Below are positions 1 through 64,000 of a stretch of DNA of 64,000 nucleotides, piece after piece. The DNA lies in NCBI GenBank assembly GCA_017437125.1, contig JAFSBV010000001.1, forward strand, positions 186,001 through 250,000. Reading direction: 5' to 3'. Both the position numbers and the translations under genes were made by a program. The DNA is from Bacteroidales bacterium. GTDB lineage: Bacteria; Bacteroidota; Bacteroidia; Bacteroidales; UBA932. A model generated the notes under the pieces. That model searched no databases, was not told the DNA's origin, and saw only the letters and a program-made list of their open reading frames with translations. Every line of letters begins with the position of its first letter. Positions within the stretch are counted from its first letter, which is position 1.

Positions 1-738
1 GTGGAGGGATTTGACAAGCTCGCTCCGTTCTCATGTCTGTATAACTATCCATATTATGTGGATATCATGCTGCAGCTTGGCTTTGAGAAGGAATGTGACT
101 GGATACAGTATATGATGCCGGCTGATCAGGGAATTGATGAGAGGATGGAGGCCATTTCGGCAAGGCTGATGGAAAGGTACAGGCTTCGTGTTGCGGATTT
201 CGATGAACTGAAGAAGGACCGGAATATGGTCAGGAAGTTCTTCAGGACATATAACGAGTGTTATGACGGGATGGTTTATAATTTCATTCCGTTTACGGAA
301 GAGGAGATAGAGGAGGAGATAGACCAGATCGTGGGACAGCTCGACAGCCGTCTTTGCTGTGTGATCATGGATGAGGACGATGAGGTCGCGGCATTCGGAA
401 TATCGCTTCCTTGTCTCTCCAGGGCCATGCAGAAGGCTAAGGGAAGTCTTTTCCCTTTCGGATGGTACCATGTGCTGAAGGCAAAGAACTATTTCGAGCA
501 TCTGGATCTGATGTTGGAGGGTGCGGCGCCTAAGTGGCAGAATACGGGCATTTCCGCTGTGTTTCATGGGATGATGGCTCAGCAGTACAAGGCCTGTGGT
601 GCAAGATGGGCATTGGCCAATCCTCAGATTGAGACCAATAATGCTGTGAATGTATGGTCTCGTTATGAACATGAACTCTGGCTTCGTCGTCGTTGCTGGA
701 TCAGAAGGATCAGGCAGGAAGAGGCCACAGAAGATTGA
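1..738 (+). CDS. GNAT-like N-acyltransferase, 3' part only
   Basis: The reading frame is open from the first base, and the GTG at position 1 is probably an internal valine, so this is the C-terminal 245 residues of a longer protein. It opens with GFDKLAPFSCLYNYPYYVD, followed by a charged helical stretch. The core (about residues 115-215) ends in GARWALANPQIETNNAVN, which resembles the acyl-CoA-binding half of GNAT-like proteins of roughly 370-400 residues found in many Gram-negative bacteria. The substrate is unknown. prfA follows 21 bp downstream on the same strand, so the two may share a transcript. The family call rests on remembered resemblance, not on a catalytic motif. Confidence 0.6.
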   Translation: MEGFDKLAPFSCLYNYPYYVDIMLQLGFEKECDWIQYMMPADQGIDERMEAISARLMERYRLRVADFDELKKDRNMVRKFFRTYNECYDGMVYNFIPFTEEEIEEEIDQIVGQLDSRLCCVIMDEDDEVAAFGISLPCLSRAMQKAKGSLFPFGWYHVLKAKNYFEHLDLMLEGAAPKWQNTGISAVFHGMMAQQYKACGARWALANPQIETNNAVNVWSRYEHELWLRRRCWIRRIRQEEATED

Positions 739-759
739 AGATAATAATATTTAAGATAT

Positions 760-1842
760 ATGGCAGACAATTCATTATTGGAGAAGGTTTTGGGCCTTCA
801 GGAGAAATACGACGCGCTTCAGACTCAGCTTGCTGATCCTGATGTGATTTCTGATATGAAGAAATTCGTTCAGCTCAACAAGGAGTACAAGGAGCTTACA
901 CCTATCATCGAGGCTGGAAATGAATTCAAGAGAATAATTGAGAACTATGAGATGGCCAAGGAGATTCTTGCGACAGAAAAGGATGAGGATCTTCGCGAGA
1001 TGGCTAAGGAGGAGATTGCAGAGATTGAGCCGACACTCCCTGAGTGGGAGGAGAAGATCAAGCTTCTTCTTATCCCTGCAGACCCTCAGGACAGCAAGAA
1101 TGCCATCCTTGAGATACGTGGAGGTTCAGGTGGAGACGAGGCCGCTATCTTTGCCGGTGATCTTTTCCGTATGTATTCGAAGTACATCGAGACACGTGGC
1201 TGGAGAATGGAGATCACAAGCCAGGCTGAAGGTGCAGCCGGCGGATTCAAGGAAATCGTGTGCAAGGTGTCTGGTGACGGAGTCTATGGTGTCCTCAAGT
1301 ATGAGTCCGGAGTACATCGCGTGCAGCGTGTCCCTCAGACCGAGACCCAGGGCCGAGTTCATACATCAGCAGCTTCAGTGGCAGTGCTTCCGGAGGCTGA
1401 TGAATTTGATATCGAGTTGAATATGAATGATATACGTAAAGATACATTCTGTTCTTCAGGTCCAGGAGGACAGTCGGTGAACACCACTTATTCGGCTATC
1501 CGTCTTACCCATATTCCTTCAGGTCTCGTGGTGCAGTGCCAGGATGAGAAGTCGCAGCTCAAGAACTTTGACAAGGCTCTCGCCGAGCTCCGTACACGTC
1601 TCTACAATCTCGAGTATGAAAAGTATCTCTCAGAGATTTCGGCAAAGAGAAAGACCATGGTGGCCGGTGGAGACCGTTCGGCAAAGATCCGTACATACAA
1701 CTATCCTCAGTCACGTGTGACCGACCATCGTATCAACTACACGATGTATAATCTTCCGGTTTTCATGGACGGAGCTATCCAGGACGTGATCGACCAGCTC
1801 CAGATTGCCGAGAATGCAGAGCGTCTCAAGGCAGCAGAGTAA
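760..1842 (+). CDS. prfA: Peptide chain release factor 1
   Basis: Cytoplasmic class I release factor that recognises UAA and UAG stop codons and triggers hydrolysis of peptidyl-tRNA on the ribosome. The 360-residue length is normal for RF1. The catalytic GGQ is at residues 236-238 within SSGPGGQSVNTT, where the Gln is normally N5-methylated. The codon-recognition loop reads PQT (192-194) where E. coli RF1 has PAT; as I recall this is usual for Bacteroidota, and there is no RF2-type SPF. The N-terminal coiled region (about 1-100) and the C-terminal SAKRKTMVAGGDRSAKIRTYN segment also fit RF1. The ATG at 760 gives the expected N-terminus. REP-like hairpins lie just downstream. Confidence 0.97.
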   Translation: MADNSLLEKVLGLQEKYDALQTQLADPDVISDMKKFVQLNKEYKELTPIIEAGNEFKRIIENYEMAKEILATEKDEDLREMAKEEIAEIEPTLPEWEEKIKLLLIPADPQDSKNAILEIRGGSGGDEAAIFAGDLFRMYSKYIETRGWRMEITSQAEGAAGGFKEIVCKVSGDGVYGVLKYESGVHRVQRVPQTETQGRVHTSAASVAVLPEADEFDIELNMNDIRKDTFCSSGPGGQSVNTTYSAIRLTHIPSGLVVQCQDEKSQLKNFDKALAELRTRLYNLEYEKYLSEISAKRKTMVAGGDRSAKIRTYNYPQSRVTDHRINYTMYNLPVFMDGAIQDVIDQLQIAENAERLKAAE

Positions 1843-1845
1843 TTT

Positions 1846-1887
1846 GATTAGTGTGCTCGGAGGTCATTTTGTGTGACCGCCAAGCAC
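1846..1887. repeat. REP-like hairpin 1, imperfect
   Basis: A 19-nt sequence, GATTAGTGTGCTCGGAGGT (1846-1864), begins this element. GTGCTCGGAGGT (1853-1864) pairs with ACCGCCAAGCAC (1876-1887) with two mismatches, and two more inner pairs extend the stem (GGTCA with TGACC). It lies just after the prfA stop. The same 19 nt recurs at 1919-1937 beside the RAYT gene, so this is likely a REP element belonging to that transposase. Confidence 0.7.
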
Positions 1888-1918
1888 GTTTATATGCCCC
1901 ACAGATTACTGTAACAGA

Positions 1919-1960
1919 GATTAGTGTGCTCGGAGGTACTGCAAAAAGACCTCCGAGCAC
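1919..1960. repeat. REP-like hairpin 2, perfect stem; may also terminate transcription
   Basis: Second copy of the 19-nt repeat (1919-1937). GTGCTCGGAGGT (1926-1937) pairs perfectly with ACCTCCGAGCAC (1949-1960) across an 11-nt loop, and ATTTTTAT follows on the plus strand. It sits 4 bp beyond the RAYT stop codon. The T-run means it could also terminate prfA transcription. The pair, 73 bp apart in direct orientation, resembles the REP doublets kept beside RAYT genes. Confidence 0.75.
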
Positions 1961-1964
1961 ATTT

Positions 1965-2867
1965 TTATGTACTCAGAATCTGCTTGATAAGTCCTTTCGA
2001 CAGCCCCAGAATTCTGCTCAGTTGGGGAATTGTCGTCTTGTTGTTGAAATAGATGTTCTTTATGATGGAACATTTCTGAGACTGTGTGAGTCCCGATATC
2101 TTTTTGCCCTCAAATCTTTTCTCTGTCAATGCTTCGATGACTTCTGCCAGTTCCTTGTCATTGACACGGACAAGTGGCTTGCAGGTCATTTCGTATTCCA
2201 TCTTTGCATCGTTACATGTTCCAAGACTTGCCAGAAAGAATTTTCCGGAATTGACAAAAGCCTTCTCGACAATGTCGTATCTGACAAATGATTTCGCTTC
2301 TATCATCCCCTCGGAGTTGACAAGGTATGGACATTCGGACAGATCCATGCGTGTCTTCAGTACCATTCTCCTTTCGCGTATTCCCAGGTCTGATATACTG
2401 CCTGCATCTTCGTGTGCCAGCATGTTGAAGTAACACGGATAACTGCTCCATGGATAATCCTCGATCCTTTTGCATATTCTGGCACATAAGGCATTCCTTA
2501 ATATGTATGCCACGCAGTTTCTGAAATATGAGATGGAATCAATGAGAGAAATGCTGTCTTCTATACCTCTCAATGCTTCTGACATGTCATACTTCATGGA
2601 CAGATACATGGAGTACAGCTTCTTGAATGACCTGATATACCTGACAGCCTGATTACGGTCTTTACAAATGATTATTATATGTACATGGTTTGACATGATG
2701 ACAAATGCCAGAATTTCTATGCCGGTCTTCCATCCTGCCAGCGCGAGGTAGTTGTGCGCTACCTTGAAGTCCTCTTTGTCCATTATTATTGTCGGTGTTT
2801 CCTGACCGTTTGTGCAGACATGATAGCAGTTGCCGCTGAACAGGTCTTTCAATTCAATATTCTTCAT
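1965..2867 (-). CDS. REP-associated tyrosine transposase (RAYT, Y1/HUH family)
   Basis: Single-strand DNA transposase of the Y1 family (TnpA_REP), domesticated to handle REP hairpins. The HUH motif is SNHVHIII (His61 and His63). The likely nucleophile is Tyr121 in VAYILRNALCARI, followed by the typical EDYPWSSY motif (about 136-143). The N-terminus YHVCTNGQ corresponds to the usual HVYNRG-type strand. Residues 240-300 form a helix-turn-helix-like tail (LSRILGLSKGLIKQIL), as in Bacteroidota RAYTs. The frame is intact over 300 codons. Two REP-like hairpins lie at its 3' end. There are no IS-type terminal repeats, so this is a single-copy resident gene rather than an insertion sequence. Confidence 0.88.
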   Translation of the reverse strand: MKNIELKDLFSGNCYHVCTNGQETPTIIMDKEDFKVAHNYLALAGWKTGIEILAFVIMSNHVHIIIICKDRNQAVRYIRSFKKLYSMYLSMKYDMSEALRGIEDSISLIDSISYFRNCVAYILRNALCARICKRIEDYPWSSYPCYFNMLAHEDAGSISDLGIRERRMVLKTRMDLSECPYLVNSEGMIEAKSFVRYDIVEKAFVNSGKFFLASLGTCNDAKMEYEMTCKPLVRVNDKELAEVIEALTEKRFEGKKISGLTQSQKCSIIKNIYFNNKTTIPQLSRILGLSKGLIKQILST

Positions 2868-3087
2868 GGTCCGAAGATAAATGTAGTCAATAGAAAGATC
2901 GGCAGATTATAAAAAAGATTATTCAACTATTTCTTTTTTCATCGGTTATAAAATAAATTTTATGCACCTAAAAATAAATTTTATATCAAATATATTAAAC
3001 TAAATGTTAAATAAGCTTGACATTTAGAAAAATGTATTTAACTTTGTCGCAGGAATTCCTGATAAGTGGAACATTAAAACGGATTTT
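2868..3087. other. AT-rich intergenic region between divergent genes
   Basis: About 220 bp between the RAYT (minus) and the membrane-protein operon (plus). It is very AT-rich around 2920-3010. I see only the plus-strand promoter at 3039-3046, and a weak TACATTTA on the minus strand near 2880-2890 that is one base off the TAnnTTTG consensus. No small open frame with a credible start was found. Confidence 0.5.
3017..3046 (+). promoter_or_regulatory. Bacteroidota-type promoter for the twin membrane protein operon
   Basis: TAACTTTG (3039-3046) matches the TAnnTTTG -7 box. A TTG (3017-3019, in CTTGAC) lies about 20 bp upstream, where the -33 TTTG element is expected. The first start codon is 42 bp downstream at 3088. 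Confidence 0.6.
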
Positions 3088-3561
3088 ATGAAAAAGAATT
3101 ACCTGCTTCCCCCTGGCTTCAAGATGATCGGCATGATCATGCTTGTTCCTTTTATGGCCGCATGTATATGGCTCCTGCTTGGTCCATGTGAAGGCGACTG
3201 GTTCACAGTCAATGTACCGGCACTCTTTACACTTGATCTTGCCAGCACAAGCCAATGGTTCGGAATGACATTGACAGACCCTGTGAATGAGATATGTATG
3301 CTTGGTCTGCTGGTTTCATTGGTGTTCATCGCCTTGTCGAAAGAGAAGGACGAAGACGAGATGACAGCCGCAGTCAGAATGCAGTCCTTCGTATGGAGCT
3401 TCTGGTGCATGGCAATACTGATGCTGATCGCCATTCTCTTTGTTTATGACCTGGCATTCATGTACTTCTCCTTCGCATCGGTTTTCGTGTGCTTCATCAT
3501 GTATATCTGCAAGTTCAATTATGAAATGATAAAGATCAGGAGGACTGAAAATGAAAAATAA
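3088..3561 (+). CDS. Small polytopic membrane protein A of a tandem pair
   Basis: A 157-residue inner-membrane protein with about four hydrophobic segments (roughly residues 12-32, 66-86, 104-124 and 126-146). A cytoplasmic-type loop carries KEKDEDEMTAAVRMQS. The next gene has the matching motif EEKDEDEMIDSIRRRS, so the two are paralogues. Its end overlaps the next start by 11 bp, and an XRE regulator closes the operon. No enzymatic motif is visible. I do not recognise a named family; the context suggests a membrane partner of the regulator, but that is inference. Confidence 0.8.
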   Translation: MKKNYLLPPGFKMIGMIMLVPFMAACIWLLLGPCEGDWFTVNVPALFTLDLASTSQWFGMTLTDPVNEICMLGLLVSLVFIALSKEKDEDEMTAAVRMQSFVWSFWCMAILMLIAILFVYDLAFMYFSFASVFVCFIMYICKFNYEMIKIRRTENEK

Positions 3562-4039
3562 GACTTATATGCTCCCGTATAGATTCCGTAAATACGGCTA
3601 TGGACTGATAATAGCTTCAGTTCTCTCGTTAGTACTTGGCCTTCTTATGGCAAACGTCTTTGAAATCATCCCTCAGACCCATACAAGGTTCATTTCGATG
3701 GTGATGTATCTCCTCTTCTTCCTTGGCATCTTCGTTATTGTGATGACGGAAGAGAAGGATGAAGACGAAATGATCGATTCCATCAGACGCAGATCCATTG
3801 CCACGACGGCATACATCGCTTTCGGATTATTCATGCTTACCAATCTTTTGATGTCTATTCTGCATGGTTTCAGAAATCTTTATTCGATGCCGTTTGTATC
3901 GTCTTTGGTTACCGTCCTGACAGGAAATGGAATCAGCTGCGGGTTTAGAAGCGTTGATGCATATATCATCATCTATCTGATCATATTCCGTATCTCCATC
4001 TGGAAGATGAGAAGACAGTGTAAGGAAGACCAGGCATGA
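3551..4039 (+). CDS. Small polytopic membrane protein B of a tandem pair
   Basis: A 162-residue inner-membrane protein, paralogous to the preceding gene by shared layout and by the loop EEKDEDEMIDSIRRRS (about residues 72-87). Both start with a short Lys/aromatic N-terminus (MKNKTYMLPYRFRK here, MKKNYLLPPGFK in the upstream copy), followed by hydrophobic segments near 18-35, 48-66, 88-108 and 136-154. It overlaps the upstream gene by 11 bp and the downstream XRE gene by an ATGA, which implies translational coupling. Function unknown. The paired arrangement suggests the two form a heteromer. Confidence 0.8.
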   Translation: MKNKTYMLPYRFRKYGYGLIIASVLSLVLGLLMANVFEIIPQTHTRFISMVMYLLFFLGIFVIVMTEEKDEDEMIDSIRRRSIATTAYIAFGLFMLTNLLMSILHGFRNLYSMPFVSSLVTVLTGNGISCGFRSVDAYIIIYLIIFRISIWKMRRQCKEDQA

Positions 4040-4236
4040 AGAATACAGTAAAGGTAGAAAGGGCTATCAGGAACATAACCCAGCAGGAACTGGCCGATGC
4101 TGTCGGAGTGTCGAGGCAGACCATCAACTTCATCGAGACCGGCCGCTATATGCCCTCGACAGTCGTGGCTCTGAAGATTGCCAGATATTTCGGCAGACAT
4201 GCGGATGAAATCTTCCTGTTGGAAGATGAAGATTAG
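4036..4236 (+). CDS. XRE-family helix-turn-helix regulator, 66 aa
   Basis: A minimal Cro/C1-type DNA-binding protein. The HTH is TQQELADAVGVSRQTINFIE (about residues 15-34), followed by GRYMPSTVVALKIARYFGRHADEIFLLED, the standard end of short single-domain XRE regulators. The ATG overlaps the stop of the membrane protein as ATGA, so it is translationally coupled to it. Such regulators usually control their own operon; the promoter at 3039-3046 would be the target (inference). Confidence 0.92.
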   Translation: MKNTVKVERAIRNITQQELADAVGVSRQTINFIETGRYMPSTVVALKIARYFGRHADEIFLLEDED

Positions 4237-4278
4237 CCGTCAGGTGTGCGCAGTGGTCATTTATAACCGATAACAATT

Positions 4279-4755
4279 ATGAAGAAGATAAGAAATCCAT
4301 ATCTTGGCCTTGAAGAGAAAGGCTATAACTGTTTTGCATGTTGTCCTCAGAACCCATATGGTCTGAAGATGGAGTTCTATGAAGACGGTGATGACCTTGT
4401 CTGCATATGGAACTCCGGAGACAATTATCAAGGCTGGCTCAAGACTCTGCATGGAGGAATCCAGGCTACCTTGATGGATGAACTCGGAGGCTGGGTTGTT
4501 AACAGGAAGCTCCAGACGGCCGGAATGACGACCAACCTGACAATGAAGTATCGTTATCCCGTACCTACTGGCGAGGGAGTGACCATAGAGCTCCGGGCTC
4601 ATATCAAGGAAATGAAGCGCAATTTCGCATTCATCGAAGCTACCTTGAGCCATGAGGGCAAAGTCTGCTCGATGTGCGAAATGACATATTACTGTTTCAC
4701 AAAGGAGAAAGCTGAAAGCGACTTCTTCTTCACAGGATGTGAACTTGAAGACTGA
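4279..4755 (+). CDS. PaaI-family hotdog thioesterase
   Basis: A 158-residue single hotdog-fold protein, probably an acyl-CoA thioesterase. The PaaI signature is LHGGIQATLMDELGGWVV (about residues 57-74), with the HGG turn and the acidic Asp/Glu of the central helix where the catalytic residue lies. Strand segments MTTNLTMKYRYPVPTGE and VTIELRAHIKEMKRNFAFIEA follow as expected. CFACCPQNPYGLKMEFY at the N-terminus resembles the CFGCG...NP.GL motif of this group. It begins 42 bp after the XRE gene and is convergent with the LytTR gene, with only 2 bp between stops. The substrate cannot be told. Confidence 0.85.
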   Translation: MKKIRNPYLGLEEKGYNCFACCPQNPYGLKMEFYEDGDDLVCIWNSGDNYQGWLKTLHGGIQATLMDELGGWVVNRKLQTAGMTTNLTMKYRYPVPTGEGVTIELRAHIKEMKRNFAFIEATLSHEGKVCSMCEMTYYCFTKEKAESDFFFTGCELED

Positions 4756-4757
4756 CG

Positions 4758-5648
4758 TCAGTCTATCGGATCCATCAGAGGCTGAACGTCAGTAAAATAG
4801 CTTAAGACTGTATCGACATAGGTCTTTGTCACAGGAAGCGGAGGTATTGTTTCGTTGGAGAGATCCAGAACATATCCTTCGCTTTCTTTTCTAAGCATTG
4901 CTACCTTGTGTATGTTAACGATGTATTTTCTGTTGCATCTTACCAGGCCGCTTCCCTTGAAGCTTTCCTCCACGGTCTTGAGCCTGCATCTGAGCATATA
5001 CTGCTTGAGTTCGCCCTTACTGTCTGTGTACCAGACTTTTATGTAGTTGTCGTCTGATTCGATATAATACAGGCTGTCCGGGTTAAGCGAGAGCTTGAGG
5101 GCACCACTGTTGTCGAAAAGCGTGATCTTGTGCATCTGCATGTCCGGCTTGACAGGCTCGTCTGTGACCACGTTTTCATAATTCATCAGTCTGATGGTGT
5201 TGTTCTTGTCTATGATGGCGAAATACATTCCTGCGATAATGTATGGTATTCCGAGTGCGATTGCTCCATACAGGAGAGCACGTGTAAATATCTCCCATCT
5301 CGTCTCATTGCTCCCTAATGGCATATCGAAGGTTAGGCCTGTGTAGAATCCGCAGATGCTTATTATCTCGATGGCGCACCATAAGGTATATGTAAGGTAG
5401 GTAAGCTGCATTATCTTCTTGCTTCTGTACATCAGTATCCTGCTCAGGATAAGCATCAGTATCGAACCTGCAATGAATATTACCGTATGAGCGAACATGA
5501 TCGAATCACCCAGTCCGAACCATGCCGTGTCTGAGAATGGAATGTATATGTTCAGGAAGACAACAGCAAACAGAACTGCGAAAGTTACAGTTCCGATAAG
5601 CTGGTATTTTCCGAGAAGATATCCCGGAATCTTGTCGTTAAGAATCAT
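4758..5648 (-). CDS. Membrane-anchored LytTR-domain DNA-binding protein
   Basis: A 296-residue protein with hydrophobic segments through about residues 1-165 and a C-terminal LytTR domain (about 178-285). The LytTR region contains DSLYYIESDDNYIKVWYTD, LRCRLKTVEESFKGSGLVRCNRKYIVNI and VAMLRKESEGYVLDL, the standard pattern for this family. There is no receiver domain, so any sensing must go through the membrane part, a layout common in Bacteroidota. A minus-strand promoter box (5672-5679) precedes it. The target genes are unknown. Confidence 0.88.
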   Translation of the reverse strand: MILNDKIPGYLLGKYQLIGTVTFAVLFAVVFLNIYIPFSDTAWFGLGDSIMFAHTVIFIAGSILMLILSRILMYRSKKIMQLTYLTYTLWCAIEIISICGFYTGLTFDMPLGSNETRWEIFTRALLYGAIALGIPYIIAGMYFAIIDKNNTIRLMNYENVVTDEPVKPDMQMHKITLFDNSGALKLSLNPDSLYYIESDDNYIKVWYTDSKGELKQYMLRCRLKTVEESFKGSGLVRCNRKYIVNIHKVAMLRKESEGYVLDLSNETIPPLPVTKTYVDTVLSYFTDVQPLMDPID

Positions 5649-5671
5649 CGGTTTTCTGGTTTAGTACGTTG

Positions 5672-5679
5672 CAAATGTA
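5672..5679 (-). promoter_or_regulatory. -7 box of the LytTR gene
   Basis: TACATTTG read on the minus strand matches TAnnTTTG. It is 23 bp upstream of the ATG at 5648. I see no clear -33 TTTG. Confidence 0.55.
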
Positions 5680-5793
5680 GGAATTTTTGCCCCAAATACC
5701 AAAATCTCGCCACGCCCGGACCTGTCTCCGGAGCCTGCCGCCATCAGATTTCCCACTTCACCACATTAATTTCTCCCGTTCGGACAACGCTCA

Positions 5794-5801
5794 TAATTTT
5801 G
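5794..5801 (+). promoter_or_regulatory. -7 box of the fab cluster
   Basis: TAATTTTG matches TAnnTTTG and lies 26 bp before the ATG at 5828. It is the only good candidate promoter for the fabH-fabK-fabF-fabZ run. Confidence 0.55.
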
Positions 5802-5827
5802 CCGTCGAGATTTAAAACCAGAACGAA

Positions 5828-6775
5828 ATGAGAATTGCAGGAACGGGAAGCATGCTTCCCAAGAAAGTGATTACGAACGATATGCTCTCGCAGTTCCTTG
5901 ATACCAGCGATGAATGGATAAGGACCAGGACGGGAGTTGTCAGCAGGCATGTCATTTCCGATGAAAGACTCGAGGATATGGCGATAGAGGCGGCGCGCAG
6001 GGCGCTAGCCGATGCCGAAATGACGGCAGATGAACTTGACTTCATAATATGCTCCAATGTAGTGAATGAATATGTGACTCCGCAGCTCAGCTGTATCATT
6101 CAAGGAGGAATAGGAGCGACGTGTCCATGCATAGACATAAATTGTGCATGCGCCGGTTTCATATATGCGCTGGAGATTGCGGAGTCTTTCTATCAGGCAG
6201 GACGGGTCAGGAATGTACTTATCGTAAGTGCGGAGGAACCGACAAGGATGACTGACTGGAAGGACAGGAGGACATGTGTGCTGTTCGGTGACGGAGCCGG
6301 TGCGGCGGTGCTGACTCCAGGTGACAATATCAGAAGCATCAAGCTGTCTGCTTCAAGCGCGACGGACAAGCTCTGGCAATACAGGCTTCTTCACCCGACT
6401 CCATATATTACAAAGGAGGAAGTGGATATGCCTTTGCAAATGAAAGGACAGGATGTCTTCAAGTTCGCGGTCAAGGCTGCCGGCAAGGATATATCACGCG
6501 CATTGAAGGACGTGGGAATCAAGGCTGACGATGTGTCACATTATCTTCTCCATCAGGCAAATATACGCATCATAAATGCGATACAGGAGTATCTCGAGCA
6601 GCCGGCGGAGAAGTTCCCGACAAATATCGAGGATCATGGAAATTCTTCGAGTTCATGCTGCCCGATTCTTCTGGACGAATGCAACAGGAGCGGTCTGCTT
6701 AAAAGAGGAGACATGGTGGCGATGAGCGCTTTTGGAGCGGGATTTGTTTCCGGAGCCGTTTTGTTCGAATGGTAA
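5828..6775 (+). CDS. fabH: 3-oxoacyl-ACP synthase III (FabH-like)
   Basis: Condensing enzyme that starts fatty acid synthesis by joining an acyl-CoA to malonyl-ACP in the cytoplasm. At 315 residues it has normal FabH length. The Cys-His-Asn triad is visible: Cys108 in NCACAGFIYAL, His in YLLHQANIRI (about residue 240) and Asn in EDHGNSSSSCC (about 270). The N-terminus MRIAGTGSMLPKKVITND and DTSDEWIRTRTGV are family hallmarks. It is the first gene of a four-gene fab cluster. A second FabH elsewhere in the genome is likely, so this copy may have a different acyl-CoA primer preference; the sequence does not settle this. Confidence 0.92.
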   Translation: MRIAGTGSMLPKKVITNDMLSQFLDTSDEWIRTRTGVVSRHVISDERLEDMAIEAARRALADAEMTADELDFIICSNVVNEYVTPQLSCIIQGGIGATCPCIDINCACAGFIYALEIAESFYQAGRVRNVLIVSAEEPTRMTDWKDRRTCVLFGDGAGAAVLTPGDNIRSIKLSASSATDKLWQYRLLHPTPYITKEEVDMPLQMKGQDVFKFAVKAAGKDISRALKDVGIKADDVSHYLLHQANIRIINAIQEYLEQPAEKFPTNIEDHGNSSSSCCPILLDECNRSGLLKRGDMVAMSAFGAGFVSGAVLFEW

Positions 6776-6841
6776 TCGGAGCAAGGCTTCATCGTAATGA
6801 AAAAAAAGATTATATTTGTAAGTTACCTAAATCAGAGTAAT

Positions 6842-7786
6842 ATGATTAAAAGCAGAATATGTGAAATGCTCGGAATAGAGTATCCGGTGTTTCAGGGTGG
6901 AATGGCATGGGTGGCAGATGCATCTCTTGCAGCAGCGGTTTCCAATGCCGGCGGACTCGGACTGATTTCTTCGATCAATGCCGGAACGGAGGCTGTCAGG
7001 AATGAAATAAGGAAATGCCGTGAGCTGACAGACAAGCCTTTCGGTGTGAATATCATGCTTCAGGCTCCGAATGCGGCTGAGATCGCTCAGATGGTAGTTG
7101 AAGAAGGTGTGAAGATCCTTACCACAGGTGCTGGATCTCCAGCTCAATATATGTCTATGTGGAAGGAGGCTGGCATCAAGGTGATACCTGTCGTGGCTTC
7201 TGTCGCTCTGGCGCTGAAGATGCAGCAGGCTGGTGCTGATGCTGTCGTTGCCGAGGGAGCTGAGTCTGGCGGACATGTTGGAGAGCTTCATACCATGCCG
7301 CTTGTTCCTCAGGTGGTCGATGCCCTTGATATCCCTGTCGTGGCGGCCGGAGGCATATGTGACGGACGTGGCGCTGCAGCGGCATTCATGCTTGGCGCGG
7401 ATGCGATACAAGTCGGAACGCGCTTTCTTTCTGCTGAGGAGTGTACTGTACATGCCGATTACAAGGAGAAGATCCTGAAGGCTACTGACATTTCTACAAT
7501 TGTGACCGGAAAGTCTCTCGGACATCCGGTACGATCTCTTAAAACACCGTTCTCCAAGACTTTTGCCCGTATGGAGAATGATCCTTCGGTAAAGCAGGAG
7601 GATATCCTCGCATTCGGAAGCGGCGCTTTGAGGAAGGCTGTACAGGAAGGGGACAGGAACGGAAGTTACATGGCCGGAGAATGCGCAGGCATGGTGAAGA
7701 GGATAGAACCGGCCAAGGCTATTGTAGAAGACCTTATCCTCGGTGCAGAAAAGGTGATTGCCGAGACTGCAAAGCGTATCTCATAA
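6842..7786 (+). CDS. fabK: Enoyl-ACP reductase II, FMN-dependent (FabK)
   Basis: Flavoprotein of the nitronate monooxygenase/FabK fold that reduces enoyl-ACP in the last step of the elongation cycle. The frame is open from an ATG at 6797, but I choose 6842 because the family starts at MIKSRICEMLGIEYPVFQGG; the earlier start adds 15 residues without homology. Diagnostic FabK motifs are YPVFQGGMAWVA (near the N-terminus), AEGAESGGHVGELHTMPLV (middle) and PVVAAGGICDGRG with the FMN-phosphate site GADAIQVGTRFL. These follow pneumococcal FabK closely, which argues against a plain nitronate monooxygenase. It sits between fabH and fabF. Confidence 0.9.
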   Translation: MIKSRICEMLGIEYPVFQGGMAWVADASLAAAVSNAGGLGLISSINAGTEAVRNEIRKCRELTDKPFGVNIMLQAPNAAEIAQMVVEEGVKILTTGAGSPAQYMSMWKEAGIKVIPVVASVALALKMQQAGADAVVAEGAESGGHVGELHTMPLVPQVVDALDIPVVAAGGICDGRGAAAAFMLGADAIQVGTRFLSAEECTVHADYKEKILKATDISTIVTGKSLGHPVRSLKTPFSKTFARMENDPSVKQEDILAFGSGALRKAVQEGDRNGSYMAGECAGMVKRIEPAKAIVEDLILGAEKVIAETAKRIS

Positions 7787-7818
7787 CAGAACTTTAACTT
7801 AGGAATCATACATATAAC

Positions 7819-9069
7819 ATGAACAGAAGAGTAGTAGTGACAGGTACAGGTGTCATCACCCCTGTCGGAAATGATGTACAGACCTACTGGAAGAATCTGC
7901 TTGACGGAGTCTGCGGCATAGATTTCATCAGATCCATACCTGTTGATGACCTGCCTGTGAAGATTGCAGGAGAAGTGAAGGACTTCAATCCTGCTGACTA
8001 CGGGATCGAACCACCTTTCGCAAGGAAGCAGGACAAGTTCACCGTATATGCAGTCGCTGCGGCATGGCAGGCTGTCCGTGAATCAGGATTGAGCTCGGCT
8101 GAAGACGGTAATATCGACCCTTACAGACTTGGAGTGTATGTGGGATCGGGTATAGGAGGATTTGCCACTCAGGTACGTGAAACAGAGAAACTTATCAATG
8201 AAGGAGCGAAGTGGGTGTCTCCACTTTTCATCCCGACCATGATATCGAATATTGCTGCCGGAAACATTGCCATAAGGAACAATGCATGCGGTCCATGTCT
8301 TCCGGTCGTGACTGCATGTGCGACATCCACGCATGCCATAGGTGAGGCTTATCGTGCGATAAAACACGGTTATGCCGATGCAATCATAGCAGGTGGGTCA
8401 GAGGCGGCCATAATCCCGGTAGGAATCGCGGGATTTGCAAATGCGAAGGCCCTTTCGAGGTCAGAGGATCCGAAATATGCTTCCCTTCCTTTCAATAAGA
8501 ACAGGGGTGGATTCGTGATGGCTGAAGGTGCAGCCATGCTGGTTCTGGAGGAATATGAACATGCTGTAGCTCGTGGTGCCGTGATCATTGCCGAGGTCTG
8601 CGGTTATGGAAACACATGTGATGCACATCATGTGACAGCCCCGCGTCCTGACGGTCAGACACAGGCTGCGGCCATCAGACAGGCTCTTGATGAGGCCGGA
8701 TATAAATCGGATGATGTCCTCTATATCAATGCCCATGGTACGGGAACAGCCTTGAATGATGTGGCTGAGACTGCTGCATTCAAGATAGCTTTGGGTGATG
8801 ATGCCTATAAGGCCCATATCAGCTCTACGAAGGGTTCTACCGGCCATATGCTCGGTGCGGCAGGTGCGGCTGAGGCTGTTGCGTCTGTACTGGCGCTGAA
8901 GAACGGAATCGTTCCTCCGACGGCAAATCTTGACGAGATAGAGCCGGAATGTGACCTCGATTATACACCGAACAATCCGGTAACGGCTGATCTTACCATA
9001 GCCCTGTCTGATTCACTCGGTTTCGGCGGCCATAACGGTTGCGTGGCATTCAGAAAATACGTACAGTAG
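7819..9069 (+). CDS. fabF: 3-oxoacyl-ACP synthase II (FabF)
   Basis: Chain-elongating condensing enzyme of type II fatty acid synthesis, 416 residues as usual for FabF. The Cys-His-His triad is clear: Cys167 in VVTACATSTHAIGEAY, the first His in NAHGTGTALND (about 309) and the second in GSTGHMLGAAGAAE (about 347). The N-terminus RRVVVTGTGVITPVGNDV is typical. It follows fabK by 32 bp and precedes fabZ by 19 bp. No acyl carrier protein gene is adjacent, so ACP must come from elsewhere. Confidence 0.96.
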   Translation: MNRRVVVTGTGVITPVGNDVQTYWKNLLDGVCGIDFIRSIPVDDLPVKIAGEVKDFNPADYGIEPPFARKQDKFTVYAVAAAWQAVRESGLSSAEDGNIDPYRLGVYVGSGIGGFATQVRETEKLINEGAKWVSPLFIPTMISNIAAGNIAIRNNACGPCLPVVTACATSTHAIGEAYRAIKHGYADAIIAGGSEAAIIPVGIAGFANAKALSRSEDPKYASLPFNKNRGGFVMAEGAAMLVLEEYEHAVARGAVIIAEVCGYGNTCDAHHVTAPRPDGQTQAAAIRQALDEAGYKSDDVLYINAHGTGTALNDVAETAAFKIALGDDAYKAHISSTKGSTGHMLGAAGAAEAVASVLALKNGIVPPTANLDEIEPECDLDYTPNNPVTADLTIALSDSLGFGGHNGCVAFRKYVQ

Positions 9070-9088
9070 GATTCTTTAAACCGAGCCT

Positions 9089-9499
9089 ATGAACAAGGAT
9101 GAATTGAAAGAGTATCTTCCTCACCGGGAACCGATGCTCCTTGTTGATGAAATAGAGATAGATGCAGACGGAATATGCCATGCGAAGTACCTTGTCAAGG
9201 AGGATGAGTTTTTCTGTCGTGGCCATTTCCCGGGCAATCCTATTGTACCTGGAGTGATCCAGTGCGAGATAATGGCACAGAGCTGCGCTCTTCTCGTCAA
9301 GGATGAAATCAAGGGAAAGACGACATTATATACGGGCATTGACAATCTGCGTTTCAAGCATGTTGTCAAGCCTGGAGACTTGTGCGAGGTCACTGCCAGG
9401 CTGAAAGGCCGCCGAGGCCCCATGTTCTTCTGCGAGGCTGTGCTGATGGTTGACGGACTTCTCTGCTGCAAAGGCGATCTGTCGTTTGCATTGGTATAG
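9089..9499 (+). CDS. fabZ: 3-hydroxyacyl-ACP dehydratase (FabZ)
   Basis: A 136-residue hotdog dehydratase that converts 3-hydroxyacyl-ACP to trans-2-enoyl-ACP. Catalytic His46 lies in RGHFPGNPIVPGVIQCE and Glu60 in the following QCEIMAQ helix. The start YLPHREPMLLVDEI is canonical. Bacteroidota usually carry FabZ fused to LpxC as well, so this stand-alone copy probably serves this cluster. It is the last intact gene of the cluster. Confidence 0.93.
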   Translation: MNKDELKEYLPHREPMLLVDEIEIDADGICHAKYLVKEDEFFCRGHFPGNPIVPGVIQCEIMAQSCALLVKDEIKGKTTLYTGIDNLRFKHVVKPGDLCEVTARLKGRRGPMFFCEAVLMVDGLLCCKGDLSFALV

Positions 9500-9536
9500 A
9501 ATTCCATGTATATCATGGGATACATGAATCAGTATC

Positions 9537-9893
9537 GTGCATATAAAAGCAAGGAATGATGATTCAGAGGATAGGGTATTTGAAGACAAGGGATTCTTCG
9601 CGAAGGGACCGGAGTTTTCGAGGGTGACTCCTGACTGGATAACCAGCCTTGATAGCTACGCAATTCCGACCATGCACGGAGGAGTGGATGCAGTCAAGCC
9701 ATATGTGGACGAGTTTATCGAGTATGCGAAGCAGCATGTGTTAAAGCGGATATTCTTGGAAAATCTGCAATTCAAATGCAAATTTATAAATAAAATCATC
9801 TGTAAAATGATTTTGAGTAATACCGCTGATTACCGACGAGCACTTGCTCTTGAGGAGCATGGACAGGAGGATGCTGATGCCGTCTGGACATGA
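9537..9893 (+). pseudogene. Truncated remnant of a conserved protein
   Basis: A GTG-start frame of 118 codons. The first 67 residues look like an authentic internal protein segment, with SYAIPTMHGGVDAVKPY then VDEFIEYAKQH. I recall that pattern from a conserved bacterial family with AIPT...YVDEFI.YAK, where a further domain should follow. After residue 67 (9738) the sequence turns AT-rich, with KRIFLENLQFKCKFINKIICK, and shows no family-like pattern. The expected N-terminal part is also missing. I read it as a decayed gene fragment. The family identification is from memory and is weak. Confidence 0.45.
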
Positions 9894-10802
9894 TTATACG
9901 TGCAATTGTCTTGCCAGATCATGCTCATTGTCGTACCGATTCCTTGCAATGAGTCCCATTGTCATCCGGAGATTGATCTCCGAGACAGGAACGAAAACCG
10001 GGGAGTCAGTCTTGCAGATCATCTGGTCAACGCCGAGAAACCCTTCATAATGCCCTACGAGAGTATCTGCAAGAATAGTTGTCAGATTTTCGCGGATAGT
10101 AGTCAGAGTGTCTCGTGAGATATATCCGGCTATCATATCCTCGATATCCTCGTTACTTGCAAGGATATTCCTGCTGTAAGCGCCGTTCCTGGATTCGAAC
10201 AGGGAATAGCCGATGAAATCCATGCCTTCATGATGACATTCAAAGAGCATGGCACATTCCTTTATTATCTCAAACCGTCGCTCGACTATAACAGAACCCT
10301 GTTTGTCAAGTGTTCTCCGGCACCATCCTTCGTCGCTTTCGGAAAGCCTTTCCCTTACAAAACGGATTCCTTTCCCGCTGCCTGACAACGGTGACTTCAG
10401 GACTGCACTGCCATTGGCTGATACGAATTCCTCTATCTCAATGACACTTTTAGCGACGATTCTGTAATCAGGTCCGATGACCAGTGCATCTCCACAGTTT
10501 AGGCGTGAATGCACATCCAAGGCAAACTCACGCCTTGAGTGAGTGCGTATGAACTGCAGCTCTTCTTCTGAAGGCAGGGTGGCAGGATCAGTGCCTTCAT
10601 TGATGAGCCGTTTCTTCAGAGAGTGGTTCCATCCCCAAGGAATAATGTTCCGACGTTGCTTGTTTGGCCGCTTTAGATGTTCGGACAGGTCTATGTTCTC
10701 TTTCGCATATCCCACGGCAGACCTTGGGGGCACGAAGTTCTCGTCCCCATTGGCAATGCACAGGTCGTGTTCCGGATTGAATATATAGATCTGTTCAGAC
10801 AT
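9894..10802 (-). CDS. Conserved Bacteroidota protein with ATP-grasp-like features
   Basis: A 302-residue cytoplasmic protein. It begins IYIFNPEHDLCIANGDENFVPP, which I recall as a conserved start in uncharacterised Bacteroidota proteins. The middle has VLKSPLSGSGKGIRFV (about 133-148), which resembles the glycine-rich nucleotide loop of ATP-grasp ligases. Near the end VSEINLRMTMGLIARN (about 273-288) resembles the metal-binding E.N.R element of that superfamily. A peptide-ligase-like activity is possible, but no substrate can be inferred. Downstream, its stop abuts the gene remnant; upstream, ybjQ lies 20 bp away on the same strand. Confidence 0.6.
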   Translation of the reverse strand: MSEQIYIFNPEHDLCIANGDENFVPPRSAVGYAKENIDLSEHLKRPNKQRRNIIPWGWNHSLKKRLINEGTDPATLPSEEELQFIRTHSRREFALDVHSRLNCGDALVIGPDYRIVAKSVIEIEEFVSANGSAVLKSPLSGSGKGIRFVRERLSESDEGWCRRTLDKQGSVIVERRFEIIKECAMLFECHHEGMDFIGYSLFESRNGAYSRNILASNEDIEDMIAGYISRDTLTTIRENLTTILADTLVGHYEGFLGVDQMICKTDSPVFVPVSEINLRMTMGLIARNRYDNEHDLARQLHV

Positions 10803-10822
10803 CCTATGGCCTCTACGCTGAC

Positions 10823-11143
10823 TTATCCCAGTCTAACGGCTGTTCCCGATGCAGTCACCATCAACATTCCACCACCTTCACCGAGGACCTCATAGTCAAT
10901 GTCGATTCCTACGACGGCATCGGCTCCCATCGCTCTTGCCCTGTCTTCAAGTTCCCTCAATGCTTTGGTCCTGGCTGAGAGAAGCTCATTCTCGTATGAA
11001 CTTGAGCGGCCGCCGATGATGTTGCGGATACTTGCTCCGAAATCTTTGAAGAAATTTACTCCGCTGATAACTTCTCCGAATACTATTCCCTTGTATTCCA
11101 CGATTGTGCGTCCTTCGATGGACTGTGTTGTAGTAAGTATCAT
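10823..11143 (-). CDS. ybjQ: YbjQ/UPF0145 family protein
   Basis: A 106-residue protein covering the whole UPF0145 domain. [25 protein letters not shown], the central [20 protein letters not shown], and [25 protein letters not shown] all match the family pattern. Members form a pentamer; a heavy-metal role has been suggested but is not established. It follows the glutaredoxin-rhodanese terminator, so it is probably transcribed separately and with the ATP-grasp-like gene 20 bp downstream. Confidence 0.92.
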
Positions 11144-11179
11144 ATTCCTTGGTATTGAATGAATTGATTAACCATATGG

Positions 11180-11204
11180 TAAAAAGGCACCCTTTCGGAT
11201 GCCT
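11180..11204 (-). terminator. Rho-independent terminator of the rhodanese-glutaredoxin unit
   Basis: On the minus strand AGGCATCC and GGGTGCCT pair around a GAAA tetraloop (plus coordinates 11185-11204, one G-U pair), followed by TTTTT (11185-11181). It lies about 90 bp past the stop of the glutaredoxin-like gene. Confidence 0.8.
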
Positions 11205-11296
11205 GTAGTTGCAGATTCATAGTGGCGCAAGTGTTATCTTGCCTATCAGTCGATACAAATTTATGCAATCGTGCTGACTTATGCAACAGTGTATAT

Positions 11297-11614
11297 CTAA
11301 CATCCTGTTCCGTCAATATTGCAAGCCGCACCTGATGTGTATTCAGGCTCTGATGATGCAGTCTCCGTTGACGCGAGATAATGTTTCATCGAGATGATTA
11401 CCTCTCCGTCGTCCTTTACAAAGCAGGGGATTCCGATCGTTCCTCTCTCACGCACCTTAGCAAATGCAGGATGATTGTCCCTGAGTCCGAGAAACTCCTT
11501 CAGGTTCCTTGCCTGTTTTCCGATATCGATGATCTCATAGTCCGGATTGTCTCCGTACAGCTGCTTGGCCTGAGCGCAGTCAAGACAGCTTTCCATTACA
11601 TATATTCTTGTCAT
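11297..11614 (-). CDS. Glutaredoxin-like thioredoxin-fold protein
   Basis: A 105-residue protein with a glutaredoxin-like start, TRIYVMESCLDCAQAKQLY. CLDC at residues 9-12 is the redox CXXC, in place of the more usual CPYC. The cis-proline region is GTIGIPCFVKDDGEVI, which carries an extra Cys beside the proline. The C-terminal tail adds two more cysteines (AACNIDGTGC). Small proteins with this layout are often annotated as glutaredoxin-related. Its start is 9 bp after the rhodanese stop, so the two form an operon concerned with thiol or sulfur chemistry (inference). Confidence 0.75.
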   Translation of the reverse strand: MTRIYVMESCLDCAQAKQLYGDNPDYEIIDIGKQARNLKEFLGLRDNHPAFAKVRERGTIGIPCFVKDDGEVIISMKHYLASTETASSEPEYTSGAACNIDGTGC

Positions 11615-11623
11615 GTCTGATCC

Positions 11624-11986
11624 TTATTTTTCGATTTCACCTTCCCAAGTAATGATCCCCCCGTCCAGCTCGGTCACTTCGAATCCTTTCCCGACAAACC
11701 TTTCTGCTGCAATCTTGCTTCTTCTGCCACCTCTGCAATATACTGCAACAGGCTTGTCTTTGTCAAGGCAGTCCATCTGCTCGAAGAAGTCCTCCCTGTC
11801 AAGGTCTATGTTCACTGCACCCGGGATATGGCCTTCGCTGAACTCCTGCGGAGTGCGTGTGTCTATGATCTGTACATCAGGATTCTCGAGAGCTTCTGCA
11901 AACTCCTGAGCATTCACTGAATCGTATCCGTTGCCGCATCCTACGGCAAATACAATCGCTGCAAATAGTATAGATATCTTTTTCAT
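11624..11986 (-). CDS. Rhodanese-domain lipoprotein
   Basis: A single-domain rhodanese exported as a lipoprotein: MKKISILFAAIVFAVGC ends in a lipobox Cys17. The frame opens nine codons earlier at 12013, but that region carries the promoter box (12011-12018), so the start is 11986. The domain runs from VNAQEFAEALENPDVQIIDTRTPQEFSEGHIPGAVNI to the active-site loop YCRGGRRSKIA, which has the catalytic Cys. Location is probably periplasmic or outer membrane. It may take part in sulfane-sulfur transfer; the partner is probably the adjacent glutaredoxin-like protein. Confidence 0.87.
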   Translation of the reverse strand: MKKISILFAAIVFAVGCGNGYDSVNAQEFAEALENPDVQIIDTRTPQEFSEGHIPGAVNIDLDREDFFEQMDCLDKDKPVAVYCRGGRRSKIAAERFVGKGFEVTELDGGIITWEGEIEK

Positions 11987-12010
11987 AATCTTGTTTATTT
12001 TAGAACAATT

Positions 12011-12018
12011 CAAAATTA
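12011..12018 (-). promoter_or_regulatory. -7 box of the rhodanese gene
   Basis: TAATTTTG on the minus strand matches TAnnTTTG, 25 bp before the ATG at 11986. It fixes the shorter start, because the longer frame would overlap the promoter. Confidence 0.55.
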
Positions 12019-12057
12019 GGAATAATTTTCGAAAGTTCCAAATAAACTTGAGAATGA

Positions 12058-12732
12058 CTATTCTGACACGATGTCCAGCAGCTTTCCGAAATCATCTATT
12101 ATCCAGTCTGCATCGCTGAGGCTTTCCATGCTTCCGTTGCCGTATGTTACTCCGCAGGTGCGTGTGCTGGCGTTTCTTCCCATCTGAATGTCAAAGGACG
12201 TATCACCGACGACGATGGCTTCTTCCGGATTGATTCCGAACCTCTGGAGCGTTCTCTTTACCGGTTCCGGATCAGGCTTCCCCTTGTTTACATCATCTGC
12301 TCCCAGGATATAGCTGATGAGTGATGAGAGTCCGCGACTTTCCACATACTCTGCAAGAGAGGCATGGCTTCTGCTGCTTGCGATAGTGAGAATGATTCCT
12401 TGGGATTTGAGTACCTTTAGTGTCTCGATGACATTGGGGTAGATCTTTACTGCATCTTCAGTATTGAACTCATGGAAGAGTCTTCGGTATGTCCTGGCAT
12501 ACATGTCCCCATCAATACTGCATTCCGGGAAAAGGGCTGAAGGTATCTCGACCAGCCTCAGGCCGATCATGGCCGCACATTGCTTGTCTGTGCGGCAGGG
12601 GAGCCCCAGCTCGCTGATCGTGGCCTGCATTGTCCTGATGATGACCGCAGCAGTATCTGCAAGGGTTCCGTCGAAGTCCAGTATGACCATTCGGCCAGGT
12701 GACATGTGCTTTTCTTTAAAGAGTGTTTCCAT
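12058..12732 (-). CDS. HAD-family phosphatase (phosphoglycolate phosphatase-like)
   Basis: HAD subfamily IA hydrolase with the usual motif order. Motif I is VILDFDGTLADTAAV, where the first Asp is the nucleophile. Motif II is the Thr/Ser of LTIASSRSHASLAEY. Motif III is KGKPDPEPVKRTL. Motif IV is AIVVGDTSFDIQMG. The helical cap lies between I and II. The start METLFKEKHM at 12732 is 1 bp after the stop of the upstream reductase gene, with AAGGAG inside that gene's end as ribosome-binding site; an in-frame ATG at 12756 would lie within it. The substrate is probably a small phosphorylated metabolite. Confidence 0.88.
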   Translation of the reverse strand: METLFKEKHMSPGRMVILDFDGTLADTAAVIIRTMQATISELGLPCRTDKQCAAMIGLRLVEIPSALFPECSIDGDMYARTYRRLFHEFNTEDAVKIYPNVIETLKVLKSQGIILTIASSRSHASLAEYVESRGLSSLISYILGADDVNKGKPDPEPVKRTLQRFGINPEEAIVVGDTSFDIQMGRNASTRTCGVTYGNGSMESLSDADWIIDDFGKLLDIVSE

Positions 12733-12733
12733 A

Positions 12734-13309
12734 TCAGAACTCCTTGCAGACTTCAAGTCCTTCCTCTATTGCCTTGGAAACCCTTTCCTCGATTTCTTCT
12801 GGTGTGCTGTAGTCCATGTTCTGAGCAGAGATGACTGTCAGTTCACCCCAACCCCATAGATAAGACAGTGCCTTGATATAGGGAGTAGCCTGTTCTAGAG
12901 AGTCTCCGGTATTGATATTCATACCACGTGTGGTTATGTACATCACCTTCTCTGCCTTGCACAGACCATAGCACTCCTTGTTGTTACTGTCGAAGGTAAC
13001 TCCGAAGAGCGACATGTTCTCGAAGAAGACTTTAAGGGCGCTTGGGAAGCTCATATCCCAGAATGGTGCGGCAATGACAATCCTGTCAGCAGCGGCAATC
13101 TTCTTGGCAAGGGCCACATGTTCAGGAGGAACAATGCCTTGATTTCTGTCTTCCAGAGTATAATTATCTGCAACCGGGTACAGGTTCTTTGTCAGGTCCA
13201 CGGTCTCAACATTATATCTCTTGCGTAGCTCCTCTATGATGGGAGTCGCGATCCTTCTTGTTCTTGAACCTGCCCTCATGCAGGCATTGATGTATATGAG
13301 ATTCTTCAT
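12734..13309 (-). CDS. Flavodoxin-fold NAD(P)H-dependent oxidoreductase (azoreductase-like)
   Basis: A 191-residue flavodoxin-2-fold protein. The N-terminal MKNLIYINACMRAGSRTRRIA holds the FMN-phosphate loop with SRT. IVIAAPFWDMSFPSALKVFFENM (about 77-99) corresponds to the P.WN...P..LK.Y.D flavin motif of FMN-dependent NADH azoreductases and NQO-like enzymes. The substrate is probably a quinone or nitro/azo compound and cannot be resolved. It starts 6 bp after the HD hydrolase gene and runs into the HAD phosphatase, so it is inside a four-gene minus-strand operon. Confidence 0.85.
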   Translation of the reverse strand: MKNLIYINACMRAGSRTRRIATPIIEELRKRYNVETVDLTKNLYPVADNYTLEDRNQGIVPPEHVALAKKIAAADRIVIAAPFWDMSFPSALKVFFENMSLFGVTFDSNNKECYGLCKAEKVMYITTRGMNINTGDSLEQATPYIKALSYLWGWGELTVISAQNMDYSTPEEIEERVSKAIEEGLEVCKEF

Positions 13310-13315
13310 GTCAGA

Positions 13316-13921
13316 TTATATTCCTAATTTCTTCATCCGGGAGATAATCGCACTTGATTTTCTGCCGAAATGATCAGCGATTTCATGTACTGATATGCCT
13401 TCTGACCACATCTGCTTTAGTTCTTTATCCGCTTCCTCTGTCCATGCGTCGTACGCGTTCGGATGTTCCTGTCGAGCGGCATATACTGAATATACCGGCT
13501 CTCCGGTCAGTCTTTTGTATGCCTTGAGATATTTCTTCAGACGCTTTACATCCTTGTCGCTCAGGTAGGGGAGACGACGGATGTCCATATTGTCGGTCAG
13601 GTCGTTGATCTTTACGGCAACTGCCAGAGGATTCTTCTTTACACGGTCAATGAAGTCATCGTAATTCTCGTTCTCTGATGTCTTGGTGACACACTTAAGA
13701 GCTGCAATGACCTTGTCAGAGAATCCTTCCTTTGCGAGTCTTTCAAGAGTCCAGTCAGTGTCCTCGATTACGTCGTGAAGTACCCCGACAATCTTCTCCT
13801 CCTCGGTCTTTCCCATTTCCATCACGCGGAGAGGATGACCGATATAATCCCTGCCGGCTTTGTCAAGCTGTCCTTGATGTGCTTCGGTTGCTATCTCTAT
13901 AGCTCTTTGCAGAGTACTCAT
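13316..13921 (-). CDS. HD-domain hydrolase (SpoT/MESH1-like) with C-terminal HTH-like tail
   Basis: Residues 1-130 resemble the ppGpp-hydrolase HD fold: AIEIATEAHQGQLDKAGRDYIGHPLRVM, then the HD motif in GVLHDVIEDTDWT (about 47-59), then VKINDLTDNMDIRR as the late Asp helix. No synthetase domain is present. Residues 150-201 (WTEEADKELKQMWSEGISVHEIADHFGRKSSAIISRMKKLGI) look like a DNA-binding tail, an unusual addition to the hydrolase part. It starts 3 bp after the DUF4293 gene. It could hydrolyse ppGpp or a related nucleotide; that is inference from the fold. Confidence 0.8.
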   Translation of the reverse strand: MSTLQRAIEIATEAHQGQLDKAGRDYIGHPLRVMEMGKTEEEKIVGVLHDVIEDTDWTLERLAKEGFSDKVIAALKCVTKTSENENYDDFIDRVKKNPLAVAVKINDLTDNMDIRRLPYLSDKDVKRLKKYLKAYKRLTGEPVYSVYAARQEHPNAYDAWTEEADKELKQMWSEGISVHEIADHFGRKSSAIISRMKKLGI

Positions 13922-13924
13922 CGT

Positions 13925-14350
13925 TTATCTTTTCTTTGTCTTACGGGCTGACTTCACGGCCATCAGGGTCATTTCGTCAACCATGGATTTCTTTGCTGCC
14001 AAGAAGTCAAGGAAGGCTGCCACCAATGGGAATAGTGCAGTTACCGAGAATGACATGATATTGCGGTTCATGAAGAAGTCGATGCCTATCCATATCTGGA
14101 ATCCTATCGCAAGAAGGCCTGCTATTGCACTCACGCGTGCCTGCAGGAAGAAGGTCTTGAAGCTGGCGCATGCGGCAATATGTGCTGTTATGAGCATTAT
14201 CATCAGCACGAGATATGGCATCTTCTCGCTGTATCTTATGGTCACTTCTGCTCCGTCAGGTCCGACGATTGTCGCGAATATGCAGAAAAACATGGAAAAT
14301 ATGAGGGCTGTCGCCACTCCGAGGTATAATGTCTGTATTCTTTGCCACAT
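13925..14350 (-). CDS. DUF4293-like membrane protein
   Basis: A 141-residue protein with four hydrophobic segments. It begins MWQRIQTLYLGVATALIFSMFF, the typical start of DUF4293, a Bacteroidota family of unknown function. The frame is open further upstream to 14479, but the promoter box at 14376-14383 and the family start point to 14350. It ends in a basic tail SARKTKKR. It is the first gene of the DUF4293-HD-reductase-HAD operon. Confidence 0.85.
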   Translation of the reverse strand: MWQRIQTLYLGVATALIFSMFFCIFATIVGPDGAEVTIRYSEKMPYLVLMIMLITAHIAACASFKTFFLQARVSAIAGLLAIGFQIWIGIDFFMNRNIMSFSVTALFPLVAAFLDFLAAKKSMVDEMTLMAVKSARKTKKR

Positions 14351-14375
14351 GGTCTTGTCTGTTTTTGTAAGATGA

Positions 14376-14383
14376 CAAAAGTA
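14376..14383 (-). promoter_or_regulatory. -7 box of the DUF4293 operon
   Basis: TACTTTTG on the minus strand matches TAnnTTTG, 25 bp before the ATG at 14350. It is divergent to the box at 14405-14412. Confidence 0.55.
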
Positions 14384-14404
14384 GGAATTTTCGAATGAAA
14401 AAAC

Positions 14405-14412
14405 TATATTTG
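14405..14412 (+). promoter_or_regulatory. -7 box of the nucleoside phosphorylase gene
   Basis: TATATTTG matches TAnnTTTG, 35 bp before the ATG at 14448. The two divergent boxes are only about 20 bp apart. Confidence 0.6.
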
Positions 14413-14447
14413 GCAAAACATACAAACAACAGATAATATTTGAGAAT

Positions 14448-15317
14448 ATGAGAATCGCAGAATCAGAACTTATAATCAATGGCGACGGATCGGTGTTCCA
14501 CCTTCATCTTCGTCCTGAAGAACTTGCAGACAACGTGATCCTTGTGGGAGATCCCGGAAGAGTTGACATGATTGCCGAATATTTCGAGGAAAAGGAATTC
14601 AGACACGCTTCACGTGAATTCGTGTCTGTGACCGGAAAGTACAAGGGAGTCAGGATGACGGCGCTTTCTACCGGAATCGGAACAGACAATATCGACATCG
14701 TGATGAACGAGCTTGACGCCCTTGCTAATATTGATTTCGAGACACGTGAAGTTCGTCCCGAGCACCGCACATTGAACATCATCCGCATCGGAACATCCGG
14801 AGCCATCCAGCCGGAGATTCCTCTCGGTTCATTTGTCTTCTCTCATGTCTCTGTGGGATGTGACGGCCTTCTCAACTGGTATGCAGACCGTGACAATATT
14901 GCAATGCAGGATATCGAAGAGGCTTTCAAGGCCCACACAGGATGGAACAAGCATCTTCCTGATCCATATTTCGTGAAGGCCGGTGAACGTATGTCCGAGC
15001 TTTTCCGTGACTGCACCGTTCCTGGCATGACCATAGCCGCATCCGGCTTCTATGGCCCTCAGGGACGTGTTCTGAGAATGCCTCTTGCAATGCCGGATAT
15101 GCTCGATACATTCGAGAGCTTCCGCTTCGGAGACCTCAAGGTTACGAATTTCGAGATGGAAGGATCAGCAATAGCAGGTATCGCGGCTCATCTCGGCCAT
15201 AATGCCGGAACCGTCTGCTGTATCATCGCTCACAGACATCATAAGGCGTCAAATCCTGATTACAAGCCTCAGGTCCGCAAGCTTGTTGAGCTTGTACTTG
15301 ATAAACTCGCAGAATAA
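14448..15317 (+). CDS. Nucleoside phosphorylase (uridine phosphorylase-like)
   Basis: A 289-residue PNP/UDP family enzyme that splits nucleosides with phosphate. Phosphate-binding motifs are VGDPGRVDMIAEYF (near the N-terminus) and the Ser/Thr-rich LSTGIGTDNIDIVMNEL. IIRIGTSGAIQPEIPLGSF is the third phosphate element. FEMEGSAIAGIAAHLGHNAGTVCCII holds the ribose-binding Met-Glu pair. Uridine phosphorylase is the most likely activity, because Bacteroidota members of this length are usually annotated so, but base specificity is not proven here. The flavin reductase gene follows 5 bp downstream. Confidence 0.88.
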   Translation: MRIAESELIINGDGSVFHLHLRPEELADNVILVGDPGRVDMIAEYFEEKEFRHASREFVSVTGKYKGVRMTALSTGIGTDNIDIVMNELDALANIDFETREVRPEHRTLNIIRIGTSGAIQPEIPLGSFVFSHVSVGCDGLLNWYADRDNIAMQDIEEAFKAHTGWNKHLPDPYFVKAGERMSELFRDCTVPGMTIAASGFYGPQGRVLRMPLAMPDMLDTFESFRFGDLKVTNFEMEGSAIAGIAAHLGHNAGTVCCIIAHRHHKASNPDYKPQVRKLVELVLDKLAE

Positions 15318-15322
15318 GGCAT

Positions 15323-15961
15323 ATGAACAGATTGTGGATCTATAGGATAGCTGTAGTTGTCCTTGCTGTCGGACTGGCAGCTGCACTTCTTGTCAGGAAG
15401 GATGGAAATGCTACTTCTGAAACCGATACTGCTCCTGTTGTGTCCGGCTGGAGGAATATCGAGCCTTCGGAGGTGGAAGACAATTTCGTGAAGCTTCTGC
15501 ATGAAAATATGGGACTTCTCACAATGGGAGATCATGGTCAGACTAATTCCATGACAATCGGATGGGGCACGTTCGGAACCTTGTGGAGCGTTCCTGTTTT
15601 CAATGTATATGTGTCGGAAGACCGATATTCGCATGGATTGATGGAGGCTTGTGAGACATATACGGTGTCCTTCCTCAGCAAGGAGCACAGGGATGATGTA
15701 ATATATCTTGGAACCCACTCCGGAAGGGAGGGGGACAAGATTTCGCAGACATCACTGACTCTGAAATATACCGATAGCGGCACTCCATATTTTGAGGAGG
15801 CCTTTCTGGTGATTGAATGCAGGAAACAGTACGGAGCTCCTTTCGATGCCTCTCGTCTGGGAGAGATACCTTCCGGCTTCTATGACAGGAGTCATGTGGG
15901 AATCCACTCTGCATATGTCGGTCAGATCATGCAGATCCTGGTGAATGACGATAACAGATGA
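15323..15961 (+). CDS. Flavin reductase-like FMN-binding protein with N-terminal anchor
   Basis: A 212-residue protein. Residues 5-24 (WIYRIAVVVLAVGLAAALLV) form a membrane anchor or uncleaved signal, so the domain is probably periplasmic. The rest resembles the split-barrel flavin reductase/flavoredoxin fold: NSMTIGWGTFGTLWSVPVFNVYV, then SFLSKEHRDDVIYLGTHSGREGDKI, with an acidic FLVIECRKQY strand later. Export of a flavoredoxin-like domain is not typical. The stop is 7 bp from the 3' end of the oppositely oriented tRNA-Gly gene. Confidence 0.78.
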   Translation: MNRLWIYRIAVVVLAVGLAAALLVRKDGNATSETDTAPVVSGWRNIEPSEVEDNFVKLLHENMGLLTMGDHGQTNSMTIGWGTFGTLWSVPVFNVYVSEDRYSHGLMEACETYTVSFLSKEHRDDVIYLGTHSGREGDKISQTSLTLKYTDSGTPYFEEAFLVIECRKQYGAPFDASRLGEIPSGFYDRSHVGIHSAYVGQIMQILVNDDNR

Positions 15962-15968
15962 TCGTTGA

Positions 15969-16039
15969 GCGGGTAACGGGGGTCGAACCCGCGGCCCTCG
16001 GCTTGGGAAGCCGATGCTCTACCACTGAGCTATACCCGC
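15969..16039 (-). tRNA. tRNA-Gly (anticodon CCC)
   Basis: On the minus strand a 71-nt cloverleaf runs from GCGGGTATAGCTCAG to the matching TACCCGC end, giving a 7-bp acceptor stem. The D-arm is AGCTCAGTGGTAGAGC. The anticodon arm is TCGGC-TTCCCAA-GCCGA, with anticodon CCC reading GGG (Gly). The T-arm is GCGGG-TTCGACC-CCCGT. CCA is not encoded. Confidence 0.95.
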
Positions 16040-16067
16040 AGAAATCTATGCAAATATTGCTATTTGT

Positions 16068-16100
16068 CGGCTGGAATGCAATTTTCCAGCCGTTTTTTTT
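16068..16100 (+). terminator. Rho-independent terminator
   Basis: CGGCTGGAA (16068-16076) pairs with TTCCAGCCG (16084-16092) over a 7-nt loop, followed by eight Ts. On the plus strand it would end the phosphorylase-flavin reductase transcript after that transcript has crossed the tRNA gene in antisense. Confidence 0.85.
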
Positions 16101-16429
16101 GTCAGAATTCCGTGACTCTTGTCCGAATTCCCAGACACTTTGCCACGAAGTCCATATCAAGGGCATCTTTTCTGCTTCGTGGCTGGAATCTTCAGTTTTC
16201 CGTGAAAATACTGCCACGAAGTACACGAGAGGAGGGATATAGAGCCCGTCTGCAGAGAATTTAACAAAAAATTATTGAACCTTCTGATTGCCTGAAAGTT
16301 GAAAAAATGTTACTGAAAAGCCCTGATGTGCTTACGGTTTGTAAGGGATATTGTCTATATGCTTTGAATTGAAGTAGATAGAATAAAATCTTAATAAATT
16401 GTTTTAAAATGAGTTATAAAAATTTTGTG

Positions 16430-16437
16430 TATATTTG
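16430..16437 (+). promoter_or_regulatory. -7 box of the winged-helix gene
   Basis: TATATTTG matches TAnnTTTG. It gives a leader of about 65 nt before the ATG at 16510, longer than for most genes here. Confidence 0.55.
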
Positions 16438-16509
16438 CACCCGAAAAGTTAGTAAGTGAGTATGGCAGCGATGCCGTAAGTAGTTACAAATTTAAATTGA
16501 TTAATTGTT

Positions 16510-16725
16510 ATGGAAATCAACAACATCGGAAACAATGCTGGCGTTATATGGAATGTACTTAACGCAAATGGTAAGATGACAGAGACTAAGCTTAAGAAGG
16601 AGTCAGGTCTCGGCAGCGCAGAGTTCTACACAGCTCTCGGCTGGCTTGCTCGCGAGGGCAAGATCAACACCGAGGTAGAGGTAAAGGGCTCAAAGTCTTG
16701 CGAGTACTACTCACTCAACGCCTAA
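16510..16725 (+). CDS. Small winged-helix protein (DUF2582-like)
   Basis: A 71-residue protein that is a single winged helix: NNAGVIWNVLNANGKMTETKLKKESGLGSAEFYTALGWLAREGKI, then a short wing with VEVKGSKSCEYYSL. This matches my memory of DUF2582, a Bacteroidota/archaeal winged-helix family of unknown role. Codon choice (GGC/CTC/AAG-rich, few rare codons), a strong promoter box and a long leader suggest high expression. It could be a nucleoid-associated or regulatory protein (inference). Confidence 0.8.
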   Translation: MEINNIGNNAGVIWNVLNANGKMTETKLKKESGLGSAEFYTALGWLAREGKINTEVEVKGSKSCEYYSLNA

Positions 16726-16733
16726 TTGAAATC

Positions 16734-16760
16734 AAGGGGACTGTCAAAGTCCCCTTTTTT
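16734..16760 (+). terminator. Rho-independent terminator of the winged-helix gene
   Basis: GGGGACT (16736-16742) pairs with AGTCCCC (16748-16754) over GTCAA, followed by six Ts. It starts 8 bp after the stop and reaches the end of the convergent MFS gene. Confidence 0.88.
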
Positions 16761-18147
16761 ATTCCATCTCCTTGATCTCATCCAGCACGGTTGAGGCTTT
16801 TTCGTAGCCGTCTGCCGGAGCCTTCCATATGGTGGCGATGACGATACATCCGATGAGACCGAAGATGACTGCGACGAGGAAAACGGAGTTCCAGCCGAAT
16901 CTGTCAGCGAGATAACCGAAGCCGATGCCGGCGATTGTTGTGGCGGCATATCCGAATATGCCGAGGATTCCGTTAGCTGTGGCACATGCTCTCTTTGTGG
17001 CCTGCTGGGATGCGGCGACGCCGAGAAGGGCCTGAGGACCATATACGAAGAAAGCGGAAAGGCATATCAGAAGGGCACTGACGAACCAGTGTGCCGACTG
17101 CGGGGTCTTCCAGAACAGGAAGAAGCAGAGTGTCGCTCCGATTGTGCATATGAGGCATGTCCTCTGGGCCTTGTTCTGCATGAACTTGTCGGTGAACCAT
17201 CCGGCAACCAGAGTTCCGAGGACGCCACCAGCCAGTTCGGACATGGCAACGATATTTGCGGACATCGCAATTTCGAATCCTTTATATTGGGTGAGGAAGG
17301 ATGTGCCCCATTCCAGAATCGTGAACCTTATCACATAGATGCAGAAGTTGGATAATGCGAGAATCCAGATTATCGGATTGCGGAATACGAGCCTGCTGAG
17401 GAAATGATTGTAAGCCTTGCCTGTAAGCTGTTTTTCCGGTTCGCCGGCATGTCCTTCCGATTTGTGGTCCATCTCTTCCACTTCCGGAAGGCCTACGGAT
17501 GAAGGCGTGTCTCTAAGGGTAAGGAACACCACGACAGCTCCCACAAGTGCTATGGCTGCAGGTATGGCGAAGCAGAGGTTCCATGCCGACATTCCGAACT
17601 TTGACAGAAGCCATCCGCAGAGGGCGATCACCACTCCGGCTCCTATCGAATGTGAGGCATTCCAGATCGATTGCTTGGTGGCAAGCTCCGAAGGCCTGAA
17701 CCAATGTGCCATCAGGCTGGCGCATGGGGGATATCCCATACCATGTATATATCCGTTCACTACCCACAGAGAGCCTATCAGATAGACCAGTCCCATTGTA
17801 GCCTTGCCTTCAGCGTCAAGAAGGTTGAACATGCCATCCAGCTTCGGACTGAATGCGATGGCGAAGTTTACGACAGCAGATAGGATCAGTCCTCCTGCAA
17901 GAAGCTTCCTGCGGCTGCATCGGTCGGCAATGAATCCGTTCACGAATCTTGACAGACCGTAAATTATTCCATTGAGAGTGATGAAGATACCGAGCTGCAG
18001 TTTCGTGATTCCGAGTTCTTCCTGCATGGCCGGGAGTGCCGCACTGAAGTTCTTTCTGAGGAAATAATACAGGATATATGCTATCATGAGGACTATCAGC
18101 GTCCTCCACTGCCAGTAGTTGTATTTCTTTCTGATCTGCTGATCCAT
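16759..18147 (-). CDS. MFS organophosphate:phosphate antiporter (GlpT/UhpT-like)
   Basis: A 462-residue, 12-helix inner-membrane transporter of the OPA family. RKNFSAALPAMQEELGITKLQLGIF (about 31-55) and SRFVNGFIADRCSRRKLLAGG hold the family motif after helix 2. NGYIHGMGYPPCASLMAHWFRPSELATKQSIWNASHSIG (about 128-166) is the OPA signature, as in GlpT (GWPP...HWF...WN.SHN.GG). The substrate is probably glycerol-3-phosphate or a sugar phosphate. It has its own promoter box at 18173-18180 and is separated from GH67 by a strong terminator, so it is not part of the xylan operon despite being next to it. Confidence 0.88.
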   Translation of the reverse strand: MDQQIRKKYNYWQWRTLIVLMIAYILYYFLRKNFSAALPAMQEELGITKLQLGIFITLNGIIYGLSRFVNGFIADRCSRRKLLAGGLILSAVVNFAIAFSPKLDGMFNLLDAEGKATMGLVYLIGSLWVVNGYIHGMGYPPCASLMAHWFRPSELATKQSIWNASHSIGAGVVIALCGWLLSKFGMSAWNLCFAIPAAIALVGAVVVFLTLRDTPSSVGLPEVEEMDHKSEGHAGEPEKQLTGKAYNHFLSRLVFRNPIIWILALSNFCIYVIRFTILEWGTSFLTQYKGFEIAMSANIVAMSELAGGVLGTLVAGWFTDKFMQNKAQRTCLICTIGATLCFFLFWKTPQSAHWFVSALLICLSAFFVYGPQALLGVAASQQATKRACATANGILGIFGYAATTIAGIGFGYLADRFGWNSVFLVAVIFGLIGCIVIATIWKAPADGYEKASTVLDEIKEME

Positions 18148-18172
18148 TTCTGTAATAGTTTTATTCGGAATA

Positions 18173-18180
18173 CAAAATTA
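18173..18180 (-). promoter_or_regulatory. -7 box of the OPA transporter
   Basis: TAATTTTG on the minus strand matches TAnnTTTG, 25 bp before the ATG at 18147 and directly after the GH67 terminator. Confidence 0.55.
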
Positions 18181-18183
18181 ATA

Positions 18184-18255
18184 AAAAAACCATTCCGTCA
18201 GTTATGGAAGCATTTCCCTTTCTTTCTGCTTCCGGAACTGACGGAATGGTTTTTT
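18184..18255 (-). terminator. Large hairpin terminator of the symporter-GH43-GH67 operon
   Basis: AAAAAACCATTCCGTCAGTT (18184-18203) is perfectly repeated in inverse at 18236-18255. An inner 7-bp stem, GGAAGCA (18206-18212) with TGCTTCC (18227-18233), extends it. On the minus strand the hairpin ends in six Ts and lies just after the GH67 stop at 18265. The A/T arms make it work in both directions. Confidence 0.9.
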
Positions 18256-18264
18256 CAAAATGAC

Positions 18265-20217
18265 TTAATTATGGTGAGTCATATTCAGCTTGATCTTCTT
18301 GAGCTCTTCGAGCGGCCTCTCCGGCTGTTCTACATCTGAAGGAACAGGAAGACCTGAGAATTCACCGAAATACTGAACGCAGGCGTCGCGCCACCAACGG
18401 GCATCGCTCTCCTGGATTTCGAGCTTCGCACGTACTGCTTCCCAGCGCTCAGGATCGACATATGGCTTTGCATTCTCCCAGACTGTCTGGTACTCGCGGA
18501 CTTTCTTGATGCCCCTGTCATATCTGTGGCATATCTCATCCCACAACGTCCTTCCGGATGACATCTGATATGTCCAAGGAACATGATGGAACCAGAGGAT
18601 AAGGTCTTCAGGACAGGTCTCGAGCGAATCATACATTGAAGCCAGAGGCTCATGATAATGATTCACATTTCCGCTGCCCTTACGGGTTCTGTCAAAGCCT
18701 ACACCTTCTGCATCGGCCTTGTGATAATACTTAGGAAGCCAGTCTGCACGTGCTCCAGGAATGTCGCACCATGGCTCAGGACCATAATGATGGCCCCATG
18801 CGAATATGTGATGGAAGCCAAGCGGCATCATGTAGTCAACAGCTGCCTCTCTTGAAGTCATCATCATGTCAAGTACCGGCTCGACGAATTCCGGCTTGTC
18901 TGTGAATGTCTGGACGATCCACTCCTCGGCGATTTCCTCAGCAGTGAGATCGACATTCCATGCCATTCGGCCGAATCCGTACCAAGATGACTGGGCGAAA
19001 TGATGACCGCACCAGTTTTCGTCACGTCCGATATTCGCGACACCGGCTATGGCTGTTGTCTTATATACCTCAGGATAAGTCTTTCCTGTAGTGATGTCGG
19101 CAATTGTCGATCCTTCTCCTTCGCAATATGTGTCGCTGTCAAGACATTCCTTGAAAAGAGGAATAAGATAAACGAGATGGTTCGAGAATCCGAGATATTC
19201 CTGTGTGATCTGGAATTCGGCCATAAGCTGTGTCTCAGGCATCTGACCGAACAGCGGGCTGAAAGGCTCGCGCGGCTGGAAATCAACGGGACCGTTCTTT
19301 ATCTGAACAAGGACATTGTCCCTGAACTGACCGTCCAGAGGCTGGAACTCCTCTGATGCCTGGTTTGCCCTGTCCGGGCTCTTTGGAGAATATACGAATG
19401 CACGCCACATCACTATGCCGTCATAAGGCTTGAGGGCGTCTGCGAGCATGTTCGCACCGTCTGCATGAGTCCTTCCGAAGTCCTGAGGGCCTGGAAGACC
19501 TTCCGAGTTGGCCTTCACGAGAAAACCTCCGAAATCAGGTATGAGACTATATATCTCTGCGACTTTTTCTGCCCACCATTCGCGAACTTCCGGAACAAGA
19601 GGATCAGATGTCTCGAGTCCGCCAAGGGCTGCTGGTGATGAAAAGTTCACTGATAGATAGACATGGATGCCGTATGGGCGCATGATGTCCGCAATTTCAG
19701 CCACTCTTTCAAGATAATCCCTGCGAAGCATCTCCGGAGTGGCGTTCACATTGTTGAGGACGCTTCCGTTTATTCCTATAGAAGCATTGAGACGTGAATA
19801 TTCCTTGATGAGCTCTACAGGAACGGGTTCTCCCCAATGCCATATGGACCATCCGGCATATCCTCTTTCGACCGTGTTGTCGAGGTTGTCCCAATGATTC
19901 AATATCCTTCTTTCGTATGAAGGCTCTTCGCGTATATCAAGTCTGCCTCCCGCCTTTCCTGTCCTTTCGAGACGCTGGAGGGCATATGTTCCGTACATGG
20001 CACCGATCTCTGTCTTAGCCATGATAGTCCTTCCTTCCGGAAGATCCCTGATTATGAATCCGTCGTTCCTGAGATCGAGGGACTCGTCAATCCTGATGTC
20101 CGCTTTGACTTCAGGAGTTCCTTCAGGGAGCCATAAAGCATTACCATTATCAGCTGGCTTGCTGCAGCTGATAATGGTAAGCAAAATAAATATGAGATAC
20201 ACACTAACCTTATTCAT
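18265..20217 (-). CDS. GH67 alpha-glucuronidase, lipoprotein
   Basis: Removes (4-O-methyl)glucuronic acid from the non-reducing-end xylose of xylo-oligosaccharides. The start at 20217 gives MNKVSVYLIFILLTIISC with lipobox Cys18 and an ATGAATAA overlap with the GH43 stop; the frame is open to 20268 but would extend into GH43. Catalytic elements fit GH67: the acid Glu in VKANSEGLPGPQDFGRTHADG, the Asp in NGPVDFQPREPFSPLFGQMP, and the Glu in MAEFQITQEYLGFS. Length is 650 residues, slightly short of the usual 700 or so. It probably sits in the periplasm or on a membrane. It is the last gene of a symporter-GH43-GH67 operon ended by the 18184-18255 hairpin. Confidence 0.95.
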   Translation of the reverse strand: MNKVSVYLIFILLTIISCSKPADNGNALWLPEGTPEVKADIRIDESLDLRNDGFIIRDLPEGRTIMAKTEIGAMYGTYALQRLERTGKAGGRLDIREEPSYERRILNHWDNLDNTVERGYAGWSIWHWGEPVPVELIKEYSRLNASIGINGSVLNNVNATPEMLRRDYLERVAEIADIMRPYGIHVYLSVNFSSPAALGGLETSDPLVPEVREWWAEKVAEIYSLIPDFGGFLVKANSEGLPGPQDFGRTHADGANMLADALKPYDGIVMWRAFVYSPKSPDRANQASEEFQPLDGQFRDNVLVQIKNGPVDFQPREPFSPLFGQMPETQLMAEFQITQEYLGFSNHLVYLIPLFKECLDSDTYCEGEGSTIADITTGKTYPEVYKTTAIAGVANIGRDENWCGHHFAQSSWYGFGRMAWNVDLTAEEIAEEWIVQTFTDKPEFVEPVLDMMMTSREAAVDYMMPLGFHHIFAWGHHYGPEPWCDIPGARADWLPKYYHKADAEGVGFDRTRKGSGNVNHYHEPLASMYDSLETCPEDLILWFHHVPWTYQMSSGRTLWDEICHRYDRGIKKVREYQTVWENAKPYVDPERWEAVRAKLEIQESDARWWRDACVQYFGEFSGLPVPSDVEQPERPLEELKKIKLNMTHHN

Positions 20218-21187
20218 CAATACCTTCGATTGGCTGGATTGTACCGTCTTCGTTGTATTTGAGTTCACAAACCTTGAGGCTTCTGAGCCATGTCTTTCCG
20301 CCTGAAGGAACGCTGTCGTGGTGGAAGAGCCACCATTTTCCGTTGTACTCTACGATTGAGTGGTGAGTAGTCCAACCTACTACCGGAGTCATGATTACGC
20401 CTGCGTATGTGAATGGTCCGTAAGGATTGTCACCGATAGCGTGGCAAAGGTAGTGAGTGTCACCTGTCGAGTATGAAAGATAGTACTTTCCATTATACTT
20501 GTGCATCCATGATGCCTCAAAGAATCTGTAAGGATTGTCTGCTGTAAGAGGGTTTCCTTCCTTGTCAAGGATAACGACTGGCTTTGGCTCCTCTGCGAAT
20601 CCGAGCATATCCTCGCTCAAACGAACAACGCGGCTTGGAAGAGCTGGCTCCTTTCCTTCTGGAAGATAAGCACTCTCAAGAGCCTTGTTGTCCTTGTAAC
20701 GCTGAAGCTGGCCACCCCAGAGACCTCCGAAGTAAAGATAGTACTCTCCGTTTTCTTCGAAGACTGCATAGTCGATACTGTAGCTGCCTCTTACAGGATC
20801 CGGCTGTGGAATGAAAGGTCCTTCCGGCTTGTCGCTGATCGCAACACCGAGACGGAAGATGTCGTTTCTGTCCTTGAGAGGGAAGTACATGTAGTACTTG
20901 CCGTCCTTTCTTGCAACCTCGCAGTCCCAAAGCTGGCGTCCGGCCCATGGAATGTCGGCAACGTCCAGAACCTTGCCGTGGTCAGTTACTTCTGCTGTCA
21001 TCGGATCGCCCTCAAGGCTCAATACATGGTAATCCTTCATGTTGAAGTGGTCACCGTTGTCGTTCTCGACGAAGTCCTCCGGTTCCCAGTCGTGTGATGG
21101 ATAGATATAAAGTCTGCCGTCCCATACATGTACGGATGGGTCTGCCATATAGTCCCATGGACAAAGATAACGTTTTGGAGTTTTCAT
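20210..21187 (-). CDS. GH43 beta-xylosidase/arabinofuranosidase, cytoplasmic
   Basis: A 325-residue five-blade beta-propeller with no signal peptide, so it acts in the cytoplasm on imported oligosaccharides. The catalytic base Asp16 is in YMADPSVHVW, the pKa-tuning Asp in YSIDYAVFEENGEYYLYFGG (about 139) and the acid Glu in YRFFEASWMHKYNGKYYLSYS (about 222). DTHYLCHAIGDNPYGPF and WTTHHSIVEYNGKWWLFHHD are typical of the GH43_1-like xylosidases found next to GPH symporters in Bacteroidota. It follows the symporter by 26 bp and overlaps GH67 by 8 bp. Xylosidase is the more likely activity given GH67, GH10 and UxuA nearby. Confidence 0.92.
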   Translation of the reverse strand: MKTPKRYLCPWDYMADPSVHVWDGRLYIYPSHDWEPEDFVENDNGDHFNMKDYHVLSLEGDPMTAEVTDHGKVLDVADIPWAGRQLWDCEVARKDGKYYMYFPLKDRNDIFRLGVAISDKPEGPFIPQPDPVRGSYSIDYAVFEENGEYYLYFGGLWGGQLQRYKDNKALESAYLPEGKEPALPSRVVRLSEDMLGFAEEPKPVVILDKEGNPLTADNPYRFFEASWMHKYNGKYYLSYSTGDTHYLCHAIGDNPYGPFTYAGVIMTPVVGWTTHHSIVEYNGKWWLFHHDSVPSGGKTWLRSLKVCELKYNEDGTIQPIEGIDE

Positions 21188-21213
21188 TTTTGTTCTGTTA
21201 TTAAGTTATGTGA

Positions 21214-22632
21214 TTATGCGTTTTTTGCCCTTGCCTCGATCTCCATGTTGATCTTGTCGATCACGTCATCCTCAAGCTCATACTTCGAGATGATGAACAT
21301 GGCGACGAAGAGAAGTGCTGCCGGAATCACGCATACGAGCCAGAGGATACCCTGCTCTGCGAGAGCTGTCTGCTGCGGAAGCTCTGCGTTGAATCCTACC
21401 AATGAAAGCACGAGTCCTGGAACAACTCCTCCGAGAGCCATACCGGCCTTGAAGAAGATACCTGTCAGTGCGTTCACGATACCTGCAATACGTCTTCCTG
21501 ATGTGTATTCACCATAAGAAACCACCTCAGGAACAAGTGCCCACATGTAGCCTGTTGCCACGATGATACCAGTACTCTTCACGAACTGTGCGATGCAGAG
21601 AAGCCAGAACTGCTTCAAAGCCTCCACCTGTACGAAGATGTACATCATCGCCATACCAACGACAGCTGTTCCGAGGAAGAGGTAGAACATGCCCTTCTTT
21701 CCGATCTTGCGCTTGATGGCAGGAACGAGAGGCATGAATATGAATGCAGGGATAGTGCCGAGCCACATGAATGCTGTGGTCATCACAGGTGTCGCACCTA
21801 CATTATAGTTCATGAAATATGCGTCTGCCGCATTTCCGATACTCATCATTGCGAATGCTGTGATGAAGAAGAATGCGAGGACTCTCAACGGACGGTTGCG
21901 GAGGAACTCCATCCAGAGGTCGCTGACCTTCACGTTCTCAGATTCCTTGGCATCCATCACGACTCTTTCCTTGCACTGTGAGAAGCAGAATATGAGCAAT
22001 GCGAGGCCTGCGAGAGCGAATATGGCCATTGTTATGAACCATGCAGATGCTGATTCAGGCTTGTCTGTGATGGCTGTTCCGTCTGCTGCTACAGGAGCGA
22101 AGATGGCGATGACCATAGGGAGCGACTTCACGATAAGCGCACCGAGGTTAGCCATGAACATACGTGTTGAAGTGAGGATTGTGATTTCCTCTGTGTCTCT
22201 GGTAAGCGATGAGTTGAGTGCTCCGTATGGTACGTTTACCAATGTGTAGCACATGCTCATTCCCACATATGTGATATATGCATATATAAGTGAGCCGCTG
22301 AACTGGTTCCAGAAGCAGAGGATTGCAAGACCTACGAGAGGAATACCGCCTAAGATAAGCCACGAACGGTATTTTCCCCACTTAGGGTTGCCCTTGTCAA
22401 CAAATGCACCTACGATCGGGTCCCATAATACGTCAACGAGGCGTACGATGAGGAACATGAGGGCTGCCGATCCCGGACTTAAGCCGTAAACGTTGGTGTA
22501 AAAGAAGAGAAGCCAGATGCTGACGGTCTGGTAAATCAGGTTCTGCGCCATGTCTCCGGCACCGAATCCGATCCTCTGGAGCCATGAAAGCTTGTAGAAG
22601 CCTTTCGCTTCGTTTGCAGTGTTGTTTGCCAT
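21214..22632 (-). CDS. GPH-family sugar:cation symporter (xyloside transporter)
   Basis: A 472-residue, 12-helix inner-membrane transporter of the glycoside-pentoside-hexuronide family. The N-terminus YKLSWLQRIGFGAGDMAQNLIYQTVSIWLLFFYTNVYGL (about 12-50) and RLVDVLWDPIVGAFVDKGNPKWGKYRSWLI (about 63-92) are the family signatures, as is VPYGALNSSLTRDTEEI (about 132-148). MALGGVVPGLVLSLVGF is the usual late segment. It probably brings short xylo-oligosaccharides into the cell for the co-transcribed GH43. It is the first gene of its operon; a promoter box lies at 22670-22677. Confidence 0.93.
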   Translation of the reverse strand: MANNTANEAKGFYKLSWLQRIGFGAGDMAQNLIYQTVSIWLLFFYTNVYGLSPGSAALMFLIVRLVDVLWDPIVGAFVDKGNPKWGKYRSWLILGGIPLVGLAILCFWNQFSGSLIYAYITYVGMSMCYTLVNVPYGALNSSLTRDTEEITILTSTRMFMANLGALIVKSLPMVIAIFAPVAADGTAITDKPESASAWFITMAIFALAGLALLIFCFSQCKERVVMDAKESENVKVSDLWMEFLRNRPLRVLAFFFITAFAMMSIGNAADAYFMNYNVGATPVMTTAFMWLGTIPAFIFMPLVPAIKRKIGKKGMFYLFLGTAVVGMAMMYIFVQVEALKQFWLLCIAQFVKSTGIIVATGYMWALVPEVVSYGEYTSGRRIAGIVNALTGIFFKAGMALGGVVPGLVLSLVGFNAELPQQTALAEQGILWLVCVIPAALLFVAMFIISKYELEDDVIDKINMEIEARAKNA

Positions 22633-22669
22633 GTGTTATTGTTTTAGTGGTTATTGCAGTTAATCTTTA

Positions 22670-22677
22670 CAAAGTTA
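22670..22677 (-). promoter_or_regulatory. -7 box of the symporter-GH43-GH67 operon
   Basis: TAACTTTG on the minus strand matches TAnnTTTG, 37 bp before the ATG at 22632. Confidence 0.6.
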
Positions 22678-22868
22678 GTGAAATAATGCTGAATTGTATT
22701 GTACTTACTTGTTCATTTGTTTCATCTTTTATAATTAGCGTGTCAAAATGATTACATATTCTGTCAAAAATGAAACATCGGTATCATCGTGTGGACTCCT
22801 GTCGGATTCTATGTATAAAAATAGGATGTTTTGAGGCTCAAATCCGATGAAATCTCGAAATAGAATGT

Positions 22869-22876
22869 TATATTTG
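22869..22876 (+). promoter_or_regulatory. -7 box of transketolase
   Basis: TATATTTG matches TAnnTTTG, 44 bp before the ATG at 22921. Confidence 0.6.
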
Positions 22877-22920
22877 TACGATTTTGAATAAGACGAAATC
22901 TAACACACATAAATATTATC

Positions 22921-24936
22921 ATGAACAACACTAACGTAATGAATCTTGCTGCAGACAACATCAGAATTCTTGCAGCTTCTATGGTAGAAAAGGCAAAATC
23001 AGGTCATCCGGGCGGAGCAATGGGTGGTGCGGACTTCATCAATGTCCTTTACTCCGAGTATCTCCAGTATGATCCTGCAAATCCTAAGTGGGAGGGTCGC
23101 GACCGTTTCTTCCTTGACCCAGGCCACATGGCTCCTATGCTCTATTCGCAGCTTGCTCTTGCAGGCAAATTCTCTCTTGAGGAGCTCCAGCAGCTTCGTC
23201 AGTGGGAGTCTCCTACACCTGGTCACCCTGAGGTTGACCTCGCACGCGGAATCGAGAACACATCAGGACCTCTCGGACAGGGTCATGTGTTTGCGGTAGG
23301 TGCTGCCATCGCTGCAAAGTTCCTTGCTGCACGCACAGGCAACCCTACTTTCGCAAAGGAGACAATCTATGCATACATCTCTGACGGTGGCGTTCAGGAG
23401 GAGATCTCACAGGGTGCAGGCCGTATCGCCGGTCACCTCGGTCTTGACAACCTCATCATGTTCTATGACTCAAATGACATCCAGCTCTCTACAGAGTGTG
23501 CAGACGTCATGACAGAGGATACAGCAATGAAGTACCGTGCTTGGGGATGGCATGTCATCACTATTAACGGTAACGACTGCGAGGAGATCCGCAAGGCTCT
23601 CGACGAGGCAAAGACAGTTGAGGGACGTCCTGTCCTCATCATCGGCAAGTGTATCATGGGTAAGGGTGCAAGAAAGGCTGACAACTCGTCATACGAGCGT
23701 AACTGCAAGACTCACGGTGCTCCTCTCGGTGGCGATGCATTCAAGAATACAGTGGCTAACCTTGGTGGAGATCCTGAGAATCCTTTCGTGATCTTCGACG
23801 AAGTGAAGGCTCTCTATGCAAAGCGTGAGGAAGAGCTCAAGGCTATCGCAGCCGAGCGTCATGCCGAGGAGGCTGCATGGGCTGCAGCTAATCCTGAGAA
23901 GGCTGCCGCACAGGCTGAGTGGTTCAGCGGTGCCGCTCCAAAGGTTGACTGGTCACTCGTTCAGCAGAAGGCTGGCGACGCTACAAGAAATGCTTCGGCT
24001 GCTGTTCTCAGCCAGCTCGCAAAGCAGGTTCCAAACATGATCTGCGCTTCAGCTGACCTTTCAAACTCAGACAAGACTGACGGCTTCCTCAAGGAGACCA
24101 CTTCATTCGTTCCTGGCGATTTCAGCGGTGCATTCTTCCAGGCAGGTGTTGCAGAGCTTACAATGGCATGCTGCTGCATCGGTATGGCCCTTCACGGAGG
24201 TGTAATCGCAGCCTGCGGTACATTCTTCGTGTTCTCAGACTATATGAAACCAGCTGTACGTATGGCTGCTCTCATGGAGCTCCCTGTCAAGTTCATCTGG
24301 ACACATGACGCATTCCGCGTAGGTGAAGACGGTCCTACTCATGAACCGGTAGAGCAGGAGGCACAGATCCGCCTCATGGAGAAGCTCAAGAACCATCATG
24401 GCAAGAACTCTGTTCTCGTTCTCCGTCCAGCAGACTCAATCGAGACTACACAGTGCTGGAAGATGGCTATGGAGAACACAGCAACTCCTACAGCTCTCAT
24501 CTTCTCACGTCAGAACATCGAGCAGCTTCCTGAGGGAACAGACTACACTCAGGCAGAGAAGGGCGCATATATCGTTGCCGGTTCAGACGAGAATCCTGAC
24601 GTTATCCTCGTAGCTTCAGGTTCTGAGGTTTCAACACTCGTTGCAGGTGCTGCCCTCCTTCGTGAGGATGGTATGAAGGTACGTATCGTAAGTGTTCCTT
24701 CAGAGGGACTCTTCCGCAGCCAGCCTAATGAGTACCAGCAGGAAATCCTTCCATGCGGTGCCAAGATCTTCGGTCTCACTGCAGGTCTTCCTGTAAACCT
24801 CGAGGGTCTCGTAGGTGCTAACGGAAAGGTATTCGGTCTCGAGAGCTTCGGTTTCTCAGCTCCTTACAAGGTGCTTGACGAGAAGCTCGGATTTACTGCT
24901 CAGAACGTTTACAACCAGGTGAAGGCTATGTTCTAG
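22921..24936 (+). CDS. tkt: Transketolase
   Basis: Thiamine-diphosphate enzyme of the pentose phosphate pathway that moves two-carbon units between sugar phosphates; 671 residues, as expected. KSGHPGGAMGGADFINVLY (about 22-40), LDPGHMAPMLYS, and GPLGQGHVFAVGAAIAAKFLAA are the N-terminal substrate and ThDP elements. The metal-binding ISDGGVQEEISQGAGRIAGHL and NLIMFYDSNDIQLS follow. The pyrimidine-domain part is FWTHDAFRVGEDGPTHEPVEQEAQIR-like (about 460-485). Codon choice is strongly biased (GGT/GGC, CGT, AAC, CTC), unlike the neighbouring glycosidases, which points to high expression. Its place beside the xylan genes fits pentose catabolism. GH97 follows 14 bp downstream. Confidence 0.97.
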   Translation: MNNTNVMNLAADNIRILAASMVEKAKSGHPGGAMGGADFINVLYSEYLQYDPANPKWEGRDRFFLDPGHMAPMLYSQLALAGKFSLEELQQLRQWESPTPGHPEVDLARGIENTSGPLGQGHVFAVGAAIAAKFLAARTGNPTFAKETIYAYISDGGVQEEISQGAGRIAGHLGLDNLIMFYDSNDIQLSTECADVMTEDTAMKYRAWGWHVITINGNDCEEIRKALDEAKTVEGRPVLIIGKCIMGKGARKADNSSYERNCKTHGAPLGGDAFKNTVANLGGDPENPFVIFDEVKALYAKREEELKAIAAERHAEEAAWAAANPEKAAAQAEWFSGAAPKVDWSLVQQKAGDATRNASAAVLSQLAKQVPNMICASADLSNSDKTDGFLKETTSFVPGDFSGAFFQAGVAELTMACCCIGMALHGGVIAACGTFFVFSDYMKPAVRMAALMELPVKFIWTHDAFRVGEDGPTHEPVEQEAQIRLMEKLKNHHGKNSVLVLRPADSIETTQCWKMAMENTATPTALIFSRQNIEQLPEGTDYTQAEKGAYIVAGSDENPDVILVASGSEVSTLVAGAALLREDGMKVRIVSVPSEGLFRSQPNEYQQEILPCGAKIFGLTAGLPVNLEGLVGANGKVFGLESFGFSAPYKVLDEKLGFTAQNVYNQVKAMF

Positions 24937-24950
24937 CATTTGCTGCAACT

Positions 24951-26963
24951 ATGAAAAGATTCATATCATTTATAATGGTGGCCGCCGCATATATGTGCGC
25001 GGCCATCGCTTTATCTGCCGAGGCAAAGGCTGATATCCCTAGCCCGGACGGCTCTACGGTCGTTTCTGTCATCAACAGGGAGGGAGAGGTATATTATCAG
25101 ATCGAGCATAATGGAAAGAGGCTTGTGCACTCGTCCCGTCTCGGACTTCGCACGAACGCATTTGATTTTTCAGAGCTTGAGTTCGTGACTGCCGAAAATG
25201 ACCGTGTTGCCGGTGAATATGTCATGAACCGCAGCAAGGCATCCGATGTTTCTTATGATGTGAACAGGTCTGTCCTGACATTCAGGAACAAGGACGGAAA
25301 GAATCTTCAGATCGAGTTCCGTGTAGGAAACAATGATGTGGCATTCCGTTACTTCATCCCTAAGGAAGGGGGCACAGGAAGCGTCAGGATCCTTGAGGAA
25401 CTTACTGAATTCTCATTCCCTGACACTCCTCAGCATGACCATGTCAAGACCTATCTCACTCCTCAGAGTGATGCTATGATCGGCTGGATGCGTACAAAAC
25501 CGAGCTATGAAGAGTATTATGGCGTAGGAAAGCCTGTGACAGCTCCTTCAGAGTATGGACACGGATATACATTCCCATGTCTTTTCCAGATCGGAAGTGA
25601 CGGCTGGGTGCTTGTCAGCGAGACAGGAGTGGACGGCAGATTCTGCGGTTCACGTCTTGGAGAGTACTACAAGACATCCGGTCAGATTCCTATGTATTAT
25701 GACACCATGCAGGGCTACGAAGGCGCTACATACAAGATCGAATTCCCTATGCCGGAAGAGAACAATGGCAACGGCACATCTGAGCCTGCAATCGCTCTGC
25801 CGGGTGCAACTCCTTGGAGGACGATCACATTGGGCGAGACACTGAAACCGATTGTAGAGACAACAGTTACATGGGATGTCGTGGAGCCGCTTTACGAGAC
25901 AGCAAATGAATATGCTTTCGGCAAAGGAACATGGAGCTGGATCGTATGGCAGGATGCCAGCATATGTGTAGAAGACCAGAAGAAATATATCGATCTTTCT
26001 TCTGCAATGGGTTTCAGATACAACCTCGTTGACAACTGGTGGGACCAGACCATCGGACATGATGCCATTCCGGAGCTTGTCAAATATGCCAAGGAAAGAA
26101 ATGTGGAGCTGTTCTTGTGGTACAGCTCAAGCGGATGGTGGAATGACATCGAGCAGAGTCCTGTCCATATAATGAGCAATCCTATTCTTCGCAAGAAGGA
26201 AATGAGATGGCTTCGTGACAATGGCATCAAAGGCATCAAGGTCGATTTCTTCGGCGGAGACAAGCAGGAGACCATGGCCCTTTATGAGGCTATCCTCAGC
26301 GATGCAGATGATCATGGCCTTATGGTCATATTCCACGGCTGCACCATTCCTCGCGGATGGGAGAAGATGTATCCGAATTATGTGGGAAGCGAGGCTGTAC
26401 GTGCATCTGAAAACCTTGTCTTCTCCCAGTATGAGTGCGATCAGGAGGCGCAGGCGGCATGTCTGCATCCGTTCATCCGCAACACCGTCGGATGTATGGA
26501 GTTCGGAGGATGCTTCCTTAATGAAAGACTCGAAAGGACAAACAAACGCGGTACGACACGCCGCACATCTGATGTGTTCCAGCTCGCGACATGTGTGCTG
26601 TTCCAGAATCCGATCCAGAATTTCGCGATCACTCCGAACAATCTCGAGGATGCTCCTCAGGTTTGTCTGGATTTCCTTCGCGAAGTTCCTACAACATGGG
26701 ATGAGACCCGTTATATTGACGGTTTGCCTGGTGAATATGTGGTTCTTGCCCGTCGCAACGGCGACAGATGGTATGTCGCTGCAGCCAACGCTGTCGATCA
26801 GCCGGTGGAGTTCAAGGTTAAGGACGTCCTTGAAGCCCTCGGTCTCGAGGATGCTACGGTGCGTCTTATCGATGGCGGCAACACCCCTGAGGAAAGGTTC
26901 GCAAAGCCATCCGGCAAAATCGTTGTCCCTAAAAACGACGGTGCCGTCCTTATTATCGGATAG
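24951..26963 (+). CDS. GH97 glycoside hydrolase, retaining type (alpha-galactosidase-like)
   Basis: A 670-residue exported enzyme with a signal peptide (about 1-24, cleaved near ALSAEAKA). GH97 layout: an N-terminal super-sandwich domain (PSPDGSTVVSVINREGEVYYQI onward), a (beta/alpha)8 barrel from about 290, and a C-terminal all-beta domain with RNGDRWYVAAANA. GIKGIKVDFFGGDKQ places an Asp (about residue 432) where retaining GH97 enzymes have their nucleophile; the SusB-like inverting members use Glu residues instead. Alpha-galactosidase is the best-known retaining activity, but other alpha-linkages in glucuronoxylan side chains remain possible. It is in an operon with transketolase and convergent with the regulator gene, with 9 bp between stops. 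Confidence 0.9.
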   Translation: MKRFISFIMVAAAYMCAAIALSAEAKADIPSPDGSTVVSVINREGEVYYQIEHNGKRLVHSSRLGLRTNAFDFSELEFVTAENDRVAGEYVMNRSKASDVSYDVNRSVLTFRNKDGKNLQIEFRVGNNDVAFRYFIPKEGGTGSVRILEELTEFSFPDTPQHDHVKTYLTPQSDAMIGWMRTKPSYEEYYGVGKPVTAPSEYGHGYTFPCLFQIGSDGWVLVSETGVDGRFCGSRLGEYYKTSGQIPMYYDTMQGYEGATYKIEFPMPEENNGNGTSEPAIALPGATPWRTITLGETLKPIVETTVTWDVVEPLYETANEYAFGKGTWSWIVWQDASICVEDQKKYIDLSSAMGFRYNLVDNWWDQTIGHDAIPELVKYAKERNVELFLWYSSSGWWNDIEQSPVHIMSNPILRKKEMRWLRDNGIKGIKVDFFGGDKQETMALYEAILSDADDHGLMVIFHGCTIPRGWEKMYPNYVGSEAVRASENLVFSQYECDQEAQAACLHPFIRNTVGCMEFGGCFLNERLERTNKRGTTRRTSDVFQLATCVLFQNPIQNFAITPNNLEDAPQVCLDFLREVPTTWDETRYIDGLPGEYVVLARRNGDRWYVAAANAVDQPVEFKVKDVLEALGLEDATVRLIDGGNTPEERFAKPSGKIVVPKNDGAVLIIG

Positions 26964-26972
26964 TATTGGCTT

Positions 26973-29900
26973 CTATTTGAATATACTGTTCAATACCTCC
27001 TCATCCTTGCAGTCCATGTATTTCGCTACAAAATCCTTCGGAGTCATTCCGAAATAATCATGGAATGAGTTCGAGAAATACGAATGTGTGGAGAAACCAA
27101 CCTTATAGGCAACCTCCGAGATGTTCACCTTATTGTTGATCAGCAGGAAAGCGGCCTGCTTCAGCCTGATCGATTTTATAAGACTGCTTGGTGAGATATT
27201 CATGACCTCTTTCAACTTTCTGTTGAGGTGCACGCGGCTCATACCGACTTCACGGCTGAGATCTTCGACTGTGAAGTCGGTATTGTCCATATTGTTCCTT
27301 ATGGTCTCGATCACCTTGTTGACAAGCTGGCTGTCAGTATCCTTCATCTTCGTGTCTCCGAACCTGTAATCAATTTCCTTGTTGTACTTGTTGCGGATCG
27401 TATCACGTGTCGATATTGCGTTAGAAATGGTGCTCTTAAGCATTTCCAGAGATATAGGTTTGGTGAGGAACCGGTCTGCACCGCTATAGACGCACCTCTG
27501 CTGGCTGGCTTCGTCTGATGACGAAGTAAGGATTATTACAGGAATGTGGTTGGTCTCAGGATTCTTCTTCACCTTCTCGCACAGTTCTGCTCCATCCATT
27601 CCGTCCATCATAAGATCCGTCACAACGGCATCCGGCAGGGTCGTGGTTATCTTCGACCATGCTTCCTTTCCGCTTGCACATACCTCGATATTGTAATAAG
27701 CCTGAAGCTCAAGCGCCAGATATGCACGCATCTCACTGTCATCGTCTATCAGCACGATATTCCTCTTGGATCTTGCCTGCTTGTGCTTCACCTTCTCTTC
27801 CGGTGCATAGGTCACATCCTCACGGCTTTCAAAATTCTCTCCGGAGAATGCAGGTCCCTTGGTATAAAGATCCTTGTGGTTGGTCGGCTTAGTCATTTCT
27901 TCAGGAGAAAGGTGGTCGCAGCCAGTCGGAATCCTAACGGCGAAAGCCACTCCTCCATTTGTATTATAAGCGCGTATGTCTCCATGATGGAGCTCCACCA
28001 GCATCTTGGACAGATGCAGTCCGACGCCGGATCCCACCTTGGCATCAAGAACGTCTGTCTGGAAGAATCTGTCGAAAAGTCTGTCCAGATGGCGCTCGTC
28101 AACGCTGCTTCCGGAATTCTCGATCACGAACTCCACATATTCCCTGGCAGATGTGTCCAGAATGCCGTTGTTCCTCATGGCACCGCTGACATGAATTGAA
28201 ATCACACCGTTCTCCGGTGTATATTTGAATGCGTTGGACAGGATGTTGAATATGATCTTGTCGAAGTTTCCCTGATCTATCCACAGACTCGTGACCTCTG
28301 ACTCCGGAGTTATGGTAAACCTGATGTTCTTGCTGACTGCAAGATTGTCGAACGATTTCATGATGTCCCTGATGAAATAAACGACATCGGTTTCCAGGAA
28401 ATGAAGCTGCATCTGGCCGCTGTCAACCTTCCTCATGTCAAGCAGCTGGTTCACAAGGCGGAGAATACGGAGAGAGTTCCTGTACATGAGATTGTAAAGC
28501 TCTTTCTGCTTCGGATCCTTTTCCTCTTCGCGCATCTTCTTCAACGGGCTCATGACCAGAGTGAGTGGAGTACGTATTTCATGGGAAATGTTCGTGAACA
28601 TCTTGAGTTTCATCTCCTTGATCTCGGACTCTTCTCTTTCCATCCTACGGATTCTCACCCTCTTTTTCCACTGCATGATGCCGATGCAGGCAAGAATCAG
28701 CATGATGACATATAAGATGAACGCCCACCATGAGAGATACCACGGCGGCAGTATCCTTATGCCGATTTCACGATATGATGAATCTTCGTTCTCTCCTTCG
28801 AAATATGCCTTTACCTTGAGAATATATCTTCCGGAAGGAATGTTCGTATATGTGACAGTTCTTGAGTCCGGACGGGCATGGTTCCATGCGTTGTCGAACC
28901 CCTCCAGCATATAATCATAGACGATCTTGCGCGGATTGGTATATTCCAGAACGGAAAATTTTATTGAAAATATGTTCCTGTCTTCAGGCAGGGTTATCGA
29001 AGTAGCCTGGGTGATATGCTTGTCCAGGATGTTCTCCTCTCCAGGCTCATAGATGACTGGTTCGTTCATCACTCTGAGGTCGGAGAAATAAAGAGGAGGT
29101 ACAGGGTGTGTCCTCTGCTCGACGATATGCGGGTAGAAGGACGTCAGTCCCTTGATTCCTCCGAAATAAAGCTTGCCATCCTTGGCTTTGCAGGATGCTC
29201 TTGAATGAAACTCGTTCTCCTGGAGGCCGTCATAATGGTAATAGTTCTTGAATTCTCCGGATGCCGGATCGAATCTTGAAAGACCGTTCAAGGTAGCTAT
29301 CCAGAGATTGCCGTCGTTACCTTCTATGATTCCGTTGACGACATTGCTTGGAAGTCCGTCGGCCACCGTATATGAAAACGTCTCTTTCGAACGTCTGTCA
29401 AAGCGGAACAGACCTTCTCCTGTACCTATCCACATCATGCCGTCCGCGCTTTCACAGAATGAATTCACCCTTATCTTCAAGGATTCATCCACCTCGTACC
29501 TGATCAGATCCTTTACCCTGTGGTCATAGCACATAGGGCCGTTGTATGTACCTACCCACAGCATCCCGTCATTGTCAAGGCTGATGTTGCTGACCCATTT
29601 GTTGTCGTCTTCGGCATATGTCCTGATCACTTTTTCCTGAGGCAGGGCGATAATCGACATGCCGTTTCCATGAGTTCCGACATAAAGGATATCCTCTTCA
29701 GGAGAATATGCGAGACATACGGTCCTTACTGTATTGAGCGCATCCTGATCGCGGAATTGTCTGAATCCGGTCTGCGGAGTCCAGCTGATTAGGCCTCCCA
29801 GATACGTGGCGATCCATATCGTTCCTCTTTTGTCCTGTATGACAGACATTATGGAATTGTTGCTGAGGCCTGAATTGCTGTTGGAAAAATGCCTTCTCTT

Positions 29901-31088
29901 TCCTTCTTTGTCAATATGGAATATTCCGGATCCGTCTGTGCCGACCCAGATGCCTCCGTTCACGGCATCTTCGGTGACGGAAGTTACACAGGAAGAATGC
30001 TCTTCTGTCCCTTCCCCGTCTGTCAGAGGTACATCTACAAAGCCGTACATGGACTTGGGAATGACCATGACGCCGGTCTGGAAGGCTCCTACCCATACGT
30101 TGCCCTGATTATCTTCCATGAGACTATGCACCTTCCAGGAAGAAGTCCGGTATGGAGTGTTCGGAAGGGTGATGTCATAAAGTCTCTCGGTTTCAGCATC
30201 GAAGAGCTTGATTCCGTTGTTTTCCAGACCTGTCAGAAAGGTCGATTCCCCATATTGAGGAGCTATGTTGTTCTTCAGGAGACTCTCCACCTTGCATCTT
30301 GAAGCGCTTGCATCTTTTGCCCTCCTGACCGAACCGCTTTCATTGTCATATATGAGAATGCCGTGGCTGGATGTTCCGATGATAATCTTTCCAGTCTTGA
30401 CGTCCTCTGTGAAGGATCTTACCGTTATCTCTTTCGGGAGACCGTTACGTCTGATGTCTGACACGGAACCTGTCTTAAGGTCAATGACTGCGATGCCACC
30501 GTCTTCCGTGCTGACCCACAATCTTTCCTTGCTGTCCTTGAACAGCTTTCTGATGAACCGTGAGGGCAGTCCGGAATTGATTGTCAGCTGCATCTTGCTG
30601 TCAACATCATGACTGACAGGATCCAATACATAAATGCCATGACCTGAAGAGGCTGCAAGTATCTTGTCCTCTCCGTTGATCCGGGCCTGGATGATGTCAG
30701 CTATGTGCTGGTCTGACAAAGGAACATCCGTATCCTTGAGATCGACCTTAGTGAAGGAGTTATATGATTCGTCGAAAATCTGAAGTCCAGCCGAAGTTCC
30801 TGTCCAGAATGTTCCATAGCTGTCTTCAAACACGCTGATCACAAGATCGCTGGCTATCGAATTCGATGAGTTCCTGTTGAAGTTGAATGTGGCGAAATCC
30901 ATTCCGTCAAATCTGGCAAGTCCGCTGGCGGTGGAAATCCATATGAATCCTTCCTTGTCCTGATATATGCTGTTTATCTGACTGTTAGGGAGTCCTGAAC
31001 CGGAGGTGTATATCCTTGCCGTCTGTGCCCCGGCCGGGATGAACATGGACAGTACGGATAAGGCTATTGTTATAAATTTGTGTTTCAT
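26973..31088 (-). CDS. Hybrid two-component system regulator (HTCS)
   Basis: A one-protein sensor-regulator of about 1371 residues spanning the inner membrane. A signal peptide (MKHKFITIALSVLSMFIPAGAQ) leads into two periplasmic beta-propellers made of reg_prop repeats (IYQDKEGFIWISTASGLARFDG and many like it), then a Y_Y_Y domain (about 700-760) and a membrane helix (about 785-806). Next come HisKA with NISHEIRTPLT (about 835), the HATPase domain, a receiver with VLIDDDSEMRAYL (about 1110) and acceptor Asp near 1158, and an AraC HTH (about 1262-1360). The frame opens to 31193, but the promoter box at 31116-31123 makes 31088 the start. It probably senses xylo-oligosaccharides and controls the flanking operons. 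Confidence 0.95.
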   Translation of the reverse strand: MKHKFITIALSVLSMFIPAGAQTARIYTSGSGLPNSQINSIYQDKEGFIWISTASGLARFDGMDFATFNFNRNSSNSIASDLVISVFEDSYGTFWTGTSAGLQIFDESYNSFTKVDLKDTDVPLSDQHIADIIQARINGEDKILAASSGHGIYVLDPVSHDVDSKMQLTINSGLPSRFIRKLFKDSKERLWVSTEDGGIAVIDLKTGSVSDIRRNGLPKEITVRSFTEDVKTGKIIIGTSSHGILIYDNESGSVRRAKDASASRCKVESLLKNNIAPQYGESTFLTGLENNGIKLFDAETERLYDITLPNTPYRTSSWKVHSLMEDNQGNVWVGAFQTGVMVIPKSMYGFVDVPLTDGEGTEEHSSCVTSVTEDAVNGGIWVGTDGSGIFHIDKEGKRRHFSNSNSGLSNNSIMSVIQDKRGTIWIATYLGGLISWTPQTGFRQFRDQDALNTVRTVCLAYSPEEDILYVGTHGNGMSIIALPQEKVIRTYAEDDNKWVSNISLDNDGMLWVGTYNGPMCYDHRVKDLIRYEVDESLKIRVNSFCESADGMMWIGTGEGLFRFDRRSKETFSYTVADGLPSNVVNGIIEGNDGNLWIATLNGLSRFDPASGEFKNYYHYDGLQENEFHSRASCKAKDGKLYFGGIKGLTSFYPHIVEQRTHPVPPLYFSDLRVMNEPVIYEPGEENILDKHITQATSITLPEDRNIFSIKFSVLEYTNPRKIVYDYMLEGFDNAWNHARPDSRTVTYTNIPSGRYILKVKAYFEGENEDSSYREIGIRILPPWYLSWWAFILYVIMLILACIGIMQWKKRVRIRRMEREESEIKEMKLKMFTNISHEIRTPLTLVMSPLKKMREEEKDPKQKELYNLMYRNSLRILRLVNQLLDMRKVDSGQMQLHFLETDVVYFIRDIMKSFDNLAVSKNIRFTITPESEVTSLWIDQGNFDKIIFNILSNAFKYTPENGVISIHVSGAMRNNGILDTSAREYVEFVIENSGSSVDERHLDRLFDRFFQTDVLDAKVGSGVGLHLSKMLVELHHGDIRAYNTNGGVAFAVRIPTGCDHLSPEEMTKPTNHKDLYTKGPAFSGENFESREDVTYAPEEKVKHKQARSKRNIVLIDDDSEMRAYLALELQAYYNIEVCASGKEAWSKITTTLPDAVVTDLMMDGMDGAELCEKVKKNPETNHIPVIILTSSSDEASQQRCVYSGADRFLTKPISLEMLKSTISNAISTRDTIRNKYNKEIDYRFGDTKMKDTDSQLVNKVIETIRNNMDNTDFTVEDLSREVGMSRVHLNRKLKEVMNISPSSLIKSIRLKQAAFLLINNKVNISEVAYKVGFSTHSYFSNSFHDYFGMTPKDFVAKYMDCKDEEVLNSIFK

Positions 31089-31115
31089 TTGTGTTATTAG
31101 TGTGGTTTCTTGTTG

Positions 31116-31123
31116 CAAAAATA
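31116..31123 (-). promoter_or_regulatory. -7 box of the HTCS gene
   Basis: TATTTTTG on the minus strand matches TAnnTTTG, 27 bp before the ATG at 31088. The longer open frame would run through this promoter. Confidence 0.55.
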
Positions 31124-31253
31124 TCATAAATATCTGGAGAATGCCTGCTTTTGTGTTGAAAATGATACATTCTGGCCGGGAATGAAGCTGCATTCTGTTT
31201 CAAAATCTAATGACTTTGTTACGGAAAAGACTTTTCAAATCCAATATGATGGC

Positions 31254-31261
31254 TAAATTTG
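31254..31261 (+). promoter_or_regulatory. -7 box of the uxuA-GH10-GH35 operon
   Basis: TAAATTTG matches TAnnTTTG, 22 bp before the ATG at 31284. The only TTTG upstream (31215-31218) is too far to be a -33 element, so an activator may be required. Confidence 0.55.
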
Positions 31262-31283
31262 TATCATCTAAAAACAAATGATT

Positions 31284-32465
31284 ATGGAAAAGACCTGGAG
31301 ATGGTTCGGAAAGAAAGATAAGATCACCCTTTCCATGCTTAGGCAGATAGGAGTAGAGGGTATAGTTACAGCGCTTCACGAGGTTCCAAACGGAGAAATA
31401 TGGACTCTCGAAGCCATAAACGATCTCAAGCAGTATATCGAGTCATACGGACTCAGATGGTCTGTCGTAGAAAGCCTTCCTGTATGTGAGGCAATCAAGT
31501 ATGCAGGTCCTGAAAGGGACATGCTGATCGAGAATTACAAGATAAGTCTTGCAAATCTCGGCAAGGCGGGAGTAAAGACCGTGTGCTATAATTTCATGCC
31601 GGTGATCGACTGGATCAGGACAGATCTCGAGCATCCGTGGGCAGACGGCTCGTCTTCGCTATATTTCGACATGGCCCGCTTTGCATATTTCGACACGAGA
31701 ATACTTGCCAGAGAAGGTGCTGAGGCAGATTATTCTCCTGAAATCCTTGCGAAGGTTGAGGCTCTTGACAAGGTCATTTCAGACGAAGAAAAGGCCGATC
31801 TGATAGACTCCATAATCGTCAAGACCCAGGGATTCGTCAACGGCAACATCACTGAAGACGACCTCAATCCGGTCGAGATATTCCGCGGCCTTCTCAAGCA
31901 GTACGACGGCATCACTCGTGACCAGCTTCGTGAAAATATGAGGTATTTCCTCGCTGCGATAATGCCGGTATGTGAGGAATATGGAGTGAATATGTGCGTT
32001 CATCCTGACGATCCTCCTTTCCAGGTTCTCGGACTTCCTCGAATCGTGACATGCGAAGAGGATATAGAATGGTTCCTCAAGGTAGTTGACAACCCTCATA
32101 ACGGCCTGACATTCTGTGCCGGATCCCTCTCGGCCGGAATACACAATGACGTGGTGAAAATGGCTGAGAGATTTGCGGACCGTACCCATTTCGTACATCT
32201 TCGCAGCTGCAACGTGCTTCCTGACGGAAACTTCATCGAGGCCTCCCATCTTGAAGGACGCGGTCATCTTGTGAAGCTCGTACAGATATTCCAGAAACAG
32301 AAGGCCGATCTTCCAATGAGGGTGGATCATGGCCGTACGATGCTCGGTGACGAAGACAAGGGATATAATCCTGGATATTCATTCCACGGCAGGATGCTCG
32401 CCTTAGGACAGGTTGACGGCATCATGGCGGCAGTCAAGGAAATGACAGCTGAACAGATGAAATAA
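31284..32465 (+). CDS. uxuA: Mannonate dehydratase
   Basis: Cytoplasmic enzyme of the glucuronate pathway that turns D-mannonate into 2-dehydro-3-deoxygluconate. MEKTWRWFGKKDKITLSMLRQIGVEGIVTALHEVPNGEIW follows the E. coli UxuA N-terminus closely and selects the ATG at 31284 over the one at 31278. Metal and substrate residues fit: CVHPDDPPFQVLGLPRIV, GLTFCAGSLSAG, FVHLRSCN, and MRVDHGRTMLGD near the end. The length of 393 residues is standard. It is the first gene of an operon with the GH10 xylanase, so glucuronic acid released by GH67 is expected to enter this pathway. uxaC and uxuB are not in the window. Confidence 0.96.
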   Translation: MEKTWRWFGKKDKITLSMLRQIGVEGIVTALHEVPNGEIWTLEAINDLKQYIESYGLRWSVVESLPVCEAIKYAGPERDMLIENYKISLANLGKAGVKTVCYNFMPVIDWIRTDLEHPWADGSSSLYFDMARFAYFDTRILAREGAEADYSPEILAKVEALDKVISDEEKADLIDSIIVKTQGFVNGNITEDDLNPVEIFRGLLKQYDGITRDQLRENMRYFLAAIMPVCEEYGVNMCVHPDDPPFQVLGLPRIVTCEEDIEWFLKVVDNPHNGLTFCAGSLSAGIHNDVVKMAERFADRTHFVHLRSCNVLPDGNFIEASHLEGRGHLVKLVQIFQKQKADLPMRVDHGRTMLGDEDKGYNPGYSFHGRMLALGQVDGIMAAVKEMTAEQMK

Positions 32466-32468
32466 AAA

Positions 32469-34247
32469 ATGAAGATGAAGAAGCTCTGTCTGTATCCGGC
32501 ACTTGCTGCCTTGGCTCTTTTCATGGCATGTGAGCCGGAAGTGATTCCTGACGAAGATAAGGAACCGGAGAAGGAAGATATCGTTGACCCGAAGCCGGAG
32601 CCTCCGACTCCTCCTGTTGACGAAGAGAAAAAGGAACCCTCATATGACAATCTCGGAGCATATGATGACCTTAAGAATTATGTGAACCGCGATCTTGTTC
32701 CTGATTTCAAGCTGGGAGCAGGCGTGAATGTGCCTTCATATCTTCAGCAGGCACAGGTATATGATCTGGCTGTGGCTAACTTCAATGAGGTTACAGCTGG
32801 AAATGCCATGAAGCAGTCTTCTGTCCTGAGAAGGGACGGTTCAATGGACTTTACGGAGGTGAAGAAGTTCATTGAACTTGCAGATCAGTCAGGCATGACC
32901 GTTTACGGCCATACGCTGGCGTGGCATGCACAGCAGTCGAATGATTATCTCAATGACCTGATCAAGGGAAAGAAGGTCGAAGTTCCTTCAGGAACAGGAA
33001 CGGAAGTGATTCTTCAGGCTGATTTCGATAATGGAACCAGTCCTTTCATGGGCTGGGGCAATGAATCCGTTAGAGAGGTTGTTGACGGTGTGCTGAAAGT
33101 CAGCAACCCATCTTCGGTTCAGAACTGGCAGGCTCAGTTCGCATATGATGTCCCTTCTCCTTTTGTGAACGGCCAGGAATATAGATTGAAGTTCAGGGTC
33201 AAAGGCTCTTCAGAAGGTTCTCTTGCAGCCGGATTCCAGATCACTGACGGTTACAGGTCTGCCGGAGAATTCCCGAACGTGCAGTTCGGAAAGGAATGGA
33301 AGGAAGTAGAGATCGATTGCATATGCAGTGCTGATGGAGGTACCCGTCTCATTTTCAGCTTTGGAGCCTTTGCCGGCGACATATATATTGATGATTTCGT
33401 GTTTATGGCTACGGGTACTGGATATACATACGAGCCGATGACTCCGGAGGAGAAGAAGGAAGTGCTGACCGATGCCATGGACCGTTGGATCAAAGGCATG
33501 ATGGAAGTGACTGCAAAGAAAGTCTCTGCCTGGGATGCCGTGAACGAATCTGTATCCGGTGCGGACCGTGATGGTGACGGATATTATGAACTGGAATCGG
33601 CGGTATGGGGCAGTCCGAATAATTTCTATTGGCAGGACTACCTCGGTTCAGAAGACTATATCAGGATAGTAGTAGGGAAGGCTCGCAAATATTATGAAGA
33701 ATTTGGCGGAACAAAGCCTCTGAAGCTTTTTATCAACGATTATAATCTTGAATCTGACTGGGACGACAACAAAAAGCTCAAGAGCCTCATCCATTGGATA
33801 GAAGTATGGGAGTCGGACGGAGTGACGAAGATTGACGGAATCGGAACCCAGATGCATGTCTCGTATTATGAGAATCCTTCAATTCAGAAAAGCAAGGAGG
33901 AACATTATGTGAAGATGCTTCAGCTTATGGCCGATAGCGGAAAGCTGGTGAAGATCTCCGAGCTCGATATGGGATATGTGGATGCGAACGGCAACACTGT
34001 GCCGACAGTGAACATGACGGACAAGCAGCACAGGGCTATGGCTGATTATTATGAATTCATAGTACGCAAATATTTCGAAATCATTCCTTTTGCCCAGCAG
34101 TACGGCATCACCCAATGGTGTATGCAGGATGCCGGAGGAGAACTCGGCACAGGATGGAGAGGGGGAGAGCCTGTAGGACTTTGGGACAGCAACTTCCAGA
34201 GAAAATATGCTTATGCAGGATTTGCAGAAGGACTAAAATACTTGTAG
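32469..34247 (+). CDS. GH10 endo-beta-1,4-xylanase with an inserted CBM, surface lipoprotein
   Basis: Lipoprotein with Cys21 in ALFMACEPEV, followed by an acidic stretch of the kind that directs lipoproteins to the cell surface in Bacteroidota, and a Pro/Glu-rich linker to about residue 60. The GH10 barrel starts at NYVNRDLVPDFKLGAGVNV and reaches VYGHTLAWHAQQSNDYL (about 140-157). It is then interrupted by a beta-sandwich (about 172-322, from ILQADFDNGTSPFMGWGN to YIDDFVFMATG) resembling CBM4/CBM22-type modules, before resuming at MTPEEKKEVLTDAMDRWI. Catalytic acid Glu360 is in SAWDAVNES and nucleophile Glu498 in KISELDMGY. Prevotella and Bacteroides Xyn10 enzymes have similar insertions, some with two modules; here there is one. 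Confidence 0.94.
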   Translation: MKMKKLCLYPALAALALFMACEPEVIPDEDKEPEKEDIVDPKPEPPTPPVDEEKKEPSYDNLGAYDDLKNYVNRDLVPDFKLGAGVNVPSYLQQAQVYDLAVANFNEVTAGNAMKQSSVLRRDGSMDFTEVKKFIELADQSGMTVYGHTLAWHAQQSNDYLNDLIKGKKVEVPSGTGTEVILQADFDNGTSPFMGWGNESVREVVDGVLKVSNPSSVQNWQAQFAYDVPSPFVNGQEYRLKFRVKGSSEGSLAAGFQITDGYRSAGEFPNVQFGKEWKEVEIDCICSADGGTRLIFSFGAFAGDIYIDDFVFMATGTGYTYEPMTPEEKKEVLTDAMDRWIKGMMEVTAKKVSAWDAVNESVSGADRDGDGYYELESAVWGSPNNFYWQDYLGSEDYIRIVVGKARKYYEEFGGTKPLKLFINDYNLESDWDDNKKLKSLIHWIEVWESDGVTKIDGIGTQMHVSYYENPSIQKSKEEHYVKMLQLMADSGKLVKISELDMGYVDANGNTVPTVNMTDKQHRAMADYYEFIVRKYFEIIPFAQQYGITQWCMQDAGGELGTGWRGGEPVGLWDSNFQRKYAYAGFAEGLKYL

Positions 34248-34248
34248 A

Positions 34249-35958
34249 ATGAAACGTACGGCTTTATTGCTTATTGCAATATTTTTCACCATATGCATGT
34301 CCGGACAGAAGAGCGGACTGCGGGAGCATGGGGATGCTGTCCAGCTGACGGTCAATGGCAGACCGTTTCTTGTCCTTGGCGGAGAGCTTGGTAATTCCTC
34401 AGCGGCATGTCCTCAGGATATCGAGGCCAATTTCGCGAAACTGAAGCGTATGGGACTGAATACGGTCCTGGTTCCTGCATATTGGGATCTTCTGGAGCCT
34501 GTGGAAGGACAATTTGATTTCAGCCTGACCGACAAGGTCCTGGAAGAAGCCCGGAGGAATGATCTGAAAGTCATATTCCTCTGGTTCGGAGCATGGAAGA
34601 ATTCCATGAGCTGCTATGCGCCTCTCTGGTTCAAGAAGGACTTTGAAAAGTATCCGAGGGCATATACCAGGGAAGGCAAGCCTCTGGAGATAGCAAGTGC
34701 ATTCTCGGAGAATGTGTTCAAGGCTGACAGCAGGGCGTTCAGGAAGTGGCTGGAGCATATAGCTGATGCTGACAAGGAGCACGGAACGGTGATCATGGTT
34801 CAGATAGAGAATGAAATCGGCATGCTTGAGGATGCCCGTGACCATTCCAGGACAGCCGACAGGCATTTCCGGTCTCAGGTTCCTGAGGCTCTGATCGGAC
34901 ACCTGCAGTCTCATAAGGAAAGCCTGCATCCTGACATGGCTGAAAAATGGGCTGCAAACGGATCAAGGACAAAAGGAACATGGACTGAAATATTCGGAGA
35001 CGACATCTATACTGATGAGATATTCATGGCATGGCATTATGCGGAATATGTGGAACGGATGGCCCGGATCGCCCGTGGCATATATGATGTTCCGCTTTAT
35101 GTCAATGCTGCGATGAACAGTCGTGGACGCAAACCGGGAGAATATCCTTCTGCAGGCCCTCTGGCCCATCTGAAGGATGTATGGCATGCAGCTGCACCAT
35201 CTGTCGATTTCCTCTCTCCTGACCTTTACGACAACGGCTTCAAGGACTGGGTGGCGAAATACGATCTTGAAGACAATCCGCTGTTCATTCCTGAGACCAA
35301 GCATATGCAGAACAACGGTGTAAGAGCATTCTATGTGTTCGGAGAGCATGATGCCATCGGCATAAGCCCTTTCGCGATAGAGGATGGTTCTGACGAGCAG
35401 GGAACTCCGTTTGTGGAAGGATATGAAAAGCTTCGCGAAATGATGCCTCTCATCACCGAATGGCAGGGCCGGAATGCTATGTGGGGCCTTCTTTTCGATC
35501 AGGAGGACAAGGAAAGGGTCATAGTTGACGGTGACCTCACCCTTACTTGCAGACATAATTTCACGCTTCCTTGGGATCCACGAGCTACAGACGGTTCCGA
35601 GTGGCCTGAGGGTGGCGGAGTAATAATCAGGCTGGCAGAAGACGAATATGTTGTAGCCGGAAACGGAATCGTCGTTGAATTTGCCAAGACAAGCGAGAAG
35701 TCCCATGCAGAGGCTGCCAAGGCTCTTGGAGAAGACGGCTTTGCCGCAACAGGATCAGATGCAGAGAATGCTGCTCAGAAGCGTTGGACAGGCTCACGTT
35801 GCGGATTAGGTTCTGTCGATGAGGTTAATGTACTTCCGGACGGTTCCTTTGAATATGTGCGTCGTCTCAACGGCGATCAGGATCACCAGGGCCGTCATGT
35901 CCGCATCTCGGTCGGAGATTATAAAGTCCTGCATGTGAAACTTTACGAATACAGATAG
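34249..35958 (+). CDS. GH35-like beta-galactosidase with DUF5597-type C-terminus
   Basis: A 569-residue exported enzyme (signal MKRTALLLIAIFFTICMSG). The barrel domain shows TVNGRPFLVLGGELGNSSA, then LNTVLVPAYWDLLEPVEGQFDF, then the acid pair IENE in MVQIENEIGM (Glu189) and the nucleophile Glu349 in PLFIPETKH. The C-terminal third (about 430-569) matches what I recall as DUF5597, which accompanies a GH35 branch in xylan-degrading Bacteroidota. It starts 1 bp after the GH10 stop, so it is translated from the same operon. Beta-galactosidase on decorated xylan is likely; exact specificity is unknown. Confidence 0.85.
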   Translation: MKRTALLLIAIFFTICMSGQKSGLREHGDAVQLTVNGRPFLVLGGELGNSSAACPQDIEANFAKLKRMGLNTVLVPAYWDLLEPVEGQFDFSLTDKVLEEARRNDLKVIFLWFGAWKNSMSCYAPLWFKKDFEKYPRAYTREGKPLEIASAFSENVFKADSRAFRKWLEHIADADKEHGTVIMVQIENEIGMLEDARDHSRTADRHFRSQVPEALIGHLQSHKESLHPDMAEKWAANGSRTKGTWTEIFGDDIYTDEIFMAWHYAEYVERMARIARGIYDVPLYVNAAMNSRGRKPGEYPSAGPLAHLKDVWHAAAPSVDFLSPDLYDNGFKDWVAKYDLEDNPLFIPETKHMQNNGVRAFYVFGEHDAIGISPFAIEDGSDEQGTPFVEGYEKLREMMPLITEWQGRNAMWGLLFDQEDKERVIVDGDLTLTCRHNFTLPWDPRATDGSEWPEGGGVIIRLAEDEYVVAGNGIVVEFAKTSEKSHAEAAKALGEDGFAATGSDAENAAQKRWTGSRCGLGSVDEVNVLPDGSFEYVRRLNGDQDHQGRHVRISVGDYKVLHVKLYEYR

Positions 35959-35992
35959 CTTACGCTTTTAGCATGGAAATTGACAATGATGC

Positions 35993-36014
35993 TCACTGAT
36001 TAAATTATCAGTGA
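35993..36014. promoter_or_regulatory. Inverted repeat directly before the hdeD-like start
   Basis: TCACTGAT (35993-36000) and ATCAGTGA (36007-36014) form a perfect 8-bp dyad with a 6-nt TAAATT spacer, ending one base before the ATG at 36016. It covers the place of a ribosome-binding site, so it could be an operator or a translation-blocking hairpin. Confidence 0.5.
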
Positions 36015-36015
36015 T

Positions 36016-36612
36016 ATGAAACGTCGATTTGAGAATCTTACAAAAAGGGCCGGCCGTGCTGTAAGGCATTGGTGGCTCATGACGATTGCCGGTGTGCTGG
36101 GAATAGCAGCCGGCATCGCTGTATTTGCTTTCCCTCTTGAAAGCTATGTGACATTGAGCATACTCTTCGGAGTCCTCATGCTTGTCGTCGGAGCAGCAAA
36201 ACTCATTGCGGCTTCCACCAGCGGCAATTATTTCATGATGCGCGGCTACGTCATAACAGGAGGCGTCCTTGACCTTCTCCTGGGACTTTTCCTTTGCATC
36301 AATCCTGGAGTCACCCTGATATTCCTTCCAATAATGATGGGATTCTGGATGATGTACAACAGCTTCATCCTGATCGGATTTGCCGGTGACATGGATACCT
36401 TCGGCATCAGAGGCACAGGATGGATTATGGGAGGAGCCATCCTGCTCCTTATACTTTCAGTTCTTGTCCTTATCAACCCGTTTGGTGCGGGAGTTGCTAC
36501 TGTAGTGGTGTTGGCGGGCGTAGGACTGATCGTTTTCGGACTTCTGCTCTGCTCTTTGTCAATGACTTTGAAAGAAGTCCATTCTGCTTTCGAGTCAGAA
36601 TACGACCGTTGA
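36016..36612 (+). CDS. HdeD-family (DUF308) membrane protein
   Basis: A 198-residue inner-membrane protein with six hydrophobic segments in pairs. The HdeD pattern is clear: HWWLMTIAGVLGIAAGIAVFAFPLESYVTLSILFGVLMLVVG, then YVITGGVLDLLLGLFLCINPGVTLIFLPIMMGFWMMYNS, and GWIMGGAILLLILSVLVLINPFGAG. E. coli HdeD is linked to acid resistance; the role here is unknown. It stands alone between the xylan operon and the minus-strand PD40 gene, with a dyad right before its start. Confidence 0.9.
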   Translation: MKRRFENLTKRAGRAVRHWWLMTIAGVLGIAAGIAVFAFPLESYVTLSILFGVLMLVVGAAKLIAASTSGNYFMMRGYVITGGVLDLLLGLFLCINPGVTLIFLPIMMGFWMMYNSFILIGFAGDMDTFGIRGTGWIMGGAILLLILSVLVLINPFGAGVATVVVLAGVGLIVFGLLLCSLSMTLKEVHSAFESEYDR

Positions 36613-36634
36613 CCGGTTAGTGTAGTGTTGGTAG

Positions 36635-36664
36635 CGTCAGGAGGATCCTCAGGTTCTCCTGACG
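36635..36664. terminator. Hairpin between convergent genes
   Basis: CGTCAGGAG (36635-36643) pairs with CTCCTGACG (36656-36664) over a 12-nt loop, between the ends of the hdeD-like gene (36612) and the PD40 gene (36677). There is no T-run, so it may be a weak or factor-dependent bidirectional terminator. Confidence 0.5.
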
Positions 36665-36676
36665 TGTTGCATGTGC

Positions 36677-38119
36677 CTATTCGGACCAGCGGAAACCGAA
36701 CTGGACACGCTCGGAAGAATTTATCATCTTCTCTGCGCCTGCCCTGTCGAGCTCCACAGGACCGGTTACGAATTCCGGCACATTGTAGGATCTGTTCTGG
36801 TAGCTGTAGTAATGCAGAGGATGCTTCTGCGGAAGCATGAATGGCTTGCTCTCCTGGCCGTTCTCATCGATGTGTGTGAAGAAGAGACGGGTATATAGAC
36901 CGTCATCCCTGCGGCTGCTGAACATCAGCCAGCGGCTGTTTGAAGACCAGCTGTGGTAGGATTCCGTGTCATGGCTGTTGGCCTTGTCCATCGGACGTGA
37001 CTCACCTGTCTCAAGATCCAGGATCCACAGGTCAGCCTCATGGTGCCATATGCTGAAGTTGCCGTAGTCGGAAAGCGTATATACCAGGAACCTTCCGTCA
37101 TATGAAGGCTTGGGGAAAGACACGCTCCTGCCCATTCCCTCTGCAAATATCAGAGTGTCGATCCGTGAGCCGATGCTTCCTGTTGCCGGGTCAAAGTCAA
37201 CGCTGCACAGATTGTATCTTATCTCCTCCACTTCGGCAGGAATCGGCCTTGGAGTAGCGGCGCAGAAGAACAGTTTCCTTCCATCGGCTGAAAATGCAGG
37301 GAAGGTTTCCCAGACATTCTCCTTTTTCACGGATGCAGAGGTTATCAGGCTGTTGTTTCTTACGTCATATACCTGAAGATCGGAATCAAGATCGAATACC
37401 TCGATCAGCTTGTCTGCAAGTACATGGAAGCCCTGGCGTGTGCTGTTTGATGAATATGCTATGTAATCTCCTCCGGGATGCCAGTATGGATATACGCAGA
37501 AGCCAAGCGTGCTGTCAGTCTGGGTATTGTATGCCGCCATTTCCCCGTCAAGATTCAGCAGAGTAGCTCCGTGGCTTCCTCTGATATGGAGACTGTAATT
37601 ATCCGGATTGCCCCTGTTGTATGCATGACAGTTCACGCATCCGTCAAACTGGGTGTTTTCCAGAAGTGCCTTTTCCTTATAGCTGGAAAGCTCTCTTTCA
37701 TGGATGCCCATCTTGCTATAGACCTCATATCCCGGAGCAATGAGACGGTAGTTGATGCCGTAATCTATATCATCTTCAGATACATGTATGGTCCATGGAT
37801 CGGGAAGTACACTGCTTTTCACGATGATGTCATCTCCTTTCGCAGCCTCGAGGAGCTTCTTCCATTCCCTGTCCTTCCATACTACCTCACGGCCCTTTAT
37901 GGAAATGTTCATGTCACCATGACTGAATGTGGTCACAGGCACTGGACCGTCAGCAGCGGTATAGCAGAAATTGAGCGGCGCTATTCCCACAGGAACCGTC
38001 ACGTCCATATAATCCGGCCATATCGGCCCGTCGGTATAATATGCTTCTGACGGATCAAACCTGTAGCATGAGGCGGCCGTCAGAATGCCGAGCAATATAT
38101 AAAGAACTCTTTTCATCAT
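36677..38119 (-). CDS. PD40 beta-propeller lipoprotein with single CXXCH motif, copy 1
   Basis: A 480-residue lipoprotein (MMKRVLYILLGILTAASC, Cys18). After a conserved N-terminal stretch, IWPDYMDVTVPVGIAPLNF, it carries CVNCH at residues 161-165, the pattern that binds c-type haem. The rest is TolB/PD40-like propeller repeats, for example YWHPGGDYIAYSSNS, FPAFSADGRKLFFCAA, and YHSWSSNSRWLMFSSRRDDG. Two homologues with the same landmarks lie at 40934-42403 and 51510-52967. The ATG overlaps the stop of the DUF6057-like gene (ATGA), so the pair is translationally coupled. I know of no characterised member; haem binding is not shown. Confidence 0.82.
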   Translation of the reverse strand: MMKRVLYILLGILTAASCYRFDPSEAYYTDGPIWPDYMDVTVPVGIAPLNFCYTAADGPVPVTTFSHGDMNISIKGREVVWKDREWKKLLEAAKGDDIIVKSSVLPDPWTIHVSEDDIDYGINYRLIAPGYEVYSKMGIHERELSSYKEKALLENTQFDGCVNCHAYNRGNPDNYSLHIRGSHGATLLNLDGEMAAYNTQTDSTLGFCVYPYWHPGGDYIAYSSNSTRQGFHVLADKLIEVFDLDSDLQVYDVRNNSLITSASVKKENVWETFPAFSADGRKLFFCAATPRPIPAEVEEIRYNLCSVDFDPATGSIGSRIDTLIFAEGMGRSVSFPKPSYDGRFLVYTLSDYGNFSIWHHEADLWILDLETGESRPMDKANSHDTESYHSWSSNSRWLMFSSRRDDGLYTRLFFTHIDENGQESKPFMLPQKHPLHYYSYQNRSYNVPEFVTGPVELDRAGAEKMINSSERVQFGFRWSE

Positions 38120-39843
38120 TTGAAGCGATAATAATAGTAGAACCAATAAGTGTTTCCGAACTCCTTCTGCATGCTTGCCTCATCCCTGCCGGACTGGAAG
38201 CCGGAAATGAATCTGGCGAAACTTGATGCCACATTCCGGGTCACAAAGCCAGGCATTCCCTCAGGTCCGTCATGTGTAAGAGCCCAGTAGAGGACTACAG
38301 CCTCCTGATAATGACGTGCGTCGTAACCATCCTGCAGAAGCTTGTGACATTCGAAGAAACGTGGAAGATCCTTGCGCAGCAGACACCAGGCAAGCAGGTA
38401 GTCCATTGCCATGACATTGGCCTTGTTCTCGACATAGAGAAGACCAAGCATGGAATCCATCTCCTCCTGACTGAACATGAAGTCATGATCCTTCATTCTG
38501 ACAGACCGCATCCATGAATATTCAGGAACTTTGTCGATAAGTGCCGGATCATCGAGCAGCTTCTCCGTCTCTTTCGCCCATTTCCTGTAGAAAACGGTCT
38601 GCTTGAGGGCATTGACGTATTTTCTTGCCACTTCATAGTCTCCGTTTATCAGGTTGGTCTTGGCCAGCATCTGTGTAAGCCTTGCACTCTTCTGGAAATC
38701 AGGAATGCCCTCCTGGGCCTCAAAGAAGAAGGTCTGTGCGGTGTTTATCATTCCGAGGTGGTAATAAACCGTTCCTGTCGGAACAGGAGAAAAATGGTCT
38801 CTCGTGAATTCCGGTACAAGGCCTGCAGGGCCGTTCTGGAAGAAGGAAAACATGTCGCTGGACATATGCTTTGTCTTTGCAAGGGCAAGATTGGTACATT
38901 CCACAGCGATAGGAGAATCCGCCGGATGTCTGTCGGAAGTCGCAAGTATCTTGTTCCACTGGCCCATCCTTGTCATGAAATCATAACCGAAAAGCCTTTC
39001 CTTTTCCATATCCGCGAACATCGGAGCCAGACAGACTGCAGGCAAGACGGCTATGGCCAGGCTCAAGGCAGCCATTCTGTCCTTCTTCATTGCTGTCGCA
39101 AGAAGCATGGCTGCAGGAACGAGGATGACAGATATCCACGCCAGCAGAGGTATCGCGTTATGGTAGCGGTGATAATGAATGCCGAAGGCAAGCCTGTTCA
39201 AAGGATATGGACTGTATCCGCGGGCCACCAGAAGAGTGACGGCTGCTACGATGAAAGATGCTGAACAGAAGACAAGTATTGTCTTTGTGTTTTCTTTCCT
39301 GATGATGGAACGGATACCCACGGTCAAAGGTACAAGTATGCTTATGCTTCCGAAAAGCATGTACATCACTGGCATGAGCAGGATGGTGATGATGCATCTG
39401 AGGCCTGTCCTGGATATTTTCATGAGAGCGTATGACAGCGTCAGGGATGCGATGATGGCTGTTGCCGCTGTCACGAGTGCATTCTCGTCGCAGAAGAAGA
39501 GGAACATTGCCGCGGCAGGAAGGATGCTCAGCGGATATGATGCAAAACTGCCTTTTCCCATGTTCTTCCATGTCAGTAGCTGGATCAGGCCGAGAAGAAC
39601 CGAAAGGATGAATGCGCCTGCAGGGGCATGGTAGAAGAACTGCACCAGAAAGCCTCCGATCCAGTCGCAGAATCCGCCGGGCACAGCCACGCTTTCGACA
39701 AAATAGTCCTGTCCGAAACGGAACAGCTGCATCTGCTCCTGATAATGTAAATGATAAGGGTAAATGAAGTTAAAGAATGCAAAAGCCAGCAGAAAGACTG
39801 TTATTGACTGGGCTGAACATATTATGGTCTGTCTTCGATTCAT
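38116..39843 (-). CDS. DUF6057-like protein, membrane domain plus helical C-terminal half, copy 1
   Basis: A 575-residue protein. Residues 1-270 hold roughly eight hydrophobic segments (first at 10-28). A motif after the first helix, YQEQMQLFRFGQDYFVESVAVPGGFCDWIGGFLVQFFY, is shared with the copy at 50078 (FQEQNQLFLFTWDYFLERMSVSGG). Residues about 285-575 are soluble and helical, TPR-like: LAKTNLINGDYEVARKYV and VFYRKWAKETEKLL, ending FGNTYWFYYYYRFK. This fits my memory of DUF6057, a Bacteroidota family of unknown function. It is coupled by ATGA to the PD40/CXXCH gene and divergent from the second copy. Confidence 0.78.
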   Translation of the reverse strand: MNRRQTIICSAQSITVFLLAFAFFNFIYPYHLHYQEQMQLFRFGQDYFVESVAVPGGFCDWIGGFLVQFFYHAPAGAFILSVLLGLIQLLTWKNMGKGSFASYPLSILPAAAMFLFFCDENALVTAATAIIASLTLSYALMKISRTGLRCIITILLMPVMYMLFGSISILVPLTVGIRSIIRKENTKTILVFCSASFIVAAVTLLVARGYSPYPLNRLAFGIHYHRYHNAIPLLAWISVILVPAAMLLATAMKKDRMAALSLAIAVLPAVCLAPMFADMEKERLFGYDFMTRMGQWNKILATSDRHPADSPIAVECTNLALAKTKHMSSDMFSFFQNGPAGLVPEFTRDHFSPVPTGTVYYHLGMINTAQTFFFEAQEGIPDFQKSARLTQMLAKTNLINGDYEVARKYVNALKQTVFYRKWAKETEKLLDDPALIDKVPEYSWMRSVRMKDHDFMFSQEEMDSMLGLLYVENKANVMAMDYLLAWCLLRKDLPRFFECHKLLQDGYDARHYQEAVVLYWALTHDGPEGMPGFVTRNVASSFARFISGFQSGRDEASMQKEFGNTYWFYYYYRFK

Positions 39844-39868
39844 TGGAAATAATCAAATCAATAGTCAA

Positions 39869-39876
39869 CAAAGTTA
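39869..39876 (-). promoter_or_regulatory. -7 box of DUF6057-like copy 1
   Basis: TAACTTTG on the minus strand matches TAnnTTTG, 25 bp before the ATG at 39843. It is divergent to the box at 39890-39897, about 13 bp away. Confidence 0.55.
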
Positions 39877-39889
39877 TTAAAAAAATGAA

Positions 39890-39897
39890 TACCTTTG
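39890..39897 (+). promoter_or_regulatory. -7 box of the split DUF6057-like gene
   Basis: TACCTTTG matches TAnnTTTG. AAAAGGAG (39900-39907) then precedes the ATG at 39916. The open frame extends back to 39895, but that overlaps this box. Confidence 0.55.
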
Positions 39898-39915
39898 CAA
39901 AAAGGAGTTCTCAAA

Positions 39916-40956
39916 ATGAGACTGGACAAGATTTTTAATCTATTGATAATATCATTCCTGCTTGCCTCCTGCTCGGAAGAAGTGCCTGCCTATCGTGAGA
40001 TATGGCAGAAAGCCCATCATCTGGACGATGCCCGGATGGTGGAGTTCTATGGTGAACCGGGTAAGGACAAGGACAATATGCTGGGAGCAATCCTTGAAGC
40101 TGTCGATGGCAATTGGGGCAAGGTGGCTGATCTTACCGAAGGATCACGCCCGTCGGATATATATGCATATTATCATAATCTTGCCATGGCTATGGAAGGC
40201 TGTCTGGCTGACAGCCTGATGTACTATTATCAGCCTTTTGAAAGAGGATTGTTTCTACCTGTTGGCGAGACGTCCGGACAGTTGAGGATAGCTGCTTCCT
40301 CAGAGGTGTGGTATCGTCTGGGAGAAATGACGATGGCAGAACACAGTGCCATGCTGGCCCAGATATTCTCGCCGGAGCACTTCGGAGTGCCGTATCTCAA
40401 GCGTCTTGCCGAAATCAATCTTGTAAACGGCCAGGACGAGGCTGCCAGGAAATATCTCCGCCTTCTTTCAAAGGAAGATGGCTGCGGAAAATGGGTGGCG
40501 GACAGGATCCCGGGACAGCAGTCCAAAGCTGTGAAAGAGCAGATCTCATATGTGAAATCCCTTGTTCCTAAGTCTGATGCGGTGCACAGCCCGTATGATT
40601 ACAGAGGAATGTTGAAGAATCTGCTTGCCTCCAATCCGGACAATCAGCTTGCAAGACAATATCTGCTTTGCCTTGACATTCTTGTAAAGGATCTCGTTCA
40701 TTTTATCGAAGACTATGACCCCTCAAGGGACAGATCCCGCCTGTATGACGAAGCTGTACTCATCTTTCTGGCTCAGCGCAGTGCCATGACTCCGGAGAAC
40801 ATTGCTTATTTCGGCCTCTCGGAGGACGTGCTTCAGGATTTTTCAGATTATAACAATATGGTAATTTTCAACCAGGGGGCAATGGAGCCTATGCAGGAAA
40901 AATATGGCAAGACCTACTGGTTCTTCTATCAATATGCTAAGAGAAACAATAAATAA
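39916..40956 (+). CDS. Lipoprotein equivalent of the DUF6057 C-terminal half, membrane part missing
   Basis: A 346-residue lipoprotein (MRLDKIFNLLIISFLLASC, Cys19). It lines up with the soluble half of the divergent 575-residue protein: VWYRLGEM (versus VYYHLGMI), LAEINLVNGQDEAARKYLRLL (versus LAKTNLINGDYEVARKYVNAL), ARQYLLCLDILVKDLVHFIE (versus AMDYLLAWCLLRKDLPRFFE), and the end EKYGKTYWFFYQYAKR (versus KEFGNTYWFYYYYRFK). The hydrophobic half is absent and a lipobox takes its place. The start at 39916 is set by the AAAAGGAG site and the promoter. The next gene, a PD40/CXXCH lipoprotein, begins inside its end (40934), as in the other copies. Confidence 0.75.
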   Translation: MRLDKIFNLLIISFLLASCSEEVPAYREIWQKAHHLDDARMVEFYGEPGKDKDNMLGAILEAVDGNWGKVADLTEGSRPSDIYAYYHNLAMAMEGCLADSLMYYYQPFERGLFLPVGETSGQLRIAASSEVWYRLGEMTMAEHSAMLAQIFSPEHFGVPYLKRLAEINLVNGQDEAARKYLRLLSKEDGCGKWVADRIPGQQSKAVKEQISYVKSLVPKSDAVHSPYDYRGMLKNLLASNPDNQLARQYLLCLDILVKDLVHFIEDYDPSRDRSRLYDEAVLIFLAQRSAMTPENIAYFGLSEDVLQDFSDYNNMVIFNQGAMEPMQEKYGKTYWFFYQYAKRNNK

Positions 40957-42403
40957 GGTAGCGGCTGCCGCGTTTCTGCTGGTGCTGTCCGTCTCATGCG
41001 GCAGGGGGAGTGTGGAAGTCGCCACAAACCCGGATACCGCCATATATCCCGATTATATGGGAGTGACGGTTCCTTCCAATGTGGCTCCGCTCAACTTCCA
41101 TTATACTGCGTCCGGAATCAGGAAGGCTGAAACTTCAGTCCGGTACAATGACCTGTGCATCAGCTTTTCCGGAAAAGATGTCGTATGGGACATGGAGCAG
41201 TGGAAAGACCTGCTTGCCGCTGCTGAAAATGACACCATCTTCTTTTCTGCTGAACTCAGTCTTAAAGGGGGCAGGAAGGAGAAGCTTGAATGGGAACTGT
41301 ATGTGTCACCGGATAAGATCGACCCATTTGTGTCTTACCGTCTCATTGAACCGGGCTACGAGGTCTGGCATGAGGTGGAGATCCGCGAGAGGTGCATTGA
41401 AAATTTCGAGGAGAGAGTCCTTTCCGACTGGAAGCATACCGGTAATTCCTGCATGAACTGCCATATCCACACTCAGGCGCGTTCCGATCTCTCGATGTTC
41501 TATGTGAGAGGCAAGGATGGAGGCGCATTCCTGAACAGGAACGGGGAACTCCGCAAGCTTTCACTGAACGCAGAGAAAATGGTCTCAGGTACCGTATATG
41601 GCGAAATCCACCCTTCTGGCCGATATGGCGTATTTTCGTCAAATATCATCATCCCCGGCTTTCATACCCAGGGAAGCAGGAGACTTGAGGTGTATGATAC
41701 TGAATCCGATCTTGTCATTGCGGACTTCGACCGGAATGAGCTGATTGTGCCTCCGGTGCTGGCTCGAAAGGATATTCTCGAAACATTCCCGGTATTCTCG
41801 GCTGACGGAAGCAGCATATATTACTGTGCCGCCGACACCCTTCCTCTCCCACGCGATATCGAGAAGCTCAGATATTCGCTTATGAAGATCGGTTTCGACA
41901 GGAACACAGGAAGGACAGTCGGAAAGCCGGAAGTGATATGGGATGCCGCAGAGCGCAAAGGCAGCGTCTGTCATCCTAAATGTTCCCCTGACGGGAAGTG
42001 GATGATATATACTGTGGCTGATTACGGTACATTCCCGATATGGCATTCTGAATGTCAGCTGGAGATGATGGATCTTCAGACAGGAGAGATCTTCAGGATG
42101 GACGCGGCCAATTCCGACCGTTCCGATACCTACCACAGCTGGTCGTCGGACAGCCGCTGGTTAGTGTTCGCCAGCAAGAGGGGAGACGGAAAGTATGGCA
42201 GACCGTATTTCTGCCATATCGACGCAGACGGACAGCTCACCAAGCCGTTCGTGCTTCCTCAGGAAGATCCTTGGCATTATGAAAACAGTCTCCGTTCGTT
42301 CAATATTCCGGACCTTTCCGACGGGCCAGTGAATTTTGACGCAGAGACTATAGGACGCATGGTTAAAGAGACTAAAGCTGAAACTTTCATGATATATGAA
42401 TAA
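40934..42403 (+). CDS. PD40 beta-propeller lipoprotein with single CXXCH motif, copy 2
   Basis: A 489-residue lipoprotein (MLRETINKVAAAAFLLVLSVSC, Cys22). The start at 40934 lies within the preceding gene and gives a proper signal; the frame opens at 40904 but without one. Shared landmarks are IYPDYMGVTVPSNVAPLNF, CMNCH at 173-177, IHPSGRYGVFSSN, FPVFSADGSSIYYCAA, and YHSWSSDSRWLVFASKRGDG. It is more diverged than copies 1 and 3: the RG.HGAT segment after the CXXCH reads RGKDGGA. Its stop is overlapped by the Rid-like gene (ATGAATAA). Confidence 0.82.
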   Translation: MLRETINKVAAAAFLLVLSVSCGRGSVEVATNPDTAIYPDYMGVTVPSNVAPLNFHYTASGIRKAETSVRYNDLCISFSGKDVVWDMEQWKDLLAAAENDTIFFSAELSLKGGRKEKLEWELYVSPDKIDPFVSYRLIEPGYEVWHEVEIRERCIENFEERVLSDWKHTGNSCMNCHIHTQARSDLSMFYVRGKDGGAFLNRNGELRKLSLNAEKMVSGTVYGEIHPSGRYGVFSSNIIIPGFHTQGSRRLEVYDTESDLVIADFDRNELIVPPVLARKDILETFPVFSADGSSIYYCAADTLPLPRDIEKLRYSLMKIGFDRNTGRTVGKPEVIWDAAERKGSVCHPKCSPDGKWMIYTVADYGTFPIWHSECQLEMMDLQTGEIFRMDAANSDRSDTYHSWSSDSRWLVFASKRGDGKYGRPYFCHIDADGQLTKPFVLPQEDPWHYENSLRSFNIPDLSDGPVNFDAETIGRMVKETKAETFMIYE

Positions 42404-43436
42404 TACAATAAAAGAATATCACCACATAATCAGGGTCAGTGACAGATGCGCGACATATCAGGACCAGCTCGCAGATGTTCTTGGCAAGGTAATGGAACTC
42501 TCAGAGGACAGGACTGTGTTTTTCCTGCGTTTCTTTATTTCGGATGCCGCCAACCAGCAGGAATCTCTGGCAAAGGCAATGAGGGAAAGGGGCATTGGGC
42601 AGGCATCGATAATACAGCAGCCGCCTCTTGACGGCAGCAAGATTGCCGCCTGGCTATGGACAATGGAGGGCGAACTCAATCCTATATATATACATAAGGT
42701 GTCTTATGGACTTGTCAGCGATGCTGCAGGATCACTTTGCCAGATGGAGAACATGTTCTCGGAATACGAGGCGGAGCTGAGTGAAAAAGACATGACCGTG
42801 GCCGGCGATTGCGTCCGTACATGGATATTCGTCCGCGACGTTGATACCAATTATGCAGGAGTGGTTACGGGACGACGCAATTATTTCGATACCATCGGCC
42901 TCACCCCTGATACTCATTACATCGCAAGTACCGGCATCCAGGGAGCTCACGCTGATTATCGCAAGGTTGTGGTCATGGACGCGTATTCCGTCAAAGGACT
43001 TCAGCCAGAGCAGGTCAGATATCTTCAGGCTCCTGACCATCTCAATCCTACATATGAATATGGAGTGACCTTCGAAAGGGGAACAAGTGTTACATACGGA
43101 GACAGAAAGCATATCTTCATAAGCGGTACGGCCAGCATTGACAACAAGGGCCGGATAATACATGAGGGTGATGTCAGGAATCAGGCTGTCAGAATGATGG
43201 AGAATATTTTTGCACTGCTGTCTGAAGCCGGTGCAGGAATCAACGATATAAAGTCGTCTATCCTATACCTGAGAGATGCATCAGACTATGCCGTGATCTC
43301 AGAATTGTTCAGGGAAAACTGGCCTCAGCTCGACCCTGTTTGCGTGCAGGCATCGGTCTGCCGTCCGGGCTGGCTGATCGAGATGGAATGCATTGCAACA
43401 GTATTGAAAGACAGTGAAGAATATCCTGCTATCTGA
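42396..43436 (+). CDS. Rid-family protein (chorismatase FkbO/Hyg5-like layout)
   Basis: A 346-residue cytoplasmic protein with no signal. The C-terminal half (about 220-340) is a clear YjgF/RidA fold: HIFISGTASIDNKGRIIHEGDVRNQAVRMMENIFALLSEAGAGINDIKSSILYLRD, ending PGWLIEMECIATV. The N-terminal half is a second, weaker domain of similar type. Two joined Rid-like domains recall the FkbO/Hyg5 chorismatases, but most Bacteroidota members are uncharacterised. It overlaps the PD40 copy 2 stop by 8 bp, so it belongs to this operon. Its role in a polysaccharide locus is unexplained. Confidence 0.72.
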   Translation: MNNTIKEYHHIIRVSDRCATYQDQLADVLGKVMELSEDRTVFFLRFFISDAANQQESLAKAMRERGIGQASIIQQPPLDGSKIAAWLWTMEGELNPIYIHKVSYGLVSDAAGSLCQMENMFSEYEAELSEKDMTVAGDCVRTWIFVRDVDTNYAGVVTGRRNYFDTIGLTPDTHYIASTGIQGAHADYRKVVVMDAYSVKGLQPEQVRYLQAPDHLNPTYEYGVTFERGTSVTYGDRKHIFISGTASIDNKGRIIHEGDVRNQAVRMMENIFALLSEAGAGINDIKSSILYLRDASDYAVISELFRENWPQLDPVCVQASVCRPGWLIEMECIATVLKDSEEYPAI

Positions 43437-43497
43437 AAAATTTGCCCAAGGACTATAAAAAAAAGACCAAAACCTGAATTCTTTCTAAAATTTATAC

Positions 43498-43505
43498 TAA
43501 ATTTG
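43498..43505 (+). promoter_or_regulatory. -7 box of the susC-susD unit
   Basis: TAAATTTG matches TAnnTTTG, 70 bp before the ATG at 43576. The long, A-rich leader is common for susC-like genes in this phylum. Confidence 0.6.
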
Positions 43506-43575
43506 TTCTTTCTTTGGCCACATTCGAATTGTATAAAAAACAATAACAACCATAACACATTAATTATTAACCATT

Positions 43576-46500
43576 ATGAAAAGTAAATTGTTTACTTCTC
43601 TGATGCTGATGTTTGCGTGTATCTCCATGATGGCACAGGCACCTGTAAAGGTTACCGGTACCGTCACAGATAATGCAGGCGCTTCAGTAATTGCGGCTTC
43701 GGTCGTAGAGCAGGGAAACACCAGCAATGGTGTCGTTACCGATCTGGATGGACGTTTTGAGATCACTGTTCCTGCAGGAGCAGAACTCGTCGTTTCTTCA
43801 ATCGGTTATGCTACAAAGGTAGTTGCAGTCGGTAATCAGACCGTACTTACAATTATCCTTGATGAGGACAGTGAGCTTCTTGAAGAGACCGTAGTCGTAG
43901 GTTACGGTACTCAGAAGAAGAAACTCGTTACCGGATCTACCGTACAGGTGAAAGGTGATGCCCTTGTAAAACTCAACACTACCAGCGCCCTTGGAGCTAT
44001 GCAGGCTTCAACTCCTGGTATGCAGATCACTTCAGCTTCAGGTCAGCCTGGTGAAGGTTTCAAGGTGTCTATCCGCGGTATGGGTACCATCGGTTCTTAC
44101 CAGCCTCTCTACGTTATCGACGGTGTTGCAGGTGGCGATATCAACGCTCTCAACCCATCTGACATCGAGAGCATCGACGTCCTCAAGGATGCTGCATCCT
44201 GCGCCATCTACGGTGCACGTGGTGCGAACGGTGTTGTCCTTGTGACTACAAAGCAGGGTAAGGCAGGTAAATATACTGTCACTTACGACGGCTTCTACGG
44301 TGTGCAGAACGTACAGAGAATGCCTGAGATGCTCAACGCAAAGCAGTATATGGACGTTCAGAACATGCTTACTGTCAATGCAGGCGGTAACCCTATCAAC
44401 TGGGAAAGCGTTCTGAATCCTGAGCTTTACGGCAGCATCATGGACGGCAGCTTCACAGGTACAAACTGGCTCGACGCTATCCGCAACGAGAATGCTCCTT
44501 ATTCAAACCACGCAGTGAACATCGCCGGTGGTTCTGACATGACCAAGATATCGATGGGTATCTCAAACACTTCTCAGGAAGGTATCTTCGGTTATCCTGT
44601 ACAGTCTAAGTACAACCGTACAACTGTACGTATCAACTCTGACCATGTGATCCTTCGCAAGAATGATCTCGACATCATCACTTTCGGTCAGAACATGACT
44701 TACACCTACAATACAAAGAGCGGTATCGGTATCGGAAACCACTATTGGAACGATATTTACAACATGCTCGTTGCCAATCCGATCCTCCCTATGTACAATG
44801 CAGCAGGTGAATATACTGACTATGACGAGACTGAGGCTACAGGTCTCTGGACACTCGACAGTTATGTTGCAAACCCTGTGGTAGCGATGGTAAGAAGCTC
44901 GAGAGGTAACAACAATAGCCAGAACCATGCTCTCAACCTCTCTGCAAACCTCCGTATCCAGCCTATCAAGGATCTCGTGTTCCGCAGCCAGGTGAACTAC
45001 AGAATGTCTGCAAGCACATATCGCCAGTACGGTATGACTTACAAGACAAGCAACTATGCATTCTCTGAGACAGACAGCGTTTCACAGAGCGCATCTGCAG
45101 GTTGGAACTGGTCATGGGAGAACACATTGAACTACAAGTTCAATGTAGCTGAGAAGAATCATTTCGATGTTCTCGCAGGTTCTACTCTCGAGCACTCAGG
45201 CTTCGGTGAGAGCGTCAATGCTTCTCGTTCAGGCGGTGCTTGGCCAGATGACTACACTCATGCATATGTAGGTAACATGATCGGTACAATCGACCCTTCA
45301 GGCATCGGTGGAAGCACTTGGGGAGATTCAGGTCTCGCTTCATTCTTCGGCCGTATCAACTACGACTATGATGAGAAGTACATGCTCTCTGCTATCGTAC
45401 GTGCCGACGGTTCTTCAAACTTCGCACGCGGTCATCGTTGGGGTATCTTCCCTTCTGTTGCTGCAGGTTGGGTTGTTACAAGCGAGCCTTGGATGGAAGA
45501 CGCTAAGGGTGTTCTCGATTACTTGAAGCTCCGTGCATCATGGGGTCAGAACGGTAACTGTGCAGTTGATAACTTCCAGTATCTTGCAACAGTAGCTATC
45601 GGACCGGACAACGGTGGTTATGCGTTCGGACACGGTGCTCTCCAGAACTGGCAGACAGGTTCATATGCTGACAAGCTTGCAAACGCTGACATCTCTTGGG
45701 AGACTTCTGAGCAGATCGACCTCGGTTTCGACGCACGTTTTGCAAACAACAGACTCAATGTTACATTCGACTGGTATCAGAAGAACACTAAGGACTGGCT
45801 GGTCAATGCTCCTGTAATGGGTCACTTCGGAACAGGTGCGCCTTATATCAATGGTGGTGACGTTCGTAACTCAGGTGTCGAGCTTTCACTCAACTGGAGC
45901 GACGCAATCAACAAGGACATCTCTTACTCATTCGGTGTAAACGGTTCTTACAACAAGAACATCGTAACACGTATCGCAAACGATGAGGGTATCATCCACG
46001 GTCCTGGTTCTGTAGTTCAGGGTATCGACGAGATCTATCGTGCACAGGTAGGTTATCCTATCGGTTACTTCTGGGCATACAAGACTGACGGCGTATTCCA
46101 GAATCAGGCCGAGATCGACGAGTGGGTAGCTGCCGGCAATCCTACAATGGGTAGCCCTGCACAGCCAGGTGACCTCAAGTTCGTTGACTACAACGGTGAC
46201 GGAATCCTCGATGTAAACGACAAGACTATGGTCGGTGACCCTAACCCTGACTTCATCCTCGGTCTTAACTTCAGCTTCTATCTCTATGGTTTCGACGTTG
46301 CGATGAGCGGTTACGGTAACTTCGGTCAGCAGATCTTCCGTGCTTACAGAAGATATTCAGATTCACAGTACAACAACTACACAACTGAGATCTACAACTA
46401 TTGGCATGGTGAAGGTACATCGAACAAGTACCCTCGTATCGTTCCTGGTACAAACTACAACTACATGCAGAACTCTGATCTCTTCGTAGAGAATGCTGAT

Positions 46501-46743
46501 TTCTTCAGAATCCAGACCATCAGCCTCGGATACGACTTCAACAGACTCTGGAAGAACTCTCCATTCGGACAGCTCCGTCTCTATGTTCAGGCACAGAACC
46601 CATTCGTAATCACAAAGTACAAGGGCTTCGATCCTGAAGTAGGTTCTGACGGCGGTTCAGGAAACAATTGGGCAAAGGGTCTCGATCTGGGATACTATCC
46701 ACAGGCTCGCACAATGATTCTTGGTGTTAATCTCAAATTCTAA
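43576..46743 (+). CDS. SusC-like TonB-dependent outer-membrane transporter
   Basis: A 1055-residue outer-membrane barrel that imports oligosaccharides with its SusD partner. Signal peptide 1-22 (MMAQA). A carboxypeptidase-regulatory-like domain covers about 25-98 (VTGTVTDNAGASVIAASV), followed by the TonB-box region EETVVVGYGTQ (103-113). The plug has FKVSIRGMGTIGSYQPLYVIDGV and IDVLKDAASCAIYGARGANGVVLVTTKQG. The barrel ends in the usual terminal Phe (MILGVNLKF). Codon choice is strongly biased (GGT, CGT, AAC, TAC), suggesting very high expression. susD follows after 14 bp. There is no N-terminal STN domain, so it is not an anti-sigma-signalling SusC. Confidence 0.97.
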   Translation: MKSKLFTSLMLMFACISMMAQAPVKVTGTVTDNAGASVIAASVVEQGNTSNGVVTDLDGRFEITVPAGAELVVSSIGYATKVVAVGNQTVLTIILDEDSELLEETVVVGYGTQKKKLVTGSTVQVKGDALVKLNTTSALGAMQASTPGMQITSASGQPGEGFKVSIRGMGTIGSYQPLYVIDGVAGGDINALNPSDIESIDVLKDAASCAIYGARGANGVVLVTTKQGKAGKYTVTYDGFYGVQNVQRMPEMLNAKQYMDVQNMLTVNAGGNPINWESVLNPELYGSIMDGSFTGTNWLDAIRNENAPYSNHAVNIAGGSDMTKISMGISNTSQEGIFGYPVQSKYNRTTVRINSDHVILRKNDLDIITFGQNMTYTYNTKSGIGIGNHYWNDIYNMLVANPILPMYNAAGEYTDYDETEATGLWTLDSYVANPVVAMVRSSRGNNNSQNHALNLSANLRIQPIKDLVFRSQVNYRMSASTYRQYGMTYKTSNYAFSETDSVSQSASAGWNWSWENTLNYKFNVAEKNHFDVLAGSTLEHSGFGESVNASRSGGAWPDDYTHAYVGNMIGTIDPSGIGGSTWGDSGLASFFGRINYDYDEKYMLSAIVRADGSSNFARGHRWGIFPSVAAGWVVTSEPWMEDAKGVLDYLKLRASWGQNGNCAVDNFQYLATVAIGPDNGGYAFGHGALQNWQTGSYADKLANADISWETSEQIDLGFDARFANNRLNVTFDWYQKNTKDWLVNAPVMGHFGTGAPYINGGDVRNSGVELSLNWSDAINKDISYSFGVNGSYNKNIVTRIANDEGIIHGPGSVVQGIDEIYRAQVGYPIGYFWAYKTDGVFQNQAEIDEWVAAGNPTMGSPAQPGDLKFVDYNGDGILDVNDKTMVGDPNPDFILGLNFSFYLYGFDVAMSGYGNFGQQIFRAYRRYSDSQYNNYTTEIYNYWHGEGTSNKYPRIVPGTNYNYMQNSDLFVENADFFRIQTISLGYDFNRLWKNSPFGQLRLYVQAQNPFVITKYKGFDPEVGSDGGSGNNWAKGLDLGYYPQARTMILGVNLKF

Positions 46744-46757
46744 ATTTAGTGACTGAT

Positions 46758-48512
46758 ATGAAAAAGATATTATATTTCGCAGCAGTCGCTGTAGGTGCTT
46801 TGTCACTCGCTTCTTGCGAGAGCTTCCTTGATACAACCAACTATTGGTCAAAGACAACCGAGGACTTCCCTGCAAACCAGGCGGATGCGGAGCAGATCCT
46901 TACCGGTATCTATAATAACCTCAACGTATCTATCGGAAACAACGTGCACCAGAACCACTTCCTGTGGTCTGAAGCAGCGTCTGATGACTGCCTCGGTGGT
47001 GGTGGTGCCAACGACCAGGCAATGCAGGCTCACGACCTCCTGCTCAACTTCGGTGCGAATGCATATGAGGGTTTCTACAAGGACCGTTATACTGGTATCG
47101 CACGTGCTAACGTAGCTATCGAGACTTTTGCAAACTGCGGACTTGACGAGGCTACACTCAATCAGTACCTCGGTGAGGCTTACTTCCTCCGTGCATGGTA
47201 TTATTATGAGCTTGCTTCTATGTTCGGCAACATCCCTTGCCCTGTGACTTCAGCTGCAGATGCAACTCAGCCACAGATCAGCGGTGAGGCTCTCTGGGGA
47301 CAGATCCTTCAGGATGCAAAGACTGCAGCTGACATCATGCCTTCAACAATCAAGGATCGCGGTAACGGTCATGTTGACAAGTATTGTGCTCAGGCTCTTC
47401 TCGGTCGTGCATACCTTTTCTATTCAGGTTTCTATAACGATGAGGAAGTGACTCTCCCTAACGGTGAGACCCTTACAAAGGCTGACGTTCAGGCTGCTAT
47501 CAAGGATTGTGTTCAGAACTCTGGTTACAGCCTCGTTCCTGAGTATCACAACCTCTGGTCTTATACCAACAGAATCGTAGTTGAGGATGAGCTTTCTCCT
47601 TGGAAAGGAAAGGGTTACGAATATGTGAACAATGACGGTGGTGTAAACCCTGAGGCAATGTTCATCATCAAGTTCAACACACAGCCTTCATGGGGTACTA
47701 CAATCGGTTACTCAAACCAGACAGCTCTCTTCATGGGTGTACGTGGCCAGTCTAATGACTCTGATCACTTCCCATTCGGAACAGGTTGGGGTATGTGTCC
47801 TGTATCACCAGCTCTCGTAGCAGACTGGAAGGCAACTGAACCAAACGACCCACGTCTCGATGCTTCAATCATCTCTGTTGACAAGTGGAACTACACTTAC
47901 GGTGGTGACTCAAACATCCAGGAGACTGGTTACTATCAGACAAAGACAATGCCTGTAATCGGCCGTAAGTCAGACGGTTCAGGTTTCTGGAAGTCATACG
48001 TGAACGAAATGTATCCAGGTCTTGTATGGTCAGAGGGTAACGAGGATAACTTCCAGCTCAACCTTATCGACGATATGGTTATGATCCGTTTCGCAGAGGT
48101 TCTCCTTATGGATGCCGAGCTCAATAACAACCAGGCAAGCTTCGATGCAGTCCGCGCACGTGCGGGTCTTCCTTCTAAGCCTATCACAGAAGAGAACATC
48201 CGCAACGAGCGTCGTTGGGAGCTCGCTTTCGAGGGCGTACGTTACAACGATATGCGTCGTTACGGCGAGTCTTATGCAACAGCTGCTCTTGACAAGCAGG
48301 AAGGTGTAGCTTGCTACAATTCAGGAGTGAAGGGTACAAACCACGCTTCTCAGTTCAATGGCGGCTATGGCTCACGTTATTCAAAGACCAAGGGCTTCGT
48401 GGCTCTTCCTTCAGCACAGATCTCTCTTTCAGCTTCTGCAGGTGCTGAGTATCAGTATGCGCAGAATGAAGGTTGGGGAACAACTGATTCAGAATTTGCA
48501 GGTTGGCAATAA
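46758..48512 (+). CDS. SusD-like surface glycan-binding lipoprotein
   Basis: A 584-residue lipoprotein (MKKILYFAAVAVGALSLASC, Cys20) that caps the SusC channel and binds glycan at the cell surface. The SusD fold is seen in ESFLDTTNYWSKTTEDFPANQADAEQILTGIYN, then LGEAYFLRAWYYYELASMFGNIPC (TPR region), and ENIRNERRWELAFEGVRYNDMRRYGE near the C-terminus. The start is the ATG at 46758, three codons after the frame's first ATG at 46749, because it gives the clean signal peptide. Codon use is biased like susC. Glycan specificity is not readable from sequence. Confidence 0.97.
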   Translation: MKKILYFAAVAVGALSLASCESFLDTTNYWSKTTEDFPANQADAEQILTGIYNNLNVSIGNNVHQNHFLWSEAASDDCLGGGGANDQAMQAHDLLLNFGANAYEGFYKDRYTGIARANVAIETFANCGLDEATLNQYLGEAYFLRAWYYYELASMFGNIPCPVTSAADATQPQISGEALWGQILQDAKTAADIMPSTIKDRGNGHVDKYCAQALLGRAYLFYSGFYNDEEVTLPNGETLTKADVQAAIKDCVQNSGYSLVPEYHNLWSYTNRIVVEDELSPWKGKGYEYVNNDGGVNPEAMFIIKFNTQPSWGTTIGYSNQTALFMGVRGQSNDSDHFPFGTGWGMCPVSPALVADWKATEPNDPRLDASIISVDKWNYTYGGDSNIQETGYYQTKTMPVIGRKSDGSGFWKSYVNEMYPGLVWSEGNEDNFQLNLIDDMVMIRFAEVLLMDAELNNNQASFDAVRARAGLPSKPITEENIRNERRWELAFEGVRYNDMRRYGESYATAALDKQEGVACYNSGVKGTNHASQFNGGYGSRYSKTKGFVALPSAQISLSASAGAEYQYAQNEGWGTTDSEFAGWQ

Positions 48513-48525
48513 AATTTGATTACTT

Positions 48526-49962
48526 ATGAAAAAGATAAAATTAATCGCAATGACAGCCGCAATGGGAATGGTCTTCGCAGCCTGCGAGCCTACTCTCATT
48601 GACGGACCGGATCCATTTGCAACTGTTGATGCAACTGTCCTCGCGAACGGTATTACATACCAGCAGTTTGCTGATGAGGCTTGTACTCAGTCGGATCCGG
48701 CAGGAAACTTCGTGAAGTTCAACAGTACTTCAGGTGTCGTTCAGGTGTTTGCTGAGGGTAATGAATCTCCTCTTTTCACCGGAGCTGGCGGTGTTTTCAA
48801 GATTCCTGTAAAACGTGGTCAGCCTGGACAGGCAAACATCATCTTCCGTATCGTAAACGCTGACGGTACATTCACAGATGCAACCAAGACTCTTTCTTGT
48901 ACACCTCCTACTGAACTTGCACCAGAGATGCTTCTCCTTGTGAGCGACAACGGTCAGAAGGTATGGAAGTATGCTGCTTCAAATCCATATGGTAATGGTG
49001 GACATGCTGGTAATGGTGCAGACTTCAATGGCCCTGGCGTAGTAGGTGGTAACTGGTGGGGTGTTGATAATGCTGACGGACTCGCAGACCAGCTCGGTCA
49101 CGTGCCAGGTGGCACAGCAACAGGTGACGAGGCTGCAGGTGCTTATATGGTATTTACTGAGGACGGTCTGGTTACTTCTTACAAGCCTACAGGTGAGGCT
49201 ATCCGTAGCGGTAAGTTCGAGGTCAAGAACTATGATCCTGAGCGTTCAAGCGGTTGGGAGCTCGGTAAGCTTGTCACATCAGAGCCTGCTATCCTCTTCC
49301 CATGGATGATAAACGGTGGCGGTAAGGGTGTATCAGAGTTTGATATCATGTACTTCACTCCTCAGGCTATGACTCTTGTTTACACTAATGGCCAGGCAGC
49401 CGGTGACTGGGGTGAGATCACTCACTGGTGCTTCGTAGGTGGTTCTCCAGACCCACTCACAATTGAAGGAACATGGACATATGCTGCAAACGGTTACGGT
49501 AACGGTGGACACGCTGGCGCAGGTGCTGACTTCAATGGCCCTGGCGTAGTAGGTGGAAACTGGTGGGGTGTCGCTACAGGTGACGAACTCCAAGGCCAGG
49601 TTCAGCATGCTGGCGGCGCACCTACAGGTGATGAGTATTCTGATGCTTACATGGTATTCGAGGGTAACACAGTTACAACTTATGGCCCAGACGGAAGCAA
49701 GATCCGTGGTGGCGAGTGGGAAGCTGTAATGAATGACTTTGCTTCTGGTGCCGGTCGCGGTGCTGCAGGTTGGGAGCTTGGTAAGCTCACTACTTCAGAG
49801 CCAGCTCTCCTCTTCCCTTGGGTTATCAACGGCGGTGGCGTTCCAGTCACTGAGTATGATATCATGTACTTCGATGCTAACAATATGACTTTGGTTTACA
49901 CCAACGGTCAGGCATCAGGTGATTGGGGTGAGATTACTCACTGGGTATTCACTCGTAAGTAA
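48526..49962 (+). CDS. Surface glycan-binding lipoprotein with a tandem duplicated domain
   Basis: A 478-residue lipoprotein (MKKIKLIAMTAAMGMVFAAC, Cys20), placed like SusE/SusF-type binding proteins after SusD. Residues about 25-140 form an N-terminal beta domain. Two copies of a domain of about 165 residues follow (about 145-305 and 312-478). Both have YGNGGHAG, ADFNGPGVVGGNWWGV, SGKFEV- or GGEWEAV-like strands, GWELGKL.TSEPA.LFPW, and TLVYTNGQA.GDWGEITHW. A 29-nt stretch of DNA is identical between copies (starting at 49021 and about 49527), so the duplication is recent or homogenised. I do not recognise the family. Aromatic-rich loops suit sugar binding (inference). Confidence 0.82.
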   Translation: MKKIKLIAMTAAMGMVFAACEPTLIDGPDPFATVDATVLANGITYQQFADEACTQSDPAGNFVKFNSTSGVVQVFAEGNESPLFTGAGGVFKIPVKRGQPGQANIIFRIVNADGTFTDATKTLSCTPPTELAPEMLLLVSDNGQKVWKYAASNPYGNGGHAGNGADFNGPGVVGGNWWGVDNADGLADQLGHVPGGTATGDEAAGAYMVFTEDGLVTSYKPTGEAIRSGKFEVKNYDPERSSGWELGKLVTSEPAILFPWMINGGGKGVSEFDIMYFTPQAMTLVYTNGQAAGDWGEITHWCFVGGSPDPLTIEGTWTYAANGYGNGGHAGAGADFNGPGVVGGNWWGVATGDELQGQVQHAGGAPTGDEYSDAYMVFEGNTVTTYGPDGSKIRGGEWEAVMNDFASGAGRGAAGWELGKLTTSEPALLFPWVINGGGVPVTEYDIMYFDANNMTLVYTNGQASGDWGEITHWVFTRK

Positions 49963-49985
49963 ACTTGTTTTACATATTAATATTT

Positions 49986-50016
49986 GGCAGTCGTGTAACA
50001 GCGACTGCCTTTTTTT
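49986..50016 (+). terminator. Rho-independent terminator after the SusCD-binding protein unit
   Basis: GGCAGTCG (49986-49993) pairs with CGACTGCC (50002-50009) over 8 nt, followed by seven Ts. It separates the susC-susD-binding lipoprotein unit from the enzyme operon. Confidence 0.92.
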
Positions 50017-50018
50017 AT

Positions 50019-50026
50019 TATATTTG
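50019..50026 (+). promoter_or_regulatory. -7 box of the enzyme operon inside the locus
   Basis: TATATTTG matches TAnnTTTG, right after the terminator and 51 bp before the ATG at 50078. It would drive DUF6057-like copy 3 and all enzymes after it. Confidence 0.6.
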
Positions 50027-50077
50027 TATCTTTTGTCCAAGTGATATTCTGAACGAAGTGAAGAATCTTTTAAAGAA

Positions 50078-51547
50078 ATGAACAAGACTTTGCAATACAT
50101 ATCCTCGGCGGCTTTCGCCATAGCTGTCCTTCTTTTCCGGTTGCTTCTGTACCCCGGTGCGGCCGGTTTTCAGGAACAGAACCAGCTCTTCCTCTTCACA
50201 TGGGACTACTTCTTGGAAAGGATGAGCGTGTCGGGAGGTCTTGCAGACTATATTGCAGAGTTCATCACTCAGTTCAGTTACATCCCTTGTCTGGGTGAGA
50301 TCCTGCTGGCGATTCTTCTGACCGTTTTTCAGAGATCCATTGCCATGACGTTCGACAGGAGTGAATGGTATGCCTTGAGTTTCGTCGCTCCAGTGATGAT
50401 GCTGGTATATATGAGTGACATTTATGTCATGCTTTCTTTTCTGGTCGCATTGATCTTGGCAGTTCTGCTCTGCGCCTTATATCGCAGACGTCCGGGAATC
50501 ATATGGGCATCTGTTGCTACAGTGCTTGGTTTCTGGCTTATAGGCCCGGCAATATTTGTTTTTACCCTTTATGCCTGTCTCAGAGAAAAGAATCTGAAGG
50601 TCTTGATTCTCATCGTATTGTCCGTTCTGGTAGTGATGGTGTCAAGATGGACATATCTCCAGCAGTACCCTTGGAAGACAGTCATATCCGGCATAAACTA
50701 TTACAGACTTCCTTTGACCGTCCCTGCATTTCAGCTTATCATAGCCATAGTCACTGCTTTTCTTCCCGCACTTACCGGCATCCTTCCTACACCAAAGAAA
50801 TCTGCAGGAATTCTTGTCGGATTGTTTATCGGTGCAGGCCTGGGATGTTACTTCAGCTATCAGAGGGATACCGTGGAACTTATCGCATATGACCAGATGG
50901 TGCGCAATGAGGACTGGGAAGGCATCTTGAAACGTGCCGAGAAATATCAGCCTGATTCTGAACTTGGAAGCGTCAGCGTCAATCTCGCCCTCTTCATGAG
51001 CGGCAGAGGAAGCGAACTTCCGAGATTCAAGCAGTTCGGTACCAGAGGCCTGATTCTTCCGAATATCAGGGACTTCATTTCCAATTCTTCTTCCAGCGAG
51101 GTGTTCTGGAGACTGGGAATGATCAATGAATCCCTCCGCTATGCATTCGACACACAGGAATCACTCGTGAATAACCGTAAAAGCGGCCGCTGGATGTGCA
51201 GGATGGCCGAATGTCAGATTCTCAACGGTCGTTACGATGTGGCTGAAAAGTACCTTGACATCCTGAACCACAGTCTTTTCTACAGGAAATGGGCGAAGAA
51301 TGAAAGAAGATATCTGAGGAATGAGGAGGCGATCGCATCCGATCCTGTTTATTCGTATCTCCGATCCGTGAGATATAAGAACGATTTCCTGTATTATTAT
51401 CCCGAGATGGACAAGATGCTGGCAATCTTATATTCCCAGAACAAGAACAATGTGATGGCAGCCTGGTATTATCAGGCATGGACTGCCCTCAAGAAATATG
51501 AGACAGATGATGAACAGATATATACTGGCAACGCTCACGGCAATTAG
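50078..51547 (+). CDS. DUF6057-like protein, C-terminally shortened, copy 3
   Basis: A 489-residue homologue of the protein at 38116-39843. The N-terminal membrane half (about 1-265) begins with the conserved FQEQNQLFLFTWDYFLERMSVSGGLADYI. The helical half shares MAECQILNGRYDVAEKYLDIL, LFYRKWAKNERRYLR, and DPVYSYLRSVRYKNDF. It stops after NKNNVMAAWYYQAWTALKKYE, so the last 90 residues or so of copy 1 are missing, including the TYWFYYYYR end. The next gene starts inside its 3' end at 51510. It leads the run of glycosidase genes and so is transcribed with them. Confidence 0.78.
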   Translation: MNKTLQYISSAAFAIAVLLFRLLLYPGAAGFQEQNQLFLFTWDYFLERMSVSGGLADYIAEFITQFSYIPCLGEILLAILLTVFQRSIAMTFDRSEWYALSFVAPVMMLVYMSDIYVMLSFLVALILAVLLCALYRRRPGIIWASVATVLGFWLIGPAIFVFTLYACLREKNLKVLILIVLSVLVVMVSRWTYLQQYPWKTVISGINYYRLPLTVPAFQLIIAIVTAFLPALTGILPTPKKSAGILVGLFIGAGLGCYFSYQRDTVELIAYDQMVRNEDWEGILKRAEKYQPDSELGSVSVNLALFMSGRGSELPRFKQFGTRGLILPNIRDFISNSSSSEVFWRLGMINESLRYAFDTQESLVNNRKSGRWMCRMAECQILNGRYDVAEKYLDILNHSLFYRKWAKNERRYLRNEEAIASDPVYSYLRSVRYKNDFLYYYPEMDKMLAILYSQNKNNVMAAWYYQAWTALKKYETDDEQIYTGNAHGN

Positions 51548-52967
51548 CATTTTTCTGGTTTCCTGCAGCCGGGAGACCGTGCTCCGTGAAGAACTGCCTC
51601 AGATCTTCCCGGATTATATCGGCGTGACCGTTCCTGCGGGAACAGCTCCTCTGAATTTCGATATTCCCGAGGAGTATTCAAAGGTATTTGCCAAGGTCAG
51701 CGACAGTCGCGGCAACACTCTTACTGCAAAGGGCAGATATGCCGGTTTCAATGTGGGCAAGTGGCATGAAATCACTGAAGCCAATGTGGGAGACACTCTT
51801 ACCGTTACGGTGGCGGGCTACAAGGACGGCAGATGGGAGCAGTTCCGTCCGTTCATGATATTTGTGAGCGAGTATCCGCTCGAGGACTATGGCGTGACCT
51901 ACCGCAAGTTCGCTCCGGGATATGAGACATATAGCAAGATAGGCATATACCAGAGAAACATACATAACTTCAAGGAGGAACCGATTCTTGAAGGCTCTCT
52001 TGTGCCCGGACAATGCATGGGCTGTCATACTGCCAATGCTACCAGTCCTGAACAGTTCCTTTTCCATGTCAGGGGAAAGCATGGGGCGACAGTCATTCAG
52101 GAAGATGGACGCAGGAGGTGGCTTGAGACCCAGACCGACAGCACTATAAGCAGAGCTGTATATTCATATTGGCATCCTTCAGGGGAGTATCTGGCTCATT
52201 CCAACAATATCATCCGCCAGCTTTTCTGGACCGGAAACAACGAGAGATACGTAGAGGTATATGATGATGTATCGGATGTCATTGTCCATGATGTAAGGAA
52301 TGATCAGTATATCCTTACACCATTGCTCATGACGGAGGACTTCGAGACATATCCTGCATTTTCGCGCGACGGAAAGACCCTCTTCTTCTGCTCGGCTCCG
52401 AAGGTAGATGTACCGGCTCAGGCAGAAGATCTCCATTATAACCTTTGTTCCATATCCTTTGATAAAGATACGGAAACATTTGGAAGTCAGGTAGATACTC
52501 TGATAGATGCGGTGGCTGCAGGCAAGAGCGTGACTTTCCCTCGCCCTTCATACGATGGCCGATGGCTCCTGTATTCATATGCGGATTTCGGATGCTTTCC
52601 GATCAACCATAAGGAGGCCGATTTATGGCTTCTTGATCTTCAGGACGGAAGCACCCACCCACTTGAAAGAGCCAATTCCTCTTATTGCGAAAGCTTCCAT
52701 AACTGGAGTTCCGATTCGCATTGGATACTCTTTACCAGCCGTCGTGGCGACAGCCTGTATTCACGTGTCTATATAGCACAGATAGACGAGGACGGAAATG
52801 CGTCCAAGCCTTTCCTTCTGCCGCAGAAGGATCCCGGTTTCTACCATAAGACCCTCTTCACGTTCAATGTCCCTGACTTTACAAAGGAAAAGGTTGACTT
52901 CAAGGCAAGGGGAGTCTATGAAGAGGCATTTTCAGATCAACGAGTAAAAGTAACAGTAAAACAATGA
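51510..52967 (+). CDS. PD40 beta-propeller lipoprotein with single CXXCH motif, copy 3
   Basis: A 485-residue lipoprotein (MNRYILATLTAISIFLVSC, Cys19). Shared landmarks are IFPDYIGVTVPAGTAPLNF, CMGCH at residues 169-173, RGKHGATVI, YWHPSGEYLAHSNN, YPAFSRDGKTLFFCSA, and FHNWSSDSHWILFTSRRGDS. Two ATGs lie just upstream (51498, 51507); 51510 gives the best signal peptide. It overlaps the DUF6057-like gene by 38 bp and the DUF4369-like gene by ATGA. Being inside a glycosidase operon, it is expected to act at the cell envelope during glycan use. Confidence 0.82.
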   Translation: MNRYILATLTAISIFLVSCSRETVLREELPQIFPDYIGVTVPAGTAPLNFDIPEEYSKVFAKVSDSRGNTLTAKGRYAGFNVGKWHEITEANVGDTLTVTVAGYKDGRWEQFRPFMIFVSEYPLEDYGVTYRKFAPGYETYSKIGIYQRNIHNFKEEPILEGSLVPGQCMGCHTANATSPEQFLFHVRGKHGATVIQEDGRRRWLETQTDSTISRAVYSYWHPSGEYLAHSNNIIRQLFWTGNNERYVEVYDDVSDVIVHDVRNDQYILTPLLMTEDFETYPAFSRDGKTLFFCSAPKVDVPAQAEDLHYNLCSISFDKDTETFGSQVDTLIDAVAAGKSVTFPRPSYDGRWLLYSYADFGCFPINHKEADLWLLDLQDGSTHPLERANSSYCESFHNWSSDSHWILFTSRRGDSLYSRVYIAQIDEDGNASKPFLLPQKDPGFYHKTLFTFNVPDFTKEKVDFKARGVYEEAFSDQRVKVTVKQ

Positions 52968-53500
52968 AAAAGATAATCTTTTCACTTATTGCCGGTGTGG
53001 CATTGATGACATCCTGTTCTCAGGAAAAAGAGTATGTGATCTACGGAACCGTAAGCAACCCTGATCTTGAGGGTGCTCAGGTGTTTCTTGTCCCTCTTGA
53101 GAATGCGACAAAGGAAACCATAGACTCGGTATCTATCCATAATCAGGTCTTTGAATTCCGTGGCACAGAGGAAAAAATGGCAGAAATAAGGATAGAAAGA
53201 TTCAAGCGTTTAGGCAATGAGAATCTTCTTGTCGTTACAGAACCAGGTGAAACCTTCGTTACCATCGGCCAGATCAGCAGCGGCAGGGGCACACCTCAGA
53301 ACGATTCCCTCCAGGTCTGGAAGAACCTGACCAAGGATTATTACCAGAAAGCCGCCAGCCTCAACCGCCAGGATAGGAAGGATGACGCAGCCGCCCTTCG
53401 CGAGTCATACGCTGCCCGCTCCCGCCAGATGGCTTCAAATGTAGGAGAGGAGTCAACCCTCGGCATATTCCTGAATTCCCGATTCCCTGAAAACAATTAA
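52964..53500 (+). CDS. DUF4369-like lipoprotein
   Basis: A 178-residue lipoprotein (MKKIIFSLIAGVALMTSC, Cys18). YVIYGTVSNPDLEGAQVFLVPLENATKETIDSVSIHNQVFEFRGTEEKMAEIRI is the typical DUF4369 beta-sandwich, which usually sits before a thioredoxin-like domain. Here a helical, charged tail follows instead (LTKDYYQKAASLNRQDRKDDAAALRESY), with no redox Cys pair. It overlaps the PD40 stop by ATGA and precedes GH31 by 12 bp. It may be a shortened relative of the thioredoxin-family lipoproteins (inference). Confidence 0.75.
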   Translation: MKKIIFSLIAGVALMTSCSQEKEYVIYGTVSNPDLEGAQVFLVPLENATKETIDSVSIHNQVFEFRGTEEKMAEIRIERFKRLGNENLLVVTEPGETFVTIGQISSGRGTPQNDSLQVWKNLTKDYYQKAASLNRQDRKDDAAALRESYAARSRQMASNVGEESTLGIFLNSRFPENN

Positions 53501-53512
53501 ACCACAGATAAA

Positions 53513-55732
53513 ATGAAAAGACTGCTCCTGAGCCTGACCTTCGTGCTGGCCGCCTTATCAGCTTCGGCACAGCCGCCTTACCTTCAGAGCCAGACATATG
53601 ACGTCGGCCTGGATTTCGGTGATTACTCACATACATATTTCTTCGCTGACAAGATCCATGATGTGGATCCATCTGATGCATCAGGACATATCAACTGGAA
53701 AAGACACAGCCTTTTTGCCCGTCAGGCCTTCAATACGACAGTGACGGCAGTGCAGCCTCTCAAGATGCTGGACTTCCCTGAACCTGAGTATGACAACGAC
53801 CCGAATCTTCCTTTCAAGATCGACTTCGTGACTCCTCGTACTGTACGTCTGAGGATATATACGTCTCCTGTCATAATCAAGGAACAGCCTTCCGTGATGC
53901 TTGCAGAGGGACAGCCTGCCACATGTGATGACTGGACATACAGCAAGGCTGAGGGTGAACACAGATGGTCAAGCGAATACGGCACGATTGCTCTTGCCGA
54001 GAATCCTTTCAGGGTGGTTCTTTATGATGCCGAGGGCAATCTGATGACTGATACACGCACATTGTCGGATAATGACTCGACACAGGTGAGAGTGCTGCCG
54101 TTCCAGTTCATCAGACGTTCGTCAGACAACAGAAGGAGCATAAATCCGGTATTCGCCCTGCACCTTTACGAAAGGATCGTTGGCTGCGGAGAGTCTTCTA
54201 CAGCATTGAACAAGGTCGGCCAGAAGCTCAATCTTTTCGTTACCGACCCTCAGAGCCCTGAAACTCCGGATATGTATAAGCCTGTGCCATTTTTCATGAG
54301 TAACAGAGGCTATGGCATATTCATGCACACTTCTGCACCGGTTACCTGTGACTTCGGACAATCCCATGCCCAGTCTTTGAAGCTTTTCATGGAGGACGAG
54401 ACCATGGACTGTTTCATCTTCTTCGGTGAACCTAAGGATATCCTTGACGAATATACGGAAGTGACAGGAAAGCCTCAGATGCCACCACTCTGGAGCTTCG
54501 GAACATGGATGAGCCGAATCAGCTACTTCTCACAGCAGGAGGCTTATGACGTTGCAGAAAACCTCAGAAAGCATCAGATTCCTTCGGATGTGATCCATCT
54601 TGATACAGGCTGGTTCACAACGGATTGGGAATGTGACTACAAGTTCGATCCTGAGCGTTTCCCTGATGCACAGAAGATGATCGATGATCTCAAGGCTGAC
54701 GGATTCCATATATCTCTGTGGCAGCTTCCATATTTCACCCCGCATAACAACTACTATGAAGAGCTCATCGAAAAAGGTCTGTATGTGAAGAATGCAAAGG
54801 GCGGAATGCCTTTCGAAGACGCAGTCCTTGACTTCTCGAATCCGGAGACCGTGGCATGGTATCAGTCCAAGCTTGAGGGACTTTTGAAGATGGGAGTCGG
54901 AGCCATAAAGGTAGATTTCGGAGAAGGTGCTCCTCTCAACGGTCTTTATCATTCCGGAAGGACAGGACTCTATGAGCATAACATATATCCTTTGAGATAT
55001 AACAAGGCTGTAGCCGAGATAACGGAAAAGACTACAGGAGAGCATATCATGTGGGCGAGAAGCGCATGGGCAGGCTCACAGAGATATCCTCTGCACTGGG
55101 GCGGTGACGCTTCAAATACCGATATAGGAATGGCTGCCACTCTCCGTTGCGGACTTTCATTCGGTCTCAGCGGCTTCTCTTTCTGGAGCCATGACATCGG
55201 AGGATTTGTTCAGAGCACTCCTGAGAACCTCTACCGCAGATGGCTTCCTTTCGGCTTCCTCACATCCCACACAAGAGCTCACGGAGCTCCTCCGACAGAA
55301 CCTTGGCTTTATAATGAGAGCTTCACCGACGCATTCCGACAGAGCGCGGAACTGAAGTACAAGCTCATGCCGTATATCATCGCACAGGCGCAGGAATGTG
55401 TGGAGAACGGTCTGCCTATGCTCCGTGCGATGCTGATCGAGTTCCCTGACGATCCCGCTACATGGCAGATCGACGACCAGTATATGTTCGGATCGGATAT
55501 GCTTGTAGCTCCGCTTATGGACGAATCGGGCGACAGATATGTATATCTTCCTGAAGGTAAATGGGTTGATTATCAGACTAAAAAGACTTATACTTCCGGC
55601 TATCATCGTATTGCGGCTGGCGACATCCCATGCGTGATCCTTGTCAGAAAGGGCAGTGTGATCCCTCACGTACCGGTCGCTCAGAGCACATCCGAAATCG
55701 ACTGGAACAAAGTATATGATGTGAAATTCTAA
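53513..55732 (+). CDS. GH31 alpha-glycosidase (YicI-type alpha-xylosidase-like)
   Basis: A 739-residue exported enzyme (signal peptide ending SASAQ). The barrel has VIHLDTGWFTTDWECDYKFDPERFPDAQKMI, then the nucleophile Asp468 in GAIKVDFGEGAPLNGLY and the acid Asp532 in YPLHWGGDASN. The spacing of 64 residues and the motifs KVDFGEG and HWGGD match the YicI alpha-xylosidase branch (KTDFGE, WGGD). It probably removes alpha-xylose from xyloglucan oligosaccharides. Preceded by the DUF4369-like gene and followed 6 bp later by GH43. Without biochemistry, alpha-glucosidase cannot be excluded. Confidence 0.9.
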   Translation: MKRLLLSLTFVLAALSASAQPPYLQSQTYDVGLDFGDYSHTYFFADKIHDVDPSDASGHINWKRHSLFARQAFNTTVTAVQPLKMLDFPEPEYDNDPNLPFKIDFVTPRTVRLRIYTSPVIIKEQPSVMLAEGQPATCDDWTYSKAEGEHRWSSEYGTIALAENPFRVVLYDAEGNLMTDTRTLSDNDSTQVRVLPFQFIRRSSDNRRSINPVFALHLYERIVGCGESSTALNKVGQKLNLFVTDPQSPETPDMYKPVPFFMSNRGYGIFMHTSAPVTCDFGQSHAQSLKLFMEDETMDCFIFFGEPKDILDEYTEVTGKPQMPPLWSFGTWMSRISYFSQQEAYDVAENLRKHQIPSDVIHLDTGWFTTDWECDYKFDPERFPDAQKMIDDLKADGFHISLWQLPYFTPHNNYYEELIEKGLYVKNAKGGMPFEDAVLDFSNPETVAWYQSKLEGLLKMGVGAIKVDFGEGAPLNGLYHSGRTGLYEHNIYPLRYNKAVAEITEKTTGEHIMWARSAWAGSQRYPLHWGGDASNTDIGMAATLRCGLSFGLSGFSFWSHDIGGFVQSTPENLYRRWLPFGFLTSHTRAHGAPPTEPWLYNESFTDAFRQSAELKYKLMPYIIAQAQECVENGLPMLRAMLIEFPDDPATWQIDDQYMFGSDMLVAPLMDESGDRYVYLPEGKWVDYQTKKTYTSGYHRIAAGDIPCVILVRKGSVIPHVPVAQSTSEIDWNKVYDVKF

Positions 55733-55738
55733 ATTGAT

Positions 55739-57382
55739 ATGAATATGTTCAGACCAGGCTTCAAGACCGTCCTTATGGCGGCAGCCGTTTCCATGATGGT
55801 CGTGACATCATGCGGAAATGCAGATCAGGAAAAGCTCGTTACTGTGGGCAACCCGTACCTTCCTCTATGGGAGCATATTCCTGATGGAGAGCCATATATA
55901 TTTGAAGATCCGGACAATCCCGGCGAATACAGGGTATATGTCTATGGGTCACATGATTCCATGATTACAGGGTATTGCGGACGCGAGCTTGTGGTATGGT
56001 CGGCATCGGTTGACAATCTTAACGAATGGCGTTATGACGGCGAAATCCTCAGAGTTCTGAACAATGCGAACGGAGAGCCTTTGAGCAGCGAGGGTCTTTC
56101 TGATGTGCTTTATGCTCCGGATGTCACAGAAAAGATCGAGCCTGACGGAACCAGGATGTACTATCTCTTTCCGAACGATATGGAATACGGAAGACGTTCC
56201 CTTATCGCTAAAAGCCCTCGTCCTGACGGACCGTTCGAGGTCTGCAACTGGAGCAAGGAGAATCCTTCATGGACTGAAGGAATCCTTGAATTCGATCCGG
56301 CAGTCTTTGTTGACGATGACGGAAGGGTGTATGGCTACTGGGGATTTGAATGTTCATATGCAGCAGAGCTTGATCCGAATACGATGTGTACGCTTAAAGA
56401 GGGTACTGAAATCATCAAGGACATGATTTCGAGCAGCAAGTCCGAAGGTATATTCCGCTTCTTCGAGGCATCATCTATCCGCAAGGTCGAGGACAAGTAT
56501 ATCTTTGTCTATAGCCGCGTGACTGATGATGGGGAATTCGGTCTTCCATCGACAAACTATACCCTTGCATATGCATACAGTGATGCTCCTCTCGGACCAT
56601 GGACATACGGCGGTACGATCATAGACGGCCGTGCGCGAGAGATTGATGAAGCCGGCAATGTGATAGCCTCCGGTAACGTGGCAGGAAACACCCATGGCGG
56701 TATCTGCAAGATTCATGATCAGTGGTATGTGTTCTACCACAGGCAGACAGGAACAGACGAATATGCACGTCAGGCAATGGTCGCTCCTATTACTGTCGAG
56801 GTTGAGAAGGGCAAGGGCGGCAAGGTGTATATTTCTGAAGGTGAATATAATTCTGAAGGATTCTCATTGAACGGACTTGACCCTCTCGAGACTCATTCTG
56901 CCGGTATAGCATGCTGGCTTACAGGCCCGAAGGTCGCTGTCCATGAATATCCGAACAATATCTTCTTCGGCTCATATGTGGCATCCGGGTATGGTACGGA
57001 AGACAAATATGAGGCTCCGTATGATCTCAGGAACAATACCAATCAGGTCGTGAACAATACCGACGGTTCTATCGTAGGCTATAAATATTTCAATTTTGAC
57101 GGAACATACGGACGCAGGAAGCTAAGCCTCGTGCTCGGACTTATACCGGAAGGCGTCGGCGGAACCATCACCGTAATGGCTGACAGACCTTGGGCTTCCC
57201 AGGGAGGAATCGAGGTCGGCAGCATAGATCTCTCTGCAGATATGCCGATGTCTCCGACCGAAGTTGAAATTGCTGTTCCTGAACTTTCAAGGATGAAGGG
57301 CAAGCATGCCATCTATCTGAAGTTCACTTCGGATGTTCCGGAAAAGTCGATCTGCATTCTTAATGATCTGAAATTCAAATAA
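55739..57382 (+). CDS. GH43 lipoprotein with C-terminal CBM6-like domain
   Basis: A 547-residue lipoprotein (Cys25 in SMMVVTSC). The five-blade propeller shows DGEPYIFEDPDNPGEYRVYVYGSHD, the Asp in ILEFDPAVFVDDDGRVYGYWG, the acid Glu in FRFFEASSIRKVEDKYIFVYS, and NTHGGICKIHDQWYVFYHRQ. Residues about 385-547 form a beta-sandwich like CBM6 (YDLRNNTNQVVNNTDGSIVGYKYFNF). Alpha-arabinofuranosidase or beta-xylosidase activity is most likely. Unlike the GH43 at 20210-21187, this one is exported and larger, so the two serve different loci. Confidence 0.87.
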   Translation: MNMFRPGFKTVLMAAAVSMMVVTSCGNADQEKLVTVGNPYLPLWEHIPDGEPYIFEDPDNPGEYRVYVYGSHDSMITGYCGRELVVWSASVDNLNEWRYDGEILRVLNNANGEPLSSEGLSDVLYAPDVTEKIEPDGTRMYYLFPNDMEYGRRSLIAKSPRPDGPFEVCNWSKENPSWTEGILEFDPAVFVDDDGRVYGYWGFECSYAAELDPNTMCTLKEGTEIIKDMISSSKSEGIFRFFEASSIRKVEDKYIFVYSRVTDDGEFGLPSTNYTLAYAYSDAPLGPWTYGGTIIDGRAREIDEAGNVIASGNVAGNTHGGICKIHDQWYVFYHRQTGTDEYARQAMVAPITVEVEKGKGGKVYISEGEYNSEGFSLNGLDPLETHSAGIACWLTGPKVAVHEYPNNIFFGSYVASGYGTEDKYEAPYDLRNNTNQVVNNTDGSIVGYKYFNFDGTYGRRKLSLVLGLIPEGVGGTITVMADRPWASQGGIEVGSIDLSADMPMSPTEVEIAVPELSRMKGKHAIYLKFTSDVPEKSICILNDLKFK

Positions 57383-57392
57383 TACAAATGAT

Positions 57393-60242
57393 ATGAAAAC
57401 TAAACTGACCCTTTTTATGCTGGCATTCATGGCATTGAATGCATGTACAGGGGCTTTCAGACAGGATGAATCCGGTGTTACCGTAAAGGTGCAGGATCCT
57501 GCTGAGAATGGACCCGCATTGGTGAGACTCGAGGTAATGGGCGAGAAGCTCATCCATGTTTCGGCTACTCCAGAGAAGAAATTTGCCGATCCTGAGAGCC
57601 TTATCATCATTCCTGCTCAGGAGCAGACTCCTTTTACCGTGGCTCAGAACGGAGATACCGTGACTGTAGCGACTTCTTCCGTGAAAGCCAATGTGCTGGC
57701 TTCTACCGGTGAGGTGTGGTTCACTGATGTTGAGGGTAATATGATTCTTCGTGAAGAGACCGGCGGCGGAAAGTCATTCGAGCCTATAGAGGTCGAGGGA
57801 ACTCACGGATATTCTTTCCGTCAGGTATTCGATTCTCCTGCAGATGAGGCATTCTATGGCCTCGGACAGCATCAGGCTGACGAATTCAACTACAAGGGAA
57901 AGAACGAGGAACTCTTCCAGTACAACACGAAGGTATCGGTTCCGTTCATAGTGTCGAACAAGGGTTATGGTGTGCTCATGGACAGCTACTCGATGATGCG
58001 TTTCGGTAATCCTGAAGACTACAGGCAGCTTGGCGAGGTATTCAGGCTTTATGACAAGAACGGAAAGGAGGGATGCCTTACAGGTACTTATGTTCCTGCT
58101 CATGGTGAGACTCTCGTACGTGAAGAACCGAAGATCTATTTCGAGCATCTTATCGCTCCTGAAATGGCGCGCGTGGTCAATCTGCCTGAAGATTTCCAGT
58201 TCTATGGTTCAAATGTCACATATGAAGGTGCAATCGAGGCTTCCGAGACAGGAGATTATCAGTTCATCCTTTATTATGCGGGATATACTACAGTTACCAT
58301 CGGTGGAGAGGTTGTGGTTCCCGAGCGTTGGAGGACTGCATGGAATCCTAATGCATTCAAGTTCACGGTGCGTCTTGAGGCCGGACAGAAGACCCCTCTC
58401 CGCATCGACTGGACTCCTGACGGAGGCGTGTCATATTGCGGTCTTCGCGTATATGATGTTGTTGATCCTGTCCAGCAGGCAAAGCATCAGTGGTGGAGCG
58501 AGATGACAAAGCAGATGGACTGGTATTTCATTGCAGGTGACGATATGGACGAGGTTATCAGCGGATACCGTACCCTTACAGGAAAGGCTCCGATCATGCC
58601 TAAATGGGCTATGGGTTACTGGCAGAGCCGCGAGCGCTACAAGACATCAACAGAGATGATCGAGGCTCTTGAGGGCTTCCGCAAGAGGAATATCCCTATC
58701 GACAATATCGTGATGGACTGGAGCCACTGGGAAGAGGATGCATGGGGAAGCCATGAGTTCGATCCTGCCCGTTTCCCTGATCCTAAGGCTATGGTGGATT
58801 CCATCCATAACCTCGGAGGACGCATGATGATATCAGTATGGCCTAAGTTCTATGTCGATACGGAGCATTACAAGGAATTCAATGAAAACGGCTGGATGTA
58901 TAACAGGGCAAAGGAGGACGGAGTACGCGACTGGATCGGCCAGGGATATCTTTACGGATTCTACGATGCTTATGCACCGGAGGCACGTGAGCTCTTCTGG
59001 AATCAGATGTACGAGCATTACTATCCTCTCGGAATCGATGCATGGTGGATGGATGCTTCAGAGCCTAATGTCCGTGACTGTACTGATATGGACTATCGCA
59101 AGGCTCTGTGCGGCCCTACAGCTCTCGGTTCATCTACAGAGTTCTTCAATGCATATTCTCTCGTGAATGCGGATGCAATCTATAACGGACAGCGTGGAGT
59201 TGACAACGACAAACGCGTATTCCTTCTTACACGTTCAGGCTTTGCAGGCCTCCAGAGGTATTCTACAGCTACATGGAGCGGTGATATCGCTACACGCTGG
59301 GAGGATATGAAGGCTCAGATTTCTGCAGGTCTCAACTTCGCTATCAGCGGTATCCCATATTGGACAATGGATATCGGAGGATTCTGTGTGGAGAACCGTT
59401 ATGTCGCAGGTCAGGAGATATTCAACCGTACAGGAAAGGAGAATGCAGACCAGAAGGAATGGCGCGAGCTCAACACACGCTGGTTCCAGTTCGGAGCATT
59501 CTGCCCTCTCTTCCGTGCTCACGGCCAGTATCCTTTCCGTGAGCCATGGGAAATCGCTCCTGAAGGCCATCCTGCATATGAGTCAATCGTTTATTACACC
59601 AAGCTCCGTTATGCTCTGATGCCTTATGTCTATTCACTTGCTGGCAAGACATGGTTTGATGACTATACCATAATGCGTCCTCTCGTGATGGACTTCATGG
59701 CTGATGCAAAGGTAACGAATATCGGTGACGCATATATGTTCGGCCCTGCATTCCTTGTGGCTCCTGTATATGAATACGGAGCCCGTTCACGCGAGGTTTA
59801 TTTCCCTGAATGCGAAGGATGGTATGACTTCTACAGCAACGAGTTCCTTTCAGGAGGCGAGTCGTGGACAGTTGCCGCTCCATATGGCAGAATGCCTCTT
59901 TATGTACGTGCCGGCTCGATCGTTCCTTTCGGACCTGAGATCCAGTGGTCGGATGAGAAGCCTGCTGACGTGATCGACCTCTACATCTATCAGGGTGCTG
60001 ACGGAGAGTTCACACTTTATGAGGATGAGAATGTCAATTACAATTATGAGAAGGGCCTTTGCTCGAAGATCGATTTCAAGTATGATGACAGGATGAAGCT
60101 TCTTTCTATCGAAGAGCGTCAGGGCGAGTTCCCTGGAATGCTTGAGGAGAGGACATTCAATGTCATTCCTGTTTCGAAGAACGGAGTCGGCAAGAAGCAG
60201 ACTGTTCAGTATAATGGTCTTTCTATGAAGGTCGTACTTTAA
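57393..60242 (+). CDS. GH31 alpha-xylosidase with PA14 insert, lipoprotein
   Basis: A 949-residue lipoprotein (MKTKLTLFMLAFMALNAC, Cys18). The N-terminal domain (about 25-230) is followed by a PA14 module (about 235-355; YEGAIEASETGDYQFILYYAGYTTVTIGG, then FTVRLEAGQKTPLRIDWTPDGG), inserted before the barrel. The barrel has MDWSHWEEDAWGSHEFDPARFPDP, nucleophile Asp554 in DAWWMDASEPN and acid Asp631 in ATWSGDIATRW. This layout matches the Cellvibrio Xyl31A alpha-xylosidase and its Bacteroides relatives, which act on xyloglucan oligosaccharides. GH43 lies 10 bp upstream and GH2 6 bp downstream. Confidence 0.93.
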   Translation: MKTKLTLFMLAFMALNACTGAFRQDESGVTVKVQDPAENGPALVRLEVMGEKLIHVSATPEKKFADPESLIIIPAQEQTPFTVAQNGDTVTVATSSVKANVLASTGEVWFTDVEGNMILREETGGGKSFEPIEVEGTHGYSFRQVFDSPADEAFYGLGQHQADEFNYKGKNEELFQYNTKVSVPFIVSNKGYGVLMDSYSMMRFGNPEDYRQLGEVFRLYDKNGKEGCLTGTYVPAHGETLVREEPKIYFEHLIAPEMARVVNLPEDFQFYGSNVTYEGAIEASETGDYQFILYYAGYTTVTIGGEVVVPERWRTAWNPNAFKFTVRLEAGQKTPLRIDWTPDGGVSYCGLRVYDVVDPVQQAKHQWWSEMTKQMDWYFIAGDDMDEVISGYRTLTGKAPIMPKWAMGYWQSRERYKTSTEMIEALEGFRKRNIPIDNIVMDWSHWEEDAWGSHEFDPARFPDPKAMVDSIHNLGGRMMISVWPKFYVDTEHYKEFNENGWMYNRAKEDGVRDWIGQGYLYGFYDAYAPEARELFWNQMYEHYYPLGIDAWWMDASEPNVRDCTDMDYRKALCGPTALGSSTEFFNAYSLVNADAIYNGQRGVDNDKRVFLLTRSGFAGLQRYSTATWSGDIATRWEDMKAQISAGLNFAISGIPYWTMDIGGFCVENRYVAGQEIFNRTGKENADQKEWRELNTRWFQFGAFCPLFRAHGQYPFREPWEIAPEGHPAYESIVYYTKLRYALMPYVYSLAGKTWFDDYTIMRPLVMDFMADAKVTNIGDAYMFGPAFLVAPVYEYGARSREVYFPECEGWYDFYSNEFLSGGESWTVAAPYGRMPLYVRAGSIVPFGPEIQWSDEKPADVIDLYIYQGADGEFTLYEDENVNYNYEKGLCSKIDFKYDDRMKLLSIEERQGEFPGMLEERTFNVIPVSKNGVGKKQTVQYNGLSMKVVL

Positions 60243-60248
60243 CGGATC

Positions 60249-62747
60249 ATGAAGAATATATTCAATCTTTTTATCTGCTGCATCCTCATTGCGGGGTGCA
60301 GCAGTGTTGTCTCTCCACGAGAGAGTGCGGATTTCAATGACGGATGGAGGTTTCATCTGGGAGATGTGGCTGAGGCTTATGCCGCTGGTTTTGATGACAG
60401 CGGATGGCGTGAAGTGGAGCTGCCTCATGACTGGGCTGTCGAGGGCGACTTCAGCATAGACAATCCTTCAGGTACCGGAGGAGGCGCATTGCCTGGAGGA
60501 ATCGGCTGGTACAGAAAGACTTTCCATGTTCCGTCGGATGAGGAAGGAAGGCTGTGGCGTCTGGAGTTTGATGGTGTGTATATGAATGCCGAGGTTTTCG
60601 TCAATGGAGTCAGCCTTGGTGTCAGACCGTATGGATATATTTCATTCGGATATGACATCTCGCATCTTCTCAATTGGGGTAAGGAAAATGTCGTGGCCGT
60701 GCGTGTTGACAATGCCGAACAGCCGAACTCACGCTGGTACTCCGGTTGCGGAATATATCGTGACGTACGTATGGTAAAGACCTCTGCCATAAGGGTCGCA
60801 CCGGACGGAACATATGTGACTGCTGATCTTTCCGAGGACGGTAAGGCTGCGGTCAATGCCGAGGTGAAGATCGCCAATGCTCTTGCTGAAGAAAGGACGG
60901 TGTTCGTGCTGAATGTCCTCGTGGATGCTTCCGGCAGGAAAGTGGTCGGAACCGAGTCAGAGGTTACATTGCCGGCAGAGAGCGAGACATGTGTGCTTCA
61001 GTCGCTTGAAGTGTCTGATCCCGCCCTCTGGGATGTGGATGATCCGTATCTCTATACCTTGCATACCGGCATCTATGACGGAAATGAGCTTGTCGATGAA
61101 TATCAGACAAGGACAGGTATCAGAAGCTTCAGCTTCGATGCAGAGAAGGGATTCATTCTCAACGGAAGAAAGGTTACTGTCAATGGAGTATGCCTGCACC
61201 ATGATTTCGGATGCCTCGGCGCGGCATTCAATGTAAATGCGGCCAGAAGACAGCTCGAAATCCTCAAGGATATGGGTTGCAACGGCATCAGGACCTCCCA
61301 CAACCCTCCTGCTCCGGCGCTTCTCGACTTATGCGATGAGATGGGATTCATCGTGCAGGATGAGGCTTTCGACATGTGGCGCAAGAAAAAGACCGCCCAT
61401 GACTATTCAAGATATTTCAACGAATGGCATGAACGTGACCTTACGGACTTCATTGTCCGTGACCGCAACCATCCTTCCATCTTCATGTGGAGCATCGGAA
61501 ACGAGGTCTTGGAACAGTGGTCACATGCCGATGCCGATACCCTGAGTCTTGCCGAGGCGAACCTCATCCTGAATTTCGGCCATTCTGCCGACATGCTTTC
61601 CGGTGAAGGTGAGGAAATGAGTGTGAATTCTCTTCTTACAAAGAAGCTGGCCGATATGGTACGTGGACTTGATCCGACCAGGCCGATAACAGCTGGCTGC
61701 AACGAGCCTGCACCGGGCAATCATCTTTTCCGCAGCGGAGCCCTCGACATCATCGGATTCAACTATCATAATCAGAATGTTGCGGATGTTCCGAAGAACT
61801 TCCCTGGTAAGCCGTTCATCATCACCGAGAGCAACTCAGCCCTCATGACACGAGGATATTACCGTATGCCGAGCGATCAGATGTTCATCTGGCCTGAGCG
61901 ATGGGACATTCCTTTCTATGATGAGTCATTCTCATGTTCATCATATGAGAACTGTCATGTGCCTTGGGGCAATACTCATGAAGAGACTCTGAAACTGATC
62001 AGGGACAACGGATTCATCAGCGGACAGTACATATGGACCGGATTCGACTATATCGGTGAGCCGACTCCATACGGATGGCCGGCAAGAAGTTCGTTCTTCG
62101 GAATTGTCGATCTTGCAGGCTTCCCTAAGGATGTCTATCATCTGTACCGCTCGGAGTGGACGGATGAAACAGTACTGCATCTTTTCCCTCACTGGAATTG
62201 GGATTCGGGTCAGGAGATCGACATGTGGTGCTACTACAATAATGCAGATGAGGTCGAGCTCTATGTGAACGGAGTTTCTCAAGGAATACGCAGCAAGACC
62301 GATGACTGCCTCCATGCCGTATGGAGGGTCATGTATGAGCCTGGAACCGTCGAGGTCGTTTCCAGAAAGGATGGCGTCGAGGTCGCGAGGAAGCAGGTAT
62401 GTACGGCAGGGGAGCCTGCTCAGTTGAGGCTGACCTTGGATCAGTACGGAGGGCGTGCTGTCGAGGATGCTTTGGGATTCGTTACCGTCGAGGTCCTTGA
62501 TGAAGACGGAAACATATGTCCGTGCGCAGATAACCTTGTGAATTTCTCTCTTGATTGCGGAAATGCATTCATAGCTGGTGTCGATAATGGAAATCCTGTC
62601 TCTATGGAACGTTTCAAGGATAATAAGCGTCGTGCCTTCAACGGAAAGTGTCTTGTGGTACTTCAGGCTGACAAGCCTGGAAACACGGTTCTTACGGCAT
62701 CTTCGGAAGGACTCGCTTCAGCAAGCGTAACCTTCACTGCAAGATAG
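60249..62747 (+). CDS. GH2 beta-galactosidase, lipoprotein
   Basis: An 832-residue lipoprotein (MKNIFNLFICCILIAGC, Cys17). The sugar-binding domain has VELPHDWAVEGDFSIDNPSGTGGGALPGGIGWYRKTF, then an immunoglobulin-like domain, then the barrel with VNGVCLHHDFGCLGAAFN and GCNGIRTSHNPPAPALLDLCDEMGF. Acid/base Glu419 is in WSIGNEVLEQ and nucleophile Glu527 in FIITESNSALM. C-terminal beta domains follow from about 680. It probably removes beta-galactose from xyloglucan side chains in the periplasm or at the surface. It is the last gene of the close-packed run; GH95 follows after 104 bp. Confidence 0.93.
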   Translation: MKNIFNLFICCILIAGCSSVVSPRESADFNDGWRFHLGDVAEAYAAGFDDSGWREVELPHDWAVEGDFSIDNPSGTGGGALPGGIGWYRKTFHVPSDEEGRLWRLEFDGVYMNAEVFVNGVSLGVRPYGYISFGYDISHLLNWGKENVVAVRVDNAEQPNSRWYSGCGIYRDVRMVKTSAIRVAPDGTYVTADLSEDGKAAVNAEVKIANALAEERTVFVLNVLVDASGRKVVGTESEVTLPAESETCVLQSLEVSDPALWDVDDPYLYTLHTGIYDGNELVDEYQTRTGIRSFSFDAEKGFILNGRKVTVNGVCLHHDFGCLGAAFNVNAARRQLEILKDMGCNGIRTSHNPPAPALLDLCDEMGFIVQDEAFDMWRKKKTAHDYSRYFNEWHERDLTDFIVRDRNHPSIFMWSIGNEVLEQWSHADADTLSLAEANLILNFGHSADMLSGEGEEMSVNSLLTKKLADMVRGLDPTRPITAGCNEPAPGNHLFRSGALDIIGFNYHNQNVADVPKNFPGKPFIITESNSALMTRGYYRMPSDQMFIWPERWDIPFYDESFSCSSYENCHVPWGNTHEETLKLIRDNGFISGQYIWTGFDYIGEPTPYGWPARSSFFGIVDLAGFPKDVYHLYRSEWTDETVLHLFPHWNWDSGQEIDMWCYYNNADEVELYVNGVSQGIRSKTDDCLHAVWRVMYEPGTVEVVSRKDGVEVARKQVCTAGEPAQLRLTLDQYGGRAVEDALGFVTVEVLDEDGNICPCADNLVNFSLDCGNAFIAGVDNGNPVSMERFKDNKRRAFNGKCLVVLQADKPGNTVLTASSEGLASASVTFTAR

Positions 62748-62819
62748 CAATACCGCCTTATTGGTTCATGGTTTATATAATATGAAATAATAGTATGCCT
62801 GACGGGGATTAAAAATCGG

Positions 62820-62827
62820 TATATTTG
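62820..62827 (+). promoter_or_regulatory. -7 box of the GH95 gene
   Basis: TATATTTG matches TAnnTTTG, 24 bp before the ATG at 62852. GH95 may therefore be transcribed on its own. Confidence 0.55.
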
Positions 62828-62851
62828 CGAAATCACCAATCAAATGAAACT

Positions 62852-64000
62852 ATGAAACATATACTGACTGTCGCGTTTGCTTTCGCCGCTTTCTTCGCTG
62901 TATCAGGCTGCGGGGAAACCACTGAATGCAACGACCTGAAACTTTGGTATGACGAACCGGCTGAAAAATGGGTCGAGGCCCTTCCTGTCGGAAACGGAAG
63001 ACTTGGAGCAATGGTTTTCGGAAATCCTTCATCCGAGACACTCCAGCTCAATGAGGAAACCGTCTGGGCCGGCCAGCCGAACAGCAACGCCAATCCGAAT
63101 ATCGAAGAGGGGGCTCTTGACGAGATCAGGAAGCTGATCTTTGATGGGAAATATCGTGCTGCCCAGGACATGGTTGACCAGAAGATATTCTTCAAGACGA
63201 ACCATGGAATGTCCTATCAGACCGTCGGCGATCTCCGCCTGGATTTCCCTGGTCATGAGGAATACGACGGCTATCGCCGTGAGCTGGATATAGCGAATGC
63301 ACTTTCTACAGTCAGATATGAGGTGGGAGGCGTAGAATACGTCCGTGAAGTGATTTCGTCATTGGCTGACGATATCATTGCCGTACGTCTCACAGCTTCC
63401 GAGAAGGCTGCTCTTACATTTGACGTTTCATATGTCACACCTCAGAATGCAGAGGTGACAGTGGAGGGCAACGATATCATCCTCAGAGGCATCACATCTT
63501 CTCAGGAAGGCCTTGAAGGAAAGGTCCGTTTCACTGCAAAGGCACGTATCTGCCCGACAGGCGGTACTGTTGAATCTGCGGAAAAGACGATTTCCGTAAA
63601 GAATGCCGACGAGGTCGTGATATATGTTGACATCGCTACGAACTTCGTGAGATATGATGATATTTCTGCCGATCCTGATGCACGTGTCGAGGAAAACATG
63701 TCTGCTCATTGCAGGAAGTATTCCGCTATGCGCAAGGCTCATATCGAAGCGTACAAGGAATATTTCGACAGGGTGGAGCTTGATCTCGGCACATCGGAAG
63801 CCGCAGCAAACACTACTGATGTCAGAGTGAAGGATTTCGCACAGGTGGATGACCCTCAGCTTGTGGAGCTTTATTTCCAGTTCGGACGTTATCTGCTTAT
63901 CTGCAGCTCTCAGCCTGGAGGCCAGCCAGCCAATCTTCAGGGCATCTGGAACAATAGCATGACTCCGCCGTGGGACAGCAAATATACCACCAACATCAAT
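62852..64000 (+). CDS. GH95 alpha-L-fucosidase/galactosidase, lipoprotein, 5' part
   Basis: The open frame continues past the window end; 383 codons are visible of an expected 780 or so. MKHILTVAFAFAAFFAVSGC ends in lipobox Cys20. The GH95 N-terminus is clear: LWYDEPAEKWVEALPVGNGRLGAMVFGNPSSETLQLNEETVWAG, then MSYQTVGDLRLDFPGHE, then YFQFGRYLLICSSQPGGQPANLQGIWNNSMTPPWDSKYTTNIN at the window edge. Known GH95 enzymes are inverting alpha-1,2-fucosidases, with some alpha-galactosidases; in a GH31/GH2 context, removal of the terminal fucose of xyloglucan is the natural reading. The catalytic residues lie mostly beyond the window. Confidence 0.93.
   Translation, partial: MKHILTVAFAFAAFFAVSGCGETTECNDLKLWYDEPAEKWVEALPVGNGRLGAMVFGNPSSETLQLNEETVWAGQPNSNANPNIEEGALDEIRKLIFDGKYRAAQDMVDQKIFFKTNHGMSYQTVGDLRLDFPGHEEYDGYRRELDIANALSTVRYEVGGVEYVREVISSLADDIIAVRLTASEKAALTFDVSYVTPQNAEVTVEGNDIILRGITSSQEGLEGKVRFTAKARICPTGGTVESAEKTISVKNADEVVIYVDIATNFVRYDDISADPDARVEENMSAHCRKYSAMRKAHIEAYKEYFDRVELDLGTSEAAANTTDVRVKDFAQVDDPQLVELYFQFGRYLLICSSQPGGQPANLQGIWNNSMTPPWDSKYTTNIN

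Follow-up and report, generated by a model that had tools for sequence, protein, structure and literature searches.

The analysed window, a stretch of 64,000 nucleotides from the genome of a Bacteroidales bacterium, contains three gene pairs, each formed by a DUF6057 gene (D) followed by a gene for a PD40 lipoprotein with a single CXXCH motif (P), as identified by Pfam. The D/P module is real and conserved, and apparently undescribed as far as the literature searched extends: DUF6057 is not named there, and no paper on the DUF6057 and PD40/CXXCH pair was found in it. The reading that we favor, at a probability of about 0.4, is that each pair forms a periplasmic TPR-propeller complex, likely bearing a c-type heme and acting in redox, where the contact between the two proteins, the heme and the function are all putative.

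The DUF6057 proteins all match PF19529, a Pfam family without an assigned function, well above its gathering score of 29.8 bits. D1 (P0001, 575 aa) is encoded on the minus strand at 38116-39843 (E 5.5e-166, 554.2 bits), and is followed by its partner P1 (480 aa, 36677-38119, minus strand; PF07676, E 9.1e-10), in which a lipobox and a CXXCH motif, in the form CVNCH, may be read. The other two pairs lie on the plus strand. D2 (P0003, 39916-40956; E 1.4e-77, 262.4 bits) is a lipoprotein, with the lipobox LLASCSEE, and corresponds to the TPR half of DUF6057 alone; its partner is P2 (P0004, 40934-42403; PF07676, E 1.7e-12). D3 (P0005, 489 aa, 50078-51547; E 1.2e-109, 368.3 bits) is shortened at its C-terminus and is paired with P3 (51510-52967), a PD40 match by Pfam. 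Of the 569 positions of PF19529, D1 covers 8-568, essentially the full length, D2 244-569 and D3 7-482: D2 is therefore devoid of the membrane half and D3 of the last part, so that both halves are not found in all three copies. Each of the three P proteins features, by sequence reading, one CXXCH and a lipobox-like signal. P2 and P3 are 39% and 44% identical to P1, while identity among the DUF6057 proteins is 25–31%; D3 is most similar to the pair that comes first after SusD in two other loci, L080 and L084. The first-pass annotation had described three homologous pairs, in which the first gene overlaps or touches the start of the second: DUF6057 matches are present in three of three first genes and PD40 matches in three of three partners, and the overlaps amount to 4 (38116-38119), 23 (40934-40956) and 38 bases (51510-51547), lengths that rest on the start codons of that annotation and are consistent with the sequence. 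Two genome searches found a total of six DUF6057 and six PD40/CXXCH genes, grouped in two clusters; the pairing is therefore not a chance event. The second cluster, with three more of each gene, is located in a xylan-type locus of the same genome (C74:78034-86703), where, by reading, it precedes a SusC/SusD pair, along with GH8 and GH43 genes, and adjoins GH10.

DUF6057 genes scoring above the cut-off were found in 6 of 395 genomes from the phylum and in 36 of 295 from the order, the source genome being counted in both; carriers of the gene pair are some gut and environmental Bacteroidales. In the order sample, neither the one genome of the same genus nor the two of the same family contain DUF6057. 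A survey set of 74 DUF6057 genes was obtained from searches scoring no more than 3 or 4 candidates in each genome, and adjacency counts cover ORFs from 30 bits (DUF6057) or 60 bits (PD40) upward. The neighborhood check suggested by the first-pass annotation, namely that DUF6057 homologues should mostly have a PD40/CXXCH neighbor, gave a positive answer: 64 of the 74 directly adjoin a P gene, which follows in 56 cases and precedes in 8, and two of these paired genes come from genomes outside the class. Among the other ten, one faces a P gene, two are at a contig edge and seven have no adjoining P. In one of these seven (L216) DUF6057 is split and its second piece is followed by P; in another (L222) the locus does hold a P gene, at a distance of 5.6 kb; in a third (L189) the DUF6057 gene, which has no PD40 neighbor, is followed by a gene read as a hybrid two-component regulator (L189:11061-15227). 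The remaining four are plain cases without a PD40 neighbor. A second, named set consists of 80 loci among the matches listed from the PD40 alignment, and is skewed to close relatives: here P follows 117 of 121 DUF6057 genes and precedes 2, with one at an edge and one with no partner, while 120 of 127 PD40 genes adjoin a DUF6057 gene (before in 116, after in 4), 4 being at an edge and 3 alone. The two sets share some genomes; identical tails were removed only in the co-evolution and clade analyses.

The co-evolution analysis was based on pairs in which the DUF6057 protein has 380 aa or more and is followed by a PD40 protein of 430 aa or more. Across loci, D and P distances are correlated with r 0.82 (160 pairs), and for 79 of the 160 the D and P distances single out the same pair as nearest neighbor. 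For the 79 pairs from the 35 loci containing more than one pair, r is 0.903 for the true partners, against 0.245 on average, and 0.447 at most, when partners are swapped within loci; none of 300 swaps reaches the true value. Judged by their sequences, therefore, D and P are fixed partners, beyond being mere neighbors.

According to the favored reading, DUF6057 would be a membrane anchor carrying a TPR arm in the periplasm, this arm would grip the PD40 propeller, and the invariant CXXCH of the propeller would carry a c-type heme. The pair would then act as a redox relay, or as a redox-responsive part of the envelope, moving or sensing electrons, and glycan use would depend on it; in about one third of the surveyed loci the pair is found beside glycan-uptake genes. 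That the two form an envelope complex is a prediction based on signals, topology and models of single chains.

The PD40 protein is predicted by its model to be a TolB-like propeller; PF26549 and PF26550 are also listed as matches of its homologues. CXXCH and the lipobox Cys are invariant in all 122 aligned PD40 rows, where the Asn of CxNCH is found in 115, H401 in 118 and H226 in 112; C..CH is present in 188 of the 190 PD40 ORFs called, fragments included. An exact CXXCH motif in a host with a c-heme synthase normally indicates heme c. As in a c-type cytochrome recognized by its sequence, CXXCH is here accompanied by an export signal, in a host provided with ResB and Cytochrom_C_asm. In this host ResB, CcsA and a CCP/MauG cytochrome are encoded in a row (L128:7366-10450, on C69), ResB having been missed by the genome search with PF05140 and found on a direct protein scan. 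Cytochrom_C_asm was found in 35 of 36 DUF6057 genomes, compared with 205 of 259 genomes without DUF6057 (p 0.006, related genomes not being independent); the sole DUF6057 genome without it is 61% complete. In the named set, 49 of 50 genomes (50 of the 80 named loci) contain it as well, in a sample overlapping the former one, as shown by the identical coordinates of G596 and G726. The synthase is common anyway, as the 205 of 259 genomes indicate, and serves other cytochromes too.

The main evidence against a heme comes from the model. The heme c motif usually sits in a helical turn, while the CXXCH of the PD40 model (173-177) is located in a beta strand (173-180), predicted with a pLDDT of about 94 for residues 171-180, with no ligand in the model; this placement counts against a heme. 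It is quite possible that the same complex works without one, CXXCH being a metal or structural site and the pair a scaffold, or a ligand sensor, for periplasmic glycan-processing parts. This explanation ranks close behind the heme-redox one; it has to face the exact conservation of C-x-x-C-H in 122 of 122 rows, along with the presence of the c-heme synthase in nearly all tested hosts.

As to the side of the membrane, acidic residues after the lipobox Cys mark surface lipoproteins in the phylum, and the acids indicative of surface export follow a polar or positive residue, according to PMC5080379. The six residues after the lipobox Cys contain a mean of 0.89 acids in PD40 proteins (144 of 189, those with a recognized lipobox), versus 2.25 in the SusD proteins of the same loci (56 of 70). 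The PD40 protein, therefore, likely faces the periplasm, on the side of the DUF6057 arm.

DUF6057 is predicted to consist of a membrane domain and a periplasmic arm of helical TPR repeats. The AlphaFold2 model of D1 (pLDDT 94.5) contains about 8 predicted membrane helices, in agreement with the 8 hydrophobic segments of the sequence, and C-terminal TPR matches, found by fold search over residues 286-438. The location of the arm in the periplasm is suggested by the positive residues carried by the inner loops, as read from the D1 sequence and model, and by the lipoprotein nature of D2, which features no hydrophobic segment above the 19-residue threshold. The membrane half is reduced to a signal-like segment or to a single helix in P0003, L084, L085, L100, L126 and L217, the genes being taken as assembled; such copies keep the TPR arm and the PD40 partner. 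Those among them that have no membrane helices could not themselves take electrons from a quinone pool, which counts against the redox reading.

In the D1 model, the first periplasmic loop, after helix 1, forms three short helices and carries a conserved Glu, E36 (79 of 88 rows; all 89 rows with a letter at that position in the three window clades). This loop is what recommends an improbable alternative, in which DUF6057 would be a glycosyltransferase or ligase of GT-C-like type that carries a TPR arm, an arrangement known from the TMTC proteins, and PD40 would guide the substrate. A weak, below-cut-off match to Wzy_C, in one of ten N-terminal pieces (L101, E 0.15), points in the same direction, but no GT-C family scores above the cut-off when the ten pieces are compared with Pfam at E up to 5, and hhalign against sets of PMT_2, YfhO and Wzy_C (26, 26 and 24 sequences) returns probabilities of 2.6–6.6%. 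Nor is a GT-C protein found among the best 50 fold matches listed, which are filled by TPR chains and barely cover the membrane half. E36 itself is present in only 42 of 74 proteins outside the window clades, and there are copies that have lost the membrane half while retaining the partner. The search for a GT-C assignment of this half produced nothing convincing: UPF0182 matches one piece below the cut-off (E 0.012), and the best E in a PDB profile search is 0.13.

In the window, the first two pairs diverge from an intergenic region of 72 bases (39844-39915), where TAnnTTTG, the Bacteroidetes-type box consensus, occurs at 39890 (plus strand) and 39876 (minus strand); such boxes number 40 in the 64 kb, on both strands. 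The end of P2 is overlapped by a gene for a Rid/FkbO-Hyg5-like protein (42396-43436, plus strand; PF01042, E 8.3e-16). Further along the plus strand are located a SusC-like TonB-dependent transporter (43576-46743; PF07715, PF13715), a SusD-like lipoprotein (46749-48512; PF14322, PF07980) and P0009, a lipoprotein without a Pfam match (48526-49962), whose two halves look alike on reading. A terminator-like hairpin, 9 pairs followed by T7 (49986-50009, plus strand), separates the SusCD unit from the third pair; the RNA fold of 49960-50077 has a z of -2.56, and a TAnnTTTG box is found at 50019, ahead of the pair. From the start of the third pair, the genes of 50078-62747, including DUF4369, two GH31, GH43 and GH2, are separated by gaps of at most 12 bases; hairpin, box and spacing bear out the earlier proposal that this pair leads a glycosidase operon. 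The DUF4369 lipoprotein (52964-53500, plus strand; PF14289) overlaps the end of P3, and DUF4369 and PD40 are fused into one protein in P0197 and P0217. Relatives of the Rid-like, P0009 and DUF4369 genes are found in 20, 24 and 25, respectively, of 148 loci, and in none of 40 comparison regions, which were taken from the same contigs, hand-chosen and not random, and are not a control for the glycan-locus setting. In one locus, L072, a Rid-like relative is read immediately ahead of a PD40/CXXCH gene that has no DUF6057.

GH67, GH43, MFS_2, UxuA and GH10 genes, upstream in the window, suggest that this is a glucuronoxylan locus. Also present are a hybrid two-component regulator (26973-31193; propeller, kinase, receiver, AraC), likely a PUL regulator, an IS200-like Y1 transposase (1965-2867), and the start of a gene read as GH95-like, running off the window (62850-64000). 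Beyond the window, the link of the module to glycan use, as claimed by the first-pass annotation, is real but partial. Among the 55 survey loci that span 15 kb or more, 19 have both SusC and SusD nearby, compared with 1 of the 40 hand-chosen regions (p 8e-5), and to this extent the claim stands; at the other 36 the two genes are not found nearby, so that the SusC/SusD neighborhood is present in the window but is not a defining trait of the DUF6057/PD40 family. That the two genes merely travel together in mobile glycan-use islands, with no joint function, would fit their patchy distribution (36 of 295 genomes of the order, none in the same-genus and the two same-family genomes), but is very improbable, given the adjacency in two out-of-class genomes, in fetched loci without SusC/SusD, and the partner-swap result (r 0.903 versus at most 0.447).

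The paralogues, which may be tuned to different substrates or states as the first-pass annotation suggested, fall into distinct classes of co-resident pairs. When 191 P proteins are placed in a midpoint-rooted tree, the P2 clade (the P0004 class; support 1.0) has 23 members in 23 loci, and is found without another pair at only one, on a contig of 4.3 kb. The P1 (support 0.80) and P3 (0.82) clades, in turn, provide the sole pair of the locus in 7 of 19 and 22 of 46 cases, and the rest of the tree in 69 of 82. Three P genes occur at 16 loci, ten of which hold one P2-type and two P3-type; one member of each window clade is found in three of the 16 (L084, L100 and the window). L084, by reading, also contains SusC, SusD, P0009-like and DUF4369-like genes, with no Rid gene seen. 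A usable DUF6057 partner was available for 167 of the 191 P proteins; partners shorter than 510 aa are 12 of 21 in the P2 clade, versus 3 of 15, 18 of 57 and 9 of 74 in the other groups. Since the P0004 class is almost never alone, the two or three co-located pairs may assemble with each other. An extended and rather unlikely version of the redox reading would have two or three different TPR-propeller pairs forming one hetero-oligomer, with heme at the beta-strand CXXCH and the P0004-class pair as an obligate accessory subunit, thus providing glycan import loci with a periplasmic redox device of their own.

Known systems share single features with the module. TolB, of the Tol-Pal system, has no CXXCH, lipobox or DUF6057 partner, all present in the window pairs, and the P proteins score 24.5, 26.3 and 17.9 bits with the TolB equivalog, against a curated cut-off of 343.15. 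PorE, from type IX secretion, joins TPR, a PD40 propeller and an OmpA domain in one polypeptide; TPR and PD40 are similarly brought together here in the Bacteroidota periplasm, but by two genes. Identity with PorE was rejected, as P2 reaches 12.4 bits where the cut-off is 600, and P1 and P3 are not among the matches listed. BtuG has a propeller fold as well. BtuG-type Bacteroides lipoproteins (PMC6143338, PMC10404256) are surface exposed and occur in genomes with TonB-dependent transporters; the PD40/CXXCH proteins are likewise propeller lipoproteins in genomes with such transporters but, unlike them, are poor in the acids of the export signal. In the alpha subunit of hydrazine synthase (5c2v), heme domains follow the propeller, as described in PMC12758564, while in the PD40 model CXXCH appears in an early propeller strand, with no heme domain after it; homology between the two was discarded, the similarity being limited to the propeller.

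In this way, a family without function and its propeller partner can be treated as a single testable unit whose partners are fixed, and a heme-type motif is placed in the glycan-use loci that gut anaerobes carry. A heme, if present, would occupy a c-type site within a strand of the propeller; in its absence, the invariant CXXCH would serve something else.
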